From NCBI RefSeq assembly GCF_947496855.1, contig NZ_CANMED010000003.1, positions 558,001-622,000 of the forward strand: DNA of 64,000 bases, in the 5' to 3' direction. The stretch's first letter is position 1, and each line of letters begins with the position of its first letter. A program made the position numbers and the translations under genes. The stretch comes from an uncultured Aquimarina sp. (lineage in GTDB: Bacteria; Bacteroidota; Bacteroidia; Flavobacteriales; Flavobacteriaceae). Shown here one piece after another: positions 1 through 64,000 of the stretch. The notes beneath the pieces were generated by a model. It saw nothing but the letters and a program-made list of their open reading frames with translations, was not told the origin of the DNA and did not search any database.

Positions 1-1353
1 TCTATAAACCAATGTACAAGAATAGCTTTTGATCATTTTCATTTGTACGAAGGAGTTGTTGATCTTCTTAAATATTCTGGTAAATTCCATAGAAGGAAAT
101 TCGAATTAGAACCGTTTCAAAAACTAGAAAAACTATTTCAATTCTATCAGAATAGATTAGAATCGCCTGTTTCCGAAGACCAACTAACAAGTACTATCCA
201 GCATCAAATCCATAAACATTTAGAAGGTATTCTGGTAGGACCAACTGTCGTGCGCCTAGGAATGGGCGGAATGTTCCATAAATATTTTATGGAAGCATCC
301 TTTAGCGCAGATGAATATCATCGTTTTCCAGATAGTTTTGATACCATCCTCACCTTCTTAAGTTATTTAGGTTGGTTTCTTAAAAACAAAGAAAACTATA
401 CATTCACTAATAAAGGGCTATTTTTTGCTAAAAGAGCAACTGCATATGGGGTAACAGTATCTTACATCCCAATGTTTAGACAGATGGATGCCTTGTTATT
501 TGGTAATCCTGAAGTTTTATGGAATCCTGCTCATCATACCGATGAAATTCACGTAGATCGTGAAATGAATGTATGGGGAAGTGGTGGCGCTCACACTACA
601 TATTTCAAAAAAATTGACGAGATCATTATCAGTTTATTTAATAAACCACTAGATGAACAACCTAAAGGAATATTAGATATGGGATGTGGAAATGGTGCTT
701 TTTTGATCCATCTTTTTGAAATCATAGCATCTAAAACATTAAGAGGAAAACATCTGGATGATCATCCTTTATTTTTAGTTGGTGCAGATTATAATAAAGC
801 CGCTCTTAAAGTTACAAGAGCTAACTTAATCCAAGCAGATATATGGGCTAAAGTAATCTGGGGCGATATTAGCGATCCCGATCTTCTTGAAAAAGATTTA
901 AAAGAAAACTATAAAATCGAACTAAGAGATCTTTTATCGGTAAGAACTTTTCTAGACCATAACAGAATCTGGAGTGAACCTATAGCAACACTAGACACAC
1001 CTAGCAACTCTACTGGAGCATTTGCTTTTAGAGGAAAATTGTTATATAATGATGATGTAGAAAGCAATCTGAAAGATCATTTTACAAAATGGACTCCCCA
1101 CATCTTAAAATTCGGGTTGATAGTTATAGAGTTACATACTATTCCACCTGATATAACTGCTAAAAATATTGGTAGCACTGCTGCCACTGCTTATGATGCA
1201 ACTCACGGGTTTTCTGACCAGTATATTTTAGAAATAAATTCTTTTCTTAAGATAATCAGAGAAGTGGGATTAGAAAGTAATCCAATTTATTTTTCTAAAT
1301 TTCCTGATTCTGATTTAGCAACAGTTAGTATAAATTATATCAAAGGGAAATAA
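1..1353 (+). CDS. Class I SAM-dependent methyltransferase, 5'-truncated by window edge
   Basis: The reading frame is open from the first base, so the TTG at 43 is only an apparent start and the true start lies outside the window. A Rossmann methyltransferase core is visible: the SAM-binding loop ILDMGCGNGAFLIHL sits near residue 220 (counted from the TTG), followed by the acidic residue in VGADYNKAAL. About 200 residues precede the core, with a winged-helix-like stretch (SYLGWFLKNKENYTFTNKG). This arrangement resembles the AprA-related methyltransferases that act in polyketide or peptide natural-product assembly, but I assign that only by overall resemblance. The substrate is unknown. The 3' end is followed by 361 bp with no clear gene. 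That it is a methyltransferase is secure; the subfamily is uncertain. Confidence 0.75.
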   Translation, partial: SINQCTRIAFDHFHLYEGVVDLLKYSGKFHRRKFELEPFQKLEKLFQFYQNRLESPVSEDQLTSTIQHQIHKHLEGILVGPTVVRLGMGGMFHKYFMEASFSADEYHRFPDSFDTILTFLSYLGWFLKNKENYTFTNKGLFFAKRATAYGVTVSYIPMFRQMDALLFGNPEVLWNPAHHTDEIHVDREMNVWGSGGAHTTYFKKIDEIIISLFNKPLDEQPKGILDMGCGNGAFLIHLFEIIASKTLRGKHLDDHPLFLVGADYNKAALKVTRANLIQADIWAKVIWGDISDPDLLEKDLKENYKIELRDLLSVRTFLDHNRIWSEPIATLDTPSNSTGAFAFRGKLLYNDDVESNLKDHFTKWTPHILKFGLIVIELHTIPPDITAKNIGSTAATAYDATHGFSDQYILEINSFLKIIREVGLESNPIYFSKFPDSDLATVSINYIKGK

Positions 1354-1714
1354 TGTAAAACTAATTTATCTCGACTTTTTGTGGAATCAGTTTCTAGTTT
1401 TGTAGATTTTGCACCTATACTTACAATACTACTAATTGCAAATAATACTGCAACAACATAACATTTAATATTTTCATTCTATTCTTTTTTATTGATTCAT
1501 ACTTATAAAGCAAATAAAAATCAAGTGCTGTTATAGTAGTTAAACTTATCGGGATTAAATAATCACCATATAGGCTTTAATATTGATATCATCTATACTA
1601 CTTAAAATATCTAAAACTATATTATTTTAAAATATGATTAACAGAATCCAATTCATAAAAACTTAATTTCATTCATTAAATAAAAAACATAAATCTTCAT
1701 CAATCAAAAAAGTC
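1354..1714. other. Intergenic stretch with a possible tiny secreted-peptide relic on the minus strand
   Basis: There is no conventional gene in these 361 bp. On the minus strand, 1335-1469 reads as a 44-codon open frame beginning only at an ATT codon. Its start has a signal-peptide-like hydrophobic run (VVAVLFAISSIVSIGAKS), followed by a polar tail. An ATG lies a few bases upstream in another frame, so this may be a frameshifted relic. The remainder is AT-rich and shows nothing I can name. Confidence 0.3.
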
Positions 1715-4700
1715 ATGAAAAACTTAAACTCGACTCTTTACGGAATACTGTTTTTAACAGTTTTGTATTCAATCAAATCTTATGCTACAGATCCTAGTGA
1801 TACCAGAATGCTACATACACCGGCGATCAGCCAATCACATATTGCATTTATTTATGCAGAAGATCTTTGGGTAGCTAAACCAGATGGGAGTCAACCTCAT
1901 AGGTTAACTATAGATAAAGGAATAGAGTCTCACCCCGTTTTCTCTCCCGATGGTAGATCTATTGCTTTTAGTGCAGAATATGATGGGAATGTTGATGTTT
2001 TTATCATTCCAGTAGAAGGGGGAATTCCTAAAAGGCTTACCTGGCATCCAACGACAGATACTACATTAGGGTTTTCTCCTGATGGGAACTCGGTACTTTT
2101 CAACTCACAAAGAACAGTTCATACCAACCGATATTCAAAACTTTATCAGGTTTCTATCAACGGTGGTTTCCCAACTGAACTCGAAATACCTAATGCATGG
2201 CATGCTACTTATTCTCCGGACGGAAAACATATGGCCTATACCCCAATCAGAGAACGTTTTCATCAATGGAAAAACTATAGAGGAGGTACAACAGCAAATA
2301 TATGGTTGTTCTCTTTTACAGATAAATCTATTATAAAAATTCCACAACCTAAAGGAGGAAGTAATGATGTACAACCTATGTGGAAAGATGATACTATATT
2401 CTTCTTAAGTGACCGAAATGGAGAATTTAATTTATTTTCCTATCAAATAAACTCGAAAACAGTTGAACAACTTACTCAATTTGATAAGTTTCCAATTACT
2501 AATGCAGATTTAGGAACTAATAAAATAATTTTTGAACAAGCTGGTTACCTTCATATATATGATACCAGCACAAAAACAAGTACTAAACTAATCATAGGAA
2601 TAACTACAGATCTTTTAGAGTTACGGGATAGATATGTAAAAGGTTCAAAATATATACGCTCTTCTGATATATCTCCTTCGGGAAAGAGGGTCGTTTTCGA
2701 TTATAGAGGAGAAATTGTAACCGTTCCAGAAAGCAAAGGAGATGCTAGAAATCTAACTCAAAGTCCTGGAAGTCACGAAAAATATCCTGCTTGGTCTCCT
2801 GACGGAAAAAACATTGCTTATTTCTCTGATGATTCGGGAGAATATGAATTACATATTAAATCTCAAGATGGTAAAGGAGATTCTCAAAAATTTAAAATTC
2901 CTGGTACCGGTTTTTATGCATATACGAATTGGTCTCCAGACAGTAAGAAAATAAGCTTTTCGGATAACGGTCGGAATTTATATATCTTAGATATAGCTTC
3001 TAAAAAAGTTTCTAAAATTGCCAATGATGAATACTATGTCCCTGGAGCTTTTAGAAATATTTTTGGAGATTGGTCTCACGATTCTAAATGGATTGTTTAT
3101 TCTAAAATAATAGACTCTAACTTCGAGCAAGTATTTTTATATAACACACAAGAATCAAAATCATATCCCATTAGTGATGGATTAAGTAATGCTACCAATC
3201 CTATTTTTGATCCTAGTGGTGATTATATTTATTTCTTTGCATCTACAGATGCTGGGCCAGTTGTAAATTGGTTTGATCAGTCTAATCAAGATATGACATT
3301 TTCCAACTCTATTTATCTAGCTACACTTAGAAAAGGTATCATTTCTCCTTTTGCCAAAGAAAGCGATGAAGAAGAACTTAAAGAAGAAGATAAGTCTTCA
3401 GAAAATGAAGATTCTAATAAATCATTACAAATTGATATTGATGGAATACAAAATAGAATTATCGATATCCCTATAAAAGCAGGTAATTATCGTGGATTAA
3501 ATTCAGGGCAAGCTAATAAAATCCTATACATCTCGTCGAACTCTTTAGATTCTTCAATTCCTTCCTCACTGCACGAATATGACTTAAATGACCGTAAAGA
3601 CGCTGAGATAATGGAATTAGATAATTATATTATTTCTTCTAACGGTAAAAAAATGCTATATCAAAAAGATGATACCTGGGGAATCGCAGAAACAGCAAAA
3701 AAACCAACAAATGGAAAAGGAGTCTTAAAAATTAATGATATTCAGGTAAAAATGAGTCCCATTGATGAATGGAAAAACATTTTTGAAGAAGCCTGGCGAA
3801 TCAACCGTGATTATTTTTATGATCCCGGAATGCACGGTTCCGATTGGAAAGCAATGAAAAAGAAATACGAACAGTTTTTACCTCACCTTTCTTGCAGAAA
3901 TGATCTTAATAAAGTGATACAATGGATGTGTAGTGAATTATCTGTAGGACATCATAGATTACAGGGAGGTGGAGAAAAATTGAATACTCCCGAAAGAATT
4001 CCCGGAGGTCTTCTTGGTGCCGATTACGAAATAACAAACAATAGATATCGATTTAAGAAAATTTATGGTGGATTAAATTGGAATCCTGATTTAAGATCAC
4101 CGCTAACAGAACCTGGAGTTTTAGTAAATAAAGGAGATTACTTATTGGCAGTAAACGGAACAAATATAGAAAGCACAATGAACCTTTTTAGTGTTTTCGA
4201 GAATACTGCTAATAAAATTACCGAAATTACTGTAGGTCCTAATAATAGCTATAAAGATTCCAGAGTCGTAAAAGTGACACCTATAATAAGCGAATATCGA
4301 TTACGTAATCGTGATTGGGTTGAAGGAAATCTAAAAAAAGTACACGAAGCCACCAATGGAGAAGTTGCATACGTGTATGTTCCCAATACTGCTGGTGCCG
4401 GTCATGAATACTTTAAAAGATATTTCTTTCCACAAGCAAATAAAAAAGCCATTATTATTGATGAACGTTTTAATGGTGGTGGTCAAATAGCTGATTATTA
4501 CATCAACCTGTTACTCAATCCTTATCAGTCTCATTGGAATTTTAGATATGGAAAAGATCTAAAAACACCAAGTGCATCTATTCAGGGGCCTAAAGTAATG
4601 ATCATTGATGAAACCGCTGGATCTGGTGGAGATATGCTACCGTGGATGTTCAGAAAATTTAAAGTAGGACAAATGGTAGGTAAACGAACCTGGGGTGGTT

Positions 4701-4963
4701 TAGTTGGAGTTTTAGGGTTTCCAGAATTTATTGATGGTGCGAGTGTTACTGCTCCTAATGTAGCAATCTGGACGGAAGATGGTTTTATTGTAGAAAACGT
4801 TGGGGTAGCACCAGATGTAGAAGTAGAGCAATTACCGTCTGAAGTAATTAAAGGTAAGGATCCGCAATTAGAAAAAGCGATAGAAATAGCCTTAAAAGAG
4901 CTGAAAAAAAACCCTCCAAAAGATTACAAAAGACCCGCCTATCCTAAAAGAGCAAGAAATTAA
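1715..4963 (+). CDS. Tricorn-like S41 family peptidase, exported
   Basis: A 1082-residue protein with an N-terminal signal peptide (about residues 1-24), so it probably acts in the periplasm. Residues ~30-550 form beta-propeller (TolB/WD40-like PD40) repeats with the recurring SPDGK/SPDSK motif. A low-complexity acidic linker (EESDEEELKEEDKSSENEDS, roughly 545-570) follows, then a tricorn core, a PDZ domain (~775-850) and an S41 tail-specific protease domain. The catalytic Ser is likely S970 in ETAGSGGDM and the His lies in SVGHHRLQ (about H746). Tricorn proteins trim oligopeptides downstream of larger proteases. Start: the ATG at 1715 directly precedes the signal peptide. The gene stands alone and ends at a hairpin (4964-4994). 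Confidence 0.88.
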   Translation: MKNLNSTLYGILFLTVLYSIKSYATDPSDTRMLHTPAISQSHIAFIYAEDLWVAKPDGSQPHRLTIDKGIESHPVFSPDGRSIAFSAEYDGNVDVFIIPVEGGIPKRLTWHPTTDTTLGFSPDGNSVLFNSQRTVHTNRYSKLYQVSINGGFPTELEIPNAWHATYSPDGKHMAYTPIRERFHQWKNYRGGTTANIWLFSFTDKSIIKIPQPKGGSNDVQPMWKDDTIFFLSDRNGEFNLFSYQINSKTVEQLTQFDKFPITNADLGTNKIIFEQAGYLHIYDTSTKTSTKLIIGITTDLLELRDRYVKGSKYIRSSDISPSGKRVVFDYRGEIVTVPESKGDARNLTQSPGSHEKYPAWSPDGKNIAYFSDDSGEYELHIKSQDGKGDSQKFKIPGTGFYAYTNWSPDSKKISFSDNGRNLYILDIASKKVSKIANDEYYVPGAFRNIFGDWSHDSKWIVYSKIIDSNFEQVFLYNTQESKSYPISDGLSNATNPIFDPSGDYIYFFASTDAGPVVNWFDQSNQDMTFSNSIYLATLRKGIISPFAKESDEEELKEEDKSSENEDSNKSLQIDIDGIQNRIIDIPIKAGNYRGLNSGQANKILYISSNSLDSSIPSSLHEYDLNDRKDAEIMELDNYIISSNGKKMLYQKDDTWGIAETAKKPTNGKGVLKINDIQVKMSPIDEWKNIFEEAWRINRDYFYDPGMHGSDWKAMKKKYEQFLPHLSCRNDLNKVIQWMCSELSVGHHRLQGGGEKLNTPERIPGGLLGADYEITNNRYRFKKIYGGLNWNPDLRSPLTEPGVLVNKGDYLLAVNGTNIESTMNLFSVFENTANKITEITVGPNNSYKDSRVVKVTPIISEYRLRNRDWVEGNLKKVHEATNGEVAYVYVPNTAGAGHEYFKRYFFPQANKKAIIIDERFNGGGQIADYYINLLLNPYQSHWNFRYGKDLKTPSASIQGPKVMIIDETAGSGGDMLPWMFRKFKVGQMVGKRTWGGLVGVLGFPEFIDGASVTAPNVAIWTEDGFIVENVGVAPDVEVEQLPSEVIKGKDPQLEKAIEIALKELKKNPPKDYKRPAYPKRARN

Positions 4964-4994
4964 TCTAATCAAACTATATATTTATTTGATTAGA
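4964..4994 (+). terminator. Hairpin after the tricorn-like gene
   Basis: A perfect 10-bp stem (TCTAATCAAA / TTTGATTAGA) with an 11-nt loop begins right after the stop codon. No T-run follows, so it may serve as an mRNA 3'-end stabiliser rather than a strong intrinsic terminator. Confidence 0.45.
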
Positions 4995-5294
4995 GTGGAA
5001 ATAAACGGTGAGAGTAGGGTTTAAAATAATATGTTACACATTTGGAAATTCTCAAAGTGAAAACCAGCAAAGATGTATTGAGAATAGTTTTAGAAAAATA
5101 AAATGCTATTCTCGATACACTCTCTCTAAAATAGAAATACTCAAAACACGAATTCCGAATTCAACACTATTAACTGAATAAACAACAAGGAAATACTTAA
5201 TCAGGAATCAGTTTTGATTAATATCAGGAGATCATTACTAATAAGAAGTACTTGTTTTGAAATTAAATACGAAGAGGATAAGCTTAAAAAAACA
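4995..5294. repeat. Intergenic region with a long inverted repeat
   Basis: No gene is visible. Positions 5074-5087 and 5106-5119 form a 14-bp inverted repeat (13 Watson-Crick pairs plus one G-T), enclosing an 18-nt loop. It may be transcript structure between the convergent tricorn-like and PAS genes. Confidence 0.4.
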
Positions 5295-5807
5295 CTATGC
5301 AGCTTGCTCAAAAGCTATATAATTAACAAGTCTACCGCGCTTATCATGCACAGGAAAACCTTTGATATGACATAAGTAAGTAGATTTATCTTTTTTATAA
5401 TTAACAATAGAAACCTCAAATGGCTCTTGCTTTTCTATCGCCATTCTTATAACATTAGATATTTTAGGATCAGTTTCTTTACCCTGAAACATTTTAGGGG
5501 AGTTACCTATTACTTCATCTGAGGTATACCCACTCATCTTTTCTATATTGTGAGTAGCATACACTATTTCAAGATCTGGATTAGTTACAACTATAACCGA
5601 TTGCTTGTTAACCAGCTCGTTATGATAAACATCTTCAAAATCCCACTTTTTAGTGATTTTACTCAAAGAATCAAGATCTTTTTTAAAACTATTAAAAAAC
5701 CAGTTATGTTCTCCATAAAATTCCCAAGAAGAAAGTGGTAAAACAAGTGCTGAACTAGCATTATAGTATTCAGCCATCATTGTATCGTATCCTTCAAACT
5801 CTTTCAT
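5295..5807 (-). CDS. Single-PAS-domain protein (LOV-like fold without the photoactive Cys)
   Basis: A 170-residue cytosolic protein with one PAS domain in its C-terminal half: VIVVTNPDLEIVYATHNIEKM, then SGYTSDEVIGNSPKMFQG, and a final strand region up to NYIAFEQAA. The motif resembles the LOV GRNCRFLQG loop, but the flavin-adduct cysteine is replaced (GNSPKMFQG), so classic LOV photochemistry is unlikely. No kinase, cyclase or DNA-binding domain is attached, so it may work by protein-protein contact. A TTG at 5825 would add six residues; I prefer the ATG at 5807 (MKEFEGYD). The gene lies between two unrelated transcription units. Confidence 0.75.
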   Translation of the reverse strand: MKEFEGYDTMMAEYYNASSALVLPLSSWEFYGEHNWFFNSFKKDLDSLSKITKKWDFEDVYHNELVNKQSVIVVTNPDLEIVYATHNIEKMSGYTSDEVIGNSPKMFQGKETDPKISNVIRMAIEKQEPFEVSIVNYKKDKSTYLCHIKGFPVHDKRGRLVNYIAFEQAA

Positions 5808-5902
5808 AACATGTGTTTTAAACAAATTTATAGATTAAAACCAAAACCAAAGATTGAACAAAAGTTAATTATACAAGTAAACAAAAGTTAAATCTTACAC
5901 AA

Positions 5903-8374
5903 CTACCACTTAAATTGTAAAGTAGCGTACCAGGTTAAAGGATCAGAAGGGATAATTCCTGGTCCAGGATATCCTGTTGCTCTTTGTGTAAAATAACTTT
6001 CATCCAAAAGATTATTTATTCCTGTCTCTAGTTTAAACTTTTTATAAGAATAGGACAGCGATAGATCTAAAATTGAATAGGATGGTATTTCTCCTATAAT
6101 ACCGTTTCTATTATCTCCATCTAATGCCACAGCAGCATTAGAAACATCCGTAAATTGCTCAGAAAGATACGTATATTGTATGTTTGCCAGAAAGTTCTTA
6201 TAACCAAATTTCAGACCAGCTTTTAAGTTGACCTCTGGTATAAACTCTACTTTATTTCCTTCAACTCCAGAAAGATCTGATGACGTATACTCTGAAGTAG
6301 TAAAGGAAGTATTAGCAAACAAGTTCAACCTATAATTTTCATTATCTCCTGACAAAGTATTCCAAACATTCCAATCCACAAAACTCTCTACTCCATATAT
6401 AACTGCATCTCCGATATTTCCTCTTACTCGCTCAGCCCTATCATTAAATACAATACCAATTCTATCGTCATACACTAATCCAAAAACACTTATATCATAA
6501 GATAACATATTGTTTAACCTACCTCGTATGCCGATATCAGCAGTAAATCCTTCTTCGTCTCCTATATTAGGATCAACTCTAAATGTTGGACTCACAACTC
6601 TAATATCACTAAAAGTGATAGATCTATAATTCTGTGAAACGTTCGCATATGCTTCTAAAGAGTTGCTAATTTTATAACTCGATCCAATTCCAAGAAGAAA
6701 AAAAGATCGATCCAATTCTCTATTATCTGTCTCTATACTGTTAGCGATTGGATTACCTGCATTATCGAATACTACATCATTAAAGACCCCTTGACTTTCT
6801 GTCTTAATATATTCAAATCTAAATCCAGGAGTAACCGAAAACTTATCAGATATTTTAAATATGTTCTCCCCAAAAACGGCTAGATTAATATTAGGAAAAT
6901 CAAAAGAAGATTGATTTGGATAATCCGGAAAAGCATCATCTTGAAAATCAAAATCCGGTCCAGATCCGATACCTCCCGACCCTTGCCTAGATTCATTAGA
7001 AGCTTTATAAAACTTTGAACCAATTAGTAAAACGGACTCTTTATCCAATAATTGATATCTAGTAAGTAATCTTGCTTCTGCTCCCCAATTTTTAAAATTA
7101 TCAACAATAAGATCCCTCGAGTTTACAAAACCACCAGATCCATCAACTTCATCTATGTCGGTAATAGGATTAGTATTTAGACTCCCAGGAATACCTCTAA
7201 AACCAACAGCTGATCTCGAAGCATTTAACCCAAATAAATTAAAGCTAAAATCAGTCTTATCAGAGAACTCATGTTCTAGTTTCAGAGAAAATAACTTCCA
7301 ATTTACATCAAACCAATTTCTAGTTCTATTACTAAATGTAGGATCTAAATTAAATTGCGTATCTGTTAAACCTCCTGGTTGTTTTGCCAAATAATCTAAA
7401 TATGTAAATTCTCCAATCAACTTTGTTTTATCAGACAATTGATACCCTAAATGGAAATAAGCATTCTTAGAATCAAATTCAGAATTAGCTCTAAACCCAT
7501 CCCCTTTTTTATAATTAAAATAGGTGTAATAACTAAACTTACCGATGGTACCTCCTAAACTATTGAAACTTGTAAAAAGGTTATAGGAACCTAATGTTTG
7601 ACGAGAAACCAATTCTATTTTTTTATTAGGATTCGGTCTCTTCATTTTAAAGTTCAATAACCCACCGAATTGTGTTCCATATTGCAAAGAAGCAGCTCCA
7701 CGAACTACCTGTATTTCTTCAATTGCTTCTGCAGGTGGTGTATAATAACTTTCGGGATATCCTAGAACATCAGCGCTGATATCATAACCATTCTGACGAG
7801 TATTGAAATTTGCTGTACGATTCGGATCCAATCCTCTCCCTCCAATATTAAGTTGTAATCCTCCACTACTATTTTCATAAATATTTAACCCAGCAACTTG
7901 CGCATAAATCTGTCGAGCATTATTAGAAGCTAAATTACCTTGTACATTACTCAATAATACTACTTCACTTTTCTTTCCTGCATATATCGCTGTTCCTTCT
8001 ACAGGTTTTAATTGTTTAAGTCCAAAGACTTTTTCTCTTCGCTGAGTCACGATTACTTCTGACAGCTCTTCTCCCAAAAGATTTAAAACCAGCTTAATCT
8101 CAACATCCTTACTAACCGTAACTTCTTGTTCTAAAATCTCATAATCAAAACTGAAAACCGCAAGAAAATATACTCCTTCTGCTAACTCAGAAAACTCAAA
8201 ACTTCCATCTACTTTTGTTATTTCTTGTTGCCCAGTAGTTCTATTATAAACCTCTGCACCCTGAACAGCTTGGTTATTTTGATTTCTTACAACTCCTTTA
8301 ATCGTATACTGCGCTGAAACGATTGTAGTTATCAATAAAAAAAAGATAACTACATTACAATCCCTTAATCTCAT
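5903..8374 (-). CDS. TonB-dependent outer-membrane receptor, FecA-like
   Basis: An 823-residue outer-membrane receptor. A signal peptide (1-21) is followed by a carboxypeptidase-regulatory-like beta-sandwich (about 22-100) typical of Bacteroidota receptors. The plug domain follows (GKKSEVVLLSNVQGNLASNN, then NIGGRGLDPNRTANF and EAIEEIQVVRGAASLQYG), then a 22-strand barrel ending in W (final residues LQFKW). The plug resembles ferric-citrate/siderophore receptors. There is no SusD partner, so polysaccharide uptake is unlikely. It is the last gene of a four-gene minus-strand operon, overlapping the end of the HTTM gene by 20 bp, which implies translational coupling. The likely substrate is an iron complex; this is inferred from the imelysin and DUF4856 neighbours. 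Confidence 0.87.
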   Translation of the reverse strand: MRLRDCNVVIFFLLITTIVSAQYTIKGVVRNQNNQAVQGAEVYNRTTGQQEITKVDGSFEFSELAEGVYFLAVFSFDYEILEQEVTVSKDVEIKLVLNLLGEELSEVIVTQRREKVFGLKQLKPVEGTAIYAGKKSEVVLLSNVQGNLASNNARQIYAQVAGLNIYENSSGGLQLNIGGRGLDPNRTANFNTRQNGYDISADVLGYPESYYTPPAEAIEEIQVVRGAASLQYGTQFGGLLNFKMKRPNPNKKIELVSRQTLGSYNLFTSFNSLGGTIGKFSYYTYFNYKKGDGFRANSEFDSKNAYFHLGYQLSDKTKLIGEFTYLDYLAKQPGGLTDTQFNLDPTFSNRTRNWFDVNWKLFSLKLEHEFSDKTDFSFNLFGLNASRSAVGFRGIPGSLNTNPITDIDEVDGSGGFVNSRDLIVDNFKNWGAEARLLTRYQLLDKESVLLIGSKFYKASNESRQGSGGIGSGPDFDFQDDAFPDYPNQSSFDFPNINLAVFGENIFKISDKFSVTPGFRFEYIKTESQGVFNDVVFDNAGNPIANSIETDNRELDRSFFLLGIGSSYKISNSLEAYANVSQNYRSITFSDIRVVSPTFRVDPNIGDEEGFTADIGIRGRLNNMLSYDISVFGLVYDDRIGIVFNDRAERVRGNIGDAVIYGVESFVDWNVWNTLSGDNENYRLNLFANTSFTTSEYTSSDLSGVEGNKVEFIPEVNLKAGLKFGYKNFLANIQYTYLSEQFTDVSNAAVALDGDNRNGIIGEIPSYSILDLSLSYSYKKFKLETGINNLLDESYFTQRATGYPGPGIIPSDPLTWYATLQFKW

Positions 8375-9716
8375 CCTTAAATGGAATAATCCACGTTTTA
8401 TGTTTAAATGACTCTTTTTGTTTCCCTAGATCCACATTAGGATCAATATATTCGCTACTTAATCTCCCATTAAGTGCTACATGACTTTCTACGAATACTT
8501 GTATATTTTGATGCCCTTGATTTTCGAAATGTGTTTTAAGATAATGTGCATACTCCAATATAAAATCAGGTTGCGTAGCCATTTGTTTTTGTTGAAAAGG
8601 AGTTAGAAAATCATCATTATCCACATAAAATCTATTCCCAGTTTCCCCATCTACAATCTTAAAATTTGCATATCCTGCCTTTTCCATTAACATCACTCGC
8701 CAAGAAAAACGGTACCCTTCTTCTGTCCAAAACAATTCACCAGGATATAGCATATATCGAAACGGCAAAAATAATTGAATTATAAAAAACAATCCCAAAA
8801 CCGATGTCATAATTCTGGTTTTACTATATTGGAAAACCAACCTTCTATTTGTATCAAAATTTGTTTTATTTACACCACATATTTTAGAAATAAATTGTAG
8901 TATTTTATGATGAACACTACTATCAAAAAATAGTAATGCCCCAACAATCATAATATAAGGAAACATACCTATTGGAAAAAGTACTCTTGTTAAAACATGG
9001 AACACAACAACCATTAAAAAACCAAAAACTCTAGTCCTTTTGTACATCAATAAAAACGGAATTGTTAAGTCATAAATAGCACCTGTATAACTAAAAGCAT
9101 AATGCATCCATTCTTGTTGCATTAGATCTCCTATTAATGGTATATCATATTTAGAAGGCAACCAAATTTTTAGAGGCATTGCTTTTTGCAACCAATCAGA
9201 ATTTAACTTTGCCAAACCTGCGTAGAAATAAACAATTCCAAATAATAATTTCACAGCATCAATTGTCCAATTTGGTACTTTCTGAAAAGAAGTTCTTTTC
9301 ATCTTAGCATCTAATGAATAATAAGCGTTAGCCGGTAAAAAAATAAGTAAAAAACTAAGTATACTAATAAAATAATAATGATTGAGATACGTGGTTTTAT
9401 CCATTAATTCTATGTAGGTAAAACTTAGAAAAAACGTAATAATGCCTATTCTGTATTTATATCCAATAGCTACAAATACTGAAGAAACACCACATAAAAC
9501 GAAAATCAAGTAGGTGTAAACACCCATAGGTTTAATAAAATCAAAACCATAATATGAGAAGAAAAAAGTTGGTTTGACATATAATTTGCCTATCCATCCA
9601 TAACTCCAAAAACGAATAATACTAATCAACATCATCAAACCAAAAAAAATACGAAAGACTGCAAGTGGTGCAGCCTCCGTATTCTTTTTAAAATATTCGT
9701 TTAAATAATACCTCAT
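8355..9716 (-). CDS. HTTM domain integral membrane protein
   Basis: A 453-residue protein with many hydrophobic segments. The N-terminal two-thirds match the HTTM domain (horizontally transferred transmembrane domain, related to vitamin-K-dependent gamma-carboxylase): AVFRIFFGLMMLISIIRFW at the start, the VKLLFGIVYFYAGLAKLNSDW motif in the middle and the FRYMLYPGELFWTEEGYRFSW block near 330-350. The C-terminal ~110 residues are soluble and probably extracytoplasmic. HTTM proteins are repeatedly encoded between imelysin-like lipoproteins and TonB receptors in flavobacteria, but their role there is not established. The gene lies 18 bp downstream of the imelysin gene and overlaps the receptor gene. 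Confidence 0.82.
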   Translation of the reverse strand: MRYYLNEYFKKNTEAAPLAVFRIFFGLMMLISIIRFWSYGWIGKLYVKPTFFFSYYGFDFIKPMGVYTYLIFVLCGVSSVFVAIGYKYRIGIITFFLSFTYIELMDKTTYLNHYYFISILSFLLIFLPANAYYSLDAKMKRTSFQKVPNWTIDAVKLLFGIVYFYAGLAKLNSDWLQKAMPLKIWLPSKYDIPLIGDLMQQEWMHYAFSYTGAIYDLTIPFLLMYKRTRVFGFLMVVVFHVLTRVLFPIGMFPYIMIVGALLFFDSSVHHKILQFISKICGVNKTNFDTNRRLVFQYSKTRIMTSVLGLFFIIQLFLPFRYMLYPGELFWTEEGYRFSWRVMLMEKAGYANFKIVDGETGNRFYVDNDDFLTPFQQKQMATQPDFILEYAHYLKTHFENQGHQNIQVFVESHVALNGRLSSEYIDPNVDLGKQKESFKHKTWIIPFKDEIKGL

Positions 9717-9734
9717 ATGATACTAAAAATAAAT

Positions 9735-10850
9735 TTAATCTCCATCAGCATCGACAAAATCAACGTTTACCGATATAGCCTGAAGCATATCTACTTTTAG
9801 AAAGACTACATTTTTCTGAAGTTCATCGTATGTATTAAGCATTAGATTATTATTAGTCCGAACCTGTACAGAAAAATCATCGTTTAAGTTACCTGCTGTA
9901 GTTCTTGCCACATTAAACTGATTGTTAATTAAGGTACTTAAATCCTCCTCGTCTTTAATAGTATTGAGGAAATCAAGATATGTCTTTAAACTTTCACCAA
10001 TAGTATTGCTTCCGAAATGTTTTCCATTAAAAAAGTCCTGCAAAGCATTAAAGTTTGCAATAAAAAGTGTTTTTGATAAATCACCTTTATAAATACCCTC
10101 TACTTTATCACTCAAAGGAGTTACAGAAAAAACACCAGCAGGAATACCAATCTTACCAGCTCGTAAATGTTTTTCATAATGAAATATAAAATCGTTGACC
10201 AATTTATCTAATGAACTTGTTGCCGAAGAACCACTATTGTTCACAAAAGAATCTCTATAACCTCCAGTCCAATCATTTAATACCTGTGATGTCATATCAT
10301 CCATTCTGGTAATAAGCTCTATAAGATATGTTTCATAGCTTACACCTGTAGCGGCATCCGTATAGAAACCAACAATAGCATCATCAGAATCAGACAAACC
10401 ATTAATCATATAATCAAATGCTCCAAAACCCTGCTCGTCTTGTTGAGAAATCGAAGTAAGGTCATAAGTTCCTGAAGAAATATTTGCTTCTATATTTGTT
10501 GCATTTACAGGATAAACGTTCATAAAGTTTCTGAAAGATATCTCTTCAGCTTTACCTATCTCAAACAGACTAACAGACTGCCAAGAAATAAATGCTGTCG
10601 ACCAAGCCTGTCTTAAAGAAACCAAAGTAGCTTCATCGGTAGTGTTTATAAAATCAGAAGTAGCTGTTTTTAAAGCTGTCATATCTGTCGAGAAATTTTG
10701 ATATGCAGGAATAATAATATTATCCGCAATATTTTCCAACATTGCTTTTCTGTCAAAATTATCAGTTGTTCCCGCACCATCATCACTCGACGAACAGGCT
10801 GCTACAATAAGAACCAAAATAGCCACTGTTAAAAACCCAAACTTCTTCAT
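9735..10850 (-). CDS. Imelysin-like lipoprotein (peptidase M75 family)
   Basis: A 371-residue lipoprotein with a clear lipobox (LIVAAC, Cys at about residue 19) followed by a flexible SSSDDGAG tether. The helical imelysin fold is indicated by SWSTAFISWQSVSLFEIGKAEE-type helices and by a second repeat after residue ~200. The family's GxHxxE motif is degenerate: the aligned segment reads GFGAFDYMINGL, lacking both the His and the Glu. Imelysin-like proteins (EfeO/IrpA relatives) are implicated in iron binding and uptake at the cell surface. This one is probably surface- or periplasm-anchored and works with the downstream HTTM protein and TonB receptor. Confidence 0.83.
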   Translation of the reverse strand: MKKFGFLTVAILVLIVAACSSSDDGAGTTDNFDRKAMLENIADNIIIPAYQNFSTDMTALKTATSDFINTTDEATLVSLRQAWSTAFISWQSVSLFEIGKAEEISFRNFMNVYPVNATNIEANISSGTYDLTSISQQDEQGFGAFDYMINGLSDSDDAIVGFYTDAATGVSYETYLIELITRMDDMTSQVLNDWTGGYRDSFVNNSGSSATSSLDKLVNDFIFHYEKHLRAGKIGIPAGVFSVTPLSDKVEGIYKGDLSKTLFIANFNALQDFFNGKHFGSNTIGESLKTYLDFLNTIKDEEDLSTLINNQFNVARTTAGNLNDDFSVQVRTNNNLMLNTYDELQKNVVFLKVDMLQAISVNVDFVDADGD

Positions 10851-10857
10851 CTTATTT

Positions 10858-10889
10858 TTATTTATTCTTAATAAATTTTTGCAAATGTA
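10858..10889 (-). promoter_or_regulatory. Possible secondary operator and -7 box upstream of the imelysin gene
   Basis: Positions 10858-10876 resemble the operators flanking the main operon promoter (14 of the first 16 bases match the copy at 12189) and contain the palindrome TTTATT-CTT-AATAAA. Just upstream on the minus strand, 10882-10889 reads TACATTTG, a fit to the Bacteroidota -7 box. No good -33 box is at the right distance. Confidence 0.35.
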
Positions 10890-10955
10890 AAAAAAGAGAA
10901 GAAATTGGTATAATTTCCTACCTCTTTTTTTACATTTTTATACTTTGTTTAATTT

Positions 10956-12179
10956 TTAGCTTCCTGCTTGTGCTACCGTAAAATCAAACTTGGATGCAAT
11001 TGTTTCTGACATAGCATCTAATGTTGCAGGTGTTACATCCCATAAACCATTTGTACCTCCCATTAGATCATCAATTAAACTTTGAACTTCTGTTCTGGTG
11101 AAGTAAGGAGCATTACTATCGGATCTTCTTGTAAACTGTAAACTATAGATAAACCCATACCCTTCTGATAAATCATGAAAAGCACTTGCATAATCAATAA
11201 TGGAAGCCTCTAAAGCTACTTTACCTTGCTGTAAATAATATACTGCTCTTATAGCAATGATTTCAGAAATTTTTTCTCTAATAATAGCCGCTTGCTGGTC
11301 ACGAACTGTATAATTCTTAGCTACAATAGCTGCTCGACCCAATTTGAATGCATTATAGATTTCTTCTGCAATCCCTTCAAAGTCAGTATCACCTTCTACT
11401 CTACCAATGTATTTATTAAGAAAACTATCATCTGCACCAATTGTCGCATTAGGATTTGCAGCATTTACTGAAGCACCATATAAATATCCATAAGCTTCAT
11501 CCCATTTATGCTCCATATTAGTATATGACTTACCATCTACTACAACGCCATTATCATTATTAGCTATATTATCAGCTTCATCAAGAACAGCAGTTCCTAA
11601 ATAGTTGTTTAATGCCTGATCTGTCATTAATCCGCCTATCAAACTTTTTGCGAATGCTTGGTTTAATTCTAATCCTTTGGCATTTACATATCGATTAGAT
11701 CCTCCTCCAGCTTCCTGTAAAACTCCCGAGTTACCAGCAGTAGCAGGTATCGCCCAGTTAGGAAACACCTCATCTATCTGACTTTTAATCCATCCATCAA
11801 AATCTGCTTTGATTGCTGCAGCATCAGTAACATTAGCAGAAAAATAATCTGCACTTGCAGCGGTTTTGCTTCGTACGCTTTTATCAGACAAATTTAAAGC
11901 AGCATCTTCAAAATCATCTGCATTTTCTTGATGATCGAACATTGCATCTATAATTCCTTCAGTACTTGTGTTATCGGTAAATTCACTAATAATCACTTCT
12001 GCCATTGCTATTCTAGTAGTTTGACCACTAAAGCTTACTGTACTTGCTCCATCACGTTGAAATTCATATGTAGCAGGAGATTCTACACCTACTATGGTTG
12101 TATCATCATCCGAAGAGCATGAACCTAAAATAATAGTCCCAGATATACATATAAACTTGATAAGATTTTTGAACTTCAT
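10956..12179 (-). CDS. DUF4856 domain lipoprotein
   Basis: A 407-residue lipoprotein (lipobox ILGSC, Cys at about residue 21; SSDDD tether). It matches the DUF4856 family, with the recurrent TYEFQRDGASTVSFSGQTTR opening, the MEHKWDEAYGYLYG block near residue 225 and the YSLQFTRRSDSNAPYFTRTE block near residue 345. Function is not established, but the family is typically encoded next to imelysin, HTTM and TonB-receptor genes. It is the first gene of the operon, separated from the imelysin gene by 105 bp that may hold a second control site. The start ATG follows the promoter at 12228-12258 with a leader of roughly 40 nt. Confidence 0.8.
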   Translation of the reverse strand: MKFKNLIKFICISGTIILGSCSSDDDTTIVGVESPATYEFQRDGASTVSFSGQTTRIAMAEVIISEFTDNTSTEGIIDAMFDHQENADDFEDAALNLSDKSVRSKTAASADYFSANVTDAAAIKADFDGWIKSQIDEVFPNWAIPATAGNSGVLQEAGGGSNRYVNAKGLELNQAFAKSLIGGLMTDQALNNYLGTAVLDEADNIANNDNGVVVDGKSYTNMEHKWDEAYGYLYGASVNAANPNATIGADDSFLNKYIGRVEGDTDFEGIAEEIYNAFKLGRAAIVAKNYTVRDQQAAIIREKISEIIAIRAVYYLQQGKVALEASIIDYASAFHDLSEGYGFIYSLQFTRRSDSNAPYFTRTEVQSLIDDLMGGTNGLWDVTPATLDAMSETIASKFDFTVAQAGS

Positions 12180-12188
12180 GAGTATTTT

Positions 12189-12210
12189 TTATTTAGACTT
12201 AATATAAATA
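12189..12210. promoter_or_regulatory. Operator-like element, promoter-proximal arm
   Basis: A 22-nt AT-rich sequence that is the reverse complement of 12262-12283 with a single mismatch. It carries the imperfect palindrome TATTTA...TAAATA, the kind of symmetry seen in Fur-type sites. It lies just downstream of the predicted transcription start of the DUF4856 operon. Confidence 0.6.
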
Positions 12211-12227
12211 GTTTTTTATTTTGAGTG

Positions 12228-12258
12228 CAAATATATGTATCAAAACATATTTTACAAA
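12228..12258 (-). promoter_or_regulatory. Promoter of the DUF4856-imelysin-HTTM-TonB receptor operon
   Basis: On the minus strand TTTG (12258-12255) is followed by exactly 19 nt and then TATATTTG (12235-12228). This is a perfect match to the Bacteroidota primary promoter TTTG-N19-TAnnTTTG. It is centred between two mirror-image operator-like sequences. Confidence 0.8.
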
Positions 12259-12261
12259 CTT

Positions 12262-12283
12262 TATTTATATTAAATCTAAATAA
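12262..12283. promoter_or_regulatory. Operator-like element, promoter-distal arm
   Basis: Mirror copy (21 of 22 bases) of 12189-12210, placed immediately upstream of the -33 box. Together the two sites bracket the promoter, suited to a dimeric repressor such as Fur. The regulator's identity is inferred, not shown. Confidence 0.6.
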
Positions 12284-12434
12284 AATTAAATTTAACATTG
12301 AAGCAAACTGGAAGTAACTAATGTTAGCTCGTCTAAAACATTTATAGAAACATAGTAAACAATCAGTTACAACTTATGGCTAGTATTTATGAGATTTACC
12401 ATTCAGAAATGCACTTTTTTCTAAGCTCTTTTGT

Positions 12435-12810
12435 CTAATTAACAAGTAATTCCATTTCTTCTTTTTCTAGATTCTCATGTATCCAGATATAAGATGAAAG
12501 CAGCATTTCTCCTTCCTCTACTTCCTCTACTTCTTCAATTAACTCTTCTAATTCATGACCTTTCTTTTTATTGAATACTGTCCTCAATCAAACACATTAA
12601 AATGCTATTTCCGAATACTAGGGATAAATTGTTTGATTGCTATGACAGTCATAAAGATTACTTTTAAATATCTCTTTTATTTCCGGAGCAGGCTTTGTTT
12701 CATTTTCAAAATAAGCAACAGATTCATAACAGGATTTATTCTTATCTAGTCTAATAAATTGTACAATTACTACTAACAACAATAGTCCTATTTTTCAAAA
12801 TGTTTTTCAT
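12435..12810 (-). pseudogene. Decayed haem-binding-domain protein gene
   Basis: Minus-strand translation, with frameshifts and in-frame stops, recovers a recognisable PF14376-type haem-binding protein. ATG (12810) gives MKNIL, and a shifted frame then gives LLLLVVIVQFIRLDKN, a signal/membrane anchor. Next are APEIKEIFKSNLYDCHSNQT, then IYP, a TAG where the family has Trp, and YSEIAF. Further along, another frame gives the characteristic acidic tail HELEELIEEVEE...GEMLLSSYIWIHENLE up to a TAG at 12435. The first Cys of the CxxCH motif is lost (LYDCH). Intact relatives are small exported cytochrome-like proteins. The 64-codon plus-strand frame at 12555-12749 is an artefact of this decay. Confidence 0.72.
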
Positions 12811-12826
12811 TTTATGAATCTATCTT

Positions 12827-13693
12827 TTAATGATACTTAGTAAATATTTTGGTCGCCTCGTTATGAGAAGATTCGAAGCTCATCATTCTAACATTAGTAT
12901 CTGCTTTTGCAGTTGTAAAATAGGAAAGCATACGCTCAGTTGGCATATTACCGGTTAACTCATCCTTTGCCATTGGACATCCACCAAATCCTTGTATTGC
13001 CCCATCAAATCTTCTACAACCTGCTTTATAAGCAGCATCTACTTTTTCATGCCAGCTAGTAGGAGTTGTATGCAAATGTGCTCCGAATTCTATCTCTGGA
13101 TATTTGGGGATCAAGTTAGCATATAAGTACTCTATAATCTCAGGATTGGATGTCCCAACAGTATCAGAAAGCGATAAAATCTTCACTCCCATAGTATTTA
13201 ACCTCTCTGTCCAATCACCTACAATCTCTACATCCCAAGGATCTCCATAAGGATTACCAAAACCCATGGAAAGATATGCTACTACTTCTTTATTAGATCT
13301 ATCAGCAATATTGAGAATTTCTTGCAAAGTTTCTACAGATTCTGCAATCGTCTTGTGTGTATTACGCATCTGGAAATTCTCAGAAATCGAAAAAGGATAC
13401 CCTAAATAATCAATTTCTTTATGCTGCACTGCATCATTCGCTCCACGAACATTGGCTATAATAGCCAATAGTTTACTTTCAGTTATCGACAAATCTAACT
13501 TCGATAAAACTTCGGCCGTATCCACCATTTGCGGAATAGCTTTAGGAGATACAAAACTACCAAAATCTATCGTATCAAATCCACAACGCAAAAGCGATTG
13601 GATATATTGAACTTTTTTTTCGGTAGGAATAAAGTCCTTAATGCCTTGCATAGCATCTCTCGGGCATTCAATGATTTTTACTTTTTCAGCCAT
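12827..13693 (-). CDS. Hydroxymethylglutaryl-CoA lyase
   Basis: 288 residues, the usual length for bacterial HMG-CoA lyase (EC 4.1.3.4), which cleaves HMG-CoA to acetyl-CoA and acetoacetate in leucine degradation. Visible motifs are the N-terminal ECPRDAMQGIKDFIPTEKK (catalytic Arg-Asp pair), the metal-binding GAHLHTT (HxH), and GFGGCPMAKDELTGN carrying the active-site Cys loop. It is a TIM-barrel cytosolic enzyme. A leucine dehydrogenase is encoded in the same window at 21235-22329, consistent with branched-chain amino-acid catabolism, though the two are not in one operon. The gene symbol (mvaB/hmgL) varies between organisms, so it is left empty. Confidence 0.88.
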   Translation of the reverse strand: MAEKVKIIECPRDAMQGIKDFIPTEKKVQYIQSLLRCGFDTIDFGSFVSPKAIPQMVDTAEVLSKLDLSITESKLLAIIANVRGANDAVQHKEIDYLGYPFSISENFQMRNTHKTIAESVETLQEILNIADRSNKEVVAYLSMGFGNPYGDPWDVEIVGDWTERLNTMGVKILSLSDTVGTSNPEIIEYLYANLIPKYPEIEFGAHLHTTPTSWHEKVDAAYKAGCRRFDGAIQGFGGCPMAKDELTGNMPTERMLSYFTTAKADTNVRMMSFESSHNEATKIFTKYH

Positions 13694-13738
13694 TTACAAG
13701 CGTCTATCTAAAGGAAATTTAATTAAGAGTATAAAAAT

Positions 13739-13769
13739 ATGATTATTTTTCAGAAAAGAGAATAAAAAA
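13739..13769. repeat. Left copy of 31-bp direct repeat (relic of LysE gene 3' end)
   Basis: This stretch matches 14160-14190 at 29 of 31 positions in the same orientation. The right copy is the true 3' end of the LysE gene. Read on the minus strand the left copy still spells FILFSEK and a stop, exactly the last residues of LysE. The two copies bracket the small peptide gene at 13914-14084. Confidence 0.75.
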
Positions 13770-13854
13770 TTTCATAGTAAAAATCACCATTACCGAACTA
13801 TTTAAAAAAAAAGGTTTTTTTGATAGTAACATTTTACTTTTCGCGGAACAGGTA

Positions 13855-13866
13855 TATAAAGATTCA
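13855..13866 (+). promoter_or_regulatory. Upstream element of the small peptide gene
   Basis: TATAAAGATTCA here matches the upstream element of the lanthipeptide-like gene (TATAAATGTTCA, 41823-41834) at 10 of 12 positions. An AGTAACA box lies at 13825, as at 44912 upstream of the other double-glycine peptide. Spacing differs, so shared control is suggestive only. Confidence 0.35.
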
Positions 13867-13913
13867 ATATTCGAATCTTTAAAACATTTATTAATAATTT
13901 TAAAAAAAAAATC

Positions 13914-14084
13914 ATGTTAAAAAACATTTTAAATTTAGAAGGAGTACAAAAATTAAGTTTGGAAAATTTAATTTCTTTAAAAGGTGGTAGCCAACTTCCT
14001 TGTGGTGATCATGCAGGTAGATGGGTTTGGCATCAAGGAAGTTATGTTTGCGAAGAATCTATTGATCCTAATACAGATCAATAA
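13914..14084 (+). CDS. Small double-glycine leader peptide (bacteriocin/RiPP-like)
   Basis: A 56-residue peptide. The leader begins MLKNILNLEGVQKLS and ends in LKGG at residue 25, a classic double-glycine cleavage site for C39-type peptidase exporters. The predicted 31-residue mature part starts SQLPCGDHAG and contains two cysteines (residues 30 and 46) and two Trp, so a single disulfide or thioether is possible. The first 24 coding bases are identical to those of the peptide gene at 44997, so the two are recent paralogues. A strong terminator follows at 14114-14146, making a self-contained monocistronic cassette. No exporter or modifying enzyme is adjacent, although the neighbouring LysE is an unrelated exporter. 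Its role as bacteriocin, signal or effector is unknown. Confidence 0.72.
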   Translation: MLKNILNLEGVQKLSLENLISLKGGSQLPCGDHAGRWVWHQGSYVCEESIDPNTDQ

Positions 14085-14113
14085 ACCTTTTGTTAGTTTG
14101 AACTAAATTTTAA

Positions 14114-14146
14114 AAAAGGTTGTCTAAAAAAAACAGACAACCTTTT
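14114..14146. terminator. Terminator of the small peptide gene (bidirectional)
   Basis: A 12-bp perfect stem AAAAGGTTGTCT / AGACAACCTTTT with a 9-nt loop. It lies between the peptide gene (+) and the LysE gene (-). Confidence 0.8.
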
Positions 14147-14159
14147 CTAGCTCTTTAAG

Positions 14160-14190
14160 TATGATTATTTTTCAGAAAATAGGATAAAAA
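14160..14190. repeat. Right copy of 31-bp direct repeat (LysE gene 3' end)
   Basis: This is the authentic 3' end of the LysE gene plus its stop codon, duplicated at 13739-13769 with two mismatches on the far side of the peptide cassette. Confidence 0.75.
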
Positions 14191-14791
14191 CTCCGATTCC
14201 GATAAAGACAATAATTTGTAACCATTTTAGAAACATACCTATGCTAGAGTTATGCTTAATAAAATCTGAGAGATATCCTGCGGAAATAGCTATTAAACTA
14301 AACACTAAAAGAGACACTCCCATAAATAAAAAACCTAAAACATAAAACTGTGTTACACTACTTAACTCTTCGCTAAATAAAAACCCAGGAAAGAAAGCCA
14401 AAAAGAATATAGATACTTTAGGATTTAATACATTCATAATAAACCCTTGTCTAAATAATTGCGATAAACTTTTTTTTTCCACGGTATCAGCCGAAAGTTG
14501 TATCGCCCCACTATTTTTCCATACTTTATATGCTAAAAAAAATAAATATAGAGCCCCTAATAGTTTTATAACAAAAAATAACACTTCGCTTTGTTGTATG
14601 ATAGTAGATACTCCGAAAGCTACTAATGTAGTATGCACCAAACAACCAGATATTAAACCAGCTACTGTTGCAAGGCCATATTTTTTGCCATTGACAATAC
14701 TTTGCATCAATACATAAATATTATCTGGCCCTGGAGAAATAGATAAAATCAGAGTAGCGATTATGAAAGTGTATAAGATTTCAAAATTCAT
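14165..14791 (-). CDS. LysE family translocator
   Basis: 208 residues with six hydrophobic segments. The family signature SISPGPDNIYVLMQS lies near residue 18, followed by GLISGCLVHTTLVAFGVS. LysE/RhtB proteins export amino acids and related small metabolites across the inner membrane; the substrate cannot be told from sequence. The gene is monocistronic and shares a terminator region with the convergent small peptide gene. Its last ten codons are duplicated about 420 bp away on the other side of that peptide gene. Confidence 0.87.
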   Translation of the reverse strand: MNFEILYTFIIATLILSISPGPDNIYVLMQSIVNGKKYGLATVAGLISGCLVHTTLVAFGVSTIIQQSEVLFFVIKLLGALYLFFLAYKVWKNSGAIQLSADTVEKKSLSQLFRQGFIMNVLNPKVSIFFLAFFPGFLFSEELSSVTQFYVLGFLFMGVSLLVFSLIAISAGYLSDFIKHNSSIGMFLKWLQIIVFIGIGVFILFSEK

Positions 14792-14953
14792 CCTTCTTTT
14801 TTGTAAGGTTTTGTATAAACGACCGACTGCCCAAAAGTATACATATCATTTTAAAACCAGTTCATAATAAATTATTATTGAATAATTAGGGTTATTCTTC
14901 ATTCAACTGTTTAAAATATATAATACAAATTAAGATAACCAACAACCACACAA

Positions 14954-15862
14954 ATGAAAAAACTTATTCTAAAAACTACACTATTATTCTTTTCACTAGC
15001 AACATTTGGTCAAACAACAGCCACATACGATATTATTTTCACCAGTAATTGGGAAGCTCATGGCACATTACCTGGCAATGCACATTTTACTGAATTAGTA
15101 GGCGCTGCACATAATAGTAATGTTACTTTTCTGGAAATGGGAGGTTTAGCCACTGCTGGCATAGAACAAGTTGCGGAAACTGGTGCTTTCGGTACTTTTA
15201 ACTCAGAAATTACGAGTGCAATAAACGCTAATAATGCGGATCAATTTATTGAAGGGCCAAGTTTATTTTTCAATGGGTCTAGCAGAACTATCACGATAAG
15301 TGATATTACTATAAGTTCGGACTACCCCCTGATTAGCCTTGCCTCTATGATTGCCCCAAGTCCAGATTGGATGATTGCTGTAAATAGTGTTTCCCTATTA
15401 GATAACGGAGGACAATGGATTTCTGAAATTACATTGGATCTCTATGCATATGATGGAGGAACTGAAAACGGAACCGGTTATAGCTTAAATAACACTGCTA
15501 CAGTTCCTCAGGAAACAATATCTAGCTTGCAGGGAATTGCTCCTTTTTCATCTGAAAAAATTGGAACTATTGTTTTTACACAAAAACAACTTAACCTACA
15601 AGATTTTGACAATACAAAAGATGCTATTACGATTTCTCCTAATCCAAGCAGTGGAAACATATCGATATCATCTTCAAAGGCAGCTACCATAAAAGAAATA
15701 CAGGTTTATAATGTTTTAGGAAAAAAAGTAAGAGGTTATGATTTTAGAGAAAGTAACACAAATATTAACTTAGACCTCACCAATCTTAATTCTGGAATTT
15801 ATTTAGTAAGACTTCATACCAACCTTGGAAAAACTGAAACTCAAAAAATAATCTTAAGATAG
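14954..15862 (+). CDS. Spondin-domain protein with T9SS type A sorting tail
   Basis: 302 residues. A signal peptide (1-19, ending ATFGQ) is followed by a spondin_N domain (about 22-200): TYDIIFTSNWEAHGTLPGNA, the conserved HFTELVGAAHNSNVTF, and PSPDWMIAVNSVSLLDNGGQ. The final ~80 residues are a type IX secretion sorting domain (ISPNPSSGNISI, then EIQVYNVLGKKV, NLNSGIYLVRL and a basic end ILR). The protein should cross the outer membrane through T9SS and be released or surface-anchored. Bacterial spondin-N domains are thought to mediate adhesion, but the ligand is unknown. The gene runs convergent with pyrD, with only 6 bp between stop codons. Confidence 0.87.
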   Translation: MKKLILKTTLLFFSLATFGQTTATYDIIFTSNWEAHGTLPGNAHFTELVGAAHNSNVTFLEMGGLATAGIEQVAETGAFGTFNSEITSAINANNADQFIEGPSLFFNGSSRTITISDITISSDYPLISLASMIAPSPDWMIAVNSVSLLDNGGQWISEITLDLYAYDGGTENGTGYSLNNTATVPQETISSLQGIAPFSSEKIGTIVFTQKQLNLQDFDNTKDAITISPNPSSGNISISSSKAATIKEIQVYNVLGKKVRGYDFRESNTNINLDLTNLNSGIYLVRLHTNLGKTETQKIILR

Positions 15863-15868
15863 TTTATT

Positions 15869-16906
15869 TTATAATCCTTTTTTGATTATTTCTTTATTAA
15901 TATCCTTAATCAATTTTGGCCCTTCATAAATAAAGCCTGTGTATAATTGGACAAGGCTTGCTCCTGCTTCTAATTTCTCTATCGCATCAGTAGCACTATG
16001 AATACCTCCTACTCCAATAATAGGAAAAGCTTTATTGCTTTTTTCTGACAAATATTTGATAACTGATGTGCTTCTGTTTTTTATAGGTTGGCCACTTAAA
16101 CCTCCATTACCTATAACATCTAACTGCTCTTTTGAAGCTTTCAAACCTTCTCTAAACGTAGAAGTATTACTAGCGATAACACCGTCTAATTTAGTTACAT
16201 TAACCAGCTCTATAATTTCATCAAGCTGACTATTATTTAAATCCGGTGCAATTTTTAATACAATAGGTTTTTGTGTATTGTTTGCATTATTTACTTCTTG
16301 CACAGCACTAATCAACTCTAATAAATAATCTTTATCATTTAACTTAGCGTGGCTACTAACATTAGGACAGCTGACATTAAGGACAAAATAATCTACATAA
16401 GGATGTAAAGCATTAAAACACTCCAAATAATCTCTGGTATAATCCTCTGGGGCAGTATCCGTATTTTTTCCAATATTACCACCAATAATGAGCTTTCCTT
16501 TATTTTTTTTTAGCTGTTCGATTGCAGCTTCTAGACCTTCATTATTAAACCCCATTCTATTAATAATTGCGCTATCCTCTTTTAGTCTAAACAATCTTTT
16601 CTTAGGGTTTCCTTCTTGTCCTCTTGGGGTTACAGTACCTATTTCAATAAATCCAAAACCAAAATTCCCTAATTCATTATAAAGTATTGCATTTTTATCA
16701 AATCCTGCAGCAAGTCCAACCGGATTCTTAAATTTTAACCCAAAAACCTCACGCTCTAATACTGGGTTTTTCACAAGATATAAACTTCTAAAAATTGATG
16801 AGAAGAAAGGTATTTTAGACATAATCCTTATCATTCTAAACGTGAAGTGATGCACTGTTTCAGGATCATATTTGAATAAAATTGGACGGACAAGCGATTT
16901 ATACAT
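15869..16906 (-). CDS. pyrD: Dihydroorotate dehydrogenase (quinone), class 2
   Basis: 345 residues, normal for class 2 enzymes, which oxidise dihydroorotate to orotate with quinone in pyrimidine synthesis at the inner membrane. The N-terminal amphipathic membrane-binding part ([21 protein letters not shown]) is the mark of class 2. The FMN barrel follows, with [43 protein letters not shown] (catalytic Ser in the NVSCPN loop), VIASNTS and the FMN-phosphate loop GVGGI. It is separated from pepT by 100 bp of divergent promoter DNA. Confidence 0.95.
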
Positions 16907-16970
16907 TGAAAGATTCTTTTGCAGTGCAAAAATAAGTCTTAGTAGTTTCTAATAAAAGTGTATGAATGTG

Positions 16971-16978
16971 TATTTTTG
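16971..16978 (+). promoter_or_regulatory. Candidate -7 box of pepT
   Basis: TATTTTTG fits the Bacteroidota -7 consensus TAnnTTTG and lies 29 bp before the pepT ATG. The -33 region (TTTC at 16946) is weak and badly spaced. Confidence 0.4.
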
Positions 16979-17006
16979 AAATCTTCAAGATTAAAAACTC
17001 ATCGCT

Positions 17007-18242
17007 ATGATTCCAAAAAAACACATTATTGAAAGATTTGTAAGTTATGTAACCATAGATACCGAAAGTGACCCAAATAGTGACACAACACCAAGCACAA
17101 AAAAACAATGGGATCTTGCAAATAAATTAGTAGAAGAGTTAAAATCAATCGGTCTGGACGAAGTTACTATTGATGAAAATGCCTATATCATGGCAACATT
17201 ACCTTCAAATGTAGATCACGATGTACCAACAATTGGTTTTATATCCCATTTTGATACTACTCCTGATTTTACAGGTGCAAATGTGAATCCACAAATTATT
17301 GAATCCTATGACGGTAAAGATATTATCCTTAACAGAAAAGAGAATATCATCTTGTCTCCGGATTATTTTGAAGATCTAAAATTATATAAGGGACAAACTT
17401 TAATTACTACGGACGGAACTACACTTCTTGGAGCAGATGATAAAGCTGGTATTGCCGAAATTATTTCGGCGATGGAATATCTTGTTCAACACCCTGAAAT
17501 TAAACACGGAAAGGTCCGTATCGGTTTTACTCCAGATGAAGAAATTGGTAGAGGAGCTCATAAATTTGATGTTAAAAAGTTTGGAGCCGAATGGGCTTAC
17601 ACTATGGATGGCAGTCAGATTGGAGAACTAGAATATGAAAATTTTAATGCTGCTGGTGCTGTGGTTACCATAAAAGGTAAAATAGTACATCCAGGATATG
17701 CAAAAGGAAAAATGATTAATAGCATGTATATAGCACAGGATTTTATCAATTCTCTGCCCAGATTAGAAACTCCGGAACACACTAGCGATCGTGAAGGCTT
17801 TTTTCATTTACACACTATGAAGGGAGAGGTAGAAGAAACTAAACTAGAATACATTATAAGAGATCACGATAAAGAACATTTTGAAGCTCGTAAAGAGATG
17901 ATGATTAAACTTACAAGCGAACTAAATAAACAATACGGAAAAGATACAGTTACTACTTATATTAACGATCAGTACTACAATATGAAGGAAAAGGTGGAAC
18001 CTGTAATTCATATTGTAGCTATTGCAGAAGAAGCCATGAAAGAGTTAGGCATTACTCCTCTTATTAAACCAATTCGTGGTGGTACAGATGGCTCACAATT
18101 AAGCTATATGGGACTACCCTGTCCTAATATATTTGCTGGCGGACATAATTTTCATGGAAGATATGAGTACGTACCCGTAGAAAGTATGATTAAAGCTGTA
18201 GAAGTGATTGTTAAGATTGCAGAATTGACTGCCAAAAAATAA
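17007..18242 (+). CDS. pepT: Peptidase T (tripeptide aminopeptidase)
   Basis: 411 residues, a cytosolic M20B dinuclear-zinc peptidase that removes N-terminal residues from tripeptides. Ligand motifs are visible: [12 protein letters not shown] (His ligand), [14 protein letters not shown] (bridging Asp), [12 protein letters not shown] (Glu pair) and the late [18 protein letters not shown] with the final His. [17 protein letters not shown] is the family's substrate-side block. Start: ATG at 17007, which begins [20 protein letters not shown] as in other PepT proteins. The gene is monocistronic. Confidence 0.95.
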
Positions 18243-18369
18243 TTTACAATTCATCGATAATTATTTCAGTTTAACGATTTTCTATATTTTTATTATTTAA
18301 CAAGAAATATATCGCCGTTTATATAATAGTAGATTTATGTGATAAAATTTAATCACTAAAAAACACATT

Positions 18370-19248
18370 ATGCAAACTACAGAAAAGGTAGTAGATACTA
18401 CGATATCGGTTACTACAGAAACAGGAGGAACTATTATGAGCTCCCTTGGCGGTTTTTTCAATTCTATACAAGAAGGAGTTGGTCAATATGGGCTTAAAAT
18501 TGTTGGAGGAATTGTAGCACTGTTAATAGGTTTATGGATCGTAAAAATGATCATGAAAGCTATTAAAAAAGCTTTTGACAGAAGTAAAGTAGATGGAACC
18601 TTAAAACCATTTCTAGTTACTCTTGTAAATTTCTTACTAAAAATATTACTATTCATTTCGATTGCAGGGATTGTAGGGATTCCTACAGCTACTTTTGCTG
18701 CATTATTAGCTGCAGTAGGATTAGCTATTGGTGGCGCCTTTAACGGTTCTCTAGGTCATATGGCCGCTGGAGTAATGTTACTTATTTTCAGACCTTTTAA
18801 AGTTGGAGACCTTATAGAAACTGGAGGAAAACTAGGTTTTGTAAAAGAGATCTCGGTTTTTGTTACGATTCTAGAAACTTTTCAGAATAAAACAGAAATT
18901 ATCCCTAATGGAGCGATTACATCTGGCACTATTACTAATTTAACAACCATAGGCAACCTGAGAGTAGATATGCCTTTTGGTATTCAATATGGTACAGATA
19001 TCGAAAAAGCAAAACAAATCGTTATGGACGTTATGAAAGCTGATCAAAAAGTAATGAAAGACCCTGCACCAAGAGTCGCGGTAAATAACCTAGGAGCAAA
19101 TGGTGTAGAATTGTTAGCACTACCTTATTCTACTTGCGAAGATTATTGGGATGTATATTGGGATACAAGACAAAAAATTGTTGAAGCACTAGGTAATGCG
19201 GATTATGCTGCCCCATTACCACAGCGAATTGTAACTATGAAATCATAA
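18370..19248 (+). CDS. Small-conductance mechanosensitive channel (MscS family)
   Basis: 292 residues. Three transmembrane helices lie in the first ~135 residues, the third being the pore helix, rich in Ala/Gly (TFAALLAAVGLAIGGAFNGS). The MscS beta domain follows (IFRPFKVGDLIETGGKLGFVKEI), with IPNGAITSGTITNL leading into the C-terminal alpha/beta cage. These channels open on hypo-osmotic shock to release solutes. The N-terminal ~35 residues (TTEKVVDTTISVTTETGG) are polar and probably periplasmic. It is monocistronic and ends at a strong bidirectional terminator. Confidence 0.92.
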   Translation: MQTTEKVVDTTISVTTETGGTIMSSLGGFFNSIQEGVGQYGLKIVGGIVALLIGLWIVKMIMKAIKKAFDRSKVDGTLKPFLVTLVNFLLKILLFISIAGIVGIPTATFAALLAAVGLAIGGAFNGSLGHMAAGVMLLIFRPFKVGDLIETGGKLGFVKEISVFVTILETFQNKTEIIPNGAITSGTITNLTTIGNLRVDMPFGIQYGTDIEKAKQIVMDVMKADQKVMKDPAPRVAVNNLGANGVELLALPYSTCEDYWDVYWDTRQKIVEALGNADYAAPLPQRIVTMKS

Positions 19249-19270
19249 AAAACATAATTTACTGCACAAA

Positions 19271-19303
19271 AAAAGCGTCGTATTAATTTAATACGACGCT
19301 TTT
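19271..19303. terminator. Bidirectional terminator between mscS-like gene and yajC
   Basis: A 16-bp perfect stem AAAAGCGTCGTATTAA / TTAATACGACGCTTTT with a 1-nt centre. It is flanked by A-run and T-run and serves both convergent genes. Confidence 0.9.
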
Positions 19304-19321
19304 TATTTATTAGCTGATAAA

Positions 19322-19621
19322 TTACTTCTTCTTTTCAGCAGGTGGTGGCGCATTTAACTTCTGACTCATTTCTAAAGAAATAGCAGATTTATCAAATGTT
19401 AACTTACCTGATCCTGTTTCAATAACTACAGCATTACTTTTTTCACTAAAGTCAAAAACTTTTCCGTGAAGACCACTTTTTGTTACAACGCGATCTCCTT
19501 TTTTAAGTTCTGCAGCGAATTTCTTCTCCTTTTTTGCCTTTTGCATTTGTGGTCGTATCATAAAAAAATACATCACCACAAATATTAGAATAAAAGGAGC
19601 AAACGATTGAATTTGTTCCAT
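19322..19621 (-). CDS. yajC: Preprotein translocase subunit YajC
   Basis: 99 residues with one N-terminal transmembrane helix (APFILIFVVMYFFMIRPQMQ) and the basic segment KKAKKEKKFAAELKKGD, then a small beta domain (RVVTKSGLHGKVFDF). YajC associates with SecDF and the Sec translocon in the inner membrane. It sits 6 bp downstream of the DUF1573 lipoprotein gene, a standard flavobacterial arrangement with nusB further upstream. Confidence 0.95.
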   Translation of the reverse strand: MEQIQSFAPFILIFVVMYFFMIRPQMQKAKKEKKFAAELKKGDRVVTKSGLHGKVFDFSEKSNAVVIETGSGKLTFDKSAISLEMSQKLNAPPPAEKKK

Positions 19622-19627
19622 AAAAAA

Positions 19628-20107
19628 TTACTCGCTTACAGGAGTTCCGCTTACTGGTTTAGCTTTTGGAGTTACCATTGCCTTAATCTTAAGGATTTCT
19701 TTTCCTGCTTCAGTATTAGCAGTAATAGTAACTTGTTTGTTTTGAGCGTTTGGCTTACCGTTAGAATTAAACTTTACTAACATAGATCCAGTAGCTCCAG
19801 GAGCAACAGGCTCTTTTGTCCACTCAGGAACAGTACAACCACAACTTCCTTTTGCATTAACAATTACTAATGGTGCTTTACCTGTATTAGTAAATGTAAA
19901 TGTATGCTCTACAACATCACCTTCATTGATTGTTCCAAAATCGTGTTCAGTTTGATCAAAGTTCATTACAGGGAAATCTGTATTCTTTGCATCACGATCT
20001 GCAGCATCTGCTACATTTTCTTCTTTAACTTTTTCTGCTGCATTATCTTTACAAGACATAAATGTCAAAGCAAAAACACCAGCTAAAATCAAGATTCCTT
20101 TTTTCAT
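19628..20107 (-). CDS. DUF1573 domain lipoprotein
   Basis: 159 residues with a lipobox (TFMSC, Cys at about residue 19). The DUF1573 Ig-like domain includes NFDQTEHDFGTINEGD, FTFTNTGKAPLVIVNAKGSCGCTVPEW and the PGATGSMLVKFNSNGK strand. The conserved CGC of SCGCTVPEW is present. Function is unknown; these are abundant periplasmic or surface lipoproteins in Bacteroidota. It is placed between nusB and yajC and probably cotranscribed with yajC. Confidence 0.88.
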   Translation of the reverse strand: MKKGILILAGVFALTFMSCKDNAAEKVKEENVADAADRDAKNTDFPVMNFDQTEHDFGTINEGDVVEHTFTFTNTGKAPLVIVNAKGSCGCTVPEWTKEPVAPGATGSMLVKFNSNGKPNAQNKQVTITANTEAGKEILKIKAMVTPKAKPVSGTPVSE

Positions 20108-20156
20108 TACTTGGGTTTTTAATTAATTGAGGGTTAAAAATACTATTTTTTTTGAA

Positions 20157-21101
20157 CTACATAAGACCTCGGCCTACTTTATTTAGTTTACCGCTTTCTT
20201 GGTATTCCTTGGATATTTTATCTAATATACCGTTGATAAAGATACTACTCTTTGGTGTACTATATTCTTTGGCAATCTCTAAATATTCGTTAATTGTTAC
20301 TTTTACAGGTATAGAAGGGAACTTTTGGAACTCACAAATAGCCATTTTAATGACTGCTTTATCCAATTCTGCGATACGGTCTTTATCCCAATTAGGAGTT
20401 CTTCCTTCTATTTCTTTAGCATATTCTTCTTCGTTAAGTGCCGTTTTTCTAAAAATATCTTTGGCAAATTTCTTATCATCAATATCTTTATACAATTTTG
20501 GCAAAGACATGTGCTCATCATGAGTTTGCTTCACTTTTCTAAGCATTTTGATGATTCCTGTATTAACAAGAGGCAGATCATCTATCCAAGTAAGTCTTTT
20601 GTCTTCTATATATTCATATAGCTTATCGTTAGGTGCTATAATTTCTTTGAAAACATCAATAATGAAATCCTTATCTTCTTTAAAAGAACTCATCTTTGTT
20701 TTCATGTAATCAGCATAGAGTTCACTCTCACTAATTTCTTTCCAAAGAATTTTCACATACTCATCATCAAGATGCCAACAGTTCATTTTTTTATGATCTA
20801 TTGCTTCCTTAAGCTCAGTATTTTTTTCTAACAACGTAAGAATTTCGTTATTAATAAACTTTTGGTTTGGGTTTTTTTCTTCTGAGGTCGCCAAATATTT
20901 TTTCTGGCTTTTTTCTAGAAAATCGGTTGCATGTTTTCTTATTTCTACTAGAAGTTGAAGATTTATAAGAAATAAATCATGCATCTGTTCAATACTAAAA
21001 AGCAAGAACTTTTCTTCTTTATCTAGATTATCACTTTGAGTCTGCTCTAAGGCATAGAGGGACTGCATTACTTTAACTCGGATATGTCTTCTGGTTAACA
21101 T
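20157..21101 (-). CDS. nusB: Transcription antitermination factor NusB (long Bacteroidota form)
   Basis: 314 residues, about twice the length of Escherichia coli NusB, as is usual in Bacteroidota. The N-terminus MLTRRHIRVKVMQSLYALEQ is typical. The C-terminal half carries the canonical NusB helical domain (RKTALNEEEYAKEIEGRTPN, then AVIKMAICEFQKFPSIPVKV and INEYLEIAKEYSTPKSSIFI with FINGILDKI). It binds boxA RNA with NusE to support rRNA antitermination. It lies 49 bp upstream of the DUF1573 gene on the same strand. Confidence 0.93.
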   Translation of the reverse strand: MLTRRHIRVKVMQSLYALEQTQSDNLDKEEKFLLFSIEQMHDLFLINLQLLVEIRKHATDFLEKSQKKYLATSEEKNPNQKFINNEILTLLEKNTELKEAIDHKKMNCWHLDDEYVKILWKEISESELYADYMKTKMSSFKEDKDFIIDVFKEIIAPNDKLYEYIEDKRLTWIDDLPLVNTGIIKMLRKVKQTHDEHMSLPKLYKDIDDKKFAKDIFRKTALNEEEYAKEIEGRTPNWDKDRIAELDKAVIKMAICEFQKFPSIPVKVTINEYLEIAKEYSTPKSSIFINGILDKISKEYQESGKLNKVGRGLM

Positions 21102-21125
21102 AAGAAATTACAAAGAACTATTATA

Positions 21126-21158
21126 TTTAAAAAGGCGAAAGTGTATATCACTTTCGCC
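21126..21158 (-). terminator. Terminator of the leucine dehydrogenase gene
   Basis: A 10-bp stem GGCGAAAGTG / CACTTTCGCC with a 5-nt loop. In the minus direction it is followed by TTTTTAAA. It ends the unit starting at 22329, so nusB (start at 21101) needs its own promoter or readthrough. Confidence 0.8.
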
Positions 21159-21234
21159 CTGCAAAAATACTATTATTTTTATTCTACCAATTCTAAAATT
21201 TACTTTTTATGAAGTAAATTTCATACAAATCTAT

Positions 21235-22329
21235 TTATTGCTTTTTTTTGGCAGCGATTCTTTCATCTGCAATACTAACGGCAGCGGTATTTGTAGTCAT
21301 ACCAGTAGCCTTTGCTTTATTTAAAATATCTAATGTAGTATTGTAGATATTTTCAGTTTTAGTTATAATCTGATCTCTTCCATATCCTTCAATCTCAGCA
21401 TATACATTAATAATCCCTCCTGCATTGATCAAAAAATCTGGTGCATACACAATCCCTTTTTCTTGTAATAATGGACCATGAATATTTTCTGAAGCTAACT
21501 GGTTGTTAGCAGCCCCTGCAATCACCTTAACTTTTAACTTATTAATAGTTTCATTGTTAACTGTAGCTCCTAATGCACAAGGTGCATAAATATCAGCCGT
21601 TTCTGAATACAAATCTTGTCCTTTATATATCTCTACTCCATACGCTTTACTTACTTCGTGAAGTCTTTCTTGATTTATGTCAGATATAATAACATTAGCT
21701 CCTTCTTCTGCAGTTAGACGAACAAGCTCTTCTCCAACGTGACCTATACCTTGTACTAATATTTTTCTTCCTTCTAGGTTATCTGTTCCATAAGCAAATT
21801 TTGCTGAGGCTTTCATTCCCATATAGACACCATAAGCGGTTACCGGAGATGGGTTTCCTGCTCCACCTTTAGACTCAGAAATCCCAGTTACATAAGGTGT
21901 TACTTCACGAACTGTATCCATATCAGAAGTTTCCATCCCCACATCTTCCGCTGTATAATATTTCCCACCTAGAGTATGCACAAATTCTCCAAAACGTTTC
22001 ATTAAAGCAGGAGTCTTTAGTGTTTTGGGATCTCCAATAATAACAGCTTTTCCTCCCCCAAGGTTCAATCCTGTGATAGCCGCTTTATACGTCATCCCTC
22101 TGGATAACCTCAACACATCATTAAGAGCATCCCATTCTGTATTATAATTGTACATTCTAGTACCTCCTAAAGCCGGTCCTAAAATTGTGTTATGCACCCC
22201 AATTATTGCCTTTAATCCTGTATCTTTGTCTTGACAAAAAACAACTTGTTCGTGATCGTTAAAAGACAATTGGCCAAATACAGGAGCCTCTTTTTTTAAT
22301 TGATTTGCAGTAAGCACTTCGGTTATCAT
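21235..22329 (-). CDS. Leucine/phenylalanine/valine dehydrogenase
   Basis: 364 residues of the Glu/Leu/Phe/Val dehydrogenase family, NAD-dependent oxidative deamination of branched-chain amino acids. Visible motifs: TILGPALGGTRMYNY, then RGMTYKAAITGLNLGGGKAV (glycine-rich substrate site and catalytic Lys), the catalytic Asp region YYTAEDVGMETSDMD, and the NAD Rossmann motif GRKILVQGIGHVGEELVRL. APDFLINAGGIINVY near the end is also typical. It is transcribed away from the ABC exporter gene. Confidence 0.92.
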   Translation of the reverse strand: MITEVLTANQLKKEAPVFGQLSFNDHEQVVFCQDKDTGLKAIIGVHNTILGPALGGTRMYNYNTEWDALNDVLRLSRGMTYKAAITGLNLGGGKAVIIGDPKTLKTPALMKRFGEFVHTLGGKYYTAEDVGMETSDMDTVREVTPYVTGISESKGGAGNPSPVTAYGVYMGMKASAKFAYGTDNLEGRKILVQGIGHVGEELVRLTAEEGANVIISDINQERLHEVSKAYGVEIYKGQDLYSETADIYAPCALGATVNNETINKLKVKVIAGAANNQLASENIHGPLLQEKGIVYAPDFLINAGGIINVYAEIEGYGRDQIITKTENIYNTTLDILNKAKATGMTTNTAAVSIADERIAAKKKQ

Positions 22330-22470
22330 TTTCGGAAATTTTAAAATGTTATAAATTATATAATAGTCAAAATTGAGGTGCTAAAATAATGTATTTTTAC
22401 GAATTTTAAATTTTTTGTTGTTAAACTTTAAGAATTTGTTAATAATTCAGTTTCTAAAAATCAACACTTT

Positions 22471-24228
22471 ATGCGTGCATTACGCCATCTAAACAAGTAC
22501 TTCTTTAAATATAAATACCGCCTTCTTATCGGTTTTGTGATCACAATCATAGCCAGAATTTTTGCCATTGCTGTTCCTAAATTTGTTGGAGACTCTGTAG
22601 ATGTTGTAGAACAGTATATAAATAATAACATCACTGATATTAATGAAGTAAAAACAGGATTAATGACCAATATCCTTTTTATTCTTGGATCTGTTTTAAT
22701 TGCTGCTTTCTTCACTTTTTTAATGCGTCAGACCTTTATAGTAGTTTCCAGATTTATAGAATTCGATCTAAAAAATGAAGTCTTCAAACATTATCAGATA
22801 CTATCCCTCAATTTTTATAAAAAGAATAGGACTGGTGATTTGATGAGTCGTATCAGCGAGGATGTGTCCAAAGTAAGAATGTATGTTGGTCCTGCTATTA
22901 TGTATAGCGTAAATACGATTACTTTGTTCGTGGTAGTAATAGGATATATGATTAGTATTGCTCCAGAATTAACCCTGTACACGGTTGCTCCACTGCCAAT
23001 TCTTTCTATTTCTATTTATAAACTAAGTGTAGCTATACATAAAAGGAGTACCATCGTACAACAATTTTTATCCAAGCTAACGACATTTACCCAAGAATCA
23101 TTTAGCGGTATTTCTGTCATCAAAGCTTATGGAATAGAACCACAAACGCTAAGAAACTTTACAGAGTTATCTAATACCAGTAAAGAAAAGAACATTGACC
23201 TAGTAAAAGTACAAGCATTATTTTTTCCATTAATGGTACTGCTTATTGGTATTAGCAATATCTTGGTTATTTATATTGGTGGCAAACAGTATATTAATGG
23301 CACGATTAAGGACCTTGGTGTGATTGTAGAATTTATCATTTTTGTTAATATGCTCACTTGGCCAGTTGCTACTGTAGGTTGGGTAACTTCGATTATACAA
23401 CAGGCAGAAGCTTCTCAAGCAAGGATTAATGAGTTCTTAAGTCAGGAACCGGAAATCACAAATTCTGTTACAAATAAGACACCGATAATAGGAAATATTA
23501 CCTTCGATAATGTTTCTTTTACCTATGATGATACTAATATTACGGCATTAAAAAACATAAGTTTTGAAATTAATTCCGGGCAAACGATTGCTATTATTGG
23601 AAAAACAGGGTCGGGAAAATCCACAATTTTAGATCTATTAGGAAGATTGTATGATGTTTCTGATGGGAAAATTAAAATCGATGGAAAGCCTATTGGAGAT
23701 CTAAATTTAGTAAATCTTAGGACATCAATAGGATATGTTCCTCAGGATGCTTTTCTCTTTAGCGACTCGATAAGAAATAATATAAAATTCGGAAAAGTAA
23801 ACGCTACAGACAATGAGGTTTTAGAAGCTGCAAAAAATGCCGTTGTTCACGAAAATATCCAAGGGTTTAGTAAAGGATATGATACCGTTTTAGGAGAACG
23901 TGGAATTACCTTATCTGGTGGACAAAAACAGCGAGTTTCTATTGCCCGAGCAATTATAAAAAACCCATCTATCCTCCTTTTTGATGATTGTTTATCTGCG
24001 GTAGATACGGAAACTGAAGAAGAAATACTCAACAATCTCAATAGAATATCTAAAAATAAGACAACTTTTATTGTAAGTCATAGGGTTTCTACTGTAAGAA
24101 ATGCAGATAAAATAATTGTTTTAAACGAAGGGGAAATCATCCAACAAGGCACTCATAATCAACTATTAGACATCGACGGATATTATAAAGAACTATATTT
24201 AAAACAACTGAGCGAAAAAGAAATTTGA
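22471..24228 (+). CDS. ABC exporter, fused permease-ATPase (half-transporter)
   Basis: 585 residues. An N-terminal six-helix type IV (ABC_membrane) domain lies at about 15-305, then a nucleotide-binding domain (~335-570). Walker A is IGKTGSGKSTI, the Q-loop is GYVPQDAFLF, the signature is TLSGGQKQRV, Walker B is ILLFDDCLSAVDTETEEE and the switch His lies in FIVSHRVSTV. It probably works as a homodimer since no partner is adjacent. MsbA/MDR-type members export lipids or drugs; the substrate is not evident. There is no C39 peptidase domain, so it is not a processing exporter for the double-glycine peptides. Confidence 0.9.
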   Translation: MRALRHLNKYFFKYKYRLLIGFVITIIARIFAIAVPKFVGDSVDVVEQYINNNITDINEVKTGLMTNILFILGSVLIAAFFTFLMRQTFIVVSRFIEFDLKNEVFKHYQILSLNFYKKNRTGDLMSRISEDVSKVRMYVGPAIMYSVNTITLFVVVIGYMISIAPELTLYTVAPLPILSISIYKLSVAIHKRSTIVQQFLSKLTTFTQESFSGISVIKAYGIEPQTLRNFTELSNTSKEKNIDLVKVQALFFPLMVLLIGISNILVIYIGGKQYINGTIKDLGVIVEFIIFVNMLTWPVATVGWVTSIIQQAEASQARINEFLSQEPEITNSVTNKTPIIGNITFDNVSFTYDDTNITALKNISFEINSGQTIAIIGKTGSGKSTILDLLGRLYDVSDGKIKIDGKPIGDLNLVNLRTSIGYVPQDAFLFSDSIRNNIKFGKVNATDNEVLEAAKNAVVHENIQGFSKGYDTVLGERGITLSGGQKQRVSIARAIIKNPSILLFDDCLSAVDTETEEEILNNLNRISKNKTTFIVSHRVSTVRNADKIIVLNEGEIIQQGTHNQLLDIDGYYKELYLKQLSEKEI

Positions 24229-24306
24229 TATTTTGTTGTACGATTAACAATTTTTTTAGATTTTTGATTCCATCGTAACAGACTAATTAATTAAGAAATA
24301 CGGATT

Positions 24307-24702
24307 ATGAGCGATAATGAAATGTTGGAGAAAGAGGAAATTTTCTCAAAAGTTTTAAGAGCAGGAAGAAGAACATATTTCTTTGATGTAAGATCAACAA
24401 AAGCTGGAGATTACTATCTTACCATTACAGAGAGTAAAAAATTCACTAATGATGATGGATCTTTTCACTACAAAAAGCATAAAATCTATTTATACAAAGA
24501 AGACTTTGTAGGATTTAGTGAAATTTTAGCTGAGATGACTGATTTCATTGTCAATGAAAAAGGCGAAGAAGTTATAAGCGAAAGACATCAAAAAGATTAT
24601 CAGAAATCTTACGAACAAAATGCAGAAGAAACGGCAACTGCTAATGAAGAAGTTACTGCTTCTACAGAAAGTTTTACCGATGTAAGCTTCGATGACATAT
24701 AA
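24307..24702 (+). CDS. DUF3276 family protein (PUR-like nucleic-acid binding)
   Basis: 131 residues. The N-terminal ~80 residues match the DUF3276/PUR-alpha-like fold (KVLRAGRRTYFFDVRSTKAG, DYYLTITESKKF, HKIYLYKEDFVGFSEIL). The tail is acidic and low-complexity (QNAEETATANEEVTASTE). PUR-like proteins bind single-stranded DNA or RNA; the bacterial role is not well defined. It is followed by a strong terminator. Confidence 0.85.
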   Translation: MSDNEMLEKEEIFSKVLRAGRRTYFFDVRSTKAGDYYLTITESKKFTNDDGSFHYKKHKIYLYKEDFVGFSEILAEMTDFIVNEKGEEVISERHQKDYQKSYEQNAEETATANEEVTASTESFTDVSFDDI

Positions 24703-24730
24703 GACATAATAACTTATGTTAAACTTATGC

Positions 24731-24762
24731 AAACCGCTTCAATCTCTGAGGCGGTTTTTTTT
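24731..24762 (+). terminator. Terminator after the DUF3276 gene
   Basis: An 11-bp stem AAACCGCTTCA / TGAGGCGGTTT (one G-T pair) with a 5-nt loop, followed by a run of T. Confidence 0.9.
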
Positions 24763-24806
24763 ATTTTCGATGACTATAAACTCAATACTCGCACAAATCA
24801 TCTAAA

Positions 24807-27320
24807 ATGAAGCACTTCTTTACTATTATCTTATCCTTGTTATTCTTTTCTTCCTTTTCTCAAGAAAACCTATCATTAGATTATTATTTACCAAAAGGAG
24901 TGTCTTACAATCCTGAAATTCCAACACCACAAAGTGTTTTAGGATTTGTTCCGGGAAAATGGCATGTCACACACGACAAACTAATAGAATACATGAAAGC
25001 CTTAGCAGAAGCTTCTCCACGTATCACACTAGAGGATCGTGGGAAAACTTTTGAAGATCGTCCAATTATTCTCTTAACGATCACTTCAGAAAAAAATCAT
25101 CAAAACCTTGAAAAAATAAGAACCCAACATCTTCAACTCACACAAACGAATGCTAGCACAGTAGATATCCCATCTATGCCTACAGTTGTATACCAAGGTT
25201 TTTCTATTCACGGTAATGAACCTAGTGGATCCAACGCCAGTTTGGTAGCGGCATATTATCTGGCCGCTGGACAAGGAAGCCAGATTGACGAGCTTCTAGA
25301 CAACGTTGTGATTTTATTTGACCCTTCACTTAACCCTGATGGACTCCAACGTTTTGCATATTGGGCGAATACCAACAAAAGTAAAAACATAAATACAGAT
25401 CCTCAGGATCGTGAATATAGCGAAGTATGGCCTGGAGGAAGAACCAATCATTATTGGTTTGATATGAACCGTGATTGGCTACCTGTGCAATTACCAGAAT
25501 CAAGAGCAAGAATTAAAACCTTTCATCAATGGTATCCAAATATCCTAACGGATCATCATGAAATGGGAGCTAATAGTACTTTTTTCTTTCAGCCAGGAAT
25601 ACAATCCAGGACACACCCTCTGACTCCTAAATTAAATCAAGAACTTACCAAAAAGATTGCAAATTATCACGCAGATGCATTTAACAAAATAGGATCTTTA
25701 TACTTTACTGAAGAAAATTTTGATGATTTCTATTACGGAAAAGGCTCTACTTTTCCAGATATTAACGGAGGAATTGGTATTCTGTTTGAACAAGGAAGTT
25801 CTCGTGGACATGCTCAGGAAACAGATAATGGGGTATTGACATTTCCTTTTACCATACGAAATCAATTTACTGCAACACTTTCTACATTAGAAGCCGCAAA
25901 ATCGATGCGTATAGAATTGCTTCAATACCAAAAGAATTTTTATGTAAATGCAAGAAAAGAAACACAGAATGGAGCTTACATTTTTGGTAATGAAAAAGAT
26001 GCAGCTTCTGCATACCACTTGGCAGAGATTTTAAAACGTCATCAAATCAAGTTTTACAATCTAAAAAATGACATCACCTCAGATGGCAAAAAATTCAAAA
26101 AAGGATATAGTTATGTAGTACCAAAAAACCAAAAACAAAGTCGTTTGATAAAAGCTATGTTTGAGAAAAGAACTACATTTCGGGATAGCTTGTTTTATGA
26201 TGTTTCTGCTTGGACCTTCCCTCTAGCATTTAACCTAGATTATTCTGAAAAATCAGTTACTACGGATTTAGGAAATGAAATTACTGAGTTAAGGCACAAC
26301 AAACCCAATGCGATTAATAAAAGTAATTATGCTTACTTAATGGAATGGCACGAATACTACACGCCCGCTGTGTTATATAAAATCTTACATAAAAGATTAA
26401 GAGCTAAAGTAGGTATGAAACCATTTTCTATCGAAAACAAAAATTATGATTATGGAACTATTATGATTCCAATTCAAAACCAGGAATTAAACTCTGAAGA
26501 AATATATTCATTTTTACAAAAAATTGCTTCAGAAAATCACGTAAATATTACAGGAGTATCAACAGGACTTACTACCGGAATTGACCTGGGTAGCACTCAA
26601 TTTAGAGCCTTAACCTTACCGAAAATTGCGCTATTTACAGGAGCTGGAATTACCCCTTATGATGCTGGTGAAATCTGGCACCTAATGGACCAACGTTATA
26701 ATATTCCGATCACGAAACTAAATACAGATAATCTAGAAAGAAGAAATCTATCTAGTTATACGCATATCATTTTACCAAATAGTTGGAATCAGACAATGAA
26801 TAAAAATGTTATCGATAAACTAAAAACATGGATTCGAAACGGAGGAACATTGATTGGCTATAGAAACGCTGCTCAATTCTTTAAGAATAACGAACTAATG
26901 AAAATCGAATTTTCTAAACCAGAAAACGATGCCAAAAACATCTCTTTTGAACAAAGAAGAGATTTCTTTGGTGCTCAAGTCATTGGAGGAGCAATTTTTC
27001 AAGCTAAAACCGATAGATCACATCCTATCAATTTTGGCTACAAAAATGACAAAATAGCTATGTTTAGAAATACTACGTTATTTATCAAAGCTGATAAACA
27101 AAGCTACAGCAATCCTATTCAATATACAAAAGCTCCATTATTAAGCGGATACATTAGTAAAAAGAATCTAGATTCTTTATCAGGTACTGTACCCTTTAGA
27201 CATCAAAGTCTAGGAAGAGGAAATACTATTCTATTCACAGATAATACTAATTTTAGAGCTTTTTGGTACGGGACTAACAAATTACTAATGAATGCTATTT
27301 TCTTTAGTGATGAAATGTAA
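24807..27320 (+). CDS. M14 family zinc metallopeptidase (carboxypeptidase-like), exported
   Basis: 837 residues with a signal peptide (1-19, SSFSQ). The M14 catalytic domain covers about 50-370. Zinc ligands are H135 and E138 in SIHGNEPSGSN, and the conserved segments FDMNRDWLPVQLPESRARI and ILTDHHEMGANSTFFF (third His at H250 or H251) follow. The C-terminal ~350 residues hold a glutamine-amidotransferase-like fold (ALFTGAGITPYDAGEIWHL, then ILPNSW), as in other large flavobacterial M14 proteins. Likely periplasmic or outer-membrane peptidase. A lipoprotein hydrolase gene follows 14 bp downstream. Confidence 0.88.
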   Translation: MKHFFTIILSLLFFSSFSQENLSLDYYLPKGVSYNPEIPTPQSVLGFVPGKWHVTHDKLIEYMKALAEASPRITLEDRGKTFEDRPIILLTITSEKNHQNLEKIRTQHLQLTQTNASTVDIPSMPTVVYQGFSIHGNEPSGSNASLVAAYYLAAGQGSQIDELLDNVVILFDPSLNPDGLQRFAYWANTNKSKNINTDPQDREYSEVWPGGRTNHYWFDMNRDWLPVQLPESRARIKTFHQWYPNILTDHHEMGANSTFFFQPGIQSRTHPLTPKLNQELTKKIANYHADAFNKIGSLYFTEENFDDFYYGKGSTFPDINGGIGILFEQGSSRGHAQETDNGVLTFPFTIRNQFTATLSTLEAAKSMRIELLQYQKNFYVNARKETQNGAYIFGNEKDAASAYHLAEILKRHQIKFYNLKNDITSDGKKFKKGYSYVVPKNQKQSRLIKAMFEKRTTFRDSLFYDVSAWTFPLAFNLDYSEKSVTTDLGNEITELRHNKPNAINKSNYAYLMEWHEYYTPAVLYKILHKRLRAKVGMKPFSIENKNYDYGTIMIPIQNQELNSEEIYSFLQKIASENHVNITGVSTGLTTGIDLGSTQFRALTLPKIALFTGAGITPYDAGEIWHLMDQRYNIPITKLNTDNLERRNLSSYTHIILPNSWNQTMNKNVIDKLKTWIRNGGTLIGYRNAAQFFKNNELMKIEFSKPENDAKNISFEQRRDFFGAQVIGGAIFQAKTDRSHPINFGYKNDKIAMFRNTTLFIKADKQSYSNPIQYTKAPLLSGYISKKNLDSLSGTVPFRHQSLGRGNTILFTDNTNFRAFWYGTNKLLMNAIFFSDEM

Positions 27321-27334
27321 TTACTTGGAGACTC

Positions 27335-27979
27335 ATGAACACTCATTTAATGTTTACCGTTCTATTCCTCTGGATGTTATCATCATGTAGAAGTAATTAC
27401 GATCAAAATGATCGGTTTATTTTCTTTTTTCATAATCGATTTCTTGAAACTCATGAACTGAATGAACTTCATCCAGAATTTGGAAGAACTGAATACAAAG
27501 AAATCATTGGAGGGTTTGAAAAAAAAGATTTCAAGGTTATTAGTGAAAAAAGAAATGCCAATGTGAATGCTAGAACATATGCTAACAAAGTTGTACATCA
27601 AATAGACAGCTTATTAAAAAAAGGGATTGATCCTAAAAAAATAACTGTAGTAGGTACTTCGAAAGGTGGATATATTGCTCAATATGTATCAACTTTGGCA
27701 AACAATTCTAATTTAAATTTTGTGTTTATAGCCAGTTTTAGAGATCGTGATATTATAGATATTCCTGAAATCAATTATTGCGGAAATATTTTGACTATTT
27801 ATGAAAAAACAGATCCTTTTGGAGTATCTGCTATAGCAAGAAAAGAAAATTCGACCTGTAATATTATACATTTTAAAGAAATTGAACTTACTACGGGAAT
27901 GGGTCACGGATTTCTTTTCAAACCATTAAAAGAATGGATAGAGCCTACTATACAATGGGCATCTGAAAAATATGAATGA
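27335..27979 (+). CDS. Lipoprotein with alpha/beta-hydrolase fold
   Basis: 214 residues. A short hydrophobic start ends in a lipobox (LSSC, Cys at about residue 18). The alpha/beta-hydrolase nucleophile elbow is GTSKGGY (Ser), with FFFHNRFLETHEL resembling the oxyanion region and GMGHGF near the end supplying a plausible catalytic His. The acid residue could be in YEKTDPFG. The enzyme's substrate is unknown. It is 14 bp downstream of the M14 peptidase gene, probably cotranscribed, and would act outside the cytoplasm. Confidence 0.68.
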   Translation: MNTHLMFTVLFLWMLSSCRSNYDQNDRFIFFFHNRFLETHELNELHPEFGRTEYKEIIGGFEKKDFKVISEKRNANVNARTYANKVVHQIDSLLKKGIDPKKITVVGTSKGGYIAQYVSTLANNSNLNFVFIASFRDRDIIDIPEINYCGNILTIYEKTDPFGVSAIARKENSTCNIIHFKEIELTTGMGHGFLFKPLKEWIEPTIQWASEKYE

Positions 27980-28033
27980 ATTATAATGACATCTCATACT
28001 AATGTCTTTTCTGAATAGGCACTATTTTAAAAA

Positions 28034-28897
28034 TTATAATTGTTTTCTAAACTCTTCATAGTGATACAACACTTCTTCAGGAGCTTCTGTTTGTGGATAA
28101 TGTCCAATTGTACTTAATATCACTACATCAGCATTAGGTGCAATTTCTTTATAGAATTCCGCCATATGCTTTCCTGAGATCGGATCTACTCCTCCATCAA
28201 TAAGCCTTTTCGGCACATCCGAATATTGTACCGCTTCACGCCATCGAATCTTATAAGTATCTCTTTCTGTTAGATATTTAATAAGTTTTGGAATTACATT
28301 TTTGCCAGCATTATAGTCTATCGTTTCCCAAAACTCATCTATCTCCTCTTCACTGGCTTGCGTATACTCTCCAAATATCTTTTTGAAATTTTTTGCTAAC
28401 GTATTTCGACCCATAAAATGTTTCAGAATAGTACCAAAAGGAGTTAGCAACATTCTTTGTGTAAGTGTAGGGAAATTGGTCTCTGGGAACATTCCACCAT
28501 TAAGAAAGCAAACAGATTCAATTTTAAATTCATATTCAAGATTTTCTTTATACCTAGCTAACATTTCCTGAACCACTGTATCCCCATAATCATGTGCCAA
28601 TATATGAAAAGAAGTAATCGCTTTTTCTTTTAAAAACGTTTCCCATAAATCAACTTGCGAAGCTATGGTATATCTAAAATCAGTGGGTTTAGAAGAAAAA
28701 CCATATCCCAACATATCGATAGCGTATACCTTATATTTCTTGACAAGAGTGTTCCAAATCTTATTCCAATCCCAAGAAGAGGTTGGAAATCCGTGAACTA
28801 GAATGAGCGGCACTCCTACTCCTTCTTCCTTATAGAAAATTTGATATTTTTTGTATGAATAATATGATCCGGAATTTTTCCAATCCTGTAATCGCAT
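28034..28897 (-). CDS. Alpha/beta-fold hydrolase, MEST/epoxide-hydrolase-like
   Basis: 287 residues from the ATG at 28897 (MRLQDWKNSG); a TTG at 28912 would add five. Motifs are VPLILVHGFPTSSWDW (oxyanion loop), ILAHDYGDTVVQEML with an Asp nucleophile, FLNGGMFPETNFP, and STIGHYPQTEAPEEV with the catalytic His. The HDYGD elbow and NGGMFPE block are those of the MEST (PEG1)-like branch known from animals and bacteria. This branch is related to epoxide hydrolases and haloalkane dehalogenases. It is directly downstream of an Mpo1-like gene (1-bp gap), suggesting a shared lipid-related pathway; that is an inference. Confidence 0.8.
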   Translation of the reverse strand: MRLQDWKNSGSYYSYKKYQIFYKEEGVGVPLILVHGFPTSSWDWNKIWNTLVKKYKVYAIDMLGYGFSSKPTDFRYTIASQVDLWETFLKEKAITSFHILAHDYGDTVVQEMLARYKENLEYEFKIESVCFLNGGMFPETNFPTLTQRMLLTPFGTILKHFMGRNTLAKNFKKIFGEYTQASEEEIDEFWETIDYNAGKNVIPKLIKYLTERDTYKIRWREAVQYSDVPKRLIDGGVDPISGKHMAEFYKEIAPNADVVILSTIGHYPQTEAPEEVLYHYEEFRKQL

Positions 28898-28898
28898 A

Positions 28899-29363
28899 TT
28901 ACTTTTTTCCAAACATTTTTTGGATTACCCAAGCAGGTCCGATTAGTAAAAACTGTAAATCCTGTGCTGCAGAAGGCTTCTTTCCTTCTAGATGATGTCC
29001 ATAAAATTGCCCTACCCAGGCAACCACAAAAATAATAAGAGATACCATCCATAATGGTGCATATTGACTAATATAATAATTAGTTATAATACAGAAAGCA
29101 ACAAAAACTAATATCTGTAGTGCCATTTTCACAGATAATCTAACATAAAACAAAAGAATAAGTAAGGCTACCACAAAGGCCCAGTTTTCTATAAAAGGAT
29201 TTTCACCAGGTATAATTGAAGCCAAAAAACCACTAGGAATACTCATAATCAAACCTACAACAGAAAAAAATATCGCAGGAACGCATATGAAATGAATTGC
29301 AATATTTGTTTTGTTTTGATGACTTACCGCATATTCTTGAAACCAAGTCTCTAAAGTTTTCAT
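28899..29363 (-). CDS. Mpo1-like (DUF962/YGL010w) membrane protein
   Basis: 154 residues, four hydrophobic helices. The DUF962 signature is present: TWFQEYAVSHQNKTNIAIHFICVP (His of the NxxxHxxCxP motif), WVGQFYGHHLEGKKPSA, and DLQFLLIGPAWVIQK. Yeast Mpo1 is a 2-hydroxy fatty acid dioxygenase using Fe2+ bound by these histidines; bacterial members are presumed to act on lipids. It is the first gene of a two-gene unit with the MEST-like hydrolase. Confidence 0.85.
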   Translation of the reverse strand: MKTLETWFQEYAVSHQNKTNIAIHFICVPAIFFSVVGLIMSIPSGFLASIIPGENPFIENWAFVVALLILLFYVRLSVKMALQILVFVAFCIITNYYISQYAPLWMVSLIIFVVAWVGQFYGHHLEGKKPSAAQDLQFLLIGPAWVIQKMFGKK

Positions 29364-29452
29364 AACTATGGAATTTTAATGTAACTAAGATAGCAATTTT
29401 TAGACTCATAAAGTATAAAATTGTAATTTCGAAAACCTAAAAATTTAACATC

Positions 29453-30010
29453 ATGGCTCGTACTTCTTCAAATATGCTACCTCTTGGTACAACTGCTCCA
29501 GATTTCACGTTGGTAGATAGTGTTACTAACAATAAAATTTCATTAAAAGACATCAAGGGCGAAAAAGGAACCGTAATTATGTTTATATGCAATCATTGTC
29601 CTTTTGTTATCCACGTCAATGAAGAGATTGTGAGAGTAGCTAACGACTACCGTGTGCAAGGATTTGGTTTTGTTGCTGTCAGTAGTAATGATATTGAAAA
29701 TTATCCACAAGATGCTCCTGAACATATGTGGAAAACCGCTCAGAAAAACAATTATACATTCCCTTATTTGTTTGATGACACCCAAGAAGTAGCTAAAGCG
29801 TATGATGCTGCTTGCACACCGGATTTTTATCTTTTTGATGGAGAATTAGAACTTATTTATAGAGGACAATTAGATGATTCCAGACCAGGAAACGGAATAC
29901 CTGTAAATGGTCGTGATCTTCGCCAAGCACTAGACGCTGTTCTTAAAAACTCTAAAGTTATTGAACCACAAAAACCTAGTATAGGTTGTAATATTAAGTG
30001 GAAAGAGTAA
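29453..30010 (+). CDS. Thioredoxin-fold redoxin family protein
   Basis: 185 residues, no signal peptide, so cytosolic. The AhpC/TSA-type redoxin fold is clear: LPLGTTAPDFTLVDSVTNNK, GTVIMFICNHCPFVIHVNEE with a CNHC active-site motif, DIENYPQDAPEHMW, and CTPDFYLFDGELELIYRGQ with the cis-Pro region. This subgroup (CNHCPF) is common in many bacteria; the physiological partner is unknown. The GNAT gene starts 3 bp after its stop, indicating an operon. Confidence 0.85.
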   Translation: MARTSSNMLPLGTTAPDFTLVDSVTNNKISLKDIKGEKGTVIMFICNHCPFVIHVNEEIVRVANDYRVQGFGFVAVSSNDIENYPQDAPEHMWKTAQKNNYTFPYLFDDTQEVAKAYDAACTPDFYLFDGELELIYRGQLDDSRPGNGIPVNGRDLRQALDAVLKNSKVIEPQKPSIGCNIKWKE

Positions 30011-30013
30011 CGT

Positions 30014-30544
30014 ATGACTTTTGAAATTGAATTCCATAGATGTTCAGAAAACGATATTGAGGCTTTAGCAAAAGTAAGCCAACAATTCTATCCAGAACAC
30101 TACTCACATATCTGGAAAAACGGAGACACTAGTTTTTATGTCAATCTAAGTTTTACTACAGCCGCTTTTAAAAAAAACATTGAATCTGAAAATATTATTT
30201 ATTTTTTAATTCAAAAATCCGACAAGGTTCTCGGATTGTTAAAACTAAGAAAGCATCAAGAATTAGTAGGATACACAAAAACTGAAGCTCTCCAACTTGA
30301 AAAAATATATCTTCTGTCCGAAGCTACGGGATTAGGCATAGGTACATTTGCTCTAGATTTCACAAAAAATCTAGCTAAAGAATTGAATAAAAAAATTATT
30401 TGGCTTGATGTTATGACCACAAGTCCTGCCCTTCAATTTTATAAAAAGTTGGGATTTAAGACTATTTCTTATTATAATCTAGACTATTCTGGATTAAAGG
30501 ATGGTTATAGAGAAATGCAACGAATGATACTCTCTATTTTGTAG
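30014..30544 (+). CDS. GNAT family N-acetyltransferase
   Basis: 176 residues. The acetyl-CoA-binding motif is present in the form EKIYLLSEATGLGIGTFALD (Q/RxxGxG/A variant), followed by WLDVMTTSPALQFYKKLGFK, the usual GNAT beta5-alpha4 block. The start is MTFEIEFHRCSENDIEALAK. The substrate is unknown. It is downstream of the redoxin gene and its 3' end overlaps the convergent YfiT-like gene by 11 bp. Confidence 0.85.
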   Translation: MTFEIEFHRCSENDIEALAKVSQQFYPEHYSHIWKNGDTSFYVNLSFTTAAFKKNIESENIIYFLIQKSDKVLGLLKLRKHQELVGYTKTEALQLEKIYLLSEATGLGIGTFALDFTKNLAKELNKKIIWLDVMTTSPALQFYKKLGFKTISYYNLDYSGLKDGYREMQRMILSIL

Positions 30545-31055
30545 CTGTTGCCACTATCTGCAGATGTGCCAAATGATGATTTCCATGCCAAGCATAGATA
30601 CCAATATCTTCTGCTAACGAAATTTCTACAGTACCTTCTGGATGAATAAATACTTTTTCTAAATCATTCTCTGATAGTCCTTTTAAGAAATATGCCCATT
30701 TTGCGTGTAATGCTTTAATCAAATCTAATGAGAGATGAATAGGTGCTGATTTAGTATCAAATAATTCTGCCCATCGATCTTCATAATAAGCTTTAATGAC
30801 TGGCTTGTCTTCTGTAAGTGCCCATTTAAAACGTATATAACCATTATGATGACTATCATTAACATGATGAATAACTTGCCTTGCTGTCCATCCACCAGAT
30901 CGGTAAGAAGTCTCTAATTGTTCTTCAGAAAAACCTGAAACAAGTTCAGATATTTTTGCAGGTAACTCTTCTATATCGTTTATCCACTTAGAGATATGTA
31001 CTTTAGTAATATTCGTAGGACATTCAAATTCTCCTATAGGATATTGAAGATTCAT
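30534..31055 (-). CDS. YfiT family bacillithiol transferase (DinB fold)
   Basis: 173 residues of the DinB four-helix metalloenzyme fold. Metal-binding histidines are in RQVIHHVNDSHHNGYIRFKW and in YAWHGNHHLAHL. The LQYPIGEFECPTNIT start is characteristic of YfiT/BstA-like bacillithiol S-transferases, which conjugate electrophiles to bacillithiol in Firmicutes and Bacteroidota. It is cytosolic. It is preceded at 31066 by a hypothetical gene on the same strand with a 10-bp gap, so the two may be cotranscribed. Confidence 0.87.
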   Translation of the reverse strand: MNLQYPIGEFECPTNITKVHISKWINDIEELPAKISELVSGFSEEQLETSYRSGGWTARQVIHHVNDSHHNGYIRFKWALTEDKPVIKAYYEDRWAELFDTKSAPIHLSLDLIKALHAKWAYFLKGLSENDLEKVFIHPEGTVEISLAEDIGIYAWHGNHHLAHLQIVATATK

Positions 31056-31065
31056 AGTATCATTT

Positions 31066-31866
31066 TTATTCTACCTTTTTATACAAAACTAAGTTAGAGG
31101 ATGTATCCTGTAAATCCTTAACTACTAACTCAACTGCATTTAAAGATTCTATTTTATATCTATAAATATACTGGTCTTTGGGAGATGAGCAATACATAAC
31201 ATTATCTTTAATTTTTACCTTCAATCGCTTTAAAAACTTACCATCTCGGAAATTAAATCGTATGGTTTCTTCGAAAATCATATGTTCATCAGGAAATTGA
31301 ACATTCACCCATTTCCCCTGAAGAGCATCATACGTACTTCTGTTCTTAAATTTATTATCCAACAACGATTTCATTCGAAGGCTATAATCCACAAAAGTTT
31401 CTTCGGGCTCAATATTAGTAACTGCCTTACCTGTAACTACTTTATCGATCTCTTCTCCTTTATCAAAATAATACTTAGATTCATACTTTGTGAAAGCATT
31501 AGAATAATCCATCACTACGAAACCATCATCATTTTTCTTTTCCATATATTGACGTTGCTTATAGTCTACATGGATTAATTGATCGTTCCAGAAATAGAAA
31601 ATAGTAATCACCATCGCATTAGGCATACCTATTCTTCTTATTATTTTCTTTAGACGCTCGTGCTCGTAATATCCATTAAGTTCTGCACCGTGATCAGCAA
31701 TTTGATCAAGAAACTCTTCTGGATCTAAAGAAAACACATCAGATTCCATATAACTATCGATGATTTCTATCTGATCATTAATAGCTGCCATTGTAGCCTC
31801 ATCTTTCTGAGAAAAAGAAAAATTTATACAACAAAATGTTAAAAAAACTACTAGTATCCACTTCAT
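31066..31866 (-). CDS. Hypothetical exported protein
   Basis: I do not recognise a family with confidence. From the ATG at 31866 it has 266 residues with a signal peptide (MKWILVVFLTFCCINFSFS). The mature part is mixed alpha/beta and rich in charged residues; the C-terminal ~70 residues (ALQGKWVNVQFPDEHMIFEE onward) look like a lipocalin-like small beta domain. An upstream TTG at 31875 would add only MLV, so the ATG is preferred. It is likely periplasmic and precedes the YfiT-like gene. Confidence 0.6.
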   Translation of the reverse strand: MKWILVVFLTFCCINFSFSQKDEATMAAINDQIEIIDSYMESDVFSLDPEEFLDQIADHGAELNGYYEHERLKKIIRRIGMPNAMVITIFYFWNDQLIHVDYKQRQYMEKKNDDGFVVMDYSNAFTKYESKYYFDKGEEIDKVVTGKAVTNIEPEETFVDYSLRMKSLLDNKFKNRSTYDALQGKWVNVQFPDEHMIFEETIRFNFRDGKFLKRLKVKIKDNVMYCSSPKDQYIYRYKIESLNAVELVVKDLQDTSSNLVLYKKVE

Positions 31867-32067
31867 AACTAACAAAAAAAAGGGGTTCTTTATTTGTTCC
31901 CAACTCCAAAAAGGGGATGTAAATATCTAAATTATAGATGGAAAAGTTTACTATTTTCGGTAAAAATTGCAAATTGAGACGTAAAAACACCCCTTTTAAG
32001 GCTGCCTACAAGTGTTAACGAAAAGTTAAAAAATATTTATCACTATAAAATCACAGACAATCAGCAC

Positions 32068-32104
32068 AAAAAAACCTCTGAAATAAACTTCAGAGGTTTT
32101 TTTT
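32068..32104 (-). terminator. Terminator of the peptidyl-prolyl isomerase gene
   Basis: Stem AAAAAAACCTCTGAA / TTCAGAGGTTTTTTT with a 6-nt loop, A/T runs on both flanks. It is 18 bp after the isomerase stop. Confidence 0.88.
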
Positions 32105-32121
32105 ATCCTTAAAAAAGGGAT

Positions 32122-33054
32122 TTATTTCACCGCAACCAATTCTACGTCAAAAATCAAAGTAGCATTTGGTGGAATTACTCCTCCAGCACCATTTGCTCCA
32201 TACCCTAAAGATGGTGGAATTACAAAACGTGCCTTATCTCCTACTTGTAATAAAGCAATACCTTCATCCCATCCTGGAATTACTTGCCCCATTCCTAATG
32301 GAAAATCTATTGGTTGATTACGCTTGTAAGAAGAATCAAAAACAGTACCGTCTGTTAAACTCCCTTTATAATGAACAGAAACGGTTTTTCCTTTTTCCGC
32401 TTGTGCTCCATCTCCTTTTTGAATTATTTTATAATGCAAACCACTATCTGTTTTATCAAATCCAGCGGCCAATTCTTCTAACTGTTGTTCTGCTTCTTTT
32501 TTTGCTGCAGCTTCTCTCTCTGCTTTAGCTCCACTAAACTGTCTAAACCTCTCTACTGCATTAAAATTCTCTGCATCAGCTCCTACTCTAACAATCTCCA
32601 AAGATTCAATAGTATCTCCTTGTGCTACAGCATTGACAACATCTAGACCTTCTACCACTTTACCAAAAACAGTATGTTTACCGTCTAACCAAGCAGTTTC
32701 TACGTGAGTAATAAAAAACTGACTTCCGTTAGTCCCCGGTCCCGCATTAGCCATAGATAATACTCCTGGTCCATCGTGCGTAAGATCTGAATGAATTTCA
32801 TCATCAAATTGATATCCTGGTCCACCAGCTCCTGAACCTTGAGGATCTCCTCCTTGAATCATAAAATCAGGAATAACTCTATGGAATTTTAACCCATTAT
32901 AATAAGGTTTTCCTTGAGGAATTGCCTGGTTTTCCATATTTCCTTCTGCCAAACCTACAAAGTTTCCAACTGTTCCCGGAGTTTTTTCATACTCTAGATT
33001 TACTAGAATGCTTCCTTTTGTTGTATTAAATTTTGCGTATAATCCGTCTTGCAT
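32122..33054 (-). CDS. Fused cyclophilin-FKBP peptidyl-prolyl isomerase
   Basis: 310 residues with two complete prolyl-isomerase domains. The cyclophilin domain (about 5-165) shows [33 protein letters not shown] and [12 protein letters not shown]. After an Ala/Glu-rich helical linker (about 170-195), the FKBP domain (200-310) shows [39 protein letters not shown] and [21 protein letters not shown]. There is no signal peptide, so it probably acts in the cytosol on newly made proteins. The two-domain fusion is known in Bacteroidota. It is monocistronic with its own terminator. Confidence 0.92.
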
Positions 33055-33534
33055 AACTGCGTGTTTTAAGCTTATTAAATTTTAAGCTGCAAAGATAGGT
33101 AATTGCTTAATGTTTAGTGTACAAAAACGTAGGATTGTTTCCCAATTAAAGTGATTTCTATGCAAGGTTTTTATTGAAGGCATATGCCTCTAAATCTCAA
33201 CTCTCTCTTCGACAAGCTCCGCGGTTACTGAAGGTTTTTAACAATGCATTTTTTTTTAAAGAAATCTTGTTTACTGAAAAGGTAATACTAGAGATATAGT
33301 TTTATGCGAAAACCAATATCATTAAGTTAAGGAATACAAAGGTCAGTCTGAGTATGTCGAAGATCAATAAAGCCTCTGTATTCAATTACACTTCGACAAG
33401 CTTAGTGTAACAAAATAGATTCTTTTGGAGCTTTCATTAAAGATACTGTTATTAAAATTAATAAAGAAACTGCTATTCGGTCGAATCTCTCGAATTAATA
33501 AATTTAAGGTCTAAAAAAATAATCTCTAATAGAT
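33055..33534. repeat. Intergenic region with flavobacterial TCGAAG/CTTCGA dispersed-repeat remnants
   Basis: There is no gene in these 480 bp. Three blocks resemble the dispersed extragenic repeats common in flavobacteria. One is around 33207-33225 (CTTCGACAAGCTCCGCGG), one around 33341-33362 (GGTCAGTCTGAGTATGTCGA...), and one around 33389-33409 (CACTTCGACAAGCTTAGTG). The second and third are in opposite orientation and could pair through TGTCGAAG / CTTCGACA. They look degenerate. Confidence 0.45.
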
Positions 33535-34332
33535 TTAATCAATTTTATCCAACAGCTCTTGAGCTTCTGTATATTTATAATTGCTTTTATCGGCCGTAAT
33601 TGTTTGTAAAACAGTTTTAAGCTTACGTTTATTCTTTTCTTTCAAAAACACCAAAGCCTTATACCAATTTGCTTTTTTAGACTGCAAAGTATTAGAATTG
33701 GTTAATAGTTCGAATTGTGCTAAGGCTTCGTCAAACTTATTGAGTTCGATATAAGCAATACCATTATAGATATAGCTTAAGGGGTCGATAGCAATTTCTT
33801 TTTCGTGATATGTTGCAAAAGACTCTGTTGCCTCTTGATACTTTTTATCTTCGAATAACAATTGTGCATTCTCTAGTAATGTATTAGCATCCTCGCCTCT
33901 AGTAACTAATGACGGTATCTCATCCATATGGACATAAGAAGCATATAACTCATCATAATTAGTATCCTTAAAAACAAATAAAGAAATTGTGATTAAAACA
34001 GCAATAGATGCAGCAATTCCAATAAACCAAAAGGTTTTACTCTGTGAACTCGATCTGTTTTCTGCGATTACTTCATTAATAGTAGATTTCAAATTAACTG
34101 CTTTATCACTTTCATAAAAAGATTTCAGTTGTAAAGCTTTATCTGTTTTTAATACTTTTTTATCACCTTGCACCCATTCTTCGTCCTCATAAATGGTTAG
34201 CATATCTTTTTGCAACTTTAGTTCTTCAGCTAGTGCTGAGTCTTCAGCAACTCTTTTTTCGAATGCTTGCTTTTCTGATGCAGACATAGTACCACTCAGA
34301 TAATCATCAATTTCTATTGGGTAGTCCTTCAT
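33535..34332 (-). CDS. Membrane protein partner of the ECF sigma factor (putative anti-sigma, TPR C-terminus)
   Basis: 265 residues. The N-terminal ~90 residues are cytosolic and resemble an anti-sigma domain (IEIDDYLSGTMSASEKQAFE, an HxxxC-less zinc-independent type). One transmembrane helix lies near 98-118 (FWFIGIAASIAVLITISLFV), and the periplasmic C-terminus has TPR-like repeats (EDANTLLENAQLLFEDKKYQ, PLSYIYNGIAYIELNKFDEA). Start overlaps the sigma gene stop by 4 bp (ATGA), implying translational coupling. It would hold the sigma factor at the membrane until a periplasmic signal releases it. The anti-sigma role is inferred from layout and topology. Confidence 0.72.
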   Translation of the reverse strand: MKDYPIEIDDYLSGTMSASEKQAFEKRVAEDSALAEELKLQKDMLTIYEDEEWVQGDKKVLKTDKALQLKSFYESDKAVNLKSTINEVIAENRSSSQSKTFWFIGIAASIAVLITISLFVFKDTNYDELYASYVHMDEIPSLVTRGEDANTLLENAQLLFEDKKYQEATESFATYHEKEIAIDPLSYIYNGIAYIELNKFDEALAQFELLTNSNTLQSKKANWYKALVFLKEKNKRKLKTVLQTITADKSNYKYTEAQELLDKID

Positions 34333-34943
34333 AATTCTTTAATTTGATTATATCTGGTATCGCTTTTAATCAATTTAGTCAATTGTGATTTACAATTAAA
34401 AATACGTTGTCTCACTACATTATCTGTGTTATATCCTAGTTTTTCCATAATATCTTTATAAGGTGTTTTCTGAAAAAACAACTGTAATAATTGCTTACAG
34501 CTATCGGACAGTTTTGTTAATTTCTCCTGAAAAAGTTCCCATTTTTCTTGTTCTAAAGTCGCCATAGTCATGTCTTCTATTTCTTTAGAGTGTTCCAAAA
34601 CCTCATCATTTGTTACTATCCTTTTTTGTTTATTTAGTTCTCTACGCCATAAATTTCTACAAACTGCATAGAAATAAGCGCTAAAAGAGCTTTCTATTAC
34701 AAAGGCTTTTACCTTATATCTGGCGATTAGTTGCATCAATGCTTTCTGAAAAACATCTTCTGCATCTGCAATATCTCCACTATTACCAAGAACAAAACTT
34801 CTTATTTTAGGAAACTCTTTTATATACAAGTCTTGCATAAGTTCTTTATCCCCTGTAACGAGTTGCTTAAGTTGATCTTTTTCAGTTATCTGCATTAAGA
34901 TATCTTTAACTAATTGATTTTTTTTACTTTTGCCTAGTAACAT
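34329..34943 (-). CDS. ECF-type RNA polymerase sigma factor
   Basis: 204 residues. Region 2 lies at about 30-100 (ELMQDLYIKEFPKIRSFVLG, DAEDVFQKALMQLI, FSAYFYAVCRNLWRRELNKQ) and region 4 at about 130-190 (LTKLSDSCKQLLQLFFQKTP, then YKDIMEKLGYNTDNVVRQRI). It is encoded divergently from the lipoprotein/TPR-CHAT genes, which share its 5' region. The first ~25 codons, together with the intergenic promoter, are duplicated at 38233-38325. The most likely regulon includes the adjacent divergent genes, but this is inferred. Confidence 0.88.
   Translation of the reverse strand: MLLGKSKKNQLVKDILMQITEKDQLKQLVTGDKELMQDLYIKEFPKIRSFVLGNSGDIADAEDVFQKALMQLIARYKVKAFVIESSFSAYFYAVCRNLWRRELNKQKRIVTNDEVLEHSKEIEDMTMATLEQEKWELFQEKLTKLSDSCKQLLQLFFQKTPYKDIMEKLGYNTDNVVRQRIFNCKSQLTKLIKSDTRYNQIKEL
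34925..34932 (+). promoter_or_regulatory. Candidate -7 box upstream of the first lipoprotein-CHAT unit
   Basis: TACTTTTG fits TAnnTTTG and lies 67 bp before the chosen lipoprotein start, inside the beginning of the divergent sigma gene. The box and its surroundings are retained at 38307-38314 upstream of the duplicated unit. No good -33 box is evident, so an alternative sigma factor could be used. Confidence 0.45.
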
Positions 34944-34998
34944 TTATTAGGTTAGGGGAACATACTAATAAATAATGAAAACAAAAAAAGATTTAAGA

Positions 34999-35481
34999 AT
35001 GAAAAAAATCACATTACTAGTAGTAACTGCAGTTTTTGCAATTGGAATACAAAGCTGCTCAACGGATGAAATTGGAATTGAAGAGGTAACATTACAGGAA
35101 TTATTATCTAAAAAACTAACATCTAACAATTCGTTAGAAGGTCCAACTTCTTATTGCAAAATTTTTGCAGTATTTCCGAGTACCACAAGCTCTAATGAGC
35201 GTGATGTAATTAGATTTCAACATATGAATAGCACAGAATCATTTGGATTTTTTACCTTTAAAGCTACTGAATGTCAATTCATAGAAATCTGGAGAGTAGA
35301 CTGTTCTAAAATTCCTAGGGAATATGGTGACGGGACTGTTGAAGGTTCTACGATCGTTTACAATACAAGAAATGGCTCTGACGTAGATACTGAAGATGGT
35401 GACGTCTCAGCTTTCGAAATATTAGATACTTATACTGATTTAGAAAGTTTAATTTCAGGTTGTATGACAATTATGCTCTAA
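34999..35481 (+). CDS. Small variable lipoprotein, first copy
   Basis: 160 residues from the ATG at 34999. An upstream ATG at 34975 is rejected because the duplicated gene at 38380 lacks it while the homology continues through it. The signal peptide MKKITLLVVTAVFAIGIQSC (lipid Cys20) is nearly identical to that of the second copy, and STDEIGIEE follows. The mature domain then diverges strongly: here SYCKIFAVFPSTTSS, TECQFIEIWRVDC, and a C-terminal LESLISGC. I see no known family. It is 31 bp upstream of the TPR-CHAT gene and surely cotranscribed. As a membrane-anchored partner or substrate of the CHAT protease it is an attractive but unproven candidate. Confidence 0.72.
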   Translation: MKKITLLVVTAVFAIGIQSCSTDEIGIEEVTLQELLSKKLTSNNSLEGPTSYCKIFAVFPSTTSSNERDVIRFQHMNSTESFGFFTFKATECQFIEIWRVDCSKIPREYGDGTVEGSTIVYNTRNGSDVDTEDGDVSAFEILDTYTDLESLISGCMTIML

Positions 35482-35512
35482 TCAATTATCCACAAAATTA
35501 GAATCTAATCAA

Positions 35513-38227
35513 TTGAAAAAATATATCCCCTTCTTATTTTATATCCTGGTGATGAATGTTCATTGTCAGGATATATCGTTTACATTAGATTCTATTCATA
35601 ACAGCCCTGGTACTGATCACGACAAGCTTGATATGTATTATAAGCTTTTGGATTCTTACAGCGAACAAAAAAATCATACGCAATTAGGGTATGACGCCCA
35701 TTTGTTGGCTAAATGGATGCTGAGAGAAAACGACAGACCATTGGCCATCAAAATAGTTAAGATGGCATATGAGGCAAGAGAAAAAGCCAATCCATATGAT
35801 CCAGAATTGTTAAAAAGAAGCTATTATAATTATGCTAATTATAATAAAAACTACGGCAATATAATTAAGTCTATTGAGTATTTCGAAAAAGTAATCGAAG
35901 TGAGTACAACCGATTACCTTAAAGGAAGAGCCAATGCACTTATAGGCAAATGTTATGAGATATTAGATGATCTTTATAAATCAATAGAATATCAATCAAA
36001 GGCTTTTGAGTATTTCAGTAAAAATAAAAAACTAAACTATACAATAAGTAATCATATAAGTATTGCCATCACATATACTAATATTAGAAATGAAATAAGT
36101 AATAAAAAAGCGATACATCATTTATTGATCGCAGAATCTTTAATTAAAAAAAGTAAAAAACCTAATCTTCTAAAACTAAGTAATGTTTATAATAACTTAG
36201 CTAATCTATATCAAAAAGGAGCGGGTACGGTTGATATAAAAAAAGGGTTTGATTATTATGATAAAGCGTTGGAAGTTCTTAAGAAAAATAATCTTTTGTC
36301 TGAATTACCCTTTATACATCATAATATCGGCATCTCTTATATAGGAGTAGATTCTATTCTTTCTAGACATCACCTTGATCAAGCATTATTATATATTCCA
36401 AAAGACGATCCCTATTTAGCAAATATCTATGCAGGATTTGGATATGATGAAAAACAAAACGGAGAATATACTGAGGCGCAAGAATATTTCCGGAAGTCTT
36501 TTTCTTTATTTTTTAATAAAGAAATCCCAAATAGTCATTGGTTACCTCAAAAAGATCAGATGAGTGTTTTAGATGACAAAGCATATTTCTTGGAACTGTT
36601 AAAAAGAAAAATGCATACTTGGATATTAATGGGTAAAAGAGACCATAATTTAGAATATTATCAACAAGCTATTCATACTGCATACACCTGTAATGATTTA
36701 ATAGATTATCTTTTAAAAGAAGATATTTCGCATGAGTCAAAACTATTCTGGAGAAGCTTAGCTTCTGAGATATACATTATAGCTTTAGATGCCTGCTACG
36801 CAAGTAATAATTTAGAGGATGCATTCTTTTTTATGGAAAAAAGCAAAGCTTTATTATTAATGCAAGATGTAAGTAAAACAAAAATTGATATTCCTGATAG
36901 TATACTAGGACGAGAATATTTTTTGAAAAATAAAATAATTAATCTTCAAAATACGCTGATTAACACAAAAGAAAGTAAAAAAGATTCGATATCCTCACTT
37001 CTATTAGACAGAAAAACAAAACTCCAAGCATACAAAGATTCTCTTGCCCCATACTATCCAGAATATTTTACATCCACAGAACTTCCCACTATTATTTCTT
37101 TAGAGGATGTTACGTTACCAAATAATGAGATTATTGTTCAATACTCTATGGCAGAACGGGTATATGGTGTAGCGCCCGAAGCTTATGGAATGTTATTATC
37201 AAAGGACAAAAAAAAGTTGTTTAAAATAGATAGCCTTAAAAAGTTTGAGAAAAACATTTACAAATTAAGACAACAATTAAATAAACCTTTTAATACTTCA
37301 AAAGAAATTGAAGAATATAAAAAACTTTCTAATACAGTATATAATTCTTTATTCCCAAGAGAGATTAGAAATGATATAAAAAATAAAAAGCTTACCATAA
37401 TAGGAGATCATATTCTTAATTATTTCCCTTTCGAAGCTCTAATAATAGATGTGGAAAAAAATCTATATTTAATAGAAGAAACAGAGATTACTTATGAATA
37501 CTCGCTTTCGTTTAAAAAACAAAACAACTCGTTTATAAGAAAACCGAGCAAAGATTTTCTTGGAGTAGCTCCAGTTGAATTTCCTGACAAACTAATTAGT
37601 TTATCTAAAAGTTTAGAAGAAATCTCTTATGCTAATAGTTATTATGATGGAGAGTTATTAAGTTTAGATAAAGCTACAAAAGAAAACTTTAAAAAAGAAA
37701 TTGATAAATATAAAATAGTACATTTAGCGACTCACGCGGATGCATCTGACAGTTTAAATCCCTGGATTGCTTTTAGAGATAAAAAATTGTATCATCTAGA
37801 GTTGAACACCTTGAAAAACAACGCCGATTTAGTGGTGCTCAGTGCCTGTAACACTTCTCTTGGTGAGGTTCGTAGAGGGGAAGGTGTGTTGAGTCTTGCT
37901 CGTGGATTCTTCAAATCCGGAGCTAAATCTGTGATTCCATCACTATGGAGTACGAATGATAAGACTACTGCAAAGATCACCTCTGATTTTTATAAAAATC
38001 TAAGTGAAGGACAAACTAAATCAGCTGCTTTACGAAACGCAAAACTTAATTACTTACGCAATAATACGGATGCAGAAGCTTCGCCTCATTATTGGGCATC
38101 TTTAGTACTGATTGGTGACAGTGGGACACTATTGCCACGGGCTAATAATCTGTTATTCTTGTGGATTGGGTTGGGTGTTATTTTGGTAATTTTACTGGGT
38201 TATTTCGTATCCAAAAAATTGAGATGA
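35513..38227 (+). CDS. Exported TPR-CHAT (caspase-like) protease, first copy
   Basis: 904 residues from a TTG start; the second copy starts with the same TTGAAAAAA context, which supports it. A signal peptide (1-19) is followed by a helical TPR array (about 60-480, e.g. YNYANYNKNYGNIIKSIEYF and YNNLANLYQKGAGTVD), a coiled linker, and a CHAT domain (~570-870). The catalytic dyad is H741 (VHLATHADASDS) and C779 (VLSACNTSLGE). GFFKSGAKSVIPSLWSTND and the ASPHYWASLVLIGD block complete the domain. A C-terminal transmembrane helix (LLFLWIGLGVILVILLGYFV) ends in SKKLR. The topology suggests a periplasmic caspase-like protease anchored in the inner membrane. CHAT proteases cleave specific protein partners; the target here is unknown. 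Confidence 0.87.
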   Translation: MKKYIPFLFYILVMNVHCQDISFTLDSIHNSPGTDHDKLDMYYKLLDSYSEQKNHTQLGYDAHLLAKWMLRENDRPLAIKIVKMAYEAREKANPYDPELLKRSYYNYANYNKNYGNIIKSIEYFEKVIEVSTTDYLKGRANALIGKCYEILDDLYKSIEYQSKAFEYFSKNKKLNYTISNHISIAITYTNIRNEISNKKAIHHLLIAESLIKKSKKPNLLKLSNVYNNLANLYQKGAGTVDIKKGFDYYDKALEVLKKNNLLSELPFIHHNIGISYIGVDSILSRHHLDQALLYIPKDDPYLANIYAGFGYDEKQNGEYTEAQEYFRKSFSLFFNKEIPNSHWLPQKDQMSVLDDKAYFLELLKRKMHTWILMGKRDHNLEYYQQAIHTAYTCNDLIDYLLKEDISHESKLFWRSLASEIYIIALDACYASNNLEDAFFFMEKSKALLLMQDVSKTKIDIPDSILGREYFLKNKIINLQNTLINTKESKKDSISSLLLDRKTKLQAYKDSLAPYYPEYFTSTELPTIISLEDVTLPNNEIIVQYSMAERVYGVAPEAYGMLLSKDKKKLFKIDSLKKFEKNIYKLRQQLNKPFNTSKEIEEYKKLSNTVYNSLFPREIRNDIKNKKLTIIGDHILNYFPFEALIIDVEKNLYLIEETEITYEYSLSFKKQNNSFIRKPSKDFLGVAPVEFPDKLISLSKSLEEISYANSYYDGELLSLDKATKENFKKEIDKYKIVHLATHADASDSLNPWIAFRDKKLYHLELNTLKNNADLVVLSACNTSLGEVRRGEGVLSLARGFFKSGAKSVIPSLWSTNDKTTAKITSDFYKNLSEGQTKSAALRNAKLNYLRNNTDAEASPHYWASLVLIGDSGTLLPRANNLLFLWIGLGVILVILLGYFVSKKLR

Positions 38228-38232
38228 AACCT

Positions 38233-38325
38233 TTACGTAAATACATATGTACTTATATCTTTTTCAGTTATTTGCATTAAGATATCTTTAACTATTTGAT
38301 TTTTTTTACTTTTGCGTGGTAACAT
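38233..38325 (-). pseudogene. Duplicated 5' stub of the ECF sigma gene
   Basis: On the minus strand the first codons of the sigma gene (34943 downwards) recur here as MLPRKSKKNQIVKDILMQIT, then EKD, after which similarity ends and the frame runs to a stop after 30 codons. The homology starts at 34875/38257 on the plus strand and continues through the intergenic promoter into the lipoprotein and CHAT genes. It shows that the duplication breakpoint lay inside the sigma gene. Confidence 0.85.
38307..38314 (+). promoter_or_regulatory. Candidate -7 box upstream of the second lipoprotein-CHAT unit
   Basis: TACTTTTG, the duplicate of 34925-34932, with the same flanks (AACATTTATTAGGTTAGG follows in both). 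It lies 66 bp before the lipoprotein ATG. Confidence 0.45.
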
Positions 38326-38379
38326 TTATTAGGTTAGGGAAACATTCTAATAAATATATAAACAAAAAAAGATTTAAGA

Positions 38380-38877
38380 ATGAAAAAAATCAAATTACTA
38401 GTAGTAGCCGCAGTTTTTACAATTGGAATACAAAGCTGCTCAACAGATGAAATTGGAATTGAAGAGGAAAATATTATTGAAGAAAACGGTCTATCTAAAA
38501 GGCAATCTATTATTATTAATAATAATGATAATAATATTCCAGACGGCCCAATTCGTAAGGTTTATCTTTATTACCCTCCTGATATGTCTTTTCAAGATAG
38601 ATTAGATTATTTTGAATATTTTAGAGAAAATGTATTATTTATAACTTTCATACAACTAAATGATGGTTGTGAAAATGTAGATTTTTTTCTTGGAATTCTT
38701 AGAGATGAAGCACCTAAGCCAGAAGTTGTTGTAGTTAGAGCGTCAAATGATGTAAACGAAGATGTACCTGATTTTACGGAAGGTTCTGATACTTTTCCTT
38801 TCGACTCTAAATCTAATCCAGAATTAATTGGCCTAGAGAATTTTTGTGCTATAATAAATCGTATCGAAGGTAATTAA
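38380..38877 (+). CDS. Small variable lipoprotein, second copy
   Basis: 165 residues. The signal peptide MKKIKLLVVAAVFTIGIQSC and the following STDEIGIEE match the first copy almost exactly. The remainder is only faintly related (KVYLYYPPDMSFQDRLDYFE; an isolated Cys in NDGCENVDFF; GLENFCAIIN at the end, aligning with LESLISGC). An Asn-rich tether (SIIINNNDNNIPDG) follows the N-terminus. It is 12 bp upstream of its TPR-CHAT gene. Fast divergence of the mature part behind a constant leader suggests each lipoprotein is matched to its own partner. Confidence 0.72.
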   Translation: MKKIKLLVVAAVFTIGIQSCSTDEIGIEEENIIEENGLSKRQSIIINNNDNNIPDGPIRKVYLYYPPDMSFQDRLDYFEYFRENVLFITFIQLNDGCENVDFFLGILRDEAPKPEVVVVRASNDVNEDVPDFTEGSDTFPFDSKSNPELIGLENFCAIINRIEGN

Positions 38878-38889
38878 CAAACTTTTATA

Positions 38890-41625
38890 TTGAAAAAATC
38901 AATATCCCGTTTTATACTAACCCTAATATATTCCTTGACTATAATTTCTTATAGTCAAGGAATATCTACGCGATTAGATTCTATTCATAAGCTTCCAGAA
39001 ACAGATTTTGCAAAATTAAATATATACCAAAACCTTTTGGATACATATGTCCAAGAAGAAAACTATACTCAATTAGGATATGATGCCCACAAACTAGCAA
39101 AATGGCTACACGCCGAAAAAAAATGGGACAAAGCTATTGAGGTCATAAAAATTGCTTATGAAGCTAGGGAAATTGCTTGCCCGTTCGATGTTAGATCACT
39201 AAAAGTAAGTTATTATGGTTACGCTATTTACAATAAAAAAAAAGGGAACTTAGACATTGCTACTACTTATCTAAAAAAAATATTAGCACTTGGAGGGACC
39301 AACTTTTTAAAAGGAAGAACTTGCTCGATTATTGGGAGTATTTATGATGAAATTGGAGATTATCATAAAGCAGTTACTTATTATGCAAAAGCATTTGAAT
39401 TTTATAATTCAGAAAAACAATTAAATCGAATAATTAGTATTCATAATAACCTCGCCGTTTCATACCGAAACATTAGAAGTGCTGCGAGTACTAAAAAAGC
39501 TATTTATCATCTAACCATTGCCGATTCCTTAACTATCATAAGTAAAAATTCAAGTCAAAAGTCCTTATTTCATATAAATAATAATTTTGGAGCTCTATAC
39601 AGTTCCGGGTCTGAAATTAAGGATTCTGAAAAATCTATTTTTTATCTAAAAAAAGCACTGGAAATAGCAAAAGCTAATCAGTTCATGGAGCAATTAGGTC
39701 AAGTATGTATCAATTTAGGAATCACGCATATTGAAGTCAATCATTCTAAATCAGAAGAGTATTTTCATAATGCATTATCCTATCTTCCAAAAGATTCTAA
39801 CTTATTACCCGATGTATATATGGGATTAGGCCTTAAAAATATACAAGAACGACAATATCTAGATGCCCAACAAAATTTTGCCATCGCTTTTTCATATCAT
39901 TTTGGTATTGCTACACCAGATATTTATTGGTTGCCAAAAGAAAATCGAATGAAAAATATTGTAGATAAGGCTTATTTTCTTGAATTATTAAAAAGAAAAT
40001 TAAAAGCCTGGATACTACTTGCTAAAAAAGAAAACAACCCATCCTTCTTTATGGAGGCTATAAAAACAGCATATACTTGTGATGTCTTGATAAATATATT
40101 GCTTAAAGAAGATATTTCAAACAGTGCAAAATTGTTGTGGAGAAATCTAGCCTCAGAAATCTACATTATGGCGCTGGAAGCCTGTTATGAAATGGACAAA
40201 ATAGAAGATGCTTTTTACTTTATGGAAAAAAGCAAGGCCTTGTTATTGATGCAAGAAGTAGAAAGAAAAAAGAATACGGTCCCAAAAGAAATACTAGAAC
40301 AAGAAAATGCTGTAAAAAGAAAGATTATAGAGCTTCAAAAAAAACTAATCACTACTAATGATGATAGTAAGAAAGACTCTATATCTTCGATTGTATTTAA
40401 TGAAAAACGACACTTAGAAGATTTTACAGATTCTCTCTCTATAAAATACCCAAAACACTTTACTTCTTCTACATTACCAGCGATTACAACATTAAAGGAT
40501 TTAAAATTATCTGATGATGAAATCATACTAGAATATGTGATGGAAAAAAATGTTGCTGGTGCTGATTTTGAAGCTTATGGATTATTGGTGTCCAATACCT
40601 CCAAGAAAATGTTTAAGATTGATAATCTTAAGCAGTTTGAGAAGAACATTTACACATTAAGAGAACAATTAAATCAACCTTTTACAACTCAAGAAGAAAT
40701 ACAGGAGTATAACAAACTTTCATATAGTATTTATCAATCCTTATTCCCTAAAGAAATACAATCTTTAGTTAAAAACAAAAAAATAACTATTTCGGCTGAT
40801 TATATATTGAACTATATACCGTTTGAGGCTTTAATAACGGATATAGAAAAAAACTCTTATCTGATAGAAAGTAATGAAATTAACTATGGATATTCGCTTT
40901 CATTTATGAAAGAAAATGCTTCTTTATCCAGAGAAACCTCTAAAGATTTCTTAGGAATAGCACCAGTTCAATTTGAGGATCAACAAACAACATTATCCAA
41001 AAGCTTAGAAGAAATCTCTGAAGCTAATTCGTATTATTCAGGTTCTCTATTGACTAAAAAGGCAGCTACAAAGAAAAACTTCACAAAAGAAGTTAACAAG
41101 TATAAAATTGTTCATTTGGCAACCCATGCAAATGCTTCGGACAGTTTAAATCCCTGGATTGCATTCAGGAATGATAAACTATACCATCAAGAACTTAATA
41201 CACTGCAAAACAATGCTGATTTAGTAGTACTCAGTGCTTGCAATACATCTCTGGGAGAGGTTCGTAGTGGTGAAGGTATAATGAGTCTTGCCCGTGGATT
41301 TTTTAAATCCGGAGCTAAATCTGTGATTCCATCCTTGTGGAGTACGAATGATAAGACTACTGCAACGATCACTTCTGATTTTTATAAAAATCTTAGTGAG
41401 GGACAAACTAAATCAGCTGCTTTACGAAACGCAAAACTTAATTACTTACGCAATAATACCGATGCAGAAGCATCTCCTCATTATTGGGCATCTTTGGTAC
41501 TGATTGGTGACAGTGGGACACTATTGCCAGCCACTAACTATTGGATGTTTTTATGGATTGGATTGGGTTTAATTCTGATTTTAATTATTCCATATGGACT
41601 TTTCTTGAGAAAGAAAAAGCAATGA
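38890..41625 (+). CDS. Exported TPR-CHAT (caspase-like) protease, second copy
   Basis: 911 residues from a TTG start (TTGAAAAAATC). Layout matches the first copy: signal peptide (ending IISYSQ), TPR region (~60-480), linker, CHAT domain with H746 (VHLATHANASDS) and C784 (VLSACNTSLGE), and a C-terminal transmembrane helix (WMFLWIGLGLILILIIPYGL) before RKKKQ. The 3' ~300 bp are almost identical in DNA to the first copy (37838-38140), while the N-terminal half is clearly diverged, a mosaic pattern suggesting gene conversion. The gene is followed after 236 bp by the lanthipeptide-like precursor. Confidence 0.87.
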   Translation: MKKSISRFILTLIYSLTIISYSQGISTRLDSIHKLPETDFAKLNIYQNLLDTYVQEENYTQLGYDAHKLAKWLHAEKKWDKAIEVIKIAYEAREIACPFDVRSLKVSYYGYAIYNKKKGNLDIATTYLKKILALGGTNFLKGRTCSIIGSIYDEIGDYHKAVTYYAKAFEFYNSEKQLNRIISIHNNLAVSYRNIRSAASTKKAIYHLTIADSLTIISKNSSQKSLFHINNNFGALYSSGSEIKDSEKSIFYLKKALEIAKANQFMEQLGQVCINLGITHIEVNHSKSEEYFHNALSYLPKDSNLLPDVYMGLGLKNIQERQYLDAQQNFAIAFSYHFGIATPDIYWLPKENRMKNIVDKAYFLELLKRKLKAWILLAKKENNPSFFMEAIKTAYTCDVLINILLKEDISNSAKLLWRNLASEIYIMALEACYEMDKIEDAFYFMEKSKALLLMQEVERKKNTVPKEILEQENAVKRKIIELQKKLITTNDDSKKDSISSIVFNEKRHLEDFTDSLSIKYPKHFTSSTLPAITTLKDLKLSDDEIILEYVMEKNVAGADFEAYGLLVSNTSKKMFKIDNLKQFEKNIYTLREQLNQPFTTQEEIQEYNKLSYSIYQSLFPKEIQSLVKNKKITISADYILNYIPFEALITDIEKNSYLIESNEINYGYSLSFMKENASLSRETSKDFLGIAPVQFEDQQTTLSKSLEEISEANSYYSGSLLTKKAATKKNFTKEVNKYKIVHLATHANASDSLNPWIAFRNDKLYHQELNTLQNNADLVVLSACNTSLGEVRSGEGIMSLARGFFKSGAKSVIPSLWSTNDKTTATITSDFYKNLSEGQTKSAALRNAKLNYLRNNTDAEASPHYWASLVLIGDSGTLLPATNYWMFLWIGLGLILILIIPYGLFLRKKKQ

Positions 41626-41762
41626 TCTACTACTAAAAAACACATTACACTAATTGCCTCTTATTACAAGTAAAGCAATTCAAATGTAATACGTTATCTA
41701 TAAACTTAACTAGGTAAAATAAGAACGTATAGTATAAGCATCTTCTCCTTCTTAACAAAAAA

Positions 41763-41834
41763 TTAAGAAACAATATCTATTCTAATGACATGAACAATTA
41801 CGAGACATAAACTCTGAGTGTCTATAAATGTTCA
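41763..41834 (+). promoter_or_regulatory. Upstream control region of the lanthipeptide-like gene
   Basis: This region aligns with 44888-44963 upstream of the peptide gene at 44997. The core GAGTGTCTATAAATGTTCA (41816-41834) matches 18 of 19 bases of the other copy. Further upstream, AGAAACA (41766) and AATGACA (41784) sit 18 bp apart, exactly as AGTAACA pairs do in the other copy. This suggests a shared regulator binding direct repeats. Confidence 0.6.
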
Positions 41835-41861
41835 GAATCTTATTATTCTAAAATTAAAATC

Positions 41862-42110
41862 ATGAAGAAAAAAAAGTTAAACGGTTTATCCTTGAAAAAG
41901 AATGTAGTTTCGAGACTTGGTAGTTCTGCGATAAAAGGTGGTGGTAATGATACTTCACTAATAGGCCCTGTATGCACTGTAGGAACCCGTTATTGTCCTA
42001 CTGATTCTGCTACTCCTGATTGTTTTTCTAAAAATTGTGAAGTTGTATCAAAAAATATCTGCGGAGAAACAGATATGAACTGTGACTCTATACAAGTACA
42101 CTGTTTATAG
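41862..42110 (+). CDS. Class I lanthipeptide-like precursor
   Basis: 82 residues. The leader MKKKKLNGLSLKKNVVSRLG, ending SSAIKGGG, is the Bacteroidota class I lanthipeptide type (pinensin-like L-x-L-K-K-x-x-V-x-x-L pattern, double-glycine end near residue 28). The core (about residues 29-82) has seven Cys and many Ser/Thr (PVCTVGTRYCPTDSATPDC, then FSKNCEVVSKNICGETD, NCDS and HCL), enough for several thioether rings. A LanC gene follows 77 bp downstream, after a 14-bp hairpin. No LanB dehydratase, transporter or leader peptidase is in the window. The product is likely exported and cyclised; bioactivity is unknown. Confidence 0.78.
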   Translation: MKKKKLNGLSLKKNVVSRLGSSAIKGGGNDTSLIGPVCTVGTRYCPTDSATPDCFSKNCEVVSKNICGETDMNCDSIQVHCL

Positions 42111-42132
42111 ACATCAAGTATTAACCCTAAAA

Positions 42133-42166
42133 TTAGGAGAGAAAAGAATAGACTTTTCTCTCCTAA
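42133..42166 (+). terminator. Intercistronic stem-loop between precursor and LanC genes
   Basis: A 14-bp perfect stem (TTAGGAGAGAAAAG / CTTTTCTCTCCTAA) with a 6-nt loop lies 22 bp after the precursor stop and 21 bp before the LanC ATG. There is no T-run after it. This is the usual place for a partial terminator or RNA-stabilising hairpin that gives more precursor than enzyme mRNA. Confidence 0.75.
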
Positions 42167-42187
42167 TAAATAAACCTAACAGAAGCT

Positions 42188-43393
42188 ATGAATATTAATA
42201 AGCTTCATCAAAAACTGAAAGAAATCAATACTATTGTTGATCAACAACAATATCAAGAAGAGAATATTGGTGTTTTATCTGGTTTATCAGGCATTACCTT
42301 ATTCCAATTTTATTATGCAAAGTTTTTAGATAAAGACATTACTGACACTGGTTACAAGTTAATAGAAAACTGTATCCAAAAAATTAATGAAGGTTATAAC
42401 TATGGTACGTATTGTTCGGGAATTTCAGGAATGGGATGGGTTCTCAATCATTTAGAACAAAATGATTTTATTGAAATTGATATTGACAATTTATGTTTAG
42501 ATTTAGATAATTATCTCTATCAATTAATGATTGACGATCTACAAAAGGGAAATTACGACTTTTTACACGGTGGTTTAGGGTATGCATTTTATTTTCTTAG
42601 CAGATATGAAAACACAAAATCTGATAGCGCGAGAAAAAACTATCAGACGTACCTACTTTCTTTCATACATCTAATACGTAATAAATCAGAAGATTACAAA
42701 AATACACTAAGATGGATTTCGGAAATAGGTTTAGAACACAAAGAAAAAGTATATAACCTAGGTCTTTCTCACGGGATGTCCAGTATTGTTGGTATTCTAA
42801 CCAAACTCTCCCGACATGAGGATTTCGAGAAGACCTCAAAAAAAATGCTTCAAGGAACGATATCTTACATCTTACAATATGAAAACCCAAACAAAGAGGA
42901 CGCTACACTTTTTCCAAATATCATATACGAAAATGGTAGCTATGAATATAAAAGTAGACTAGCTTGGTGTTATGGAGACTTAGGCATTGGAATTAGACTT
43001 TGGCATGCCTCCAAAGTTTTACAGGATGAGTCACTACAAAACACTGCTATTACTATCATGGAACACGCTGCCCAAAGAACCAATAATAAACAAAACATGG
43101 TGAAGGATGCTGGAATATGTCACGGTTCTTTTGGTAATGCGCAGATCTTTCTAAGAATGTTTAAAGAAACAAACAATGACATTTTTAAAAACGCTTGCGA
43201 ATTCTGGATAGAGGATGGATTAAATAAAGCAACTCATATTGATGGATATGCTGGATACAAACAGTGGAAAGGTCCAGATGAATGGAAAAAGGAAATTTCT
43301 CTATTAGAAGGGATTGCAGGTATCGGTCTTACTTTAATAGATTATCTAGCCGATTTCGAAACCAGTTGGGATGAGTGTTTAATGATAAGTTGA
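42188..43393 (+). CDS. LanC-family lanthionine cyclase
   Basis: 401 residues, the normal length of stand-alone LanC. The alpha-toroid GG repeats are seen (GVLSGLSGITLFQFYY, GTYCSGISGMGWVLNHL, FLHGGLGYAFYFLSRY, LSHGMSSIVGIL). The zinc site is complete: C261 in LAWCYGDLGIG and C311-H312 in GICHGSFGN. LanC activates Cys thiols through zinc for addition to dehydrated Ser/Thr. It directly follows the lanthipeptide-like precursor, so ring formation on that peptide is the natural role. A LanB dehydratase would have to be encoded elsewhere. Confidence 0.87.
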   Translation: MNINKLHQKLKEINTIVDQQQYQEENIGVLSGLSGITLFQFYYAKFLDKDITDTGYKLIENCIQKINEGYNYGTYCSGISGMGWVLNHLEQNDFIEIDIDNLCLDLDNYLYQLMIDDLQKGNYDFLHGGLGYAFYFLSRYENTKSDSARKNYQTYLLSFIHLIRNKSEDYKNTLRWISEIGLEHKEKVYNLGLSHGMSSIVGILTKLSRHEDFEKTSKKMLQGTISYILQYENPNKEDATLFPNIIYENGSYEYKSRLAWCYGDLGIGIRLWHASKVLQDESLQNTAITIMEHAAQRTNNKQNMVKDAGICHGSFGNAQIFLRMFKETNNDIFKNACEFWIEDGLNKATHIDGYAGYKQWKGPDEWKKEISLLEGIAGIGLTLIDYLADFETSWDECLMIS

Positions 43394-43530
43394 TATATAC
43401 TAAGTAGTATAATTTTTGAATATTCATTGTATCTAATCTTCGCATTTTCAGGATAATTCAATGATAAAAACATTCGTTTTTTAACAAAAAAGCTATATTT
43501 GCTTCTTCACAAACTCAGATCGTCACACAC

Positions 43531-44736
43531 ATGAAATCTTTACTTTGTTTTGTAGTAGGCTTATTTTTTATTTCTACTAGTAGTGCACAGAGCATCTATG
43601 AAGCCGGTTATTTTATTGATAACGATGGAAACCGAAAAGAATGCCTGATCAAAAAACTATCTTGGAAAAGTAATCCAACAGAGTTCGAATGGAAGAGAAC
43701 CATCTCCTCTAGTTCCAAAACCGAAACAATTGAAAACATTAAAGAGTTTGCAGTAGGCGAAGATTATAGATTTAAAAGATACATCTTGCAATTTGATTTA
43801 AATGGAGACACGGTAGGTAAATCGACTAAATCAAAAGATCCAAATCTTAAATACAAAAAAATATTTCTTAGAACGATCCTAAAAAGTAAAACAACATTAT
43901 ATCAATACTCAGAAAATAATGTTCATCGTCTTTTCTACACTGATCCAAACACCATATACCCTGAATTATTACTTTATAAAGTATTCTACACTCCCGATGA
44001 AACAAGAAAACCAGGAAAAAAAATCATCCCACAAGAAAATAACACCTATCAGCAGCAGCTAAAAGAAAAGGTAAATTGCAAAAATCAGGATGTATCCAAA
44101 TTAACGTATACTCAAGGTGACTTAAAAAGATATTTTAAAAAGTATAATGAGTGTAAAGGAAATAAGATCGAATATATCATTCGCAAAAAAATCAATCAAA
44201 CCAGAATTGGCATTGTAGCAGCTGTTGATTTAAGTAGTTTTACTCATAACTCAATAGCAGGAAGTGCCGGAAATGTAAGTTATGAAGATGTTTTTGTTCC
44301 TAGATATGGAATATTTGTAGAAACGTTTATACCGTTTTCTAAAGTAGATTTAAGTTTCTTTTTAGAATCTACCTACAAAGCTTTTACGATGGATGGTCGT
44401 GATCTTGCCATTGCTAACAGTGAATTCGAACTAGATTATAAAAGTATCAATGTAGCTGTAGGTCCCCGATTTCACATCTACTTAAGTTCTAAATTCGAAT
44501 TATTCCTGGAAGGTGGATTAACAGTAGATTTTAATATTGGCACTGAGTCGAATGTTTTTGATGACAACGAAATAGAAAATACCACAACAGATTATTTTTA
44601 TGGTGGAGGTTTTGGTTCTGGTCGTTTTAAAGTTGGTTTTAGACAGTACACCAGCAAAAATATATCTAAAAGCACACTGATACCAGACTCAGAGTTGACT
44701 ACCTCTAGCTTATATCTCTCTGTGAATATATTCTAA
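43531..44736 (+). CDS. Outer-membrane beta-barrel protein of unknown function
   Basis: 401 residues. A signal peptide (1-19, STSSAQ) is followed by a soluble N-terminal domain (GYFIDNDGNRKECLIKKLSW; residues ~20-215) that recurs in Bacteroidota proteins of unknown role, including YQYSENNVHRLFYTD. A C-terminal barrel follows (about 225-401), with alternating strands (RIGIVAAVDLSSFTHNS, AVGPRFHIYLSSKFELFLEG) and a final strand SLYLSVNIF ending in Phe as outer-membrane proteins do. It lies between two peptide genes, but 130 bp on either side and its own terminator suggest it is monocistronic. A link to peptide export or immunity is possible but unsupported. Confidence 0.72.
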   Translation: MKSLLCFVVGLFFISTSSAQSIYEAGYFIDNDGNRKECLIKKLSWKSNPTEFEWKRTISSSSKTETIENIKEFAVGEDYRFKRYILQFDLNGDTVGKSTKSKDPNLKYKKIFLRTILKSKTTLYQYSENNVHRLFYTDPNTIYPELLLYKVFYTPDETRKPGKKIIPQENNTYQQQLKEKVNCKNQDVSKLTYTQGDLKRYFKKYNECKGNKIEYIIRKKINQTRIGIVAAVDLSSFTHNSIAGSAGNVSYEDVFVPRYGIFVETFIPFSKVDLSFFLESTYKAFTMDGRDLAIANSEFELDYKSINVAVGPRFHIYLSSKFELFLEGGLTVDFNIGTESNVFDDNEIENTTTDYFYGGGFGSGRFKVGFRQYTSKNISKSTLIPDSELTTSSLYLSVNIF

Positions 44737-44765
44737 TCGGAAAACAATCATATAATTTAAAACAA

Positions 44766-44791
44766 AAGGCTTTGAAATGTTTCAAAGCCTT
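44766..44791 (+). terminator. Terminator after the beta-barrel gene
   Basis: A 12-bp stem AAGGCTTTGAAA / TTTCAAAGCCTT with a 2-nt nominal loop, then TCTTTGTTTG. It separates the barrel gene from the next peptide gene. Confidence 0.8.
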
Positions 44792-44887
44792 CTTTGTTTG
44801 TTCTAAAGAAATGGTAAATTTCTAATAAAAAAACCTGAGCAATAAAGTCAAAGGAAAAAGAGCTAAAACTCTTTTTTTTTTAACACA

Positions 44888-44963
44888 ACATTAAGTAACA
44901 ATTCTTCTCGTAGTAACATTAACTACTATAAAGACATATATCTTGAGTGTCTCTAAATGTTCA
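44888..44963 (+). promoter_or_regulatory. Upstream control region of the second double-glycine peptide
   Basis: Homologous to 41763-41834. The core GAGTGTCTCTAAATGTTCA is at 44945-44963. Direct repeats AGTAACA (44894) and AGTAACA (44912) are 18 bp apart. No exact TAnnTTTG box is present, so a regulated or alternative-sigma promoter is likely. Confidence 0.6.
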
Positions 44964-44996
44964 AGATGGTACAAATCATTATTAAAAATTTATAGT

Positions 44997-45224
44997 ATGT
45001 TAAAAAACATTTTAAATTTAAATGGAGTTCAAAAATTAGAAAAAGAAGAACAAAAATCAGTTCAAGGAGGAAATCCTATCCTAATAGAAGCTCCAAGTTG
45101 TAACTATTATTGTAGCGGCACAACCGCGAGATTAAGTAATGGAAATTATCTAAACTGCCCTGCAATTATTCATAATGCACCACAATGTAATGGAGATGAC
45201 GATGGTATTGAGATTTGGGCTTAA
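44997..45224 (+). CDS. Small double-glycine leader peptide, second copy (bacteriocin/RiPP-like)
   Basis: 75 residues from the ATG at 44997; the frame stays open upstream to 44943, but that part is promoter DNA. The leader starts MLKNILNLNGVQKLE and ends KSVQGG at residue 26, followed by a 49-residue core beginning NPILIEAPSC with four Cys (SCNYYC, NCP, QCN) and an acidic C-terminus (GDDDGIEIWA). The leader is closely related to the peptide at 13914, with the first 24 bases identical, but the cores are unrelated. Export through a C39 peptidase transporter is expected from the GG site; none is in the window. Thioether cyclisation by the nearby LanC is possible but unproven. Confidence 0.72.
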   Translation: MLKNILNLNGVQKLEKEEQKSVQGGNPILIEAPSCNYYCSGTTARLSNGNYLNCPAIIHNAPQCNGDDDGIEIWA

Positions 45225-45246
45225 TTAGCAATAAGTGAAATTTCAT

Positions 45247-45280
45247 AAAAAGGTGTAGAAGCTAGCTTCTACACCTTTTT
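45247..45280. terminator. Bidirectional terminator between peptide gene and recQ
   Basis: A perfect palindrome of 34 bp with arms AAAAAGGTGTAGAAGC and GCTTCTACACCTTTTT around TA. It serves both convergent genes. Confidence 0.9.
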
Positions 45281-45296
45281 ATATTTTTATATATCA

Positions 45297-47504
45297 CTAG
45301 TTAGCTACATCACTAATAAACTTGATTCGATATAGTCTTAGTTCTTCATCATCATAGTCACCATCAAACTCTTCAATAGCAGTATCTATTTTATCGTTTT
45401 CGGCTTCTATAAAATATTCATGGATTTCCTCTTGTTGGTCTTCATCAAGTATTTCATCAATCCAGTACGTAATATTAAGCTTAGTTCCACTATATACGAT
45501 AGCCTCCATCTCCTTGATAAACTCATTCATATTCATACCCTTAGCCGCAGCGATATCATCTAGCGGTAATTTTCTATCTACGTTCTGGATGATATATAAT
45601 TTAAGACCACTATTAGCTCCAGTACTTTTTACAACAAAATCATCCGGACGCATGATATCATTTTCTTCTACATATTTAGAAATAAGTGCTACAAATTCTT
45701 TTCCATATTTTTTAGCTTTACCTTCTCCTACTCCATGTACATTCCCTAATTCTTCAATATTTACCGGATATTTCAGTGCCATATCCTCTAAAGACGGATC
45801 TTGAAATACCACAAAAGGTGGAACTCCTAATTTCTTTGCTACACTTTTCCTTAAATCTTTTAGCATCCCCACCAATCGATTATCTGTTCCTACTCCTTTA
45901 CCTGCAGATTTGGCAGCAGTAATAATAGAATCATCTTTAGTTTCATTAAAGACATGATCTTCTGTCATCATAAAACCAACTGGGGATTCAATAAACTCTC
46001 TTCCTTTAGGAGTTATTCTGATAACACCATATGTTTCTATATCTTTTTTTAAATATCCAGCGACTAACACTTGTCTGATTAATGCCATCCAATATTTATC
46101 TTCTCTAGATTTACCAGTCCCAAAAAATGGTTGTTCGTGGGTCTTATGAGAAATAATCAGTGCATTACTTTTACCAATTAATGTACTTACTAAGTCTTTA
46201 GATTTATAAATTTCTCCGGTTTTACTCACAACCTTTAACAGCAATTGAACCTCATCTTTTGCTTCGTGCTTTTTCTTTGGATTACGCACATTATCGTCCA
46301 TATCCGCGCCATCTCCTGTAACGTCATCAAACTCTTCCCCAAAATAATGCAATATAAATTTACGTCTAGAGATTGAGGTTTCTGCAAAAGCCACTACTTC
46401 TTGTAAAAGTGCATGACCTATTTCCTGTTCTGCCACAGGTTTACCACTCATAAACTTTTCCAGTTTTTCGATATCCTTGTATGCATAATATGCTAAACAA
46501 TGCCCTTCTCCTCCATCTCTACCAGCACGACCTGTTTCCTGATAGTAACTCTCTATACTTTTGGGTATATCATGATGGATTACAAAACGTACATCCGGTT
46601 TATCAATACCCATTCCGAAAGCTATGGTAGCAACTACTACATCAGCATCTTCCATAAGAAACATATCCTGATGTTTTGCACGTGTTTTAGCGTCCAAACC
46701 AGCATGATATGGGACTGCTTTCACTCCGTTTACTTCTAACGTCTGAGCAAGTTCCTCTACCCTTTTTCTACTTAGACAATATACGATACCACTTTTACCA
46801 CTATTTTGTTTTACAAAACGAATAATATCAGCATCAACATTCTTCGTCTTAGGGCGTATTTCGTAAAATAAATTAGGACGATTAAACGATGCTTTAAAAG
46901 TTGTAGCATTACTCATTGCTAAATTCTTAAGAATATCTTCTTGCACTTTTGGAGTAGCTGTTGCGGTAAGTCCAATAATTGGAATATTCTCTCCTATTCT
47001 CTTTATAATATTCTTCAGATTCCTATATTCTGGTCTAAAATCGTGACCCCATTCACTAATACAATGGGCTTCATCAACAGCCAAAAAAGAAATCTTTTGT
47101 TCTTTTAAAAAATCTACGTATTCTTCCTTTGTTAAAGACTCCGGAGCTACATAAAGCAATTTAGTTACCCCATTGACAATATCTTCTTTTACTCTCTTAA
47201 CCTCAGATTTATTAAGGGAAGAATTCAGTACATGAGCTATTCCTTCTTCTGAAGAAATACTTCGAATAGCATCTACTTGATTTTTCATTAGTGCGATCAA
47301 AGGAGAAACTACAATAGCCGTTCCTTCACACATTAAAGCAGGTAGCTGGTAGCAAAGGGATTTTCCACCACCTGTAGGCATAATAACAAAAGTATTTTGA
47401 TTACTTAAAATACTTTCTATTACCTTTTCCTGCAATCCTCTAAATTGACTAAAACCAAAGTACTTTTTTAAAGCTCCTTGTAAGTCGGTTTCGTTCAAAC
47501 TCAT
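45297..47504 (-). CDS. recQ: ATP-dependent DNA helicase RecQ
   Basis: 735 residues. Superfamily 2 helicase core: Walker A in MPTGGGKSLCYQLPA, DEAH in AVDEAHCISEWGHDFRPEYR, and motif VI in QETGRAGRDG. Instead of the four-Cys zinc cluster, the segment after the core lacks an obvious Cys tetrad, as in many Bacteroidota RecQ. Winged-helix RQC (TYGVIRITPKGREF) and HRDC domains (LRKSVAKKLGVPPFVVFQD) follow. A C-terminal extension of ~120 residues is acidic (EEFDGDYDDEEL). It unwinds DNA 3'-5' in recombination and fork repair. It is monocistronic and divergent from the kdsD-like gene. Confidence 0.93.
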   Translation of the reverse strand: MSLNETDLQGALKKYFGFSQFRGLQEKVIESILSNQNTFVIMPTGGGKSLCYQLPALMCEGTAIVVSPLIALMKNQVDAIRSISSEEGIAHVLNSSLNKSEVKRVKEDIVNGVTKLLYVAPESLTKEEYVDFLKEQKISFLAVDEAHCISEWGHDFRPEYRNLKNIIKRIGENIPIIGLTATATPKVQEDILKNLAMSNATTFKASFNRPNLFYEIRPKTKNVDADIIRFVKQNSGKSGIVYCLSRKRVEELAQTLEVNGVKAVPYHAGLDAKTRAKHQDMFLMEDADVVVATIAFGMGIDKPDVRFVIHHDIPKSIESYYQETGRAGRDGGEGHCLAYYAYKDIEKLEKFMSGKPVAEQEIGHALLQEVVAFAETSISRRKFILHYFGEEFDDVTGDGADMDDNVRNPKKKHEAKDEVQLLLKVVSKTGEIYKSKDLVSTLIGKSNALIISHKTHEQPFFGTGKSREDKYWMALIRQVLVAGYLKKDIETYGVIRITPKGREFIESPVGFMMTEDHVFNETKDDSIITAAKSAGKGVGTDNRLVGMLKDLRKSVAKKLGVPPFVVFQDPSLEDMALKYPVNIEELGNVHGVGEGKAKKYGKEFVALISKYVEENDIMRPDDFVVKSTGANSGLKLYIIQNVDRKLPLDDIAAAKGMNMNEFIKEMEAIVYSGTKLNITYWIDEILDEDQQEEIHEYFIEAENDKIDTAIEEFDGDYDDEELRLYRIKFISDVAN

Positions 47505-47651
47505 TAAATTGTTTAACTTTTATATACCAATTAAATTAAAATCGTTATCACTAAAACCTTTTTCCCCATTAAAGATCTAGTGGATTGTTCTTTTTTCAAA
47601 AAGTTACCAAAGATAAGCAAACAAAAAATAGTAAGCTTTTTTTCGGCACTA

Positions 47652-47682
47652 TTTAAAATTCATAAGGTATTACATACCTTTG
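47652..47682 (+). promoter_or_regulatory. Promoter of the KpsF/GutQ isomerase gene
   Basis: TTTA (47652-47655), 19 nt, then TACCTTTG (47675-47682), one base from the ideal Bacteroidota promoter. It lies 52 bp before the TTG start. Confidence 0.55.
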
Positions 47683-47734
47683 CATAATTAAAGATAATAA
47701 AATCTTTAGTTATAACACGCAAATTTTATAAATT

Positions 47735-48700
47735 TTGAACACCCTCGATACTATTATTTCTTTTGCCCAAAAAACCATTAACGAAGAAGCCAAAGCTATT
47801 GCACATCTGGAACAACTTATCGACCAGGAATTTGCCGAAGCTGTAACCACCATACATAATTCTAACGGTCGCGTTATTATTACAGGAATAGGTAAGAGTG
47901 CTATTATTGCTTCAAAAATAGTCGCTACTATGAATTCTACCGGTACCCCAGCGGTATTTATGCATGCTGCTGATGCCATTCATGGAGATTTAGGTAATAT
48001 TCTTAAAGATGATGTGGTGATTTGCATTTCTAAAAGTGGAAATACACCCGAAATCAAAGTACTAGTTCCTTTAATTAAAAACTTTAACAATACTTTAATT
48101 GGGATCACTTCTAATAAAGAATCTTTTCTAGGAAAAGAAGCAGACTTTGTATTAAATGCTTTTGTAGAAAAAGAGGCTTGTCCTAATAACCTAGCCCCTA
48201 CTACAAGTACCACAGCACAATTAGTTATAGGCGATGCCGTTGCGGTATGTTTATTGAATTTAAAAGGTTTTTCTAGTAATGATTTCGCCAAATATCATCC
48301 TGGTGGAGCCCTAGGTAAAAAATTATATCTTCGTGTAAACGATATTACCTCAAAAAACGAAAAGCCCGAAGTTAGTGCAGCGTCTAATATCAATTCTGTT
48401 ATTGTAGAAATGACCGAAAAAAGATTGGGTGCTACCGCAGTAACTCGAGATAGCGAAATTATTGGAATCATTACAGATGGAGATCTACGTAGAATGTTAA
48501 CCACTAATACTTCTTTTGAAGGATTGACCGCAGAAGATATTATGTCTCCAAATCCTAAACGTATTGATGTAAATGCCATGGCCGTTGATGCCCTAGACAG
48601 ACTAGAAGAATATGGAATATCACAATTATTAGCAGAAGAAAAAGGTAAGTATGCAGGGCTTTTGCATATTCATGATCTAATGAGAGAAGGTATTTTATAA
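47735..48700 (+). CDS. kdsD: Arabinose-5-phosphate isomerase (KpsF/GutQ/KdsD family)
   Basis: 321 residues from a TTG start. The SIS sugar-isomerase domain (about 35-170) shows RVIITGIGKSAIIASKIVAT, then VVICISKSGNTPEI and CPNNLAPTTSTTAQLV. Two CBS domains (205-320) end the protein (LGATAVTRDSEIIGIITDGD, MSPNPKRIDVNAMAVDALDR). It converts ribulose-5-phosphate to arabinose-5-phosphate, the precursor of KDO in lipopolysaccharide. It is followed at 1 bp by tatC, and further along by lptB, which serves LPS export. Confidence 0.9.
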   Translation: MNTLDTIISFAQKTINEEAKAIAHLEQLIDQEFAEAVTTIHNSNGRVIITGIGKSAIIASKIVATMNSTGTPAVFMHAADAIHGDLGNILKDDVVICISKSGNTPEIKVLVPLIKNFNNTLIGITSNKESFLGKEADFVLNAFVEKEACPNNLAPTTSTTAQLVIGDAVAVCLLNLKGFSSNDFAKYHPGGALGKKLYLRVNDITSKNEKPEVSAASNINSVIVEMTEKRLGATAVTRDSEIIGIITDGDLRRMLTTNTSFEGLTAEDIMSPNPKRIDVNAMAVDALDRLEEYGISQLLAEEKGKYAGLLHIHDLMREGIL

Positions 48701-48701
48701 T

Positions 48702-49532
48702 ATGGAGGAAAAAACGACGAAAGATCCACAAGCTATGTCTTTTCTGGATCACCTAGAGGAGTTACGTTGGCATCTAATCAGAGCTACCGTAGCTATTTTA
48801 ATTGCAGCGATCGCTGCTTTTATAGCCAAAGAATTTATCTTTGACGTATTAATTTTTGGTCCTAAAAAACCTGATTTTCCTACATATAAAGGACTCTGTA
48901 ACTTATCAAAACTATTAGGCTTGGATGAAAGCCTATGCTTTAAAGAATTACCTTTTAGTGTACAAAGTCGAAAAGTTGCTGGACAGTTCTCTGTCCATAT
49001 TTGGACATCTATTACGGCAGGTTTTATAGCTGCTTTCCCATATGTTTTATATGAATTTTGGAAATTTATTGCTCCTGCAATGCATAGTAACGAAAAAAAA
49101 CATTCTAAAGGGTTTATCATAATTTGCTCATTTCTATTTTTCCTAGGCGTTCTTTTCGGATACTACGTGATTACTCCATTATCTATTAATTTCTTAGGCG
49201 GATATCAGGTAAGTGAAGAAGTCCTTAATGAATTCGATATTGATAGTTATATTGGACTATTAAGAGCTTCAGTAATTGCTTGTGGGTTAATATTTGAGTT
49301 GCCAGTAATCATGTTTTTCCTAACTAAAGTAGGTTTGGTAACTCCAGAATTCTTAAAAAAATACAGAAAATTTGCTCTGGTAATTGTTTTAATTTTATCA
49401 GCAGTAATTACACCACCGGATATTGCAAGTCAGGTTATTGTTGCAATTCCTATTTTAGTGTTATACGAGATAAGTATCTTTATTTCTAAAATGGTGATCA
49501 AAAAACAAAACAAATTAATATCGAAAACCTAA
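48702..49532 (+). CDS. tatC: Twin-arginine translocase subunit TatC
   Basis: 276 residues with six transmembrane helices. Family motifs are MSFLDHLEELRWHLIRATVA at the N-terminus (the conserved F-L-D-H-LEELR), FWKFIAPAMHSNEKKH in the first large loop and PLSINFLGGYQVSEEV. There is a flavobacterial insertion in the first periplasmic loop (PTYKGLCNLSKLLGLDESLC). It is the receptor for twin-arginine signal peptides in the inner membrane. Its stop overlaps the next gene's start (TAATG). No tatA is adjacent in the window. Confidence 0.95.
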   Translation: MEEKTTKDPQAMSFLDHLEELRWHLIRATVAILIAAIAAFIAKEFIFDVLIFGPKKPDFPTYKGLCNLSKLLGLDESLCFKELPFSVQSRKVAGQFSVHIWTSITAGFIAAFPYVLYEFWKFIAPAMHSNEKKHSKGFIIICSFLFFLGVLFGYYVITPLSINFLGGYQVSEEVLNEFDIDSYIGLLRASVIACGLIFELPVIMFFLTKVGLVTPEFLKKYRKFALVIVLILSAVITPPDIASQVIVAIPILVLYEISIFISKMVIKKQNKLISKT

Positions 49533-49882
49533 TGAGTAACGTAGTAGAAGAGTTTAATGAATATAGAGAGAAAATGAACTCTCGTATTTTAGAAGACAAT
49601 AATAAAATCATTAAAAGAATTTTCAATTTAGACACTAATGCTTTTATGAAAGGAGCTTTGGATGTAAAAACAAAAGAGTTGTTAGGCTTAGTAGCTTCAG
49701 CTGTTCTTAGATGCGATGATTGTGTAAGGTATCATTTAGAGACCTGCTACAAAGAAGGTTTAACTAAAGAAGAAGTGGTAGAAACCCTAAGTATTGCTAC
49801 TTTGGTTGGTGGTACTATTGTAATACCTCATTTACGTCGTGCATATGAGTTTTGGGATGCATTGGAAGCAAAAGAATCTTAA
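49532..49882 (+). CDS. Carboxymuconolactone decarboxylase family protein
   Basis: 116 residues of the AhpD/CMD fold. The active-site Cys pair is in AVLRCDDCVRYHLE (CxxC with the following His), and EVVETLSIATLVGGTIVIPH is the typical C-terminal helix. Such proteins are peroxidase/disulfide reductase-like, but the exact role is unknown. It overlaps tatC by 1 bp, so it is translationally coupled. Confidence 0.85.
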   Translation: MSNVVEEFNEYREKMNSRILEDNNKIIKRIFNLDTNAFMKGALDVKTKELLGLVASAVLRCDDCVRYHLETCYKEGLTKEEVVETLSIATLVGGTIVIPHLRRAYEFWDALEAKES

Positions 49883-50051
49883 ATTTCAGGTTCAAAAGAA
49901 TAGTGTAAATTTATCAGCTCATTTTAGCAACACTAAATATTTAAAGAAGTCATTCTGGTTATAAAATGAGACATTGGTGAAAAGTTAATTTTAATGATGC
50001 ATTTTTAATGGCGAATTCCATCTGACCTTTAAAAATAAACAAAAATAACAG

Positions 50052-50792
50052 ATGAAATTAAAAGCAGAAAATCTAATAAAATCATACAAAGGAAGAAAAG
50101 TAGTAAAAGGGATTTCTTTGGAAGTAAACCAAGGAGAAATTGTAGGGCTCTTAGGACCTAATGGAGCTGGTAAAACGACTTCTTTTTATATGATTGTTGG
50201 CCTGGTAAAACCTAATGGTGGTAAAATCACACTAGATACTACGGACATCACTAAATTTCCGATGTATAAACGTGCTCAGAATGGAATTGGATATTTAGCA
50301 CAGGAAGCTTCTGTTTTTAGAAAATTAAGTATTGAAGATAATATATTAAGTGTTCTACAATTAACAAAGTTGTCTAAAAAAGAGCAACTGCATAAGATGG
50401 AGTCCCTAATAGAAGAATTTGGTTTAGGACATATTAGAAAAAATCGTGGTGATTTATTAAGTGGTGGTGAACGACGCCGAACAGAAATAGCCCGAGCATT
50501 GGCTACCGACCCTAATTTTATTCTACTTGATGAACCTTTTGCAGGAGTTGATCCAGTAGCAGTAGAAGATATTCAAAGGATTGTAGCGCAGCTAAAAAAC
50601 AAAAATATTGGTATTCTGATTACTGATCATAATGTACAGGAAACACTTGCAATCACAGATAGAACCTATTTAATGTTCGAAGGAAGTATTCTTAAAGCAG
50701 GAAAACCAGAAGAGTTAGCTGAAGACGAAATGGTGCGTAAAGTATATCTTGGTCAAAATTTTGAATTAAGAAAAAAGAAATTAGATTTTTAG
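50052..50792 (+). CDS. lptB: LPS export ABC transporter ATP-binding protein
   Basis: 246 residues, all nucleotide-binding domain. Walker A is [17 protein letters not shown]-loop is [13 protein letters not shown], signature is [15 protein letters not shown], Walker B is [20 protein letters not shown], and the switch His is in [12 protein letters not shown]. The [12 protein letters not shown] and AGVDPVAV blocks are the hallmarks of LptB, which drives lipopolysaccharide from the inner membrane with LptFGC. It lies in the cluster with kdsD-like and tatC genes. Confidence 0.94.
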
Positions 50793-50805
50793 ATCGACTC
50801 TTATT

Positions 50806-51774
50806 CTATTCATATAAAATTTTTGGTGTGCATTTTTCAATTATAAATTCTAATTGATTAAAAGTAATATCCTTTTTACTCACTTTTAACTGTACCAATA
50901 ATCCTTTAGAATTTATAGGCTTATTCTGATCAAATATAAAATTACCTATACTATAGTAAATTGGTTTTTGTTTATACAACTCTACTGTTTGGATTGTATG
51001 AGGGTGATGTCCAATAATACCGTCAGCCCCAGAATCAATTAATAGATACGCTTGCTGCTTTTGATATGTTAGTGGAACCCGCGTATGTTCTGCTCCCCAA
51101 TGTAATTGAACTATAACTACCGAATTAGGCTCCTTACTCTTTAATTTCTTAATCTTATAAGAAATTGTTTCAAAAGAATCTTCGCATACACAAGGTTTAT
51201 CCTCTAGGAACATCCAATTTTCTGATGGAACCTGAAGAGAGGAGAACACATAAACATTTCTAGGAGTGGTTGCTATTAATTGCGGTTGACAAGCTTGTTT
51301 AGTATCCTTGCCATATCCTAAAGGCGTCAAACCAGTATCTAGGATATTCCTATTCGTATCTACAAGACCTTTTCTACCCTGATCCATAGAATGATTATTA
51401 GCCATATTAAGATGAGTAATTCCATGATCTTTTAATGACATTAACCAAGACGGTTCTGCTCTAAAAATAAATTTTTTATTGATCGGTTCTTTTATAGCTG
51501 TAGCAGGACATTCTAGGTTTGCAATAACAACATCACTTTTTCCAAAAACTGAATCTATAGATGAATCAAACAAACTATCCATTCCTAAATGCTCAATACG
51601 ATTCCTTACCCCTCGGTCTAATAACAGATCTCCAGCAAAAACAATACTAACCTCATTGGAACTATTATTAAACACATCACAAGAATCAAACGCTACTAGG
51701 GTAATCAGCAATACAACAACCAATATGTAAAACTTGTATTGAATCAAAAAAGAATGTTTAGTTTCTTTTAACAT
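50806..51774 (-). CDS. CapA family protein (PGA-synthesis CapA-like metallophosphatase fold)
   Basis: 322 residues. There is one N-terminal transmembrane/signal segment (FYILVVVLLITLVAFDSC), with a Cys that could serve as a lipobox. The CapA/calcineurin-like domain follows: VSIVFAGDLLLDRGVRNRI, VVIANLECPAT, HLNMANNHSMDQG, VIVQLHWGAEHTRVPLTYQK, and IGHHPHTIQTVELYKQKPIYYSIGNFIFD. The family is named for poly-gamma-glutamate capsule synthesis, but most members have unknown roles. Its start overlaps the end of the DUF3160 gene by 7 bp, so it belongs to that operon. Confidence 0.87.
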   Translation of the reverse strand: MLKETKHSFLIQYKFYILVVVLLITLVAFDSCDVFNNSSNEVSIVFAGDLLLDRGVRNRIEHLGMDSLFDSSIDSVFGKSDVVIANLECPATAIKEPINKKFIFRAEPSWLMSLKDHGITHLNMANNHSMDQGRKGLVDTNRNILDTGLTPLGYGKDTKQACQPQLIATTPRNVYVFSSLQVPSENWMFLEDKPCVCEDSFETISYKIKKLKSKEPNSVVIVQLHWGAEHTRVPLTYQKQQAYLLIDSGADGIIGHHPHTIQTVELYKQKPIYYSIGNFIFDQNKPINSKGLLVQLKVSKKDITFNQLEFIIEKCTPKILYE

Positions 51775-54239
51775 CCCGAACTATAGAATATTTTTTCATT
51801 GGTTTCAGGAACAGGTATTGGCACAATAATATCTTTCATCCATTCTGGTATTCCTTTTGCTTCATTGTTTTCTATCATTTCCTGCCATTCTTCATCTGTT
51901 AAACGATTTCCCATCGGAAGATGAAATTCATGATATCCAAATACTGCACCTTTGGTTATATATAAATATCCTTCAATTTCTACCACTGCATATATATCGT
52001 TTACGTTTCCCGTTGCTACATGCAAAATACCTTTGTCGGGGTTGTTATCACCATTGGCTGTATAGATATCTGCTACAACCGCCACTGATTTATCAGCTCC
52101 TTTTACGTTATGCCAACCATCGAGGTATTGATCTTTTTGTTTAACAAGGTCTAATGTCAACCATTCGAATGTACTACCTATTATTTCTATCTGACCATAC
52201 TCTTGTACAGATAACTTCTTACCGGCAAGTTCTTTTTTACTCGCAGATAATAAAAACTCTGCATTTTCTCTTAAACCGGTTGTGATTCTAGAAATATTAG
52301 AGTTTAACAACTTATTTCTTTCTAAGACAGATTTTGTTAAATCTATTAATTCAATAACGGTATTCCAATATCCTATATTAGGTTCTACATAACCGACAGT
52401 ATATGGACTTGGCACCTCTTCTCCAGATCCACACTCAGCTGCCATTGGTTGTTCTGCATAAAGAATAGAATCGTGTTTAAGTTCTGCCCAAGATGCCAAT
52501 GATGCATTTAAGTTCTTCTTATCCCATTGCGAAGTTTGCATAAAATAAGGATATTTATCATTCGGCTTTTGTAACTCCAATAAACTTTGTATCCATTTAC
52601 TATATAAAGTAGCATCCCAATTAAGATCACCCATTTCTTGCTGCATATCAGAAAGCAACGTAGGGTACTCACTCCATTTTTCACCTTCTTTTAACTCATT
52701 CAATAATAAGTTTTCTGCTGATGCGCTCCCAAAAGCAGCCATTACATCTAAACCTTGTGGATATGGGCGTTTAGAAACTTTACTTTTTAGATCTACTAAA
52801 TTCTGAAGAACATCGTTATCAGATAAATATCGTTGTGGGATAAAGTTGATTTTTATTTTACAACTTCCACCACCTGATTTTATTTTATCTTTAATATCTG
52901 CCATTTTTTTCACTTCCTCCTTCATTTTTTCTATAACAGCTGTATTCTGTAAAATCTCCTCTATCGGAAGTTCTTCTTTTTCAATTAAATCTATCAAATC
53001 TAAAAAGGAAACATTATCGGGCTGACCTATTATAAAATTAATCGGTTCCATTATTGCCTTATACTTCTGTAATGTCTCTTTCTTAAAATTTGGACTGTCT
53101 CCTAAAACAGATGCATTCACCAAAGCTCTTTTGAATTGCAAATCATTATTGAGACAAAAAGGCGCAGATTGCAACCACATCATTGCACTAAAATATCGTT
53201 TTAACGTTTCGGTACTAGTATAATGACCTCGAGGTTTAAACAAACTATAAGGAAAGTTGACCTCCTGAAATTCTAAAAACTTAGAAGTACTATCTTCTGC
53301 ATTCTTAATTGACATTAATTCAGTTTCATAATGTTGCTCATAACCTGATGGTACTTCTATTTTTTTATCAGTTAAAACAGTATATGCTATCGCATAATAT
53401 GTATGATTGAATTTTGCTATTTCTCTGATAGATTCATCAGAGGCAGAAGTTACTAACCCTTGCATATCCTTTATCATTGATTCACAGATCTGAGACAGGA
53501 TAGGAATAAATTGCTCTTCTTCTATTTGTTTAAGGATGTAACCAAAATACATATGGAACAATTGCATATACATATCTGTTGTTACAAAATTCGGGAACTC
53601 TGCGTAATCATTCTGTTCGTATAAGTGAAATAACTGAATATTGTTATTAGGTACAATTGCAAAACCATTCTTACCTAACATGCTCATTAACTCAGGTGCG
53701 GGTTCATTTAATTGAAAAAGGTTCACGACATTACTCACATTCGCCAATTGCTTGCCCCCTTTTTGTATTAAATTTTGTCCTTTTAATTCATCTTCTCTTT
53801 TTTTCAATTTCTCAATAAAAATTGTTTCTTCATTCGAATAGGAAATAGGTTCTATATCCTTCCCTCCTTCTTCTGCCCAATAACGATCTTCCATTCTTTC
53901 ATCGTACCAACTTGTAGCACTAAAAGTATATCTGAGATCACCTTTCATAAAACAATAGCCTTGTTTAGCAGCAAAACTGTTACGCAAAATCCTAATTTCA
54001 TAAAGACTTAACGAAGAAACATTCATTTTTAAATCAATATCTCCTCCTAATTGTTCTATATCTAATTCGCCATTGATCAAAATAGGATTCTCTACATCTT
54101 CATTAAGTTCTTCATGCTTTTCTACTTTTTCAACAACATTTGGAGAAGCAACAGTTTGTTTTTTTTCTTCGGATTTTTTATCACCTCCACAGGCGATTAA
54201 AAACAAAATGAAACTAGTAAAGAGTATCTGTCTTTTCAT
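51768..54239 (-). CDS. DUF3160 lipoprotein with YARHG domain
   Basis: 823 residues with a lipobox (LFLIAC, Cys at about residue 17). An N-terminal YARHG domain lies at about 70-130 (LYEIRILRNSFAAKQGYCFM, YTFSATSWY). The DUF3160 domain fills most of the rest (FVTTDMYMQLFHMYFGYILK, LQSAPFCLNNDLQFKRAL, YPQGLDVMAAFGSASAENLL, SWAELKHDSILYAEQ). DUF3160 proteins are large exported helical proteins of unknown function. It is preceded by a small lipoprotein-like gene and followed by an overlapping CapA-family gene. Confidence 0.88.
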   Translation of the reverse strand: MKRQILFTSFILFLIACGGDKKSEEKKQTVASPNVVEKVEKHEELNEDVENPILINGELDIEQLGGDIDLKMNVSSLSLYEIRILRNSFAAKQGYCFMKGDLRYTFSATSWYDERMEDRYWAEEGGKDIEPISYSNEETIFIEKLKKREDELKGQNLIQKGGKQLANVSNVVNLFQLNEPAPELMSMLGKNGFAIVPNNNIQLFHLYEQNDYAEFPNFVTTDMYMQLFHMYFGYILKQIEEEQFIPILSQICESMIKDMQGLVTSASDESIREIAKFNHTYYAIAYTVLTDKKIEVPSGYEQHYETELMSIKNAEDSTSKFLEFQEVNFPYSLFKPRGHYTSTETLKRYFSAMMWLQSAPFCLNNDLQFKRALVNASVLGDSPNFKKETLQKYKAIMEPINFIIGQPDNVSFLDLIDLIEKEELPIEEILQNTAVIEKMKEEVKKMADIKDKIKSGGGSCKIKINFIPQRYLSDNDVLQNLVDLKSKVSKRPYPQGLDVMAAFGSASAENLLLNELKEGEKWSEYPTLLSDMQQEMGDLNWDATLYSKWIQSLLELQKPNDKYPYFMQTSQWDKKNLNASLASWAELKHDSILYAEQPMAAECGSGEEVPSPYTVGYVEPNIGYWNTVIELIDLTKSVLERNKLLNSNISRITTGLRENAEFLLSASKKELAGKKLSVQEYGQIEIIGSTFEWLTLDLVKQKDQYLDGWHNVKGADKSVAVVADIYTANGDNNPDKGILHVATGNVNDIYAVVEIEGYLYITKGAVFGYHEFHLPMGNRLTDEEWQEMIENNEAKGIPEWMKDIIVPIPVPETNEKIFYSSGC

Positions 54240-54254
54240 AATTCTTTTTATTTA

Positions 54255-54800
54255 TCAATTTTCGTTTTTAACTATACGCATTGCTACTACACTATCTATT
54301 TCTCGATGAATATATCTTTTAAATTCTAATCCGAATCTACGCCATTTATATTCTGCTATTAATACTTTTCCGCTCTTTTCTTTTTCAATACTTCTAATAA
54401 AGTTTCCGTCTTTTCTTTTTACAAAATTAAAATCTATTAACGGTTTACCTAACCTAGATCCCAACCATAATGGACGGACATATCCTTTATAGTTTTTAAA
54501 AATAAAAAGACGTTTACCCTTTACAGAGTCAAATCGAGTAGTTTTAATAACTCCCACTAATATATCTTTCTTTCCATTTGCATTTACATCTCCTATTTGA
54601 AATTGATACACAGGATATGGTAATTTCCAAGAGTCTATTAAAGAATCTGATTTAATCTGTATATAATATAATGAATCATGTTTTTTAACTAACACGATAC
54701 CGTCATTCTTTTCTTTAACTGTATTTCTTACTTCATTCGAACAGTTAAATATAAAAGCTATACCTATCAAAAAAAACAGTAGTATGAAAACATTTTTCAT
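54255..54800 (-). CDS. Hypothetical lipoprotein-like exported protein
   Basis: 181 residues. The N-terminus is hydrophobic (NVFILLFFLIGIAFIFNCSN), possibly a lipobox (IFNC). A single FG-GAP/beta-propeller-like strand motif is visible (FQIGDVNANGKKDILVGVIK). The rest is basic and rich in aromatic residues (VRPLWLGSRLGKPLIDFNFV). I do not recognise a named family. It lies 15 bp upstream of the DUF3160 gene and 13 bp downstream of pssA, so it may be in one unit with them. Confidence 0.6.
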   Translation of the reverse strand: MKNVFILLFFLIGIAFIFNCSNEVRNTVKEKNDGIVLVKKHDSLYYIQIKSDSLIDSWKLPYPVYQFQIGDVNANGKKDILVGVIKTTRFDSVKGKRLFIFKNYKGYVRPLWLGSRLGKPLIDFNFVKRKDGNFIRSIEKEKSGKVLIAEYKWRRFGLEFKRYIHREIDSVVAMRIVKNEN

Positions 54801-54813
54801 TTACTTATAAGTA

Positions 54814-55584
54814 TTAAAGAGTGCTTTTTTCTTTAAAAATAATAGATATCAGTACATATAACAATATCACAAAAGGTATTGCGGTAAAGTGAAGAATTAA
54901 TAAAAGCACTAGACTGATTAACAAGAATATATAACGCACTTTATTTTCTGCAAATCCCCATGTTTTAAATTTCAATGCAAACAACGGAATTTCAGCATTT
55001 AATAAATAACAACTTATTAGTGTTAAACCAATCAAAAACCATTGATTAAGTATAATATCTGAGATCCAAACTTCTGTTTGAAACTGCAGAATTAATGGTA
55101 GACTTAAAATTAATAAAGCATTTGCAGGAGTCGGCAATCCAATAAAAGATGTAGTTTGTCTCGTATCGACATTAAACTTAGCCAACCTATAAGCAGAAGC
55201 CAGAGTCACAAGAAGTCCTAACAATGGTAGATACACTATCCCAAAATCTTTTAAGACAAATTCGCTATAAGTAATATATTCTGATTCTTCAGAAACAAAA
55301 CGATAAGGATAACCAAAAACTTTTGTAAGTAACTGATACATTACAACACCTGGCACTAATCCACTGGTGACCATGTCTGCTAAAGAATCTAATTGCAATC
55401 CTAATTCACTCTGAACATTAAGAATTCTGGCAGCAAAACCATCAAAAAAATCGAAACCAATGCCAAGCACCACAAAAAGCGCCGCCAATTCTAAAGCTCC
55501 TTGAACTGCTAAAATTGTAGCTATACATCCACAAAAAAGATTAAGTAGCGTAATAATATTAGGAATTTGCTTTTTAAACTGCAT
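54814..55584 (-). CDS. pssA: CDP-diacylglycerol-serine O-phosphatidyltransferase
   Basis: 256 residues with about eight hydrophobic helices. The CDP-alcohol phosphotransferase motif is present (GFDFFDGFAARILNVQSELG then LQLDSLADMVTSGLVPGV, the DGxxARxxxxxxxxGxxxDxxxD pattern). The start KKQIPNIITLLNLFCGCIAT is typical of PssA. It makes phosphatidylserine, the precursor of phosphatidylethanolamine, in the inner membrane. It diverges from the PorV/PorQ-like gene. Confidence 0.9.
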   Translation of the reverse strand: MQFKKQIPNIITLLNLFCGCIATILAVQGALELAALFVVLGIGFDFFDGFAARILNVQSELGLQLDSLADMVTSGLVPGVVMYQLLTKVFGYPYRFVSEESEYITYSEFVLKDFGIVYLPLLGLLVTLASAYRLAKFNVDTRQTTSFIGLPTPANALLILSLPLILQFQTEVWISDIILNQWFLIGLTLISCYLLNAEIPLFALKFKTWGFAENKVRYIFLLISLVLLLILHFTAIPFVILLYVLISIIFKEKSTL

Positions 55585-55711
55585 ATGGTTTGATTTTTGT
55601 GTAAAAATAACAAACTATTTTCGTCTATTAACATAGACTGCACAATATGAAATCGCAAATAAAGTTTATCATGTTGAAAAATAGTGAGATATTTGTGAAA
55701 AATCGCTTGGA

Positions 55712-56800
55712 TTGAAAAGAATTATAATTGTTTTACTCTTTCTAACTGTATCAATTTCTTTGGCACAGACTAGAAAATACTCTAATGAATTTCTAAACAT
55801 TGGTGTAGATGCTGGTGCTTTAGGTATGGCTAATGCTGTGGTAGCATCTTCTGGAGATGTAAATTCTGGATATTGGAACCCTGCTGGATTAATTCACCTA
55901 GAAGATAATCAAGTATCTTTTATGCACGCAGCGTATTTTGCGAATATTGCTAATTATGACTATTTAGCTTTTGCCATGCCACTGGATGAAAAAAGTGCCA
56001 TTGCGCTCTCTTTAATTAGATTTGGAGTAGATGATATTCTTGATACCACGAGCCTAGTAGATGCCGATGGAAATATTGATTATACTAGGATCAATTTATT
56101 CTCCGCAGCAGATTATGCCTTTACATTTTCGTATTCTAGAAAACTACCTATTGAGGGATTAAGTTATGGAGTAAATGCAAAGGTAATCCGAAGAGTCATT
56201 GGGGATTTTGCGTCTTCCTGGGGATTTGGTCTTGATGCGGCATTACAATATCAGAAAAACAATTGGCAATTTGGAATTATGGTAAGAGATATCACCACTA
56301 CTTTTAATGCGTGGAGTGTAGATGATTTTGCTATTGGTGATCTTAATGGCGATGGTATCCCTGATGAAGACCAAATACCACAAATTAGAGATCAAGAATT
56401 ACCAGAAACTACAGAAATAACTATCCCAAAACTACAATTTGGTGCTGCAAGAAATTTTGACTTAGGTAAGAAAATAGGACTAAATACAGAATTAGACATG
56501 ATTGTCCGTTTTGCAGAAACTAATGACATTATTTCTTCTTCTGCTCTTAGTATCACACCCGCTTTTGGCTTTGAATTGGATTACGCTAAAATTGTTTATT
56601 TACGTGGAGGTGTTGGTAATTTTCAAAATATAGAGCAGTTTGATGGATCTGACAATGTAGGTTTTCAACCTAATTTTGGAATAGGTTTTCAATATAAAGG
56701 CATACAAGTTGATTACGCTTTAACTGATATTGGAGATCAAAGTGCAGCGATTTATTCTAATGTATTTTCAATTAAGGTAGACTGGAGTGTCTTTAGATAG
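55712..56800 (+). CDS. PorV/PorQ family outer-membrane protein
   Basis: 362 residues from a TTG start (TTGAAAAGAATT) that begins directly with a signal peptide (ending ISLAQ). The family N-terminal block FLNIGVDAGALGMANAVVAS, then GDVNSGYWNPAGLIHLEDNQ, is followed by a barrel of FadL/PorV type ending in KVDWSVF. PorV-type proteins act as shuttles or substrate receptors at the outer membrane for type IX secretion. This one is a paralogue, so T9SS participation is likely but not certain. An acidic loop at about residue 215 (DLNGDGIPDEDQIP) resembles a calcium-binding loop. Confidence 0.87.
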   Translation: MKRIIIVLLFLTVSISLAQTRKYSNEFLNIGVDAGALGMANAVVASSGDVNSGYWNPAGLIHLEDNQVSFMHAAYFANIANYDYLAFAMPLDEKSAIALSLIRFGVDDILDTTSLVDADGNIDYTRINLFSAADYAFTFSYSRKLPIEGLSYGVNAKVIRRVIGDFASSWGFGLDAALQYQKNNWQFGIMVRDITTTFNAWSVDDFAIGDLNGDGIPDEDQIPQIRDQELPETTEITIPKLQFGAARNFDLGKKIGLNTELDMIVRFAETNDIISSSALSITPAFGFELDYAKIVYLRGGVGNFQNIEQFDGSDNVGFQPNFGIGFQYKGIQVDYALTDIGDQSAAIYSNVFSIKVDWSVFR

Positions 56801-56893
56801 ATACTTTACAATAATTACATTTTTTTTTAATTTAGGTTTTAAGTATTGTAACGAAATAAGTTTATTTTCGTTATTAAGACAGAACACTCTTAT

Positions 56894-58480
56894 ATGAAGA
56901 ATATCTTACTTGCAATTTCATCCGGTTTGTTACTCGCTATTGGATGGCCAACTTATGGTTTTCCGCTATTTCTTTTTTTCGGCTTTGTTCCGTTACTAAT
57001 TACCGAATATAAAATACGTTATAATAAATATCATAAAAGTCAGATATTTGGATTGGCATTTTTAGCACTATTTATATGGAATATGATCACTACTTGGTGG
57101 ATTTACAACTCTACTCCTTTCGGTATGTGGTTTGCCGAAATTGTGAATAGCCTACTCATGGCGTTAGTATTTCTTATCTATCATATTATAGCTAGACGGG
57201 CATCATTTACTATTGGATCTATTTTTCTGATATGTATCTGGATGAGTTTCGAATACTTGCATTTACAATGGCAGTTTTCATGGCCCTGGCTTAATTTAGG
57301 TAATGGATTTGCTAATTTCACCTCGTGGATACAATGGTATGAATACACTGGTACTTTTGGAGGAACCTTATGGATCTGGATTGTAAATATCGGAATCTAT
57401 AAAAGTGCGTTACTTTTTATAGAGCACAAAGATAAATCCATCTTATATCGATCAGCAATACGAAATGGATTAATTATACTCATTCCTATTTTAATTTCTT
57501 TTGTTATCCTGAAAACCTATGATGAAGATGGTCAAGATATAGAAGTAATAATCTTACAACCCAATATAAACCCTTACACAGAAAAGTATAATACTACGGA
57601 TGATCGTGTAGGGAGTTTATTAAGTTCCCTTACTGGAACAGAGATTAGTGATCAAACAGATTTTATCATAGCACCAGAAACTGTTTTTGCGGATAATAAC
57701 AGATTAAAAAACTTTCAGAGTTCTATTGCCAAAAAAACTGCTTTAAGCATCATTAATAAATATCCAAAAGCGAATTTCTTATCTGGTATTTCACTACTCG
57801 ATGTGTTCAAAGATCCATCTAAAGTTCATCCTCAGACAAATGAACATAAAAGTGGTGTATTTTATGATGATTATAATTCTGCATTCTTCGTAAGACCAGA
57901 TGGAACCAATGAACTGTACCACAAAAGTAAATTGGTTGTTGGAGTAGAGAATTTTCCTTATCAAAGTGTTTTTAAACCAATTGTTGGAGATGCTATGATA
58001 GATTTGGGTGGTACTGTTGCCAAAAAAACAACTCAATCCGATCGTGAAGTATTCCTTACAAAAGAAGGTATTGGTGCAGGACCAATTATATGCTACGAAA
58101 GTGTATATGGTGAATTTGTATCAGGTTATGTAAGGAATAATGCCGATTTTCTTGCTATCATTACCAATGATGCGTGGTGGGGAATCACGCAGGGACATAA
58201 ACAACATCTAGCTTATGCAAAATTCAGGGCCATAGAAACCCGAAGAAGTATTGCTAGAAGTGCCAACACTGGAATCTCTGCTATCATCGATCAAACCGGA
58301 ACTATTGTTTCTTCTCTGGCATATAATGAGCAAGGAGTGCTAAAAGGAACGCTTAAAACTAATGACAAAATAACCTTTTATGTCAAAGCTGGAGATTATC
58401 TGGCAAGAGTTGCCATTTTTCTTATGATTTTTATTTTTCTATTTTCCATGACTAGACGAAGAAAGAAAATGGGTAGTTAA
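56894..58480 (+). CDS. lnt: Apolipoprotein N-acyltransferase
   Basis: 528 residues. Six transmembrane helices occupy the N-terminal ~200 residues, with the hallmark WPTYGFPLFLFFGFVPLL and FEYLHLQWQFSWPWLNLGNG. A periplasmic nitrilase domain follows, with the catalytic triad E262 (IIAPETVFAD), K344 (LYHKSKLVVGVE) and C400 (PIICYESVYGE). A final transmembrane helix precedes TRRRKKMGS. It adds the third acyl chain to lipoproteins, fitting the many lipoproteins encoded here. Confidence 0.94.
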   Translation: MKNILLAISSGLLLAIGWPTYGFPLFLFFGFVPLLITEYKIRYNKYHKSQIFGLAFLALFIWNMITTWWIYNSTPFGMWFAEIVNSLLMALVFLIYHIIARRASFTIGSIFLICIWMSFEYLHLQWQFSWPWLNLGNGFANFTSWIQWYEYTGTFGGTLWIWIVNIGIYKSALLFIEHKDKSILYRSAIRNGLIILIPILISFVILKTYDEDGQDIEVIILQPNINPYTEKYNTTDDRVGSLLSSLTGTEISDQTDFIIAPETVFADNNRLKNFQSSIAKKTALSIINKYPKANFLSGISLLDVFKDPSKVHPQTNEHKSGVFYDDYNSAFFVRPDGTNELYHKSKLVVGVENFPYQSVFKPIVGDAMIDLGGTVAKKTTQSDREVFLTKEGIGAGPIICYESVYGEFVSGYVRNNADFLAIITNDAWWGITQGHKQHLAYAKFRAIETRRSIARSANTGISAIIDQTGTIVSSLAYNEQGVLKGTLKTNDKITFYVKAGDYLARVAIFLMIFIFLFSMTRRRKKMGS

Positions 58481-58511
58481 ACTAAACCAACACCTACCAA
58501 TACAAGTATAA

Positions 58512-59963
58512 TTAGTAATTAACTCTGTACGTTTTATTTCTATTTGTAATCACAGTACAACTAATTCTCAATCTTGTTACACCTGATATTTGTAGCACTG
58601 GATCGCCAGGTAATCCTCCATATTCTACAATATATCCTTGAGCAACATAAGCACCTCCTCCACCTCCTATTGGCAGATCATTCCACGAATTTTGCACACC
58701 AATAGTATCGTCCGTTATATGCGCATAATTTTCTTGCCCATCGATTCCCGCATCAGGAAAATCATTTGGTTCATTGTTATTCCAAAATGCAAATTCTCCA
58801 GGTACCACAGTACCTGTTTGATTTCCTATCCAAAATGATGTTCCTGCTTCTGGTCCTGTTACCCATTGCCAATCTCCTTCTCCCGATCCAAAATTATCGC
58901 TAGCCCCTATCCAACCTGTTCCTGTTATTTGGTCTCCTGCAAAAGTAGCTTCTATAGCACTAGTAAGTGTAGCCATATATCCCTGGAAACCAAAAAACGT
59001 TCTTAAAGCTGCTGCATCTCTAGCATCATCCCAACGAATTCCTAAAGAAGGTACAAATTCATAATAATGTCCTGTTTCCGGCAAATATAAAGGAGTTCCT
59101 AAAACAACAGAGAACTCTCTTAAACCATTAATTACAGGTGGTATAGAAGAGAAATTTACAGCCAAAACAGCAGCTTCAAACTCAGCAAGAGTGGCAGGAC
59201 CTATTAATGTCAATCGACCTTCGGTAACATCCCAAGTATCAGTAATGTTTGGATGAACACCTGTTAATGTTAACAAATCTTGTCCATTTTGATAACCAGT
59301 AGCAATCTGTACTGTAAGTTGCTCTAAATTTATATCATCTGGATCTGTTATACTAACTGTTTCTACTACTGCTATCGAATTAGTTGCATTGGGACAAAAA
59401 TGTCTATCACCGGTTACGACAATTACAGGAGGTTCATCAGGAAACAAAGCTTCAATTTGCACATTATCTATAATCGCAATATCTCCGGAATCTGTCCAAT
59501 TAGAATTCGTATTAACAAATCTTATCGTAGTATTAGCTGAAATGTAAATAGATATATTTTGACTAAAAGATCCTGTTTGTGTGCCTCCAAAACTTGCTAG
59601 TGTGGTAAATGTAGTTCCATCATCAGATACCTGAATTGACAACTCTTCATTTGCATCTAAAGTTCTAGTCTCCCAATCAAAAGATAAGGTTGCCAATGTG
59701 GCTCCAGCAATATTAACACTTCTTGTAATAGTTTCTGACCAAATCCAATTGAAGTCTAATTGATTTCCTAAAATAGCAATAAACCCTCCAGCAGGATTAT
59801 CATTAATATCAAAAGGCTCAACCTCTACCCAATTTCCCACCCAGTTAGAAGTCCCATCATTATTGGCATATGAAACAATACCAAATTCATCACGATAAGT
59901 CTCTTGGGCTATGAAAAAATGTGTGCATAAAAAAATAACAATCGTAAGTAAAGGTTTATTCAT
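58512..59963 (-). CDS. Secreted protein with C-type-lectin-like domain
   Basis: 483 residues. Signal peptide (1-20, FIAQE) is followed by a beta-sandwich carbohydrate-module-like region (about 25-170), a cadherin-like segment (HFCPNATNSIAVVETVSITD; 175-280), and a C-type-lectin-like domain (about 285-450). The lectin domain contains GHYYEFVPSLGIRWDDARDA, GTGWIGASDNFGSGEGDWQW, FWNNNEPNDF, and NSWNDLPIGG. The WND and EPN elements are the calcium/sugar-binding triads of mannose-type lectins. The last ~30 residues (GVTRLRISCTVITNRNKTYR) do not form a complete T9SS sorting domain, so the protein may be a shortened relative of large T9SS surface proteins. Surface glycan binding is likely. Confidence 0.75.
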   Translation of the reverse strand: MNKPLLTIVIFLCTHFFIAQETYRDEFGIVSYANNDGTSNWVGNWVEVEPFDINDNPAGGFIAILGNQLDFNWIWSETITRSVNIAGATLATLSFDWETRTLDANEELSIQVSDDGTTFTTLASFGGTQTGSFSQNISIYISANTTIRFVNTNSNWTDSGDIAIIDNVQIEALFPDEPPVIVVTGDRHFCPNATNSIAVVETVSITDPDDINLEQLTVQIATGYQNGQDLLTLTGVHPNITDTWDVTEGRLTLIGPATLAEFEAAVLAVNFSSIPPVINGLREFSVVLGTPLYLPETGHYYEFVPSLGIRWDDARDAAALRTFFGFQGYMATLTSAIEATFAGDQITGTGWIGASDNFGSGEGDWQWVTGPEAGTSFWIGNQTGTVVPGEFAFWNNNEPNDFPDAGIDGQENYAHITDDTIGVQNSWNDLPIGGGGGAYVAQGYIVEYGGLPGDPVLQISGVTRLRISCTVITNRNKTYRVNY

Positions 59964-60085
59964 AGGCTGTGTTATAGTTCAATTTAGGGAAATCAAAAGT
60001 ATTTAAAAATAAGAAAAATATCTAATTGTCATCTAAAAGAAAGATTATAGATCTCGTAAAAGCTTTCATAGAATCTATTTCTATC

Positions 60086-60093
60086 TATCTTTG
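60086..60093 (+). promoter_or_regulatory. Candidate -7 box of the ABC-F gene
   Basis: TATCTTTG fits TAnnTTTG and lies 21 bp before the GTG start. The -33 region (CTTT) is weak. Confidence 0.4.
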
Positions 60094-60114
60094 CGTCAAT
60101 TTTAAAATTAATAA

Positions 60115-61980
60115 GTGAATTACGTATCAGTCGAAAATATAGCCAAATCCTTTGGGGAGCGCATCCTTTTTAAAAATATTTCTTTTGGAATAAATGAAGG
60201 TCAGAAAGTAGGTTTTGTTGCAAAAAATGGAACGGGAAAAACATCCTTACTTAATATTATTGCTGGTGATGAAGAACCTGATGAGGGACAAGTAGTTTAT
60301 AGAAAAAATCTAAAAGTTGCGTTCTTACCTCAAGAACCAAACCTAAATCCTGACTTAACGATAGAGCAAACTATTTTTGCGGCAGATAATGAGATCTTGC
60401 GGGTAATCAACTCCTATGAAAAAGCTTTAGAAAATCCAGATGATGCAGAGGCATACCAAAAAGCATTTGAACAAATGGACGCTCTTAATGCTTGGGATTT
60501 TGAGACACAATACAAGCAAATTCTTTTTAAGTTAAAGCTCGAAAATCTAGATCAAAAAGTAAGTAAACTCTCCGGAGGACAAAAAAAGAGACTTGCATTA
60601 GCGAATATATTACTAAGTAAACCAGAATTACTTTATCTTGATGAACCCACTAACCATCTGGATCTAGAAATGATCGAATGGCTAGAGGAGTATTTTGCTA
60701 AAGAGAATTTTACACTTTTTATGGTAACTCACGATCGTTATTTTTTGGAAAATGTATGTAATGAGATTGTAGAATTGGAAAATGGTAAGTTGTATAGCTA
60801 CAAAGGTAATTATGCCTATTATCTCCAGAATAAAGAAGCTAGAATAGCTAACGAAGAAATTGAAACCGGTAAAGCAAAACAACTTTATAAAAAAGAATTG
60901 GATTGGATGCGACGACAGCCCAAAGCCCGCACAACAAAATCCAAATCTAGAATTGATGATTTCTATGAAATCAAAGAACGTGCTCATCAGAGAAGAAATG
61001 ATCACGAAGTACAATTAGAAATTAATATGGAACGTCTGGGAAGTAAGATTCTCGAAATCCATAAAATCTCTAAAAGCTTTGAAAATCTAACGTTATTAGA
61101 CAAGTATGAGTATGTATTCAGAAAGGGAGAACGAGTTGGTATTATTGGAAAAAACGGAACTGGAAAATCCACATTTCTGAATATGCTTACTGGAGCTATC
61201 CAACCAGATCAAGGGAAAATAGTAGTTGGTGATACCGTAAAATTTGGGTATTACACACAGCGGGGAATTACCATTAAAGAAGGACAAAAAGTAATCGAAG
61301 TAATCAGAGAATTTGGTGACTACATTCCCTTAAAAAAAGGAAGACAGATTTCTGCACAACAATTATTAGAACGTTTTTTATTCGACCGTAAAAAGCAATA
61401 TGATTTTGTAGAAAAACTAAGTGGTGGCGAAAGAAAGCGATTATATTTATGTACCGTTCTTATACAAAACCCTAACTTTTTAATTCTGGATGAGCCTACA
61501 AATGATCTAGATATTGTTACCTTAAATGTTTTAGAAAATTTCTTGCTTGATTTTCCAGGTTGTCTAATTGTGGTATCGCACGACCGTTATTTTATGGATA
61601 AAATAGTGGATCACTTGTTTGTATTTAGAGGAAATGCAATCATTGAAGATTTTCCTGGTAATTATTCTGATTATCGCGCTTATGAAAATAGTCGTACACC
61701 AGAGAAAATCAAAACTGTAGATGCTGAACCTAAAACAAAAACTTCCTGGAAAAAAGAAAGCAAGACTGCTTTACCTTATAATGAGCAAAAAGAATACAAC
61801 CGTATAGAACGTGATCTAAAAAAATTAGAGATTCAGAAAAAAGAAATCGAAGCGCTTTTTACTAGTGGTTCATTAGAAGGAGACAAAATCAACGAAGAGT
61901 CAGCAAAACTAAAAAAGATTATAGAAGATATAGAGGAAAAGGAAATGCGTTGGTTAGAACTATCTGAGAAAATGGAGTAA
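60115..61980 (+). CDS. ABC-F family ATPase (ribosome-associated)
   Basis: 621 residues from a GTG start (M-NYVSVENIAKSFGERILF). Two nucleotide-binding domains are present: Walker A in VGFVAKNGTGKTSLLNI and IIGKNGTGKSTFLNML, signatures KLSGGQKKRL and KLSGGERKRL, Walker B in LLYLDEPTNHLDLEMIEW and FLILDEPTNDLDIVTLNV. The domains are joined by the ABC-F linker (RRQPKARTTKSKSRIDDFYE). The C-terminal ~80 residues form a coiled coil (RIERDLKKLEIQKKEIEALF), as in Uup. Such proteins act on the ribosome E site or on DNA branches rather than in transport. It is followed by a small methyltransferase-like gene. Confidence 0.92.
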   Translation: MNYVSVENIAKSFGERILFKNISFGINEGQKVGFVAKNGTGKTSLLNIIAGDEEPDEGQVVYRKNLKVAFLPQEPNLNPDLTIEQTIFAADNEILRVINSYEKALENPDDAEAYQKAFEQMDALNAWDFETQYKQILFKLKLENLDQKVSKLSGGQKKRLALANILLSKPELLYLDEPTNHLDLEMIEWLEEYFAKENFTLFMVTHDRYFLENVCNEIVELENGKLYSYKGNYAYYLQNKEARIANEEIETGKAKQLYKKELDWMRRQPKARTTKSKSRIDDFYEIKERAHQRRNDHEVQLEINMERLGSKILEIHKISKSFENLTLLDKYEYVFRKGERVGIIGKNGTGKSTFLNMLTGAIQPDQGKIVVGDTVKFGYYTQRGITIKEGQKVIEVIREFGDYIPLKKGRQISAQQLLERFLFDRKKQYDFVEKLSGGERKRLYLCTVLIQNPNFLILDEPTNDLDIVTLNVLENFLLDFPGCLIVVSHDRYFMDKIVDHLFVFRGNAIIEDFPGNYSDYRAYENSRTPEKIKTVDAEPKTKTSWKKESKTALPYNEQKEYNRIERDLKKLEIQKKEIEALFTSGSLEGDKINEESAKLKKIIEDIEEKEMRWLELSEKME

Positions 61981-62001
61981 CTAAATCTATTTCTAGTACT
62001 G

Positions 62002-62574
62002 ATGCTATTTAAAATTAAATCATATCTATATTTTTTATGGAAATCCACCAATCAACATGGTGTACATTCTCCTTTTGTATACAACCTAGTTACAAAATGT
62101 TTTTACAATAGAAAGCAAAGAGCATCTTATCCATCGATTATAGCTATCCATAAAGACAATACTCCGGAGATAAGCTTAAAGAACATAAAGCTTCTAAACA
62201 GGTTAATAGCATATCTTGAATATAAGAAGATATTAATTCTTGATAATTCATGGAATTTCATAGGGCAGGTTTTATCAATTGATAATTCTTCTACAATCTA
62301 TTATTCATTAGAAGACCTGGGTCAGTTTGATTTCATTTATTTGGATATTGATCAATTGAAAAAACATCAAAAGTTTTTGGATATTTTGTTTTCTAAAGTC
62401 CATAATGATTCTCTTCTTCTTCTAAATTCGATAAATAAGTCCAAAGAAAATCAAAGTATTTGGGAACAATTACAGAATCACCCCAAAGCTAAAGTAACCA
62501 TTAATACGTATCATTTTGGGTTTGTATTTTTCAGAAAAGAGCAGGAAAAGGAACATTTTGTAATTAGATTGTAA
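62002..62574 (+). CDS. Degenerate methyltransferase-like protein
   Basis: 190 residues. The N-terminus (LYFLWKSTNQHGVHSPFVYN, LVTKCFYNRKQ) and C-terminus (TYHFGFVFFRKEQEKEHFVIR) match a flavobacterial group of small class I SAM methyltransferases that is usually longer. The SAM-binding glycine motif is not conserved: the corresponding strand reads YKKILILDNSWNFIGQVLSI, with no GxGxG. Likely catalytically inactive or specialised. It sits 21 bp after the ABC-F stop and may be cotranscribed. Confidence 0.6.
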   Translation: MLFKIKSYLYFLWKSTNQHGVHSPFVYNLVTKCFYNRKQRASYPSIIAIHKDNTPEISLKNIKLLNRLIAYLEYKKILILDNSWNFIGQVLSIDNSSTIYYSLEDLGQFDFIYLDIDQLKKHQKFLDILFSKVHNDSLLLLNSINKSKENQSIWEQLQNHPKAKVTINTYHFGFVFFRKEQEKEHFVIRL

Positions 62575-62640
62575 CAACTTTATCGATGATGCGTCATATA
62601 GACTAAAATTGTATCTTACAACTGTAACATAATACATCGC

Positions 62641-63327
62641 ATGGAAAACGTTATCGATATTAAAGGTATCATTAGAAATTTTCAATTGGGTCAGGAAACC
62701 GTTTATGTACTTAAAGGCATTGATCTGGAAATAAAAAGAGGAGATTACATTGCCATTATGGGACCCTCTGGATCTGGAAAATCTACTTTAATGAATCTTT
62801 TAGGCTGTCTTGATACACCAACAGATGGAACTTATGATCTAAACGGTAATGATGTAAGTAAAATGACGGATGATGAATTAGCGGATATTAGAAATAAAGA
62901 AATTGGTTTTGTTTTCCAGACCTTTAACCTTCTACCAAGAACCACTGCACTAGATAATGTTGCTTTACCCATGGTATATGCCGGAATTTCTAAAAAAGAT
63001 AGGAATATAAGAGCTGAAGAAGTATTAACAGATGTTGGACTGGCAGATCGTATGGATCATAAACCTAATCAGCTTTCAGGAGGTCAACGACAACGAGTTG
63101 CTGTAGGTCGTGCATTGGTCAATAAACCTTCTATTATTCTAGCAGATGAACCAACTGGAAACTTAGATTCTAAAACTTCTCTAGAGATCATGCAATTATT
63201 TGATGACATTCACGCTGCGGGTAATACTGTGATTTTAGTAACACATGAAGAAGAAGTAGCCGCTCACGCACATCGTGTAATTAGATTACGAGATGGTATA
63301 GTCGAAAGTGATGTAAGGAATCGATAG
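62641..63327 (+). CDS. ABC transporter ATP-binding protein (MacB/LolD type)
   Basis: 228 residues, a single nucleotide-binding domain. Walker A is [21 protein letters not shown]-loop [17 protein letters not shown], signature [15 protein letters not shown], Walker [20 protein letters not shown], and switch His in [15 protein letters not shown]. The pattern is that of the MacB/LolD family, which works with FtsX-fold permeases to extrude lipoproteins or peptides. No permease is adjacent; the next gene overlaps by 1 bp but encodes a different small membrane protein. Confidence 0.88.
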
Positions 63328-63848
63328 TGTTAATTTCTAAACAAAATACAACACACTTTTATTTACTTTGTTTTATAAAATCAATCATTTTATTTTTATT
63401 CTTATTATATACGTATAAAGGTTTTAAAGAATTAAATTTTGAATATAACCTGAATGATAATTCTGGAGTATTCAGCTACTTACGAATGATGTTTAATCGA
63501 AAATATCTCCGTCCTGTATCCATTCTATTTTTGCCATTTATTGGAATTTTTTTAAACAAGAAAATAGGCTGGATTTTTATGACTTCTTATTTCTATTTTT
63601 TCTTTTTTAAAACTTTATTTTCTCTCATATTTGAAATTTTAGATGACATACTAACCTTAGAAATTATTTTATTTTTACTAGTGATTTTATTTTCTATTTT
63701 GTTTATATTTTTAATGAACTTACGCATAATTAGCAGTTTAACTTATAACATTCCAAAATCCCAATTAGGAAATACAAATACGATAGCCTCACTACTAGGT
63801 TTATCTTTAACAATTATATTGACACTTGATATAGCAGAAATAATATGA
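63327..63848 (+). CDS. Hypothetical small integral membrane protein
   Basis: 173 residues from a GTG that overlaps the preceding stop by one base. Four or five hydrophobic segments are seen (CFIKSIILFLFLLYTYKGF, RPVSILFLPFIGIFLNKKIG, IFMTSYFYFFFFKTLFSLIF, EIILFLLVILFSILFIFLM). I recognise no family, and there is no FtsX-type permease signature. Coupling to the ATPase gene suggests an accessory role, but this is uncertain. Confidence 0.55.
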   Translation: MLISKQNTTHFYLLCFIKSIILFLFLLYTYKGFKELNFEYNLNDNSGVFSYLRMMFNRKYLRPVSILFLPFIGIFLNKKIGWIFMTSYFYFFFFKTLFSLIFEILDDILTLEIILFLLVILFSILFIFLMNLRIISSLTYNIPKSQLGNTNTIASLLGLSLTIILTLDIAEII

Positions 63849-63938
63849 ATCGAATTCTTAGGTTATAAGATTTTTCATAAAAACATGCATCAATAAAATT
63901 AATTCGTATTTTGGTGTTTTACTAATTCGGATTTCTAT

Positions 63939-64000
63939 ATGCAACCCATACATATTCTGCTTTTAATCGCTGCTTACTTTGGTGTATTACTTTTAATTTC
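63939..64000 (+). CDS. Sodium:solute symporter, 3'-truncated by window edge
   Basis: Only the first 20 codons are in the window (MQPIHILLLIAAYFGVLLLI...). The hydrophobic start with YFGVLLLIS resembles the first helix of SSS-family sodium:solute symporters. The rest is outside the window. Confidence 0.5.
   Translation, partial: MQPIHILLLIAAYFGVLLLI

Follow-up and report, generated by a model that had tools for sequence, protein, structure and literature searches.

Two genes for TPR-CHAT proteins, an ECF sigma factor with its predicted anti-sigma factor and a set of lanthipeptide-like genes lie side by side in the genome of an uncultured Aquimarina sp., and the locus raises the question of which of these neighbours the CHAT proteins act on. 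In the literature searched, no substrate has been assigned to exported bacterial CHAT proteases. The answer put forward here, at a probability of about 0.82, is that CHAT would serve the anti-sigma factor as its dedicated site-1 protease, and that a cut after Arg145 would throw the sigma switch. This reading draws on gene association, predicted topology, covariation, site decay and motif enrichment, all of them read from sequence. Coordinates are positions in the window, i.e., the whole 64-kb stretch of DNA that was analysed, within which the island under study spans 33535-45280. A cyclophilin/FKBP-like gene (32122-33054) flanks the island on one side and a RecQ-like gene (45297-47504) on the other, both named from sequence. 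The island holds the following features:

33535..34332, minus strand: predicted anti-sigma factor, 265 aa (weak sub-cut-off TPR matches in Pfam; AF2 model; paralogue alignment)
33892..33948, minus strand: juxtamembrane motif LYASYVHMDEIPSLVTRGE, anti-sigma residues 129-147 (subtype-wise conservation; covariation with the CHAT pocket)
33898-33900, minus strand: codon of Arg145 of the anti-sigma factor, after which the putative cut falls (sequence covariation, model)
34329..34943, minus strand: ECF sigma factor, listed as 204 aa (TIGR02937, 65.7 bits, cut-off 42.9)
34937..34961, plus strand: promoter-like GTAACA-N14-GGAAC, directed at lipoprotein 1 and CHAT1 (motif scan)
34975..35481, plus strand: lipoprotein 1, probable start 34999 (lipobox IQSC)
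35513..38227, plus strand: CHAT1, 904 aa (PF12770, 178.4 bits; AF2 pLDDT 88.8)
38319..38343, plus strand: second promoter-like site, GTAACA-N14-GAAAC, before lipoprotein 2 and CHAT2 (motif scan)
38380..38877, plus strand: lipoprotein 2 (lipobox IQSC by eye)
38890..41625, plus strand: CHAT2, 911 aa (PF12770, 176.5 bits)
41862..42110, plus strand: lanthipeptide-like precursor (NF038153, 16.4 bits, cut-off of 22 not reached)
42188..43393, plus strand: LanC-like cyclase (PF05147, 168.6 bits)
43531-44736: secreted-looking 401-aa protein between LanC and the second peptide gene, without a match in the Pfam scan
44943..45224, plus strand: GG-leader peptide, probable start 44997 (NF047798, 13.9 bits, cut-off of 23.5 not reached)

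The ECF sigma factor, the two CHAT proteins and the LanC named in the preliminary description are borne out by clear TIGR02937, PF12770 and PF05147 scores; its two peptide genes are present as well, yet their leader-model scores remain below the cut-offs. The duplication of the lipoprotein/TPR-CHAT unit, also described before, is real: the CHAT proteins are 58% identical, each is preceded by a lipoprotein, and the DNA before lipoprotein 2 repeats (by eye) the 5' end of the sigma gene, which together indicate a tandem duplication. The upstream and signal regions of the two lipoproteins are very alike, and neither these nor the other small lipoproteins tested matched a Pfam or NCBIfam model. Relatives of the ECF sigma factor mostly comprise 185-195 aa versus the 204 aa listed here, and therefore its true start probably lies at about 34895.

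CHAT1 consists of a signal-like N-terminus, a TPR part, the CHAT domain and a C-terminal TM-like helix (879-903). A model, a structural match and an alignment confirm the TPR-CHAT fold with a His/Cys dyad for the window protein; the dyad is His741/Cys779 in CHAT1 and His746/Cys784 in CHAT2, and the pocket residues of CHAT1 (E703, S777 and D816) are the same in CHAT2. Among the CHAT proteins of at least 700 aa, a count that omits three shorter ones, 168/168 harbour a C-terminal TM stretch (controls, 0) and 159/168 an N-terminal hydrophobic stretch (controls, 10), while 167/168 of their partner anti-sigma factors harbour a TM stretch. The CHAT proteins are thus predicted to be exported, membrane-anchored and facing outward, in agreement with the anchoring in the inner membrane suggested previously.

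The ECF sigma factor is encoded with a partner that has one predicted TM helix. In the AF2 model of this partner (pLDDT 83), which comprises helices at 104-120 and 151-264, residues 104-120 or thereabouts are predicted to cross the membrane and the TPR domain from residue 151 to lie outside, consistent with the envelope-facing sigma/anti-sigma pair of the preliminary description. The N-terminal helical domain would be of the sigma-binding type. No anti-sigma family model matched in the Pfam and NCBIfam scans, and the identity as an anti-sigma factor is predicted from the gene place, the N-terminal helices and the TM helix. Foldseek returned TPR-type proteins as top matches, none of them at E < 0.001. 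In the model, residues 126-133 form a helix and the putative cut site is coil. Conservation of the juxtamembrane motif goes by subtype; compared with the rest of the protein over all types, the segment alone gave no clear signal.

The CHAT half of the island is one instance of a module that recurs elsewhere. In the genome itself, 8/9 CHAT genes lie near such a sigma/anti-sigma pair, and the same holds for 73/77 related loci found by CHAT in a genome scan with alignment A4 (no relative came up when CHAT2 alone was used in an exact-pattern scan of genomes). Within a draw of 80 genera of Flavobacteriaceae, 38 of which possess CHAT genes, 45/54 strong anti-sigma matches among those listed were located at most 10 kb from a CHAT gene, and 47/65 CHAT genes at most 10 kb from an anti-sigma match; with the own genome removed, 38/47 anti-sigma factors and 39/56 CHAT genes were paired. 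Strong matches are those of at least 61 bits, and weaker ones were mostly long TPR proteins. Some genomes contain dozens of CHAT matches, and a single one has 31. At class level, 80 places were fetched, which are mostly top-ranked and omit the own genome and some other listed places. Of these, 30 had no pair, including two with CHAT but no called anti-sigma ORF; 17 of 19 genomes with pairless places hold CHAT somewhere. Judged by length and sequence starts, no other protease was obvious beside the unpaired anti-sigma factors.

The link between the partners extends to single residues. Among 216,756 column pairs, 892 of which stem from a synthetic duplicate of column 145, anti-sigma residue 145 paired with E703, S777 and D816 at APC values of.449,.426 and.377 (ranks 1, 2 and 4); rank 3 was taken by P140 x L866 (.387). 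Over 170 pairs, E703 occurred in 135/135 with Arg versus 2/35 without, and E703, D816 and S777 were the best class-separating of 877 CHAT columns. In this test, L212 was dropped for want of a P1 call, Arg was set for the 33 new E/S/D pairs, and 16 others were read by eye. Since these P1 calls were made by hand, the test was repeated with rule-based and automatic calls. One pair, L059 with L072, was joined by inference from genes that lie on separate contigs of the same genome. In the new set alone (50 pairs, 39 outside the family), scored with the automatic Arg call, E703 ranked first of 825 columns (Arg/E703 table 33/1/1/15; Fisher p 1e-10, kinship ignored). T823, which is no known S1 position, ranked second, above S777 and D816.

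Published accounts of caspases, MALT1, gingipain and separase place their S1 anchors in helix alpha1/L1, L4 and L5/alpha4. In the CHAT1 model, helix 700-710 contains E703, S777 precedes Cys779 by two residues, and D816 opens helix 816-831; judged by sequence and predicted secondary structure, all three residues fall where clan CD proteases have their three S1-pocket positions. The putative P1 residues fall into classes: Arg goes with E703/S777/D816, Gln or Lys mostly with D777/E816, and Met or Leu with pockets devoid of E703. Pairs of protease and anti-sigma factor in which pocket and putative site agree are found in many Bacteroidota. Four loci depart from this scheme. At L019, Lys goes with E/S/D, with four genes in between and a doubtful pairing; L096 combines Lys with E/S/E; L212, probably mispaired, has E703 but no Arg; and at L192 an Arg-Asn directly follows the Met site.

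Residue 145 and the pocket might owe their match to joint inheritance in a few clades, without a functional cause. Independent changes are indeed few: the 170-pair tree provides three supported independent contrasts, the 121-pair tree two and the loss tree three, and hence sign tests cannot reach significance. However, clade history alone accounts neither for the best columns being S1 anchors, nor for E703 leading again in a set drawn mostly from outside the family, nor for the decay of the site in three separate losses, and we regard it as very improbable. In one subtype, P1 Met was kept in 45/45 anti-sigma factors with CHAT still present, and in 1/6 of those whose genome had lost CHAT in these three separate losses. 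The putative site decays upon CHAT loss, whereas the rest of the anti-sigma factor does not. For two of the losses, the comparison is with a sister genome from within the genus (G741/G557 and G596/G768); the CHAT-less G549 still has Met at an altered motif, and in G044 CHAT is broken by stops and the site is kept. L300 (VGLPLKM-G) was missed by the automatic motif rule and scored as kept by eye. CHAT loss was searched for at E 1e-120, a threshold which fragments escape; 11 fetched loci were checked for fragments.

Covariation by itself reflects contact or joint selection rather than catalysis. Accordingly, CHAT might bind the juxtamembrane segment without cutting it, such that the pocket senses or shields residue 145 and another protease cuts; the type III-E TPR-CHAT protein is reported also to regulate the nuclease activity of Cas7-11. 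Yet, neither His741 nor Cys779 varies across the 28 rows of a CHAT alignment covering the Arg, Gln, Met and Leu classes, and most rows of the motif have a small residue (G/S/A/N/D) directly after a large one, features that render mere binding unlikely and favour a protease.

CHAT might also act as an effector under the control of the sigma factor, with lipoproteins, subtilase lipoproteins or secreted peptides as substrates and co-regulation as its sole tie to the anti-sigma factor. This would agree with the direction of the promoter-like motif, which is found before lipoproteins 1 and 2 in the window, and which as GGTAACA is directed at the lipoprotein-CHAT operon in 41/75 type A loci and at sigma in one; moreover, the intervening gene encodes a subtilase lipoprotein at some loci. 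However, layouts vary, with CHAT either inside the sigma-anti-sigma operon or in a tail-to-tail arrangement next to it, and thus sigma, anti-sigma and CHAT are the partners that stay constant. Together with the decay confined to the anti-sigma site, this makes a pure effector role quite unlikely, and a proteolytic link to the anti-sigma factor is preferred.

The other half of the island looks like an unrelated neighbour without a visible link to the first. As previously reported, the DNA upstream of both peptide genes is homologous: GAGTGTCTNTAAATGTTCA occurs without mismatch at these two places only in the 5.83 Mb genome, and with up to two mismatches at 7 (reversed control, 0). The preliminary description proposed that the CHAT proteases process or answer to adjacent secreted peptides, with LanC in the same system, and precursor-like or GG peptide genes do recur at the locus in 9/11 Aquimarina relatives. 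Yet, in these 11 loci, chosen for holding the CHAT, the anti-sigma factor is present in 11/11 and LanC in 1/11. GG-peptide enrichment at CHAT modules was tested for and not found, the density being 0.041 per kb inside versus 0.042 per kb outside (a rough count from rule-based calls, in which two-module loci count twice), and the promoter-like motif, sought before both peptide genes and LanC, is absent there. Like a class I lanthipeptide cluster, the window combines LanC with a leader-like precursor, but it has no adjoining LanB; the only Lant_dehydr_N match in the genome (C5:342180-344144) lies outside the window on another contig, beside the other LanC. The proposed link between the halves thus largely falls, and proteases serving peptides appear most improbable, since it is the anti-sigma factor that covaries with the CHAT pocket. 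We judge that the precursor, LanC and the GG-leader peptide do not belong to the CHAT system.

The closest known parallel is Craspase (type III-E CASP), whose TPR-CHAT protease is reported to cleave a protein that inhibits a sigma factor of the ECF type (PMC10028731). In a PDB search, the whole CHAT alignment retrieved mostly TPR proteins at the top, and therefore the CHAT domain alone was used. In the structure comparison, the best match of CHAT1 is Craspase chain 8eey_B (Z 32.0, rmsd 6.9, 619 residues); separases also rank high in this list, and no kinship is claimed. The systems share a TPR-CHAT protease wired to the inhibitor of an ECF sigma factor, with cutting proposed in the present case. 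They differ in that Csx29 is activated by RNA in complex with Cas7-11, whereas export and membrane anchoring are predicted for the CHAT proteins here, and in that Craspase comprises Cas7-11, Csx29, Csx30 and CASP-sigma, whereas the inhibitor here is a TM anti-sigma factor with TPRs. No ORF of the size we take Cas7-11 to have is present in the 18 kb around the module, the longest listed in 30.5-48.5 kb being CHAT2 (911 aa), and a PADLOC scan of seven window proteins gave 0 matches.

DdvA (PDB 8rot, 8rw5), presumably a Myxococcus protein, is deposited as a transmembrane anti-sigma factor and is considered here from PDB titles and alignments. Its residues 367-991 match CHAT1 93-868 (Z 24.5, rmsd 11.8, 576 residues) with His and Cys kept at matching places; DdvA unites anti-sigma factor and TPR-CHAT in one chain, whereas the window system uses two genes. 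For the ECF54 group, regulation by proteolysis was proposed because carboxypeptidase, subtilase and CHAT genes are found nearby (PMC8999054). DegS-RseA and similar cascades resemble the system in that a membrane anti-sigma factor would be cut outside the membrane and an ECF sigma factor freed; the site-1 proteases named in the portions of literature found are DegS and signal peptidase, and no caspase-like enzyme is matched there to its anti-sigma factor.

In the proposed circuit, the anti-sigma factor would keep the ECF sigma factor at the inner membrane in the resting state, and the exported TPR-CHAT protein, anchored by its C-terminal TM helix, would stay inactive until an envelope signal arrives, perhaps sensed by its TPR part or the co-encoded lipoprotein. 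We infer that activated CHAT then cuts the anti-sigma factor about 25 residues outside the membrane, precisely after Arg145 (SLVTR|GED), and thereby removes the outside TPR domain. By analogy with other anti-sigma cascades, a site-2 protease would remove the stub and free the sigma factor, which may then use GTAACA-N14-GNAAC to transcribe the operon of lipoprotein and CHAT and thus close a feedback loop. Each module would keep its own enzyme-site pairing.

If this holds true, a substrate could be named for exported bacterial CHAT proteases and its cut site predicted, and a caspase-like enzyme would join the site-1 proteases of anti-sigma factors. The arrangement suggests a CRISPR-independent counterpart of the protease-sigma wiring of Craspase, and the natural protease/site pairs of several P1 classes could perhaps be used as orthogonal signalling parts. 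On a wider scale, and at even odds in our estimation, the Bacteroidota may possess a class of parallel ECF pathways, each with its own caspase-like site-1 protease, insulated by co-evolved pockets and sites (Arg, Lys/Gln, Met/Leu) and perhaps related by descent to Craspase and the fused DdvA.

The genome that carries the window measures 5.83 Mb, and its nearest named relatives belong to Aquimarina. The island is flanked by a cyclophilin/FKBP-like gene on one side and a RecQ-like gene on the other. Divergently from an ECF sigma/anti-sigma pair run, in this order, lipoprotein 1, the TPR-CHAT caspase-like protease CHAT1, lipoprotein 2, a second such protease (CHAT2), a lanthipeptide-like precursor, LanC, a 401-aa protein and a GG-leader peptide. 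Apart from the 401-aa protein, the preliminary description had recognized this gene set correctly.

33535-34332, minus strand: anti-sigma factor
34329-34943, minus strand: ECF sigma factor
43531-44736: 401-aa secreted-looking protein, with LanC upstream and the GG-leader peptide downstream

CHAT1 and CHAT2 are 58% identical and both keep the dyad (His741/Cys779 in CHAT1) and the pocket residues; the lipoprotein 2-CHAT2 pair is a tandem duplicate. The 401-aa protein (83-91% identical) is also found between CHAT and RecQ, without LanC, in three Aquimarina relatives.

The combination of sigma factor, anti-sigma factor and CHAT protease is recurrent. The genome encodes nine CHAT proteins. For six of the seven outside the window, genes for an ECF sigma and for a TM-TPR anti-sigma lie within about 5 kb; including the window pair, eight of nine lie near such genes, the exception being the CHAT at C6:271795 (contig C6). 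In a family survey of 80 genomes, one per genus, CHAT is present in 38 (65 matches). A CHAT lies within 10 kb of 45 of the 54 anti-sigma matches counted (at least 61 bits), and 47 of the 65 CHATs have such an anti-sigma within 10 kb. Of 77 named loci retrieved by CHAT similarity, 73 contain the anti-sigma; these loci were picked for resembling type A and do not form a random sample. We sorted the loci into layout types of our own:

Type A (including the window): sigma/anti-sigma divergent from CHAT, with a lipoprotein or subtilase in between
Type B: divergent, with a protein of about 650 aa plus others in between
Type C: tail to tail
Type D: single operon, sigma-anti-sigma-CHAT
Type E: directly divergent

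The gene between sigma and CHAT in type A encodes a subtilase lipoprotein (PF00082) in all six long versions scanned (e.g., L014:4330-5679, L016:5417-6730 and L107:8517-9836), and the seven resolved loci with an LDAC pocket all have a long version, judged by length. By eye, short lipoproteins and the N-terminal part of long ones share an E-x-W pattern, a region that is possibly an inhibitor-like domain. One locus (L115) holds two CHAT genes with no sigma/anti-sigma pair called nearby, and three class-level genomes (G385, G445 and G080) harbour 31, 30 and 22 CHAT matches (E 1e-15 or better), some on short contigs, along with several sigma/anti-sigma pairs.

The motif GGTAACA faces the lipoprotein-CHAT operon in 41 of 75 type A loci and the sigma gene in one (genic controls, 0 and 1; shuffles, mean 1.2 and highest 5). 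In an alignment of 45 sites, GTAACA is often followed, some 14 bases on, by another block containing AAC. In the window, this double form stands before lipoprotein 1 (34937), before lipoprotein 2 (38319) and, in a single minus-strand copy, within the sigma gene, with no further copy in the 64 kb; a stricter pattern occurs eight times genome-wide versus three times for the control. We infer that the double element is the promoter of this sigma factor.

The preliminary description had proposed that the CHAT proteases might process or respond to secreted or incoming peptides, with a hypothetical link to the LanC half. Among eleven Aquimarina loci chosen for holding CHAT, nine contain a precursor-like or GG peptide, yet LanC occurs in one (L086, cut by the locus end) and the anti-sigma in all eleven, which does not support the proposed link. 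RecQ was not seen in three of these loci (L079, L086 and L089). Of 37 genomes of the genus, 26, including this one, have a LanC homologue somewhere; no LanB gene lies next to the window LanC, and the sole LanB match of the genome adjoins the other LanC. On contig C2, a short GG-leader peptide adjoins the anti-sigma of another CHAT module (L013, 4178-10638) and has, like the window peptides, an upstream element of the GAGTGTCT type (C2:108905). Further near matches lie at C1:173-191, preceding another GG peptide, and at C2:115713, just after the L013 CHAT and before a lipoprotein gene; those at C6:319837 and C2:786327 look like chance.

CHAT1 is modelled with confidence (pLDDT 88.8, pTM 0.84) as an array of TPRs, a caspase-like domain and, at the C-terminus, a helix spanning 879-903. 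The 168 paired CHATs that are at least 700 aa long all have a C-terminal TM stretch, and 159 of them have an N-terminal hydrophobic stretch; internal segments used as controls satisfy these criteria 0 and 10 times, respectively. Of the 168, 158 carry at least two Lys/Arg in the last eight residues. These stretches place the protease, by prediction, outside the inner membrane. The anti-sigma model shows a TM helix (about 104-120), a TPR domain from residue 151 and a linker with a short helix (126-133), the remainder of which, including the putative cut site, is mostly coil. By these predictions, the protease and the linker face the same membrane side.

At its end the linker carries a motif that depends on the subtype. 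In types A, B and C it is an Arg (or Lys/Gln) with mostly Gly/Ser as the next residue; in type D it is PDPGLPTTM, with Ser or Gly next. Covariation was scored by mutual information with average-product correction over 121 anti-sigma/CHAT pairs (216,756 column pairs). Residue 145 of the anti-sigma, the putative P1, ranks first with E703 of CHAT1, second with S777 and fourth with D816; the third place goes to the unrelated pair P140 x L866. In this set, Arg goes with E703 and D816 in 102 of 102 pairs, Gln with K703, D777 and E816 in six of six, and Met with L/I/V at 703, T777 and E816 in nine of nine; the pocket of the four Lys pairs is variable.

The S1 determinants of clan CD proteases lie in alpha1/L1, L4 and L5, with Arg87, Gln184 and Arg233 in caspase-7 and Asp365, Asp462 and Glu500 in MALT1 (PMC4357240); for separase and gingipain, anchor residues lie where helix alpha1 begins, and separase has a further one in helix alpha4 (PMC4626109). 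In the CHAT1 model, E703 belongs to helix 700-710, S777 precedes the catalytic Cys779 by two residues, and D816 is the first residue of helix 816-831, past the invariant Trp812. By sequence and model, the three putative pocket residues occupy places matching known S1 anchors.

A class-level search (395 genomes, 26 anti-sigmas as queries) yielded 80 fetched places, 50 of which are new pairs (11 in the family, 39 outside) and 30 are without a pair. In all 33 new pairs with the E/S/D pocket, the linker holds an Arg with a small or acidic residue after it (rule-based count); by eye, none of the remaining 17 has such an Arg at the site, and in L192 Arg-Asn directly follows the Met. When the 50 new pairs are taken alone and Arg is called automatically, E703 separates Arg from non-Arg better than any other of the 825 CHAT columns (33, 1, 1 and 15; Fisher p 1e-10, kinship ignored); T823 comes second, and S777 and D816 come after it. 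Over 170 pairs, the best three of 877 columns are E703, D816 and S777.

The main weakness of the covariation argument is the scarcity of independent contrasts. The CHAT tree of the 121 pairs requires at least five changes at residue 145, six at 703 and three each at 777 and 816, with two contrasts on supported branches. The 170-pair tree requires eight changes for non-Arg, seven for non-E703, nine for non-S777 and five for non-D816, with three supported contrasts, in which the pocket goes the same way or shows no difference, and never the opposite direction. With so few contrasts a sign test is unable to reach 0.05.

Loss of the type D protease provides separate evidence. The 397 family genomes contain 51 type D anti-sigmas in 50 genomes and 47 type D CHATs in 45, and the site was read in all 51 anti-sigmas. 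Met is present in all 45 anti-sigmas with a CHAT (one read by eye), which is adjacent in 42, elsewhere in the genome in two and runs off the contig end in one (G015, with the first 516 residues present). In G027 and G676 the type D CHAT is remote from its own sigma/anti-sigma pair, and the site is still kept. By contrast, six genomes lack a full type D CHAT; none of them has an intact motif, and a single one (G549) retains the Met, in an altered context (Fisher p 2.6e-6, kinship ignored). G768 has TTI for TTM and, directly after the anti-sigma, a 140-residue remnant of the CHAT C-terminal part (L274, 1276-1686), so the loss there is probably recent. Motif identity to the consensus is 0.11-0.78 in the six versus a mean of 0.92 (lowest 0.56) with CHAT, and TPR-domain identity 0.68-0.85 versus 0.78 (lowest 0.61); the damage is local to the motif. 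The type D tree requires three separate losses; for two of these, a congeneric sister has retained the CHAT as well as the motif. Over random pairings, Met is lost in 2.8 of the three contrasts on average, and the reverse is never seen. In G044 the CHAT is interrupted by stops, yet the motif is kept; this may reflect a loss that happened very recently, or may be a counter-example.

By structure, CHAT1 best matches Csx29/TPR-CHAT of Craspase, followed by separases and by DdvA, a transmembrane anti-sigma that, according to PDB titles and alignments, combines an anti-sigma and a TPR-CHAT part in one chain. In Craspase, Csx29 cleaves Csx30 between residues 427 and 429; Csx30, in turn, is an inhibitor of an ECF-like sigma factor (PMC10028731). 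The parts list of protease, sigma inhibitor and ECF sigma thus has a precedent, there under RNA control. According to a review (PMC8999054), ECF54 sigma factors without an anti-sigma have CHAT and subtilase genes nearby. Among the best-ranked open-access matches, at the level of titles and abstract beginnings, no description of exported CHAT proteases as anti-sigma proteases was found, a scope that gives no proof of novelty. At a probability of roughly four in five, the likely mechanism is that the window CHAT would act as a caspase-like site-1 protease whose substrate is the anti-sigma of its own module, and this reading is a better account than the peptide link.
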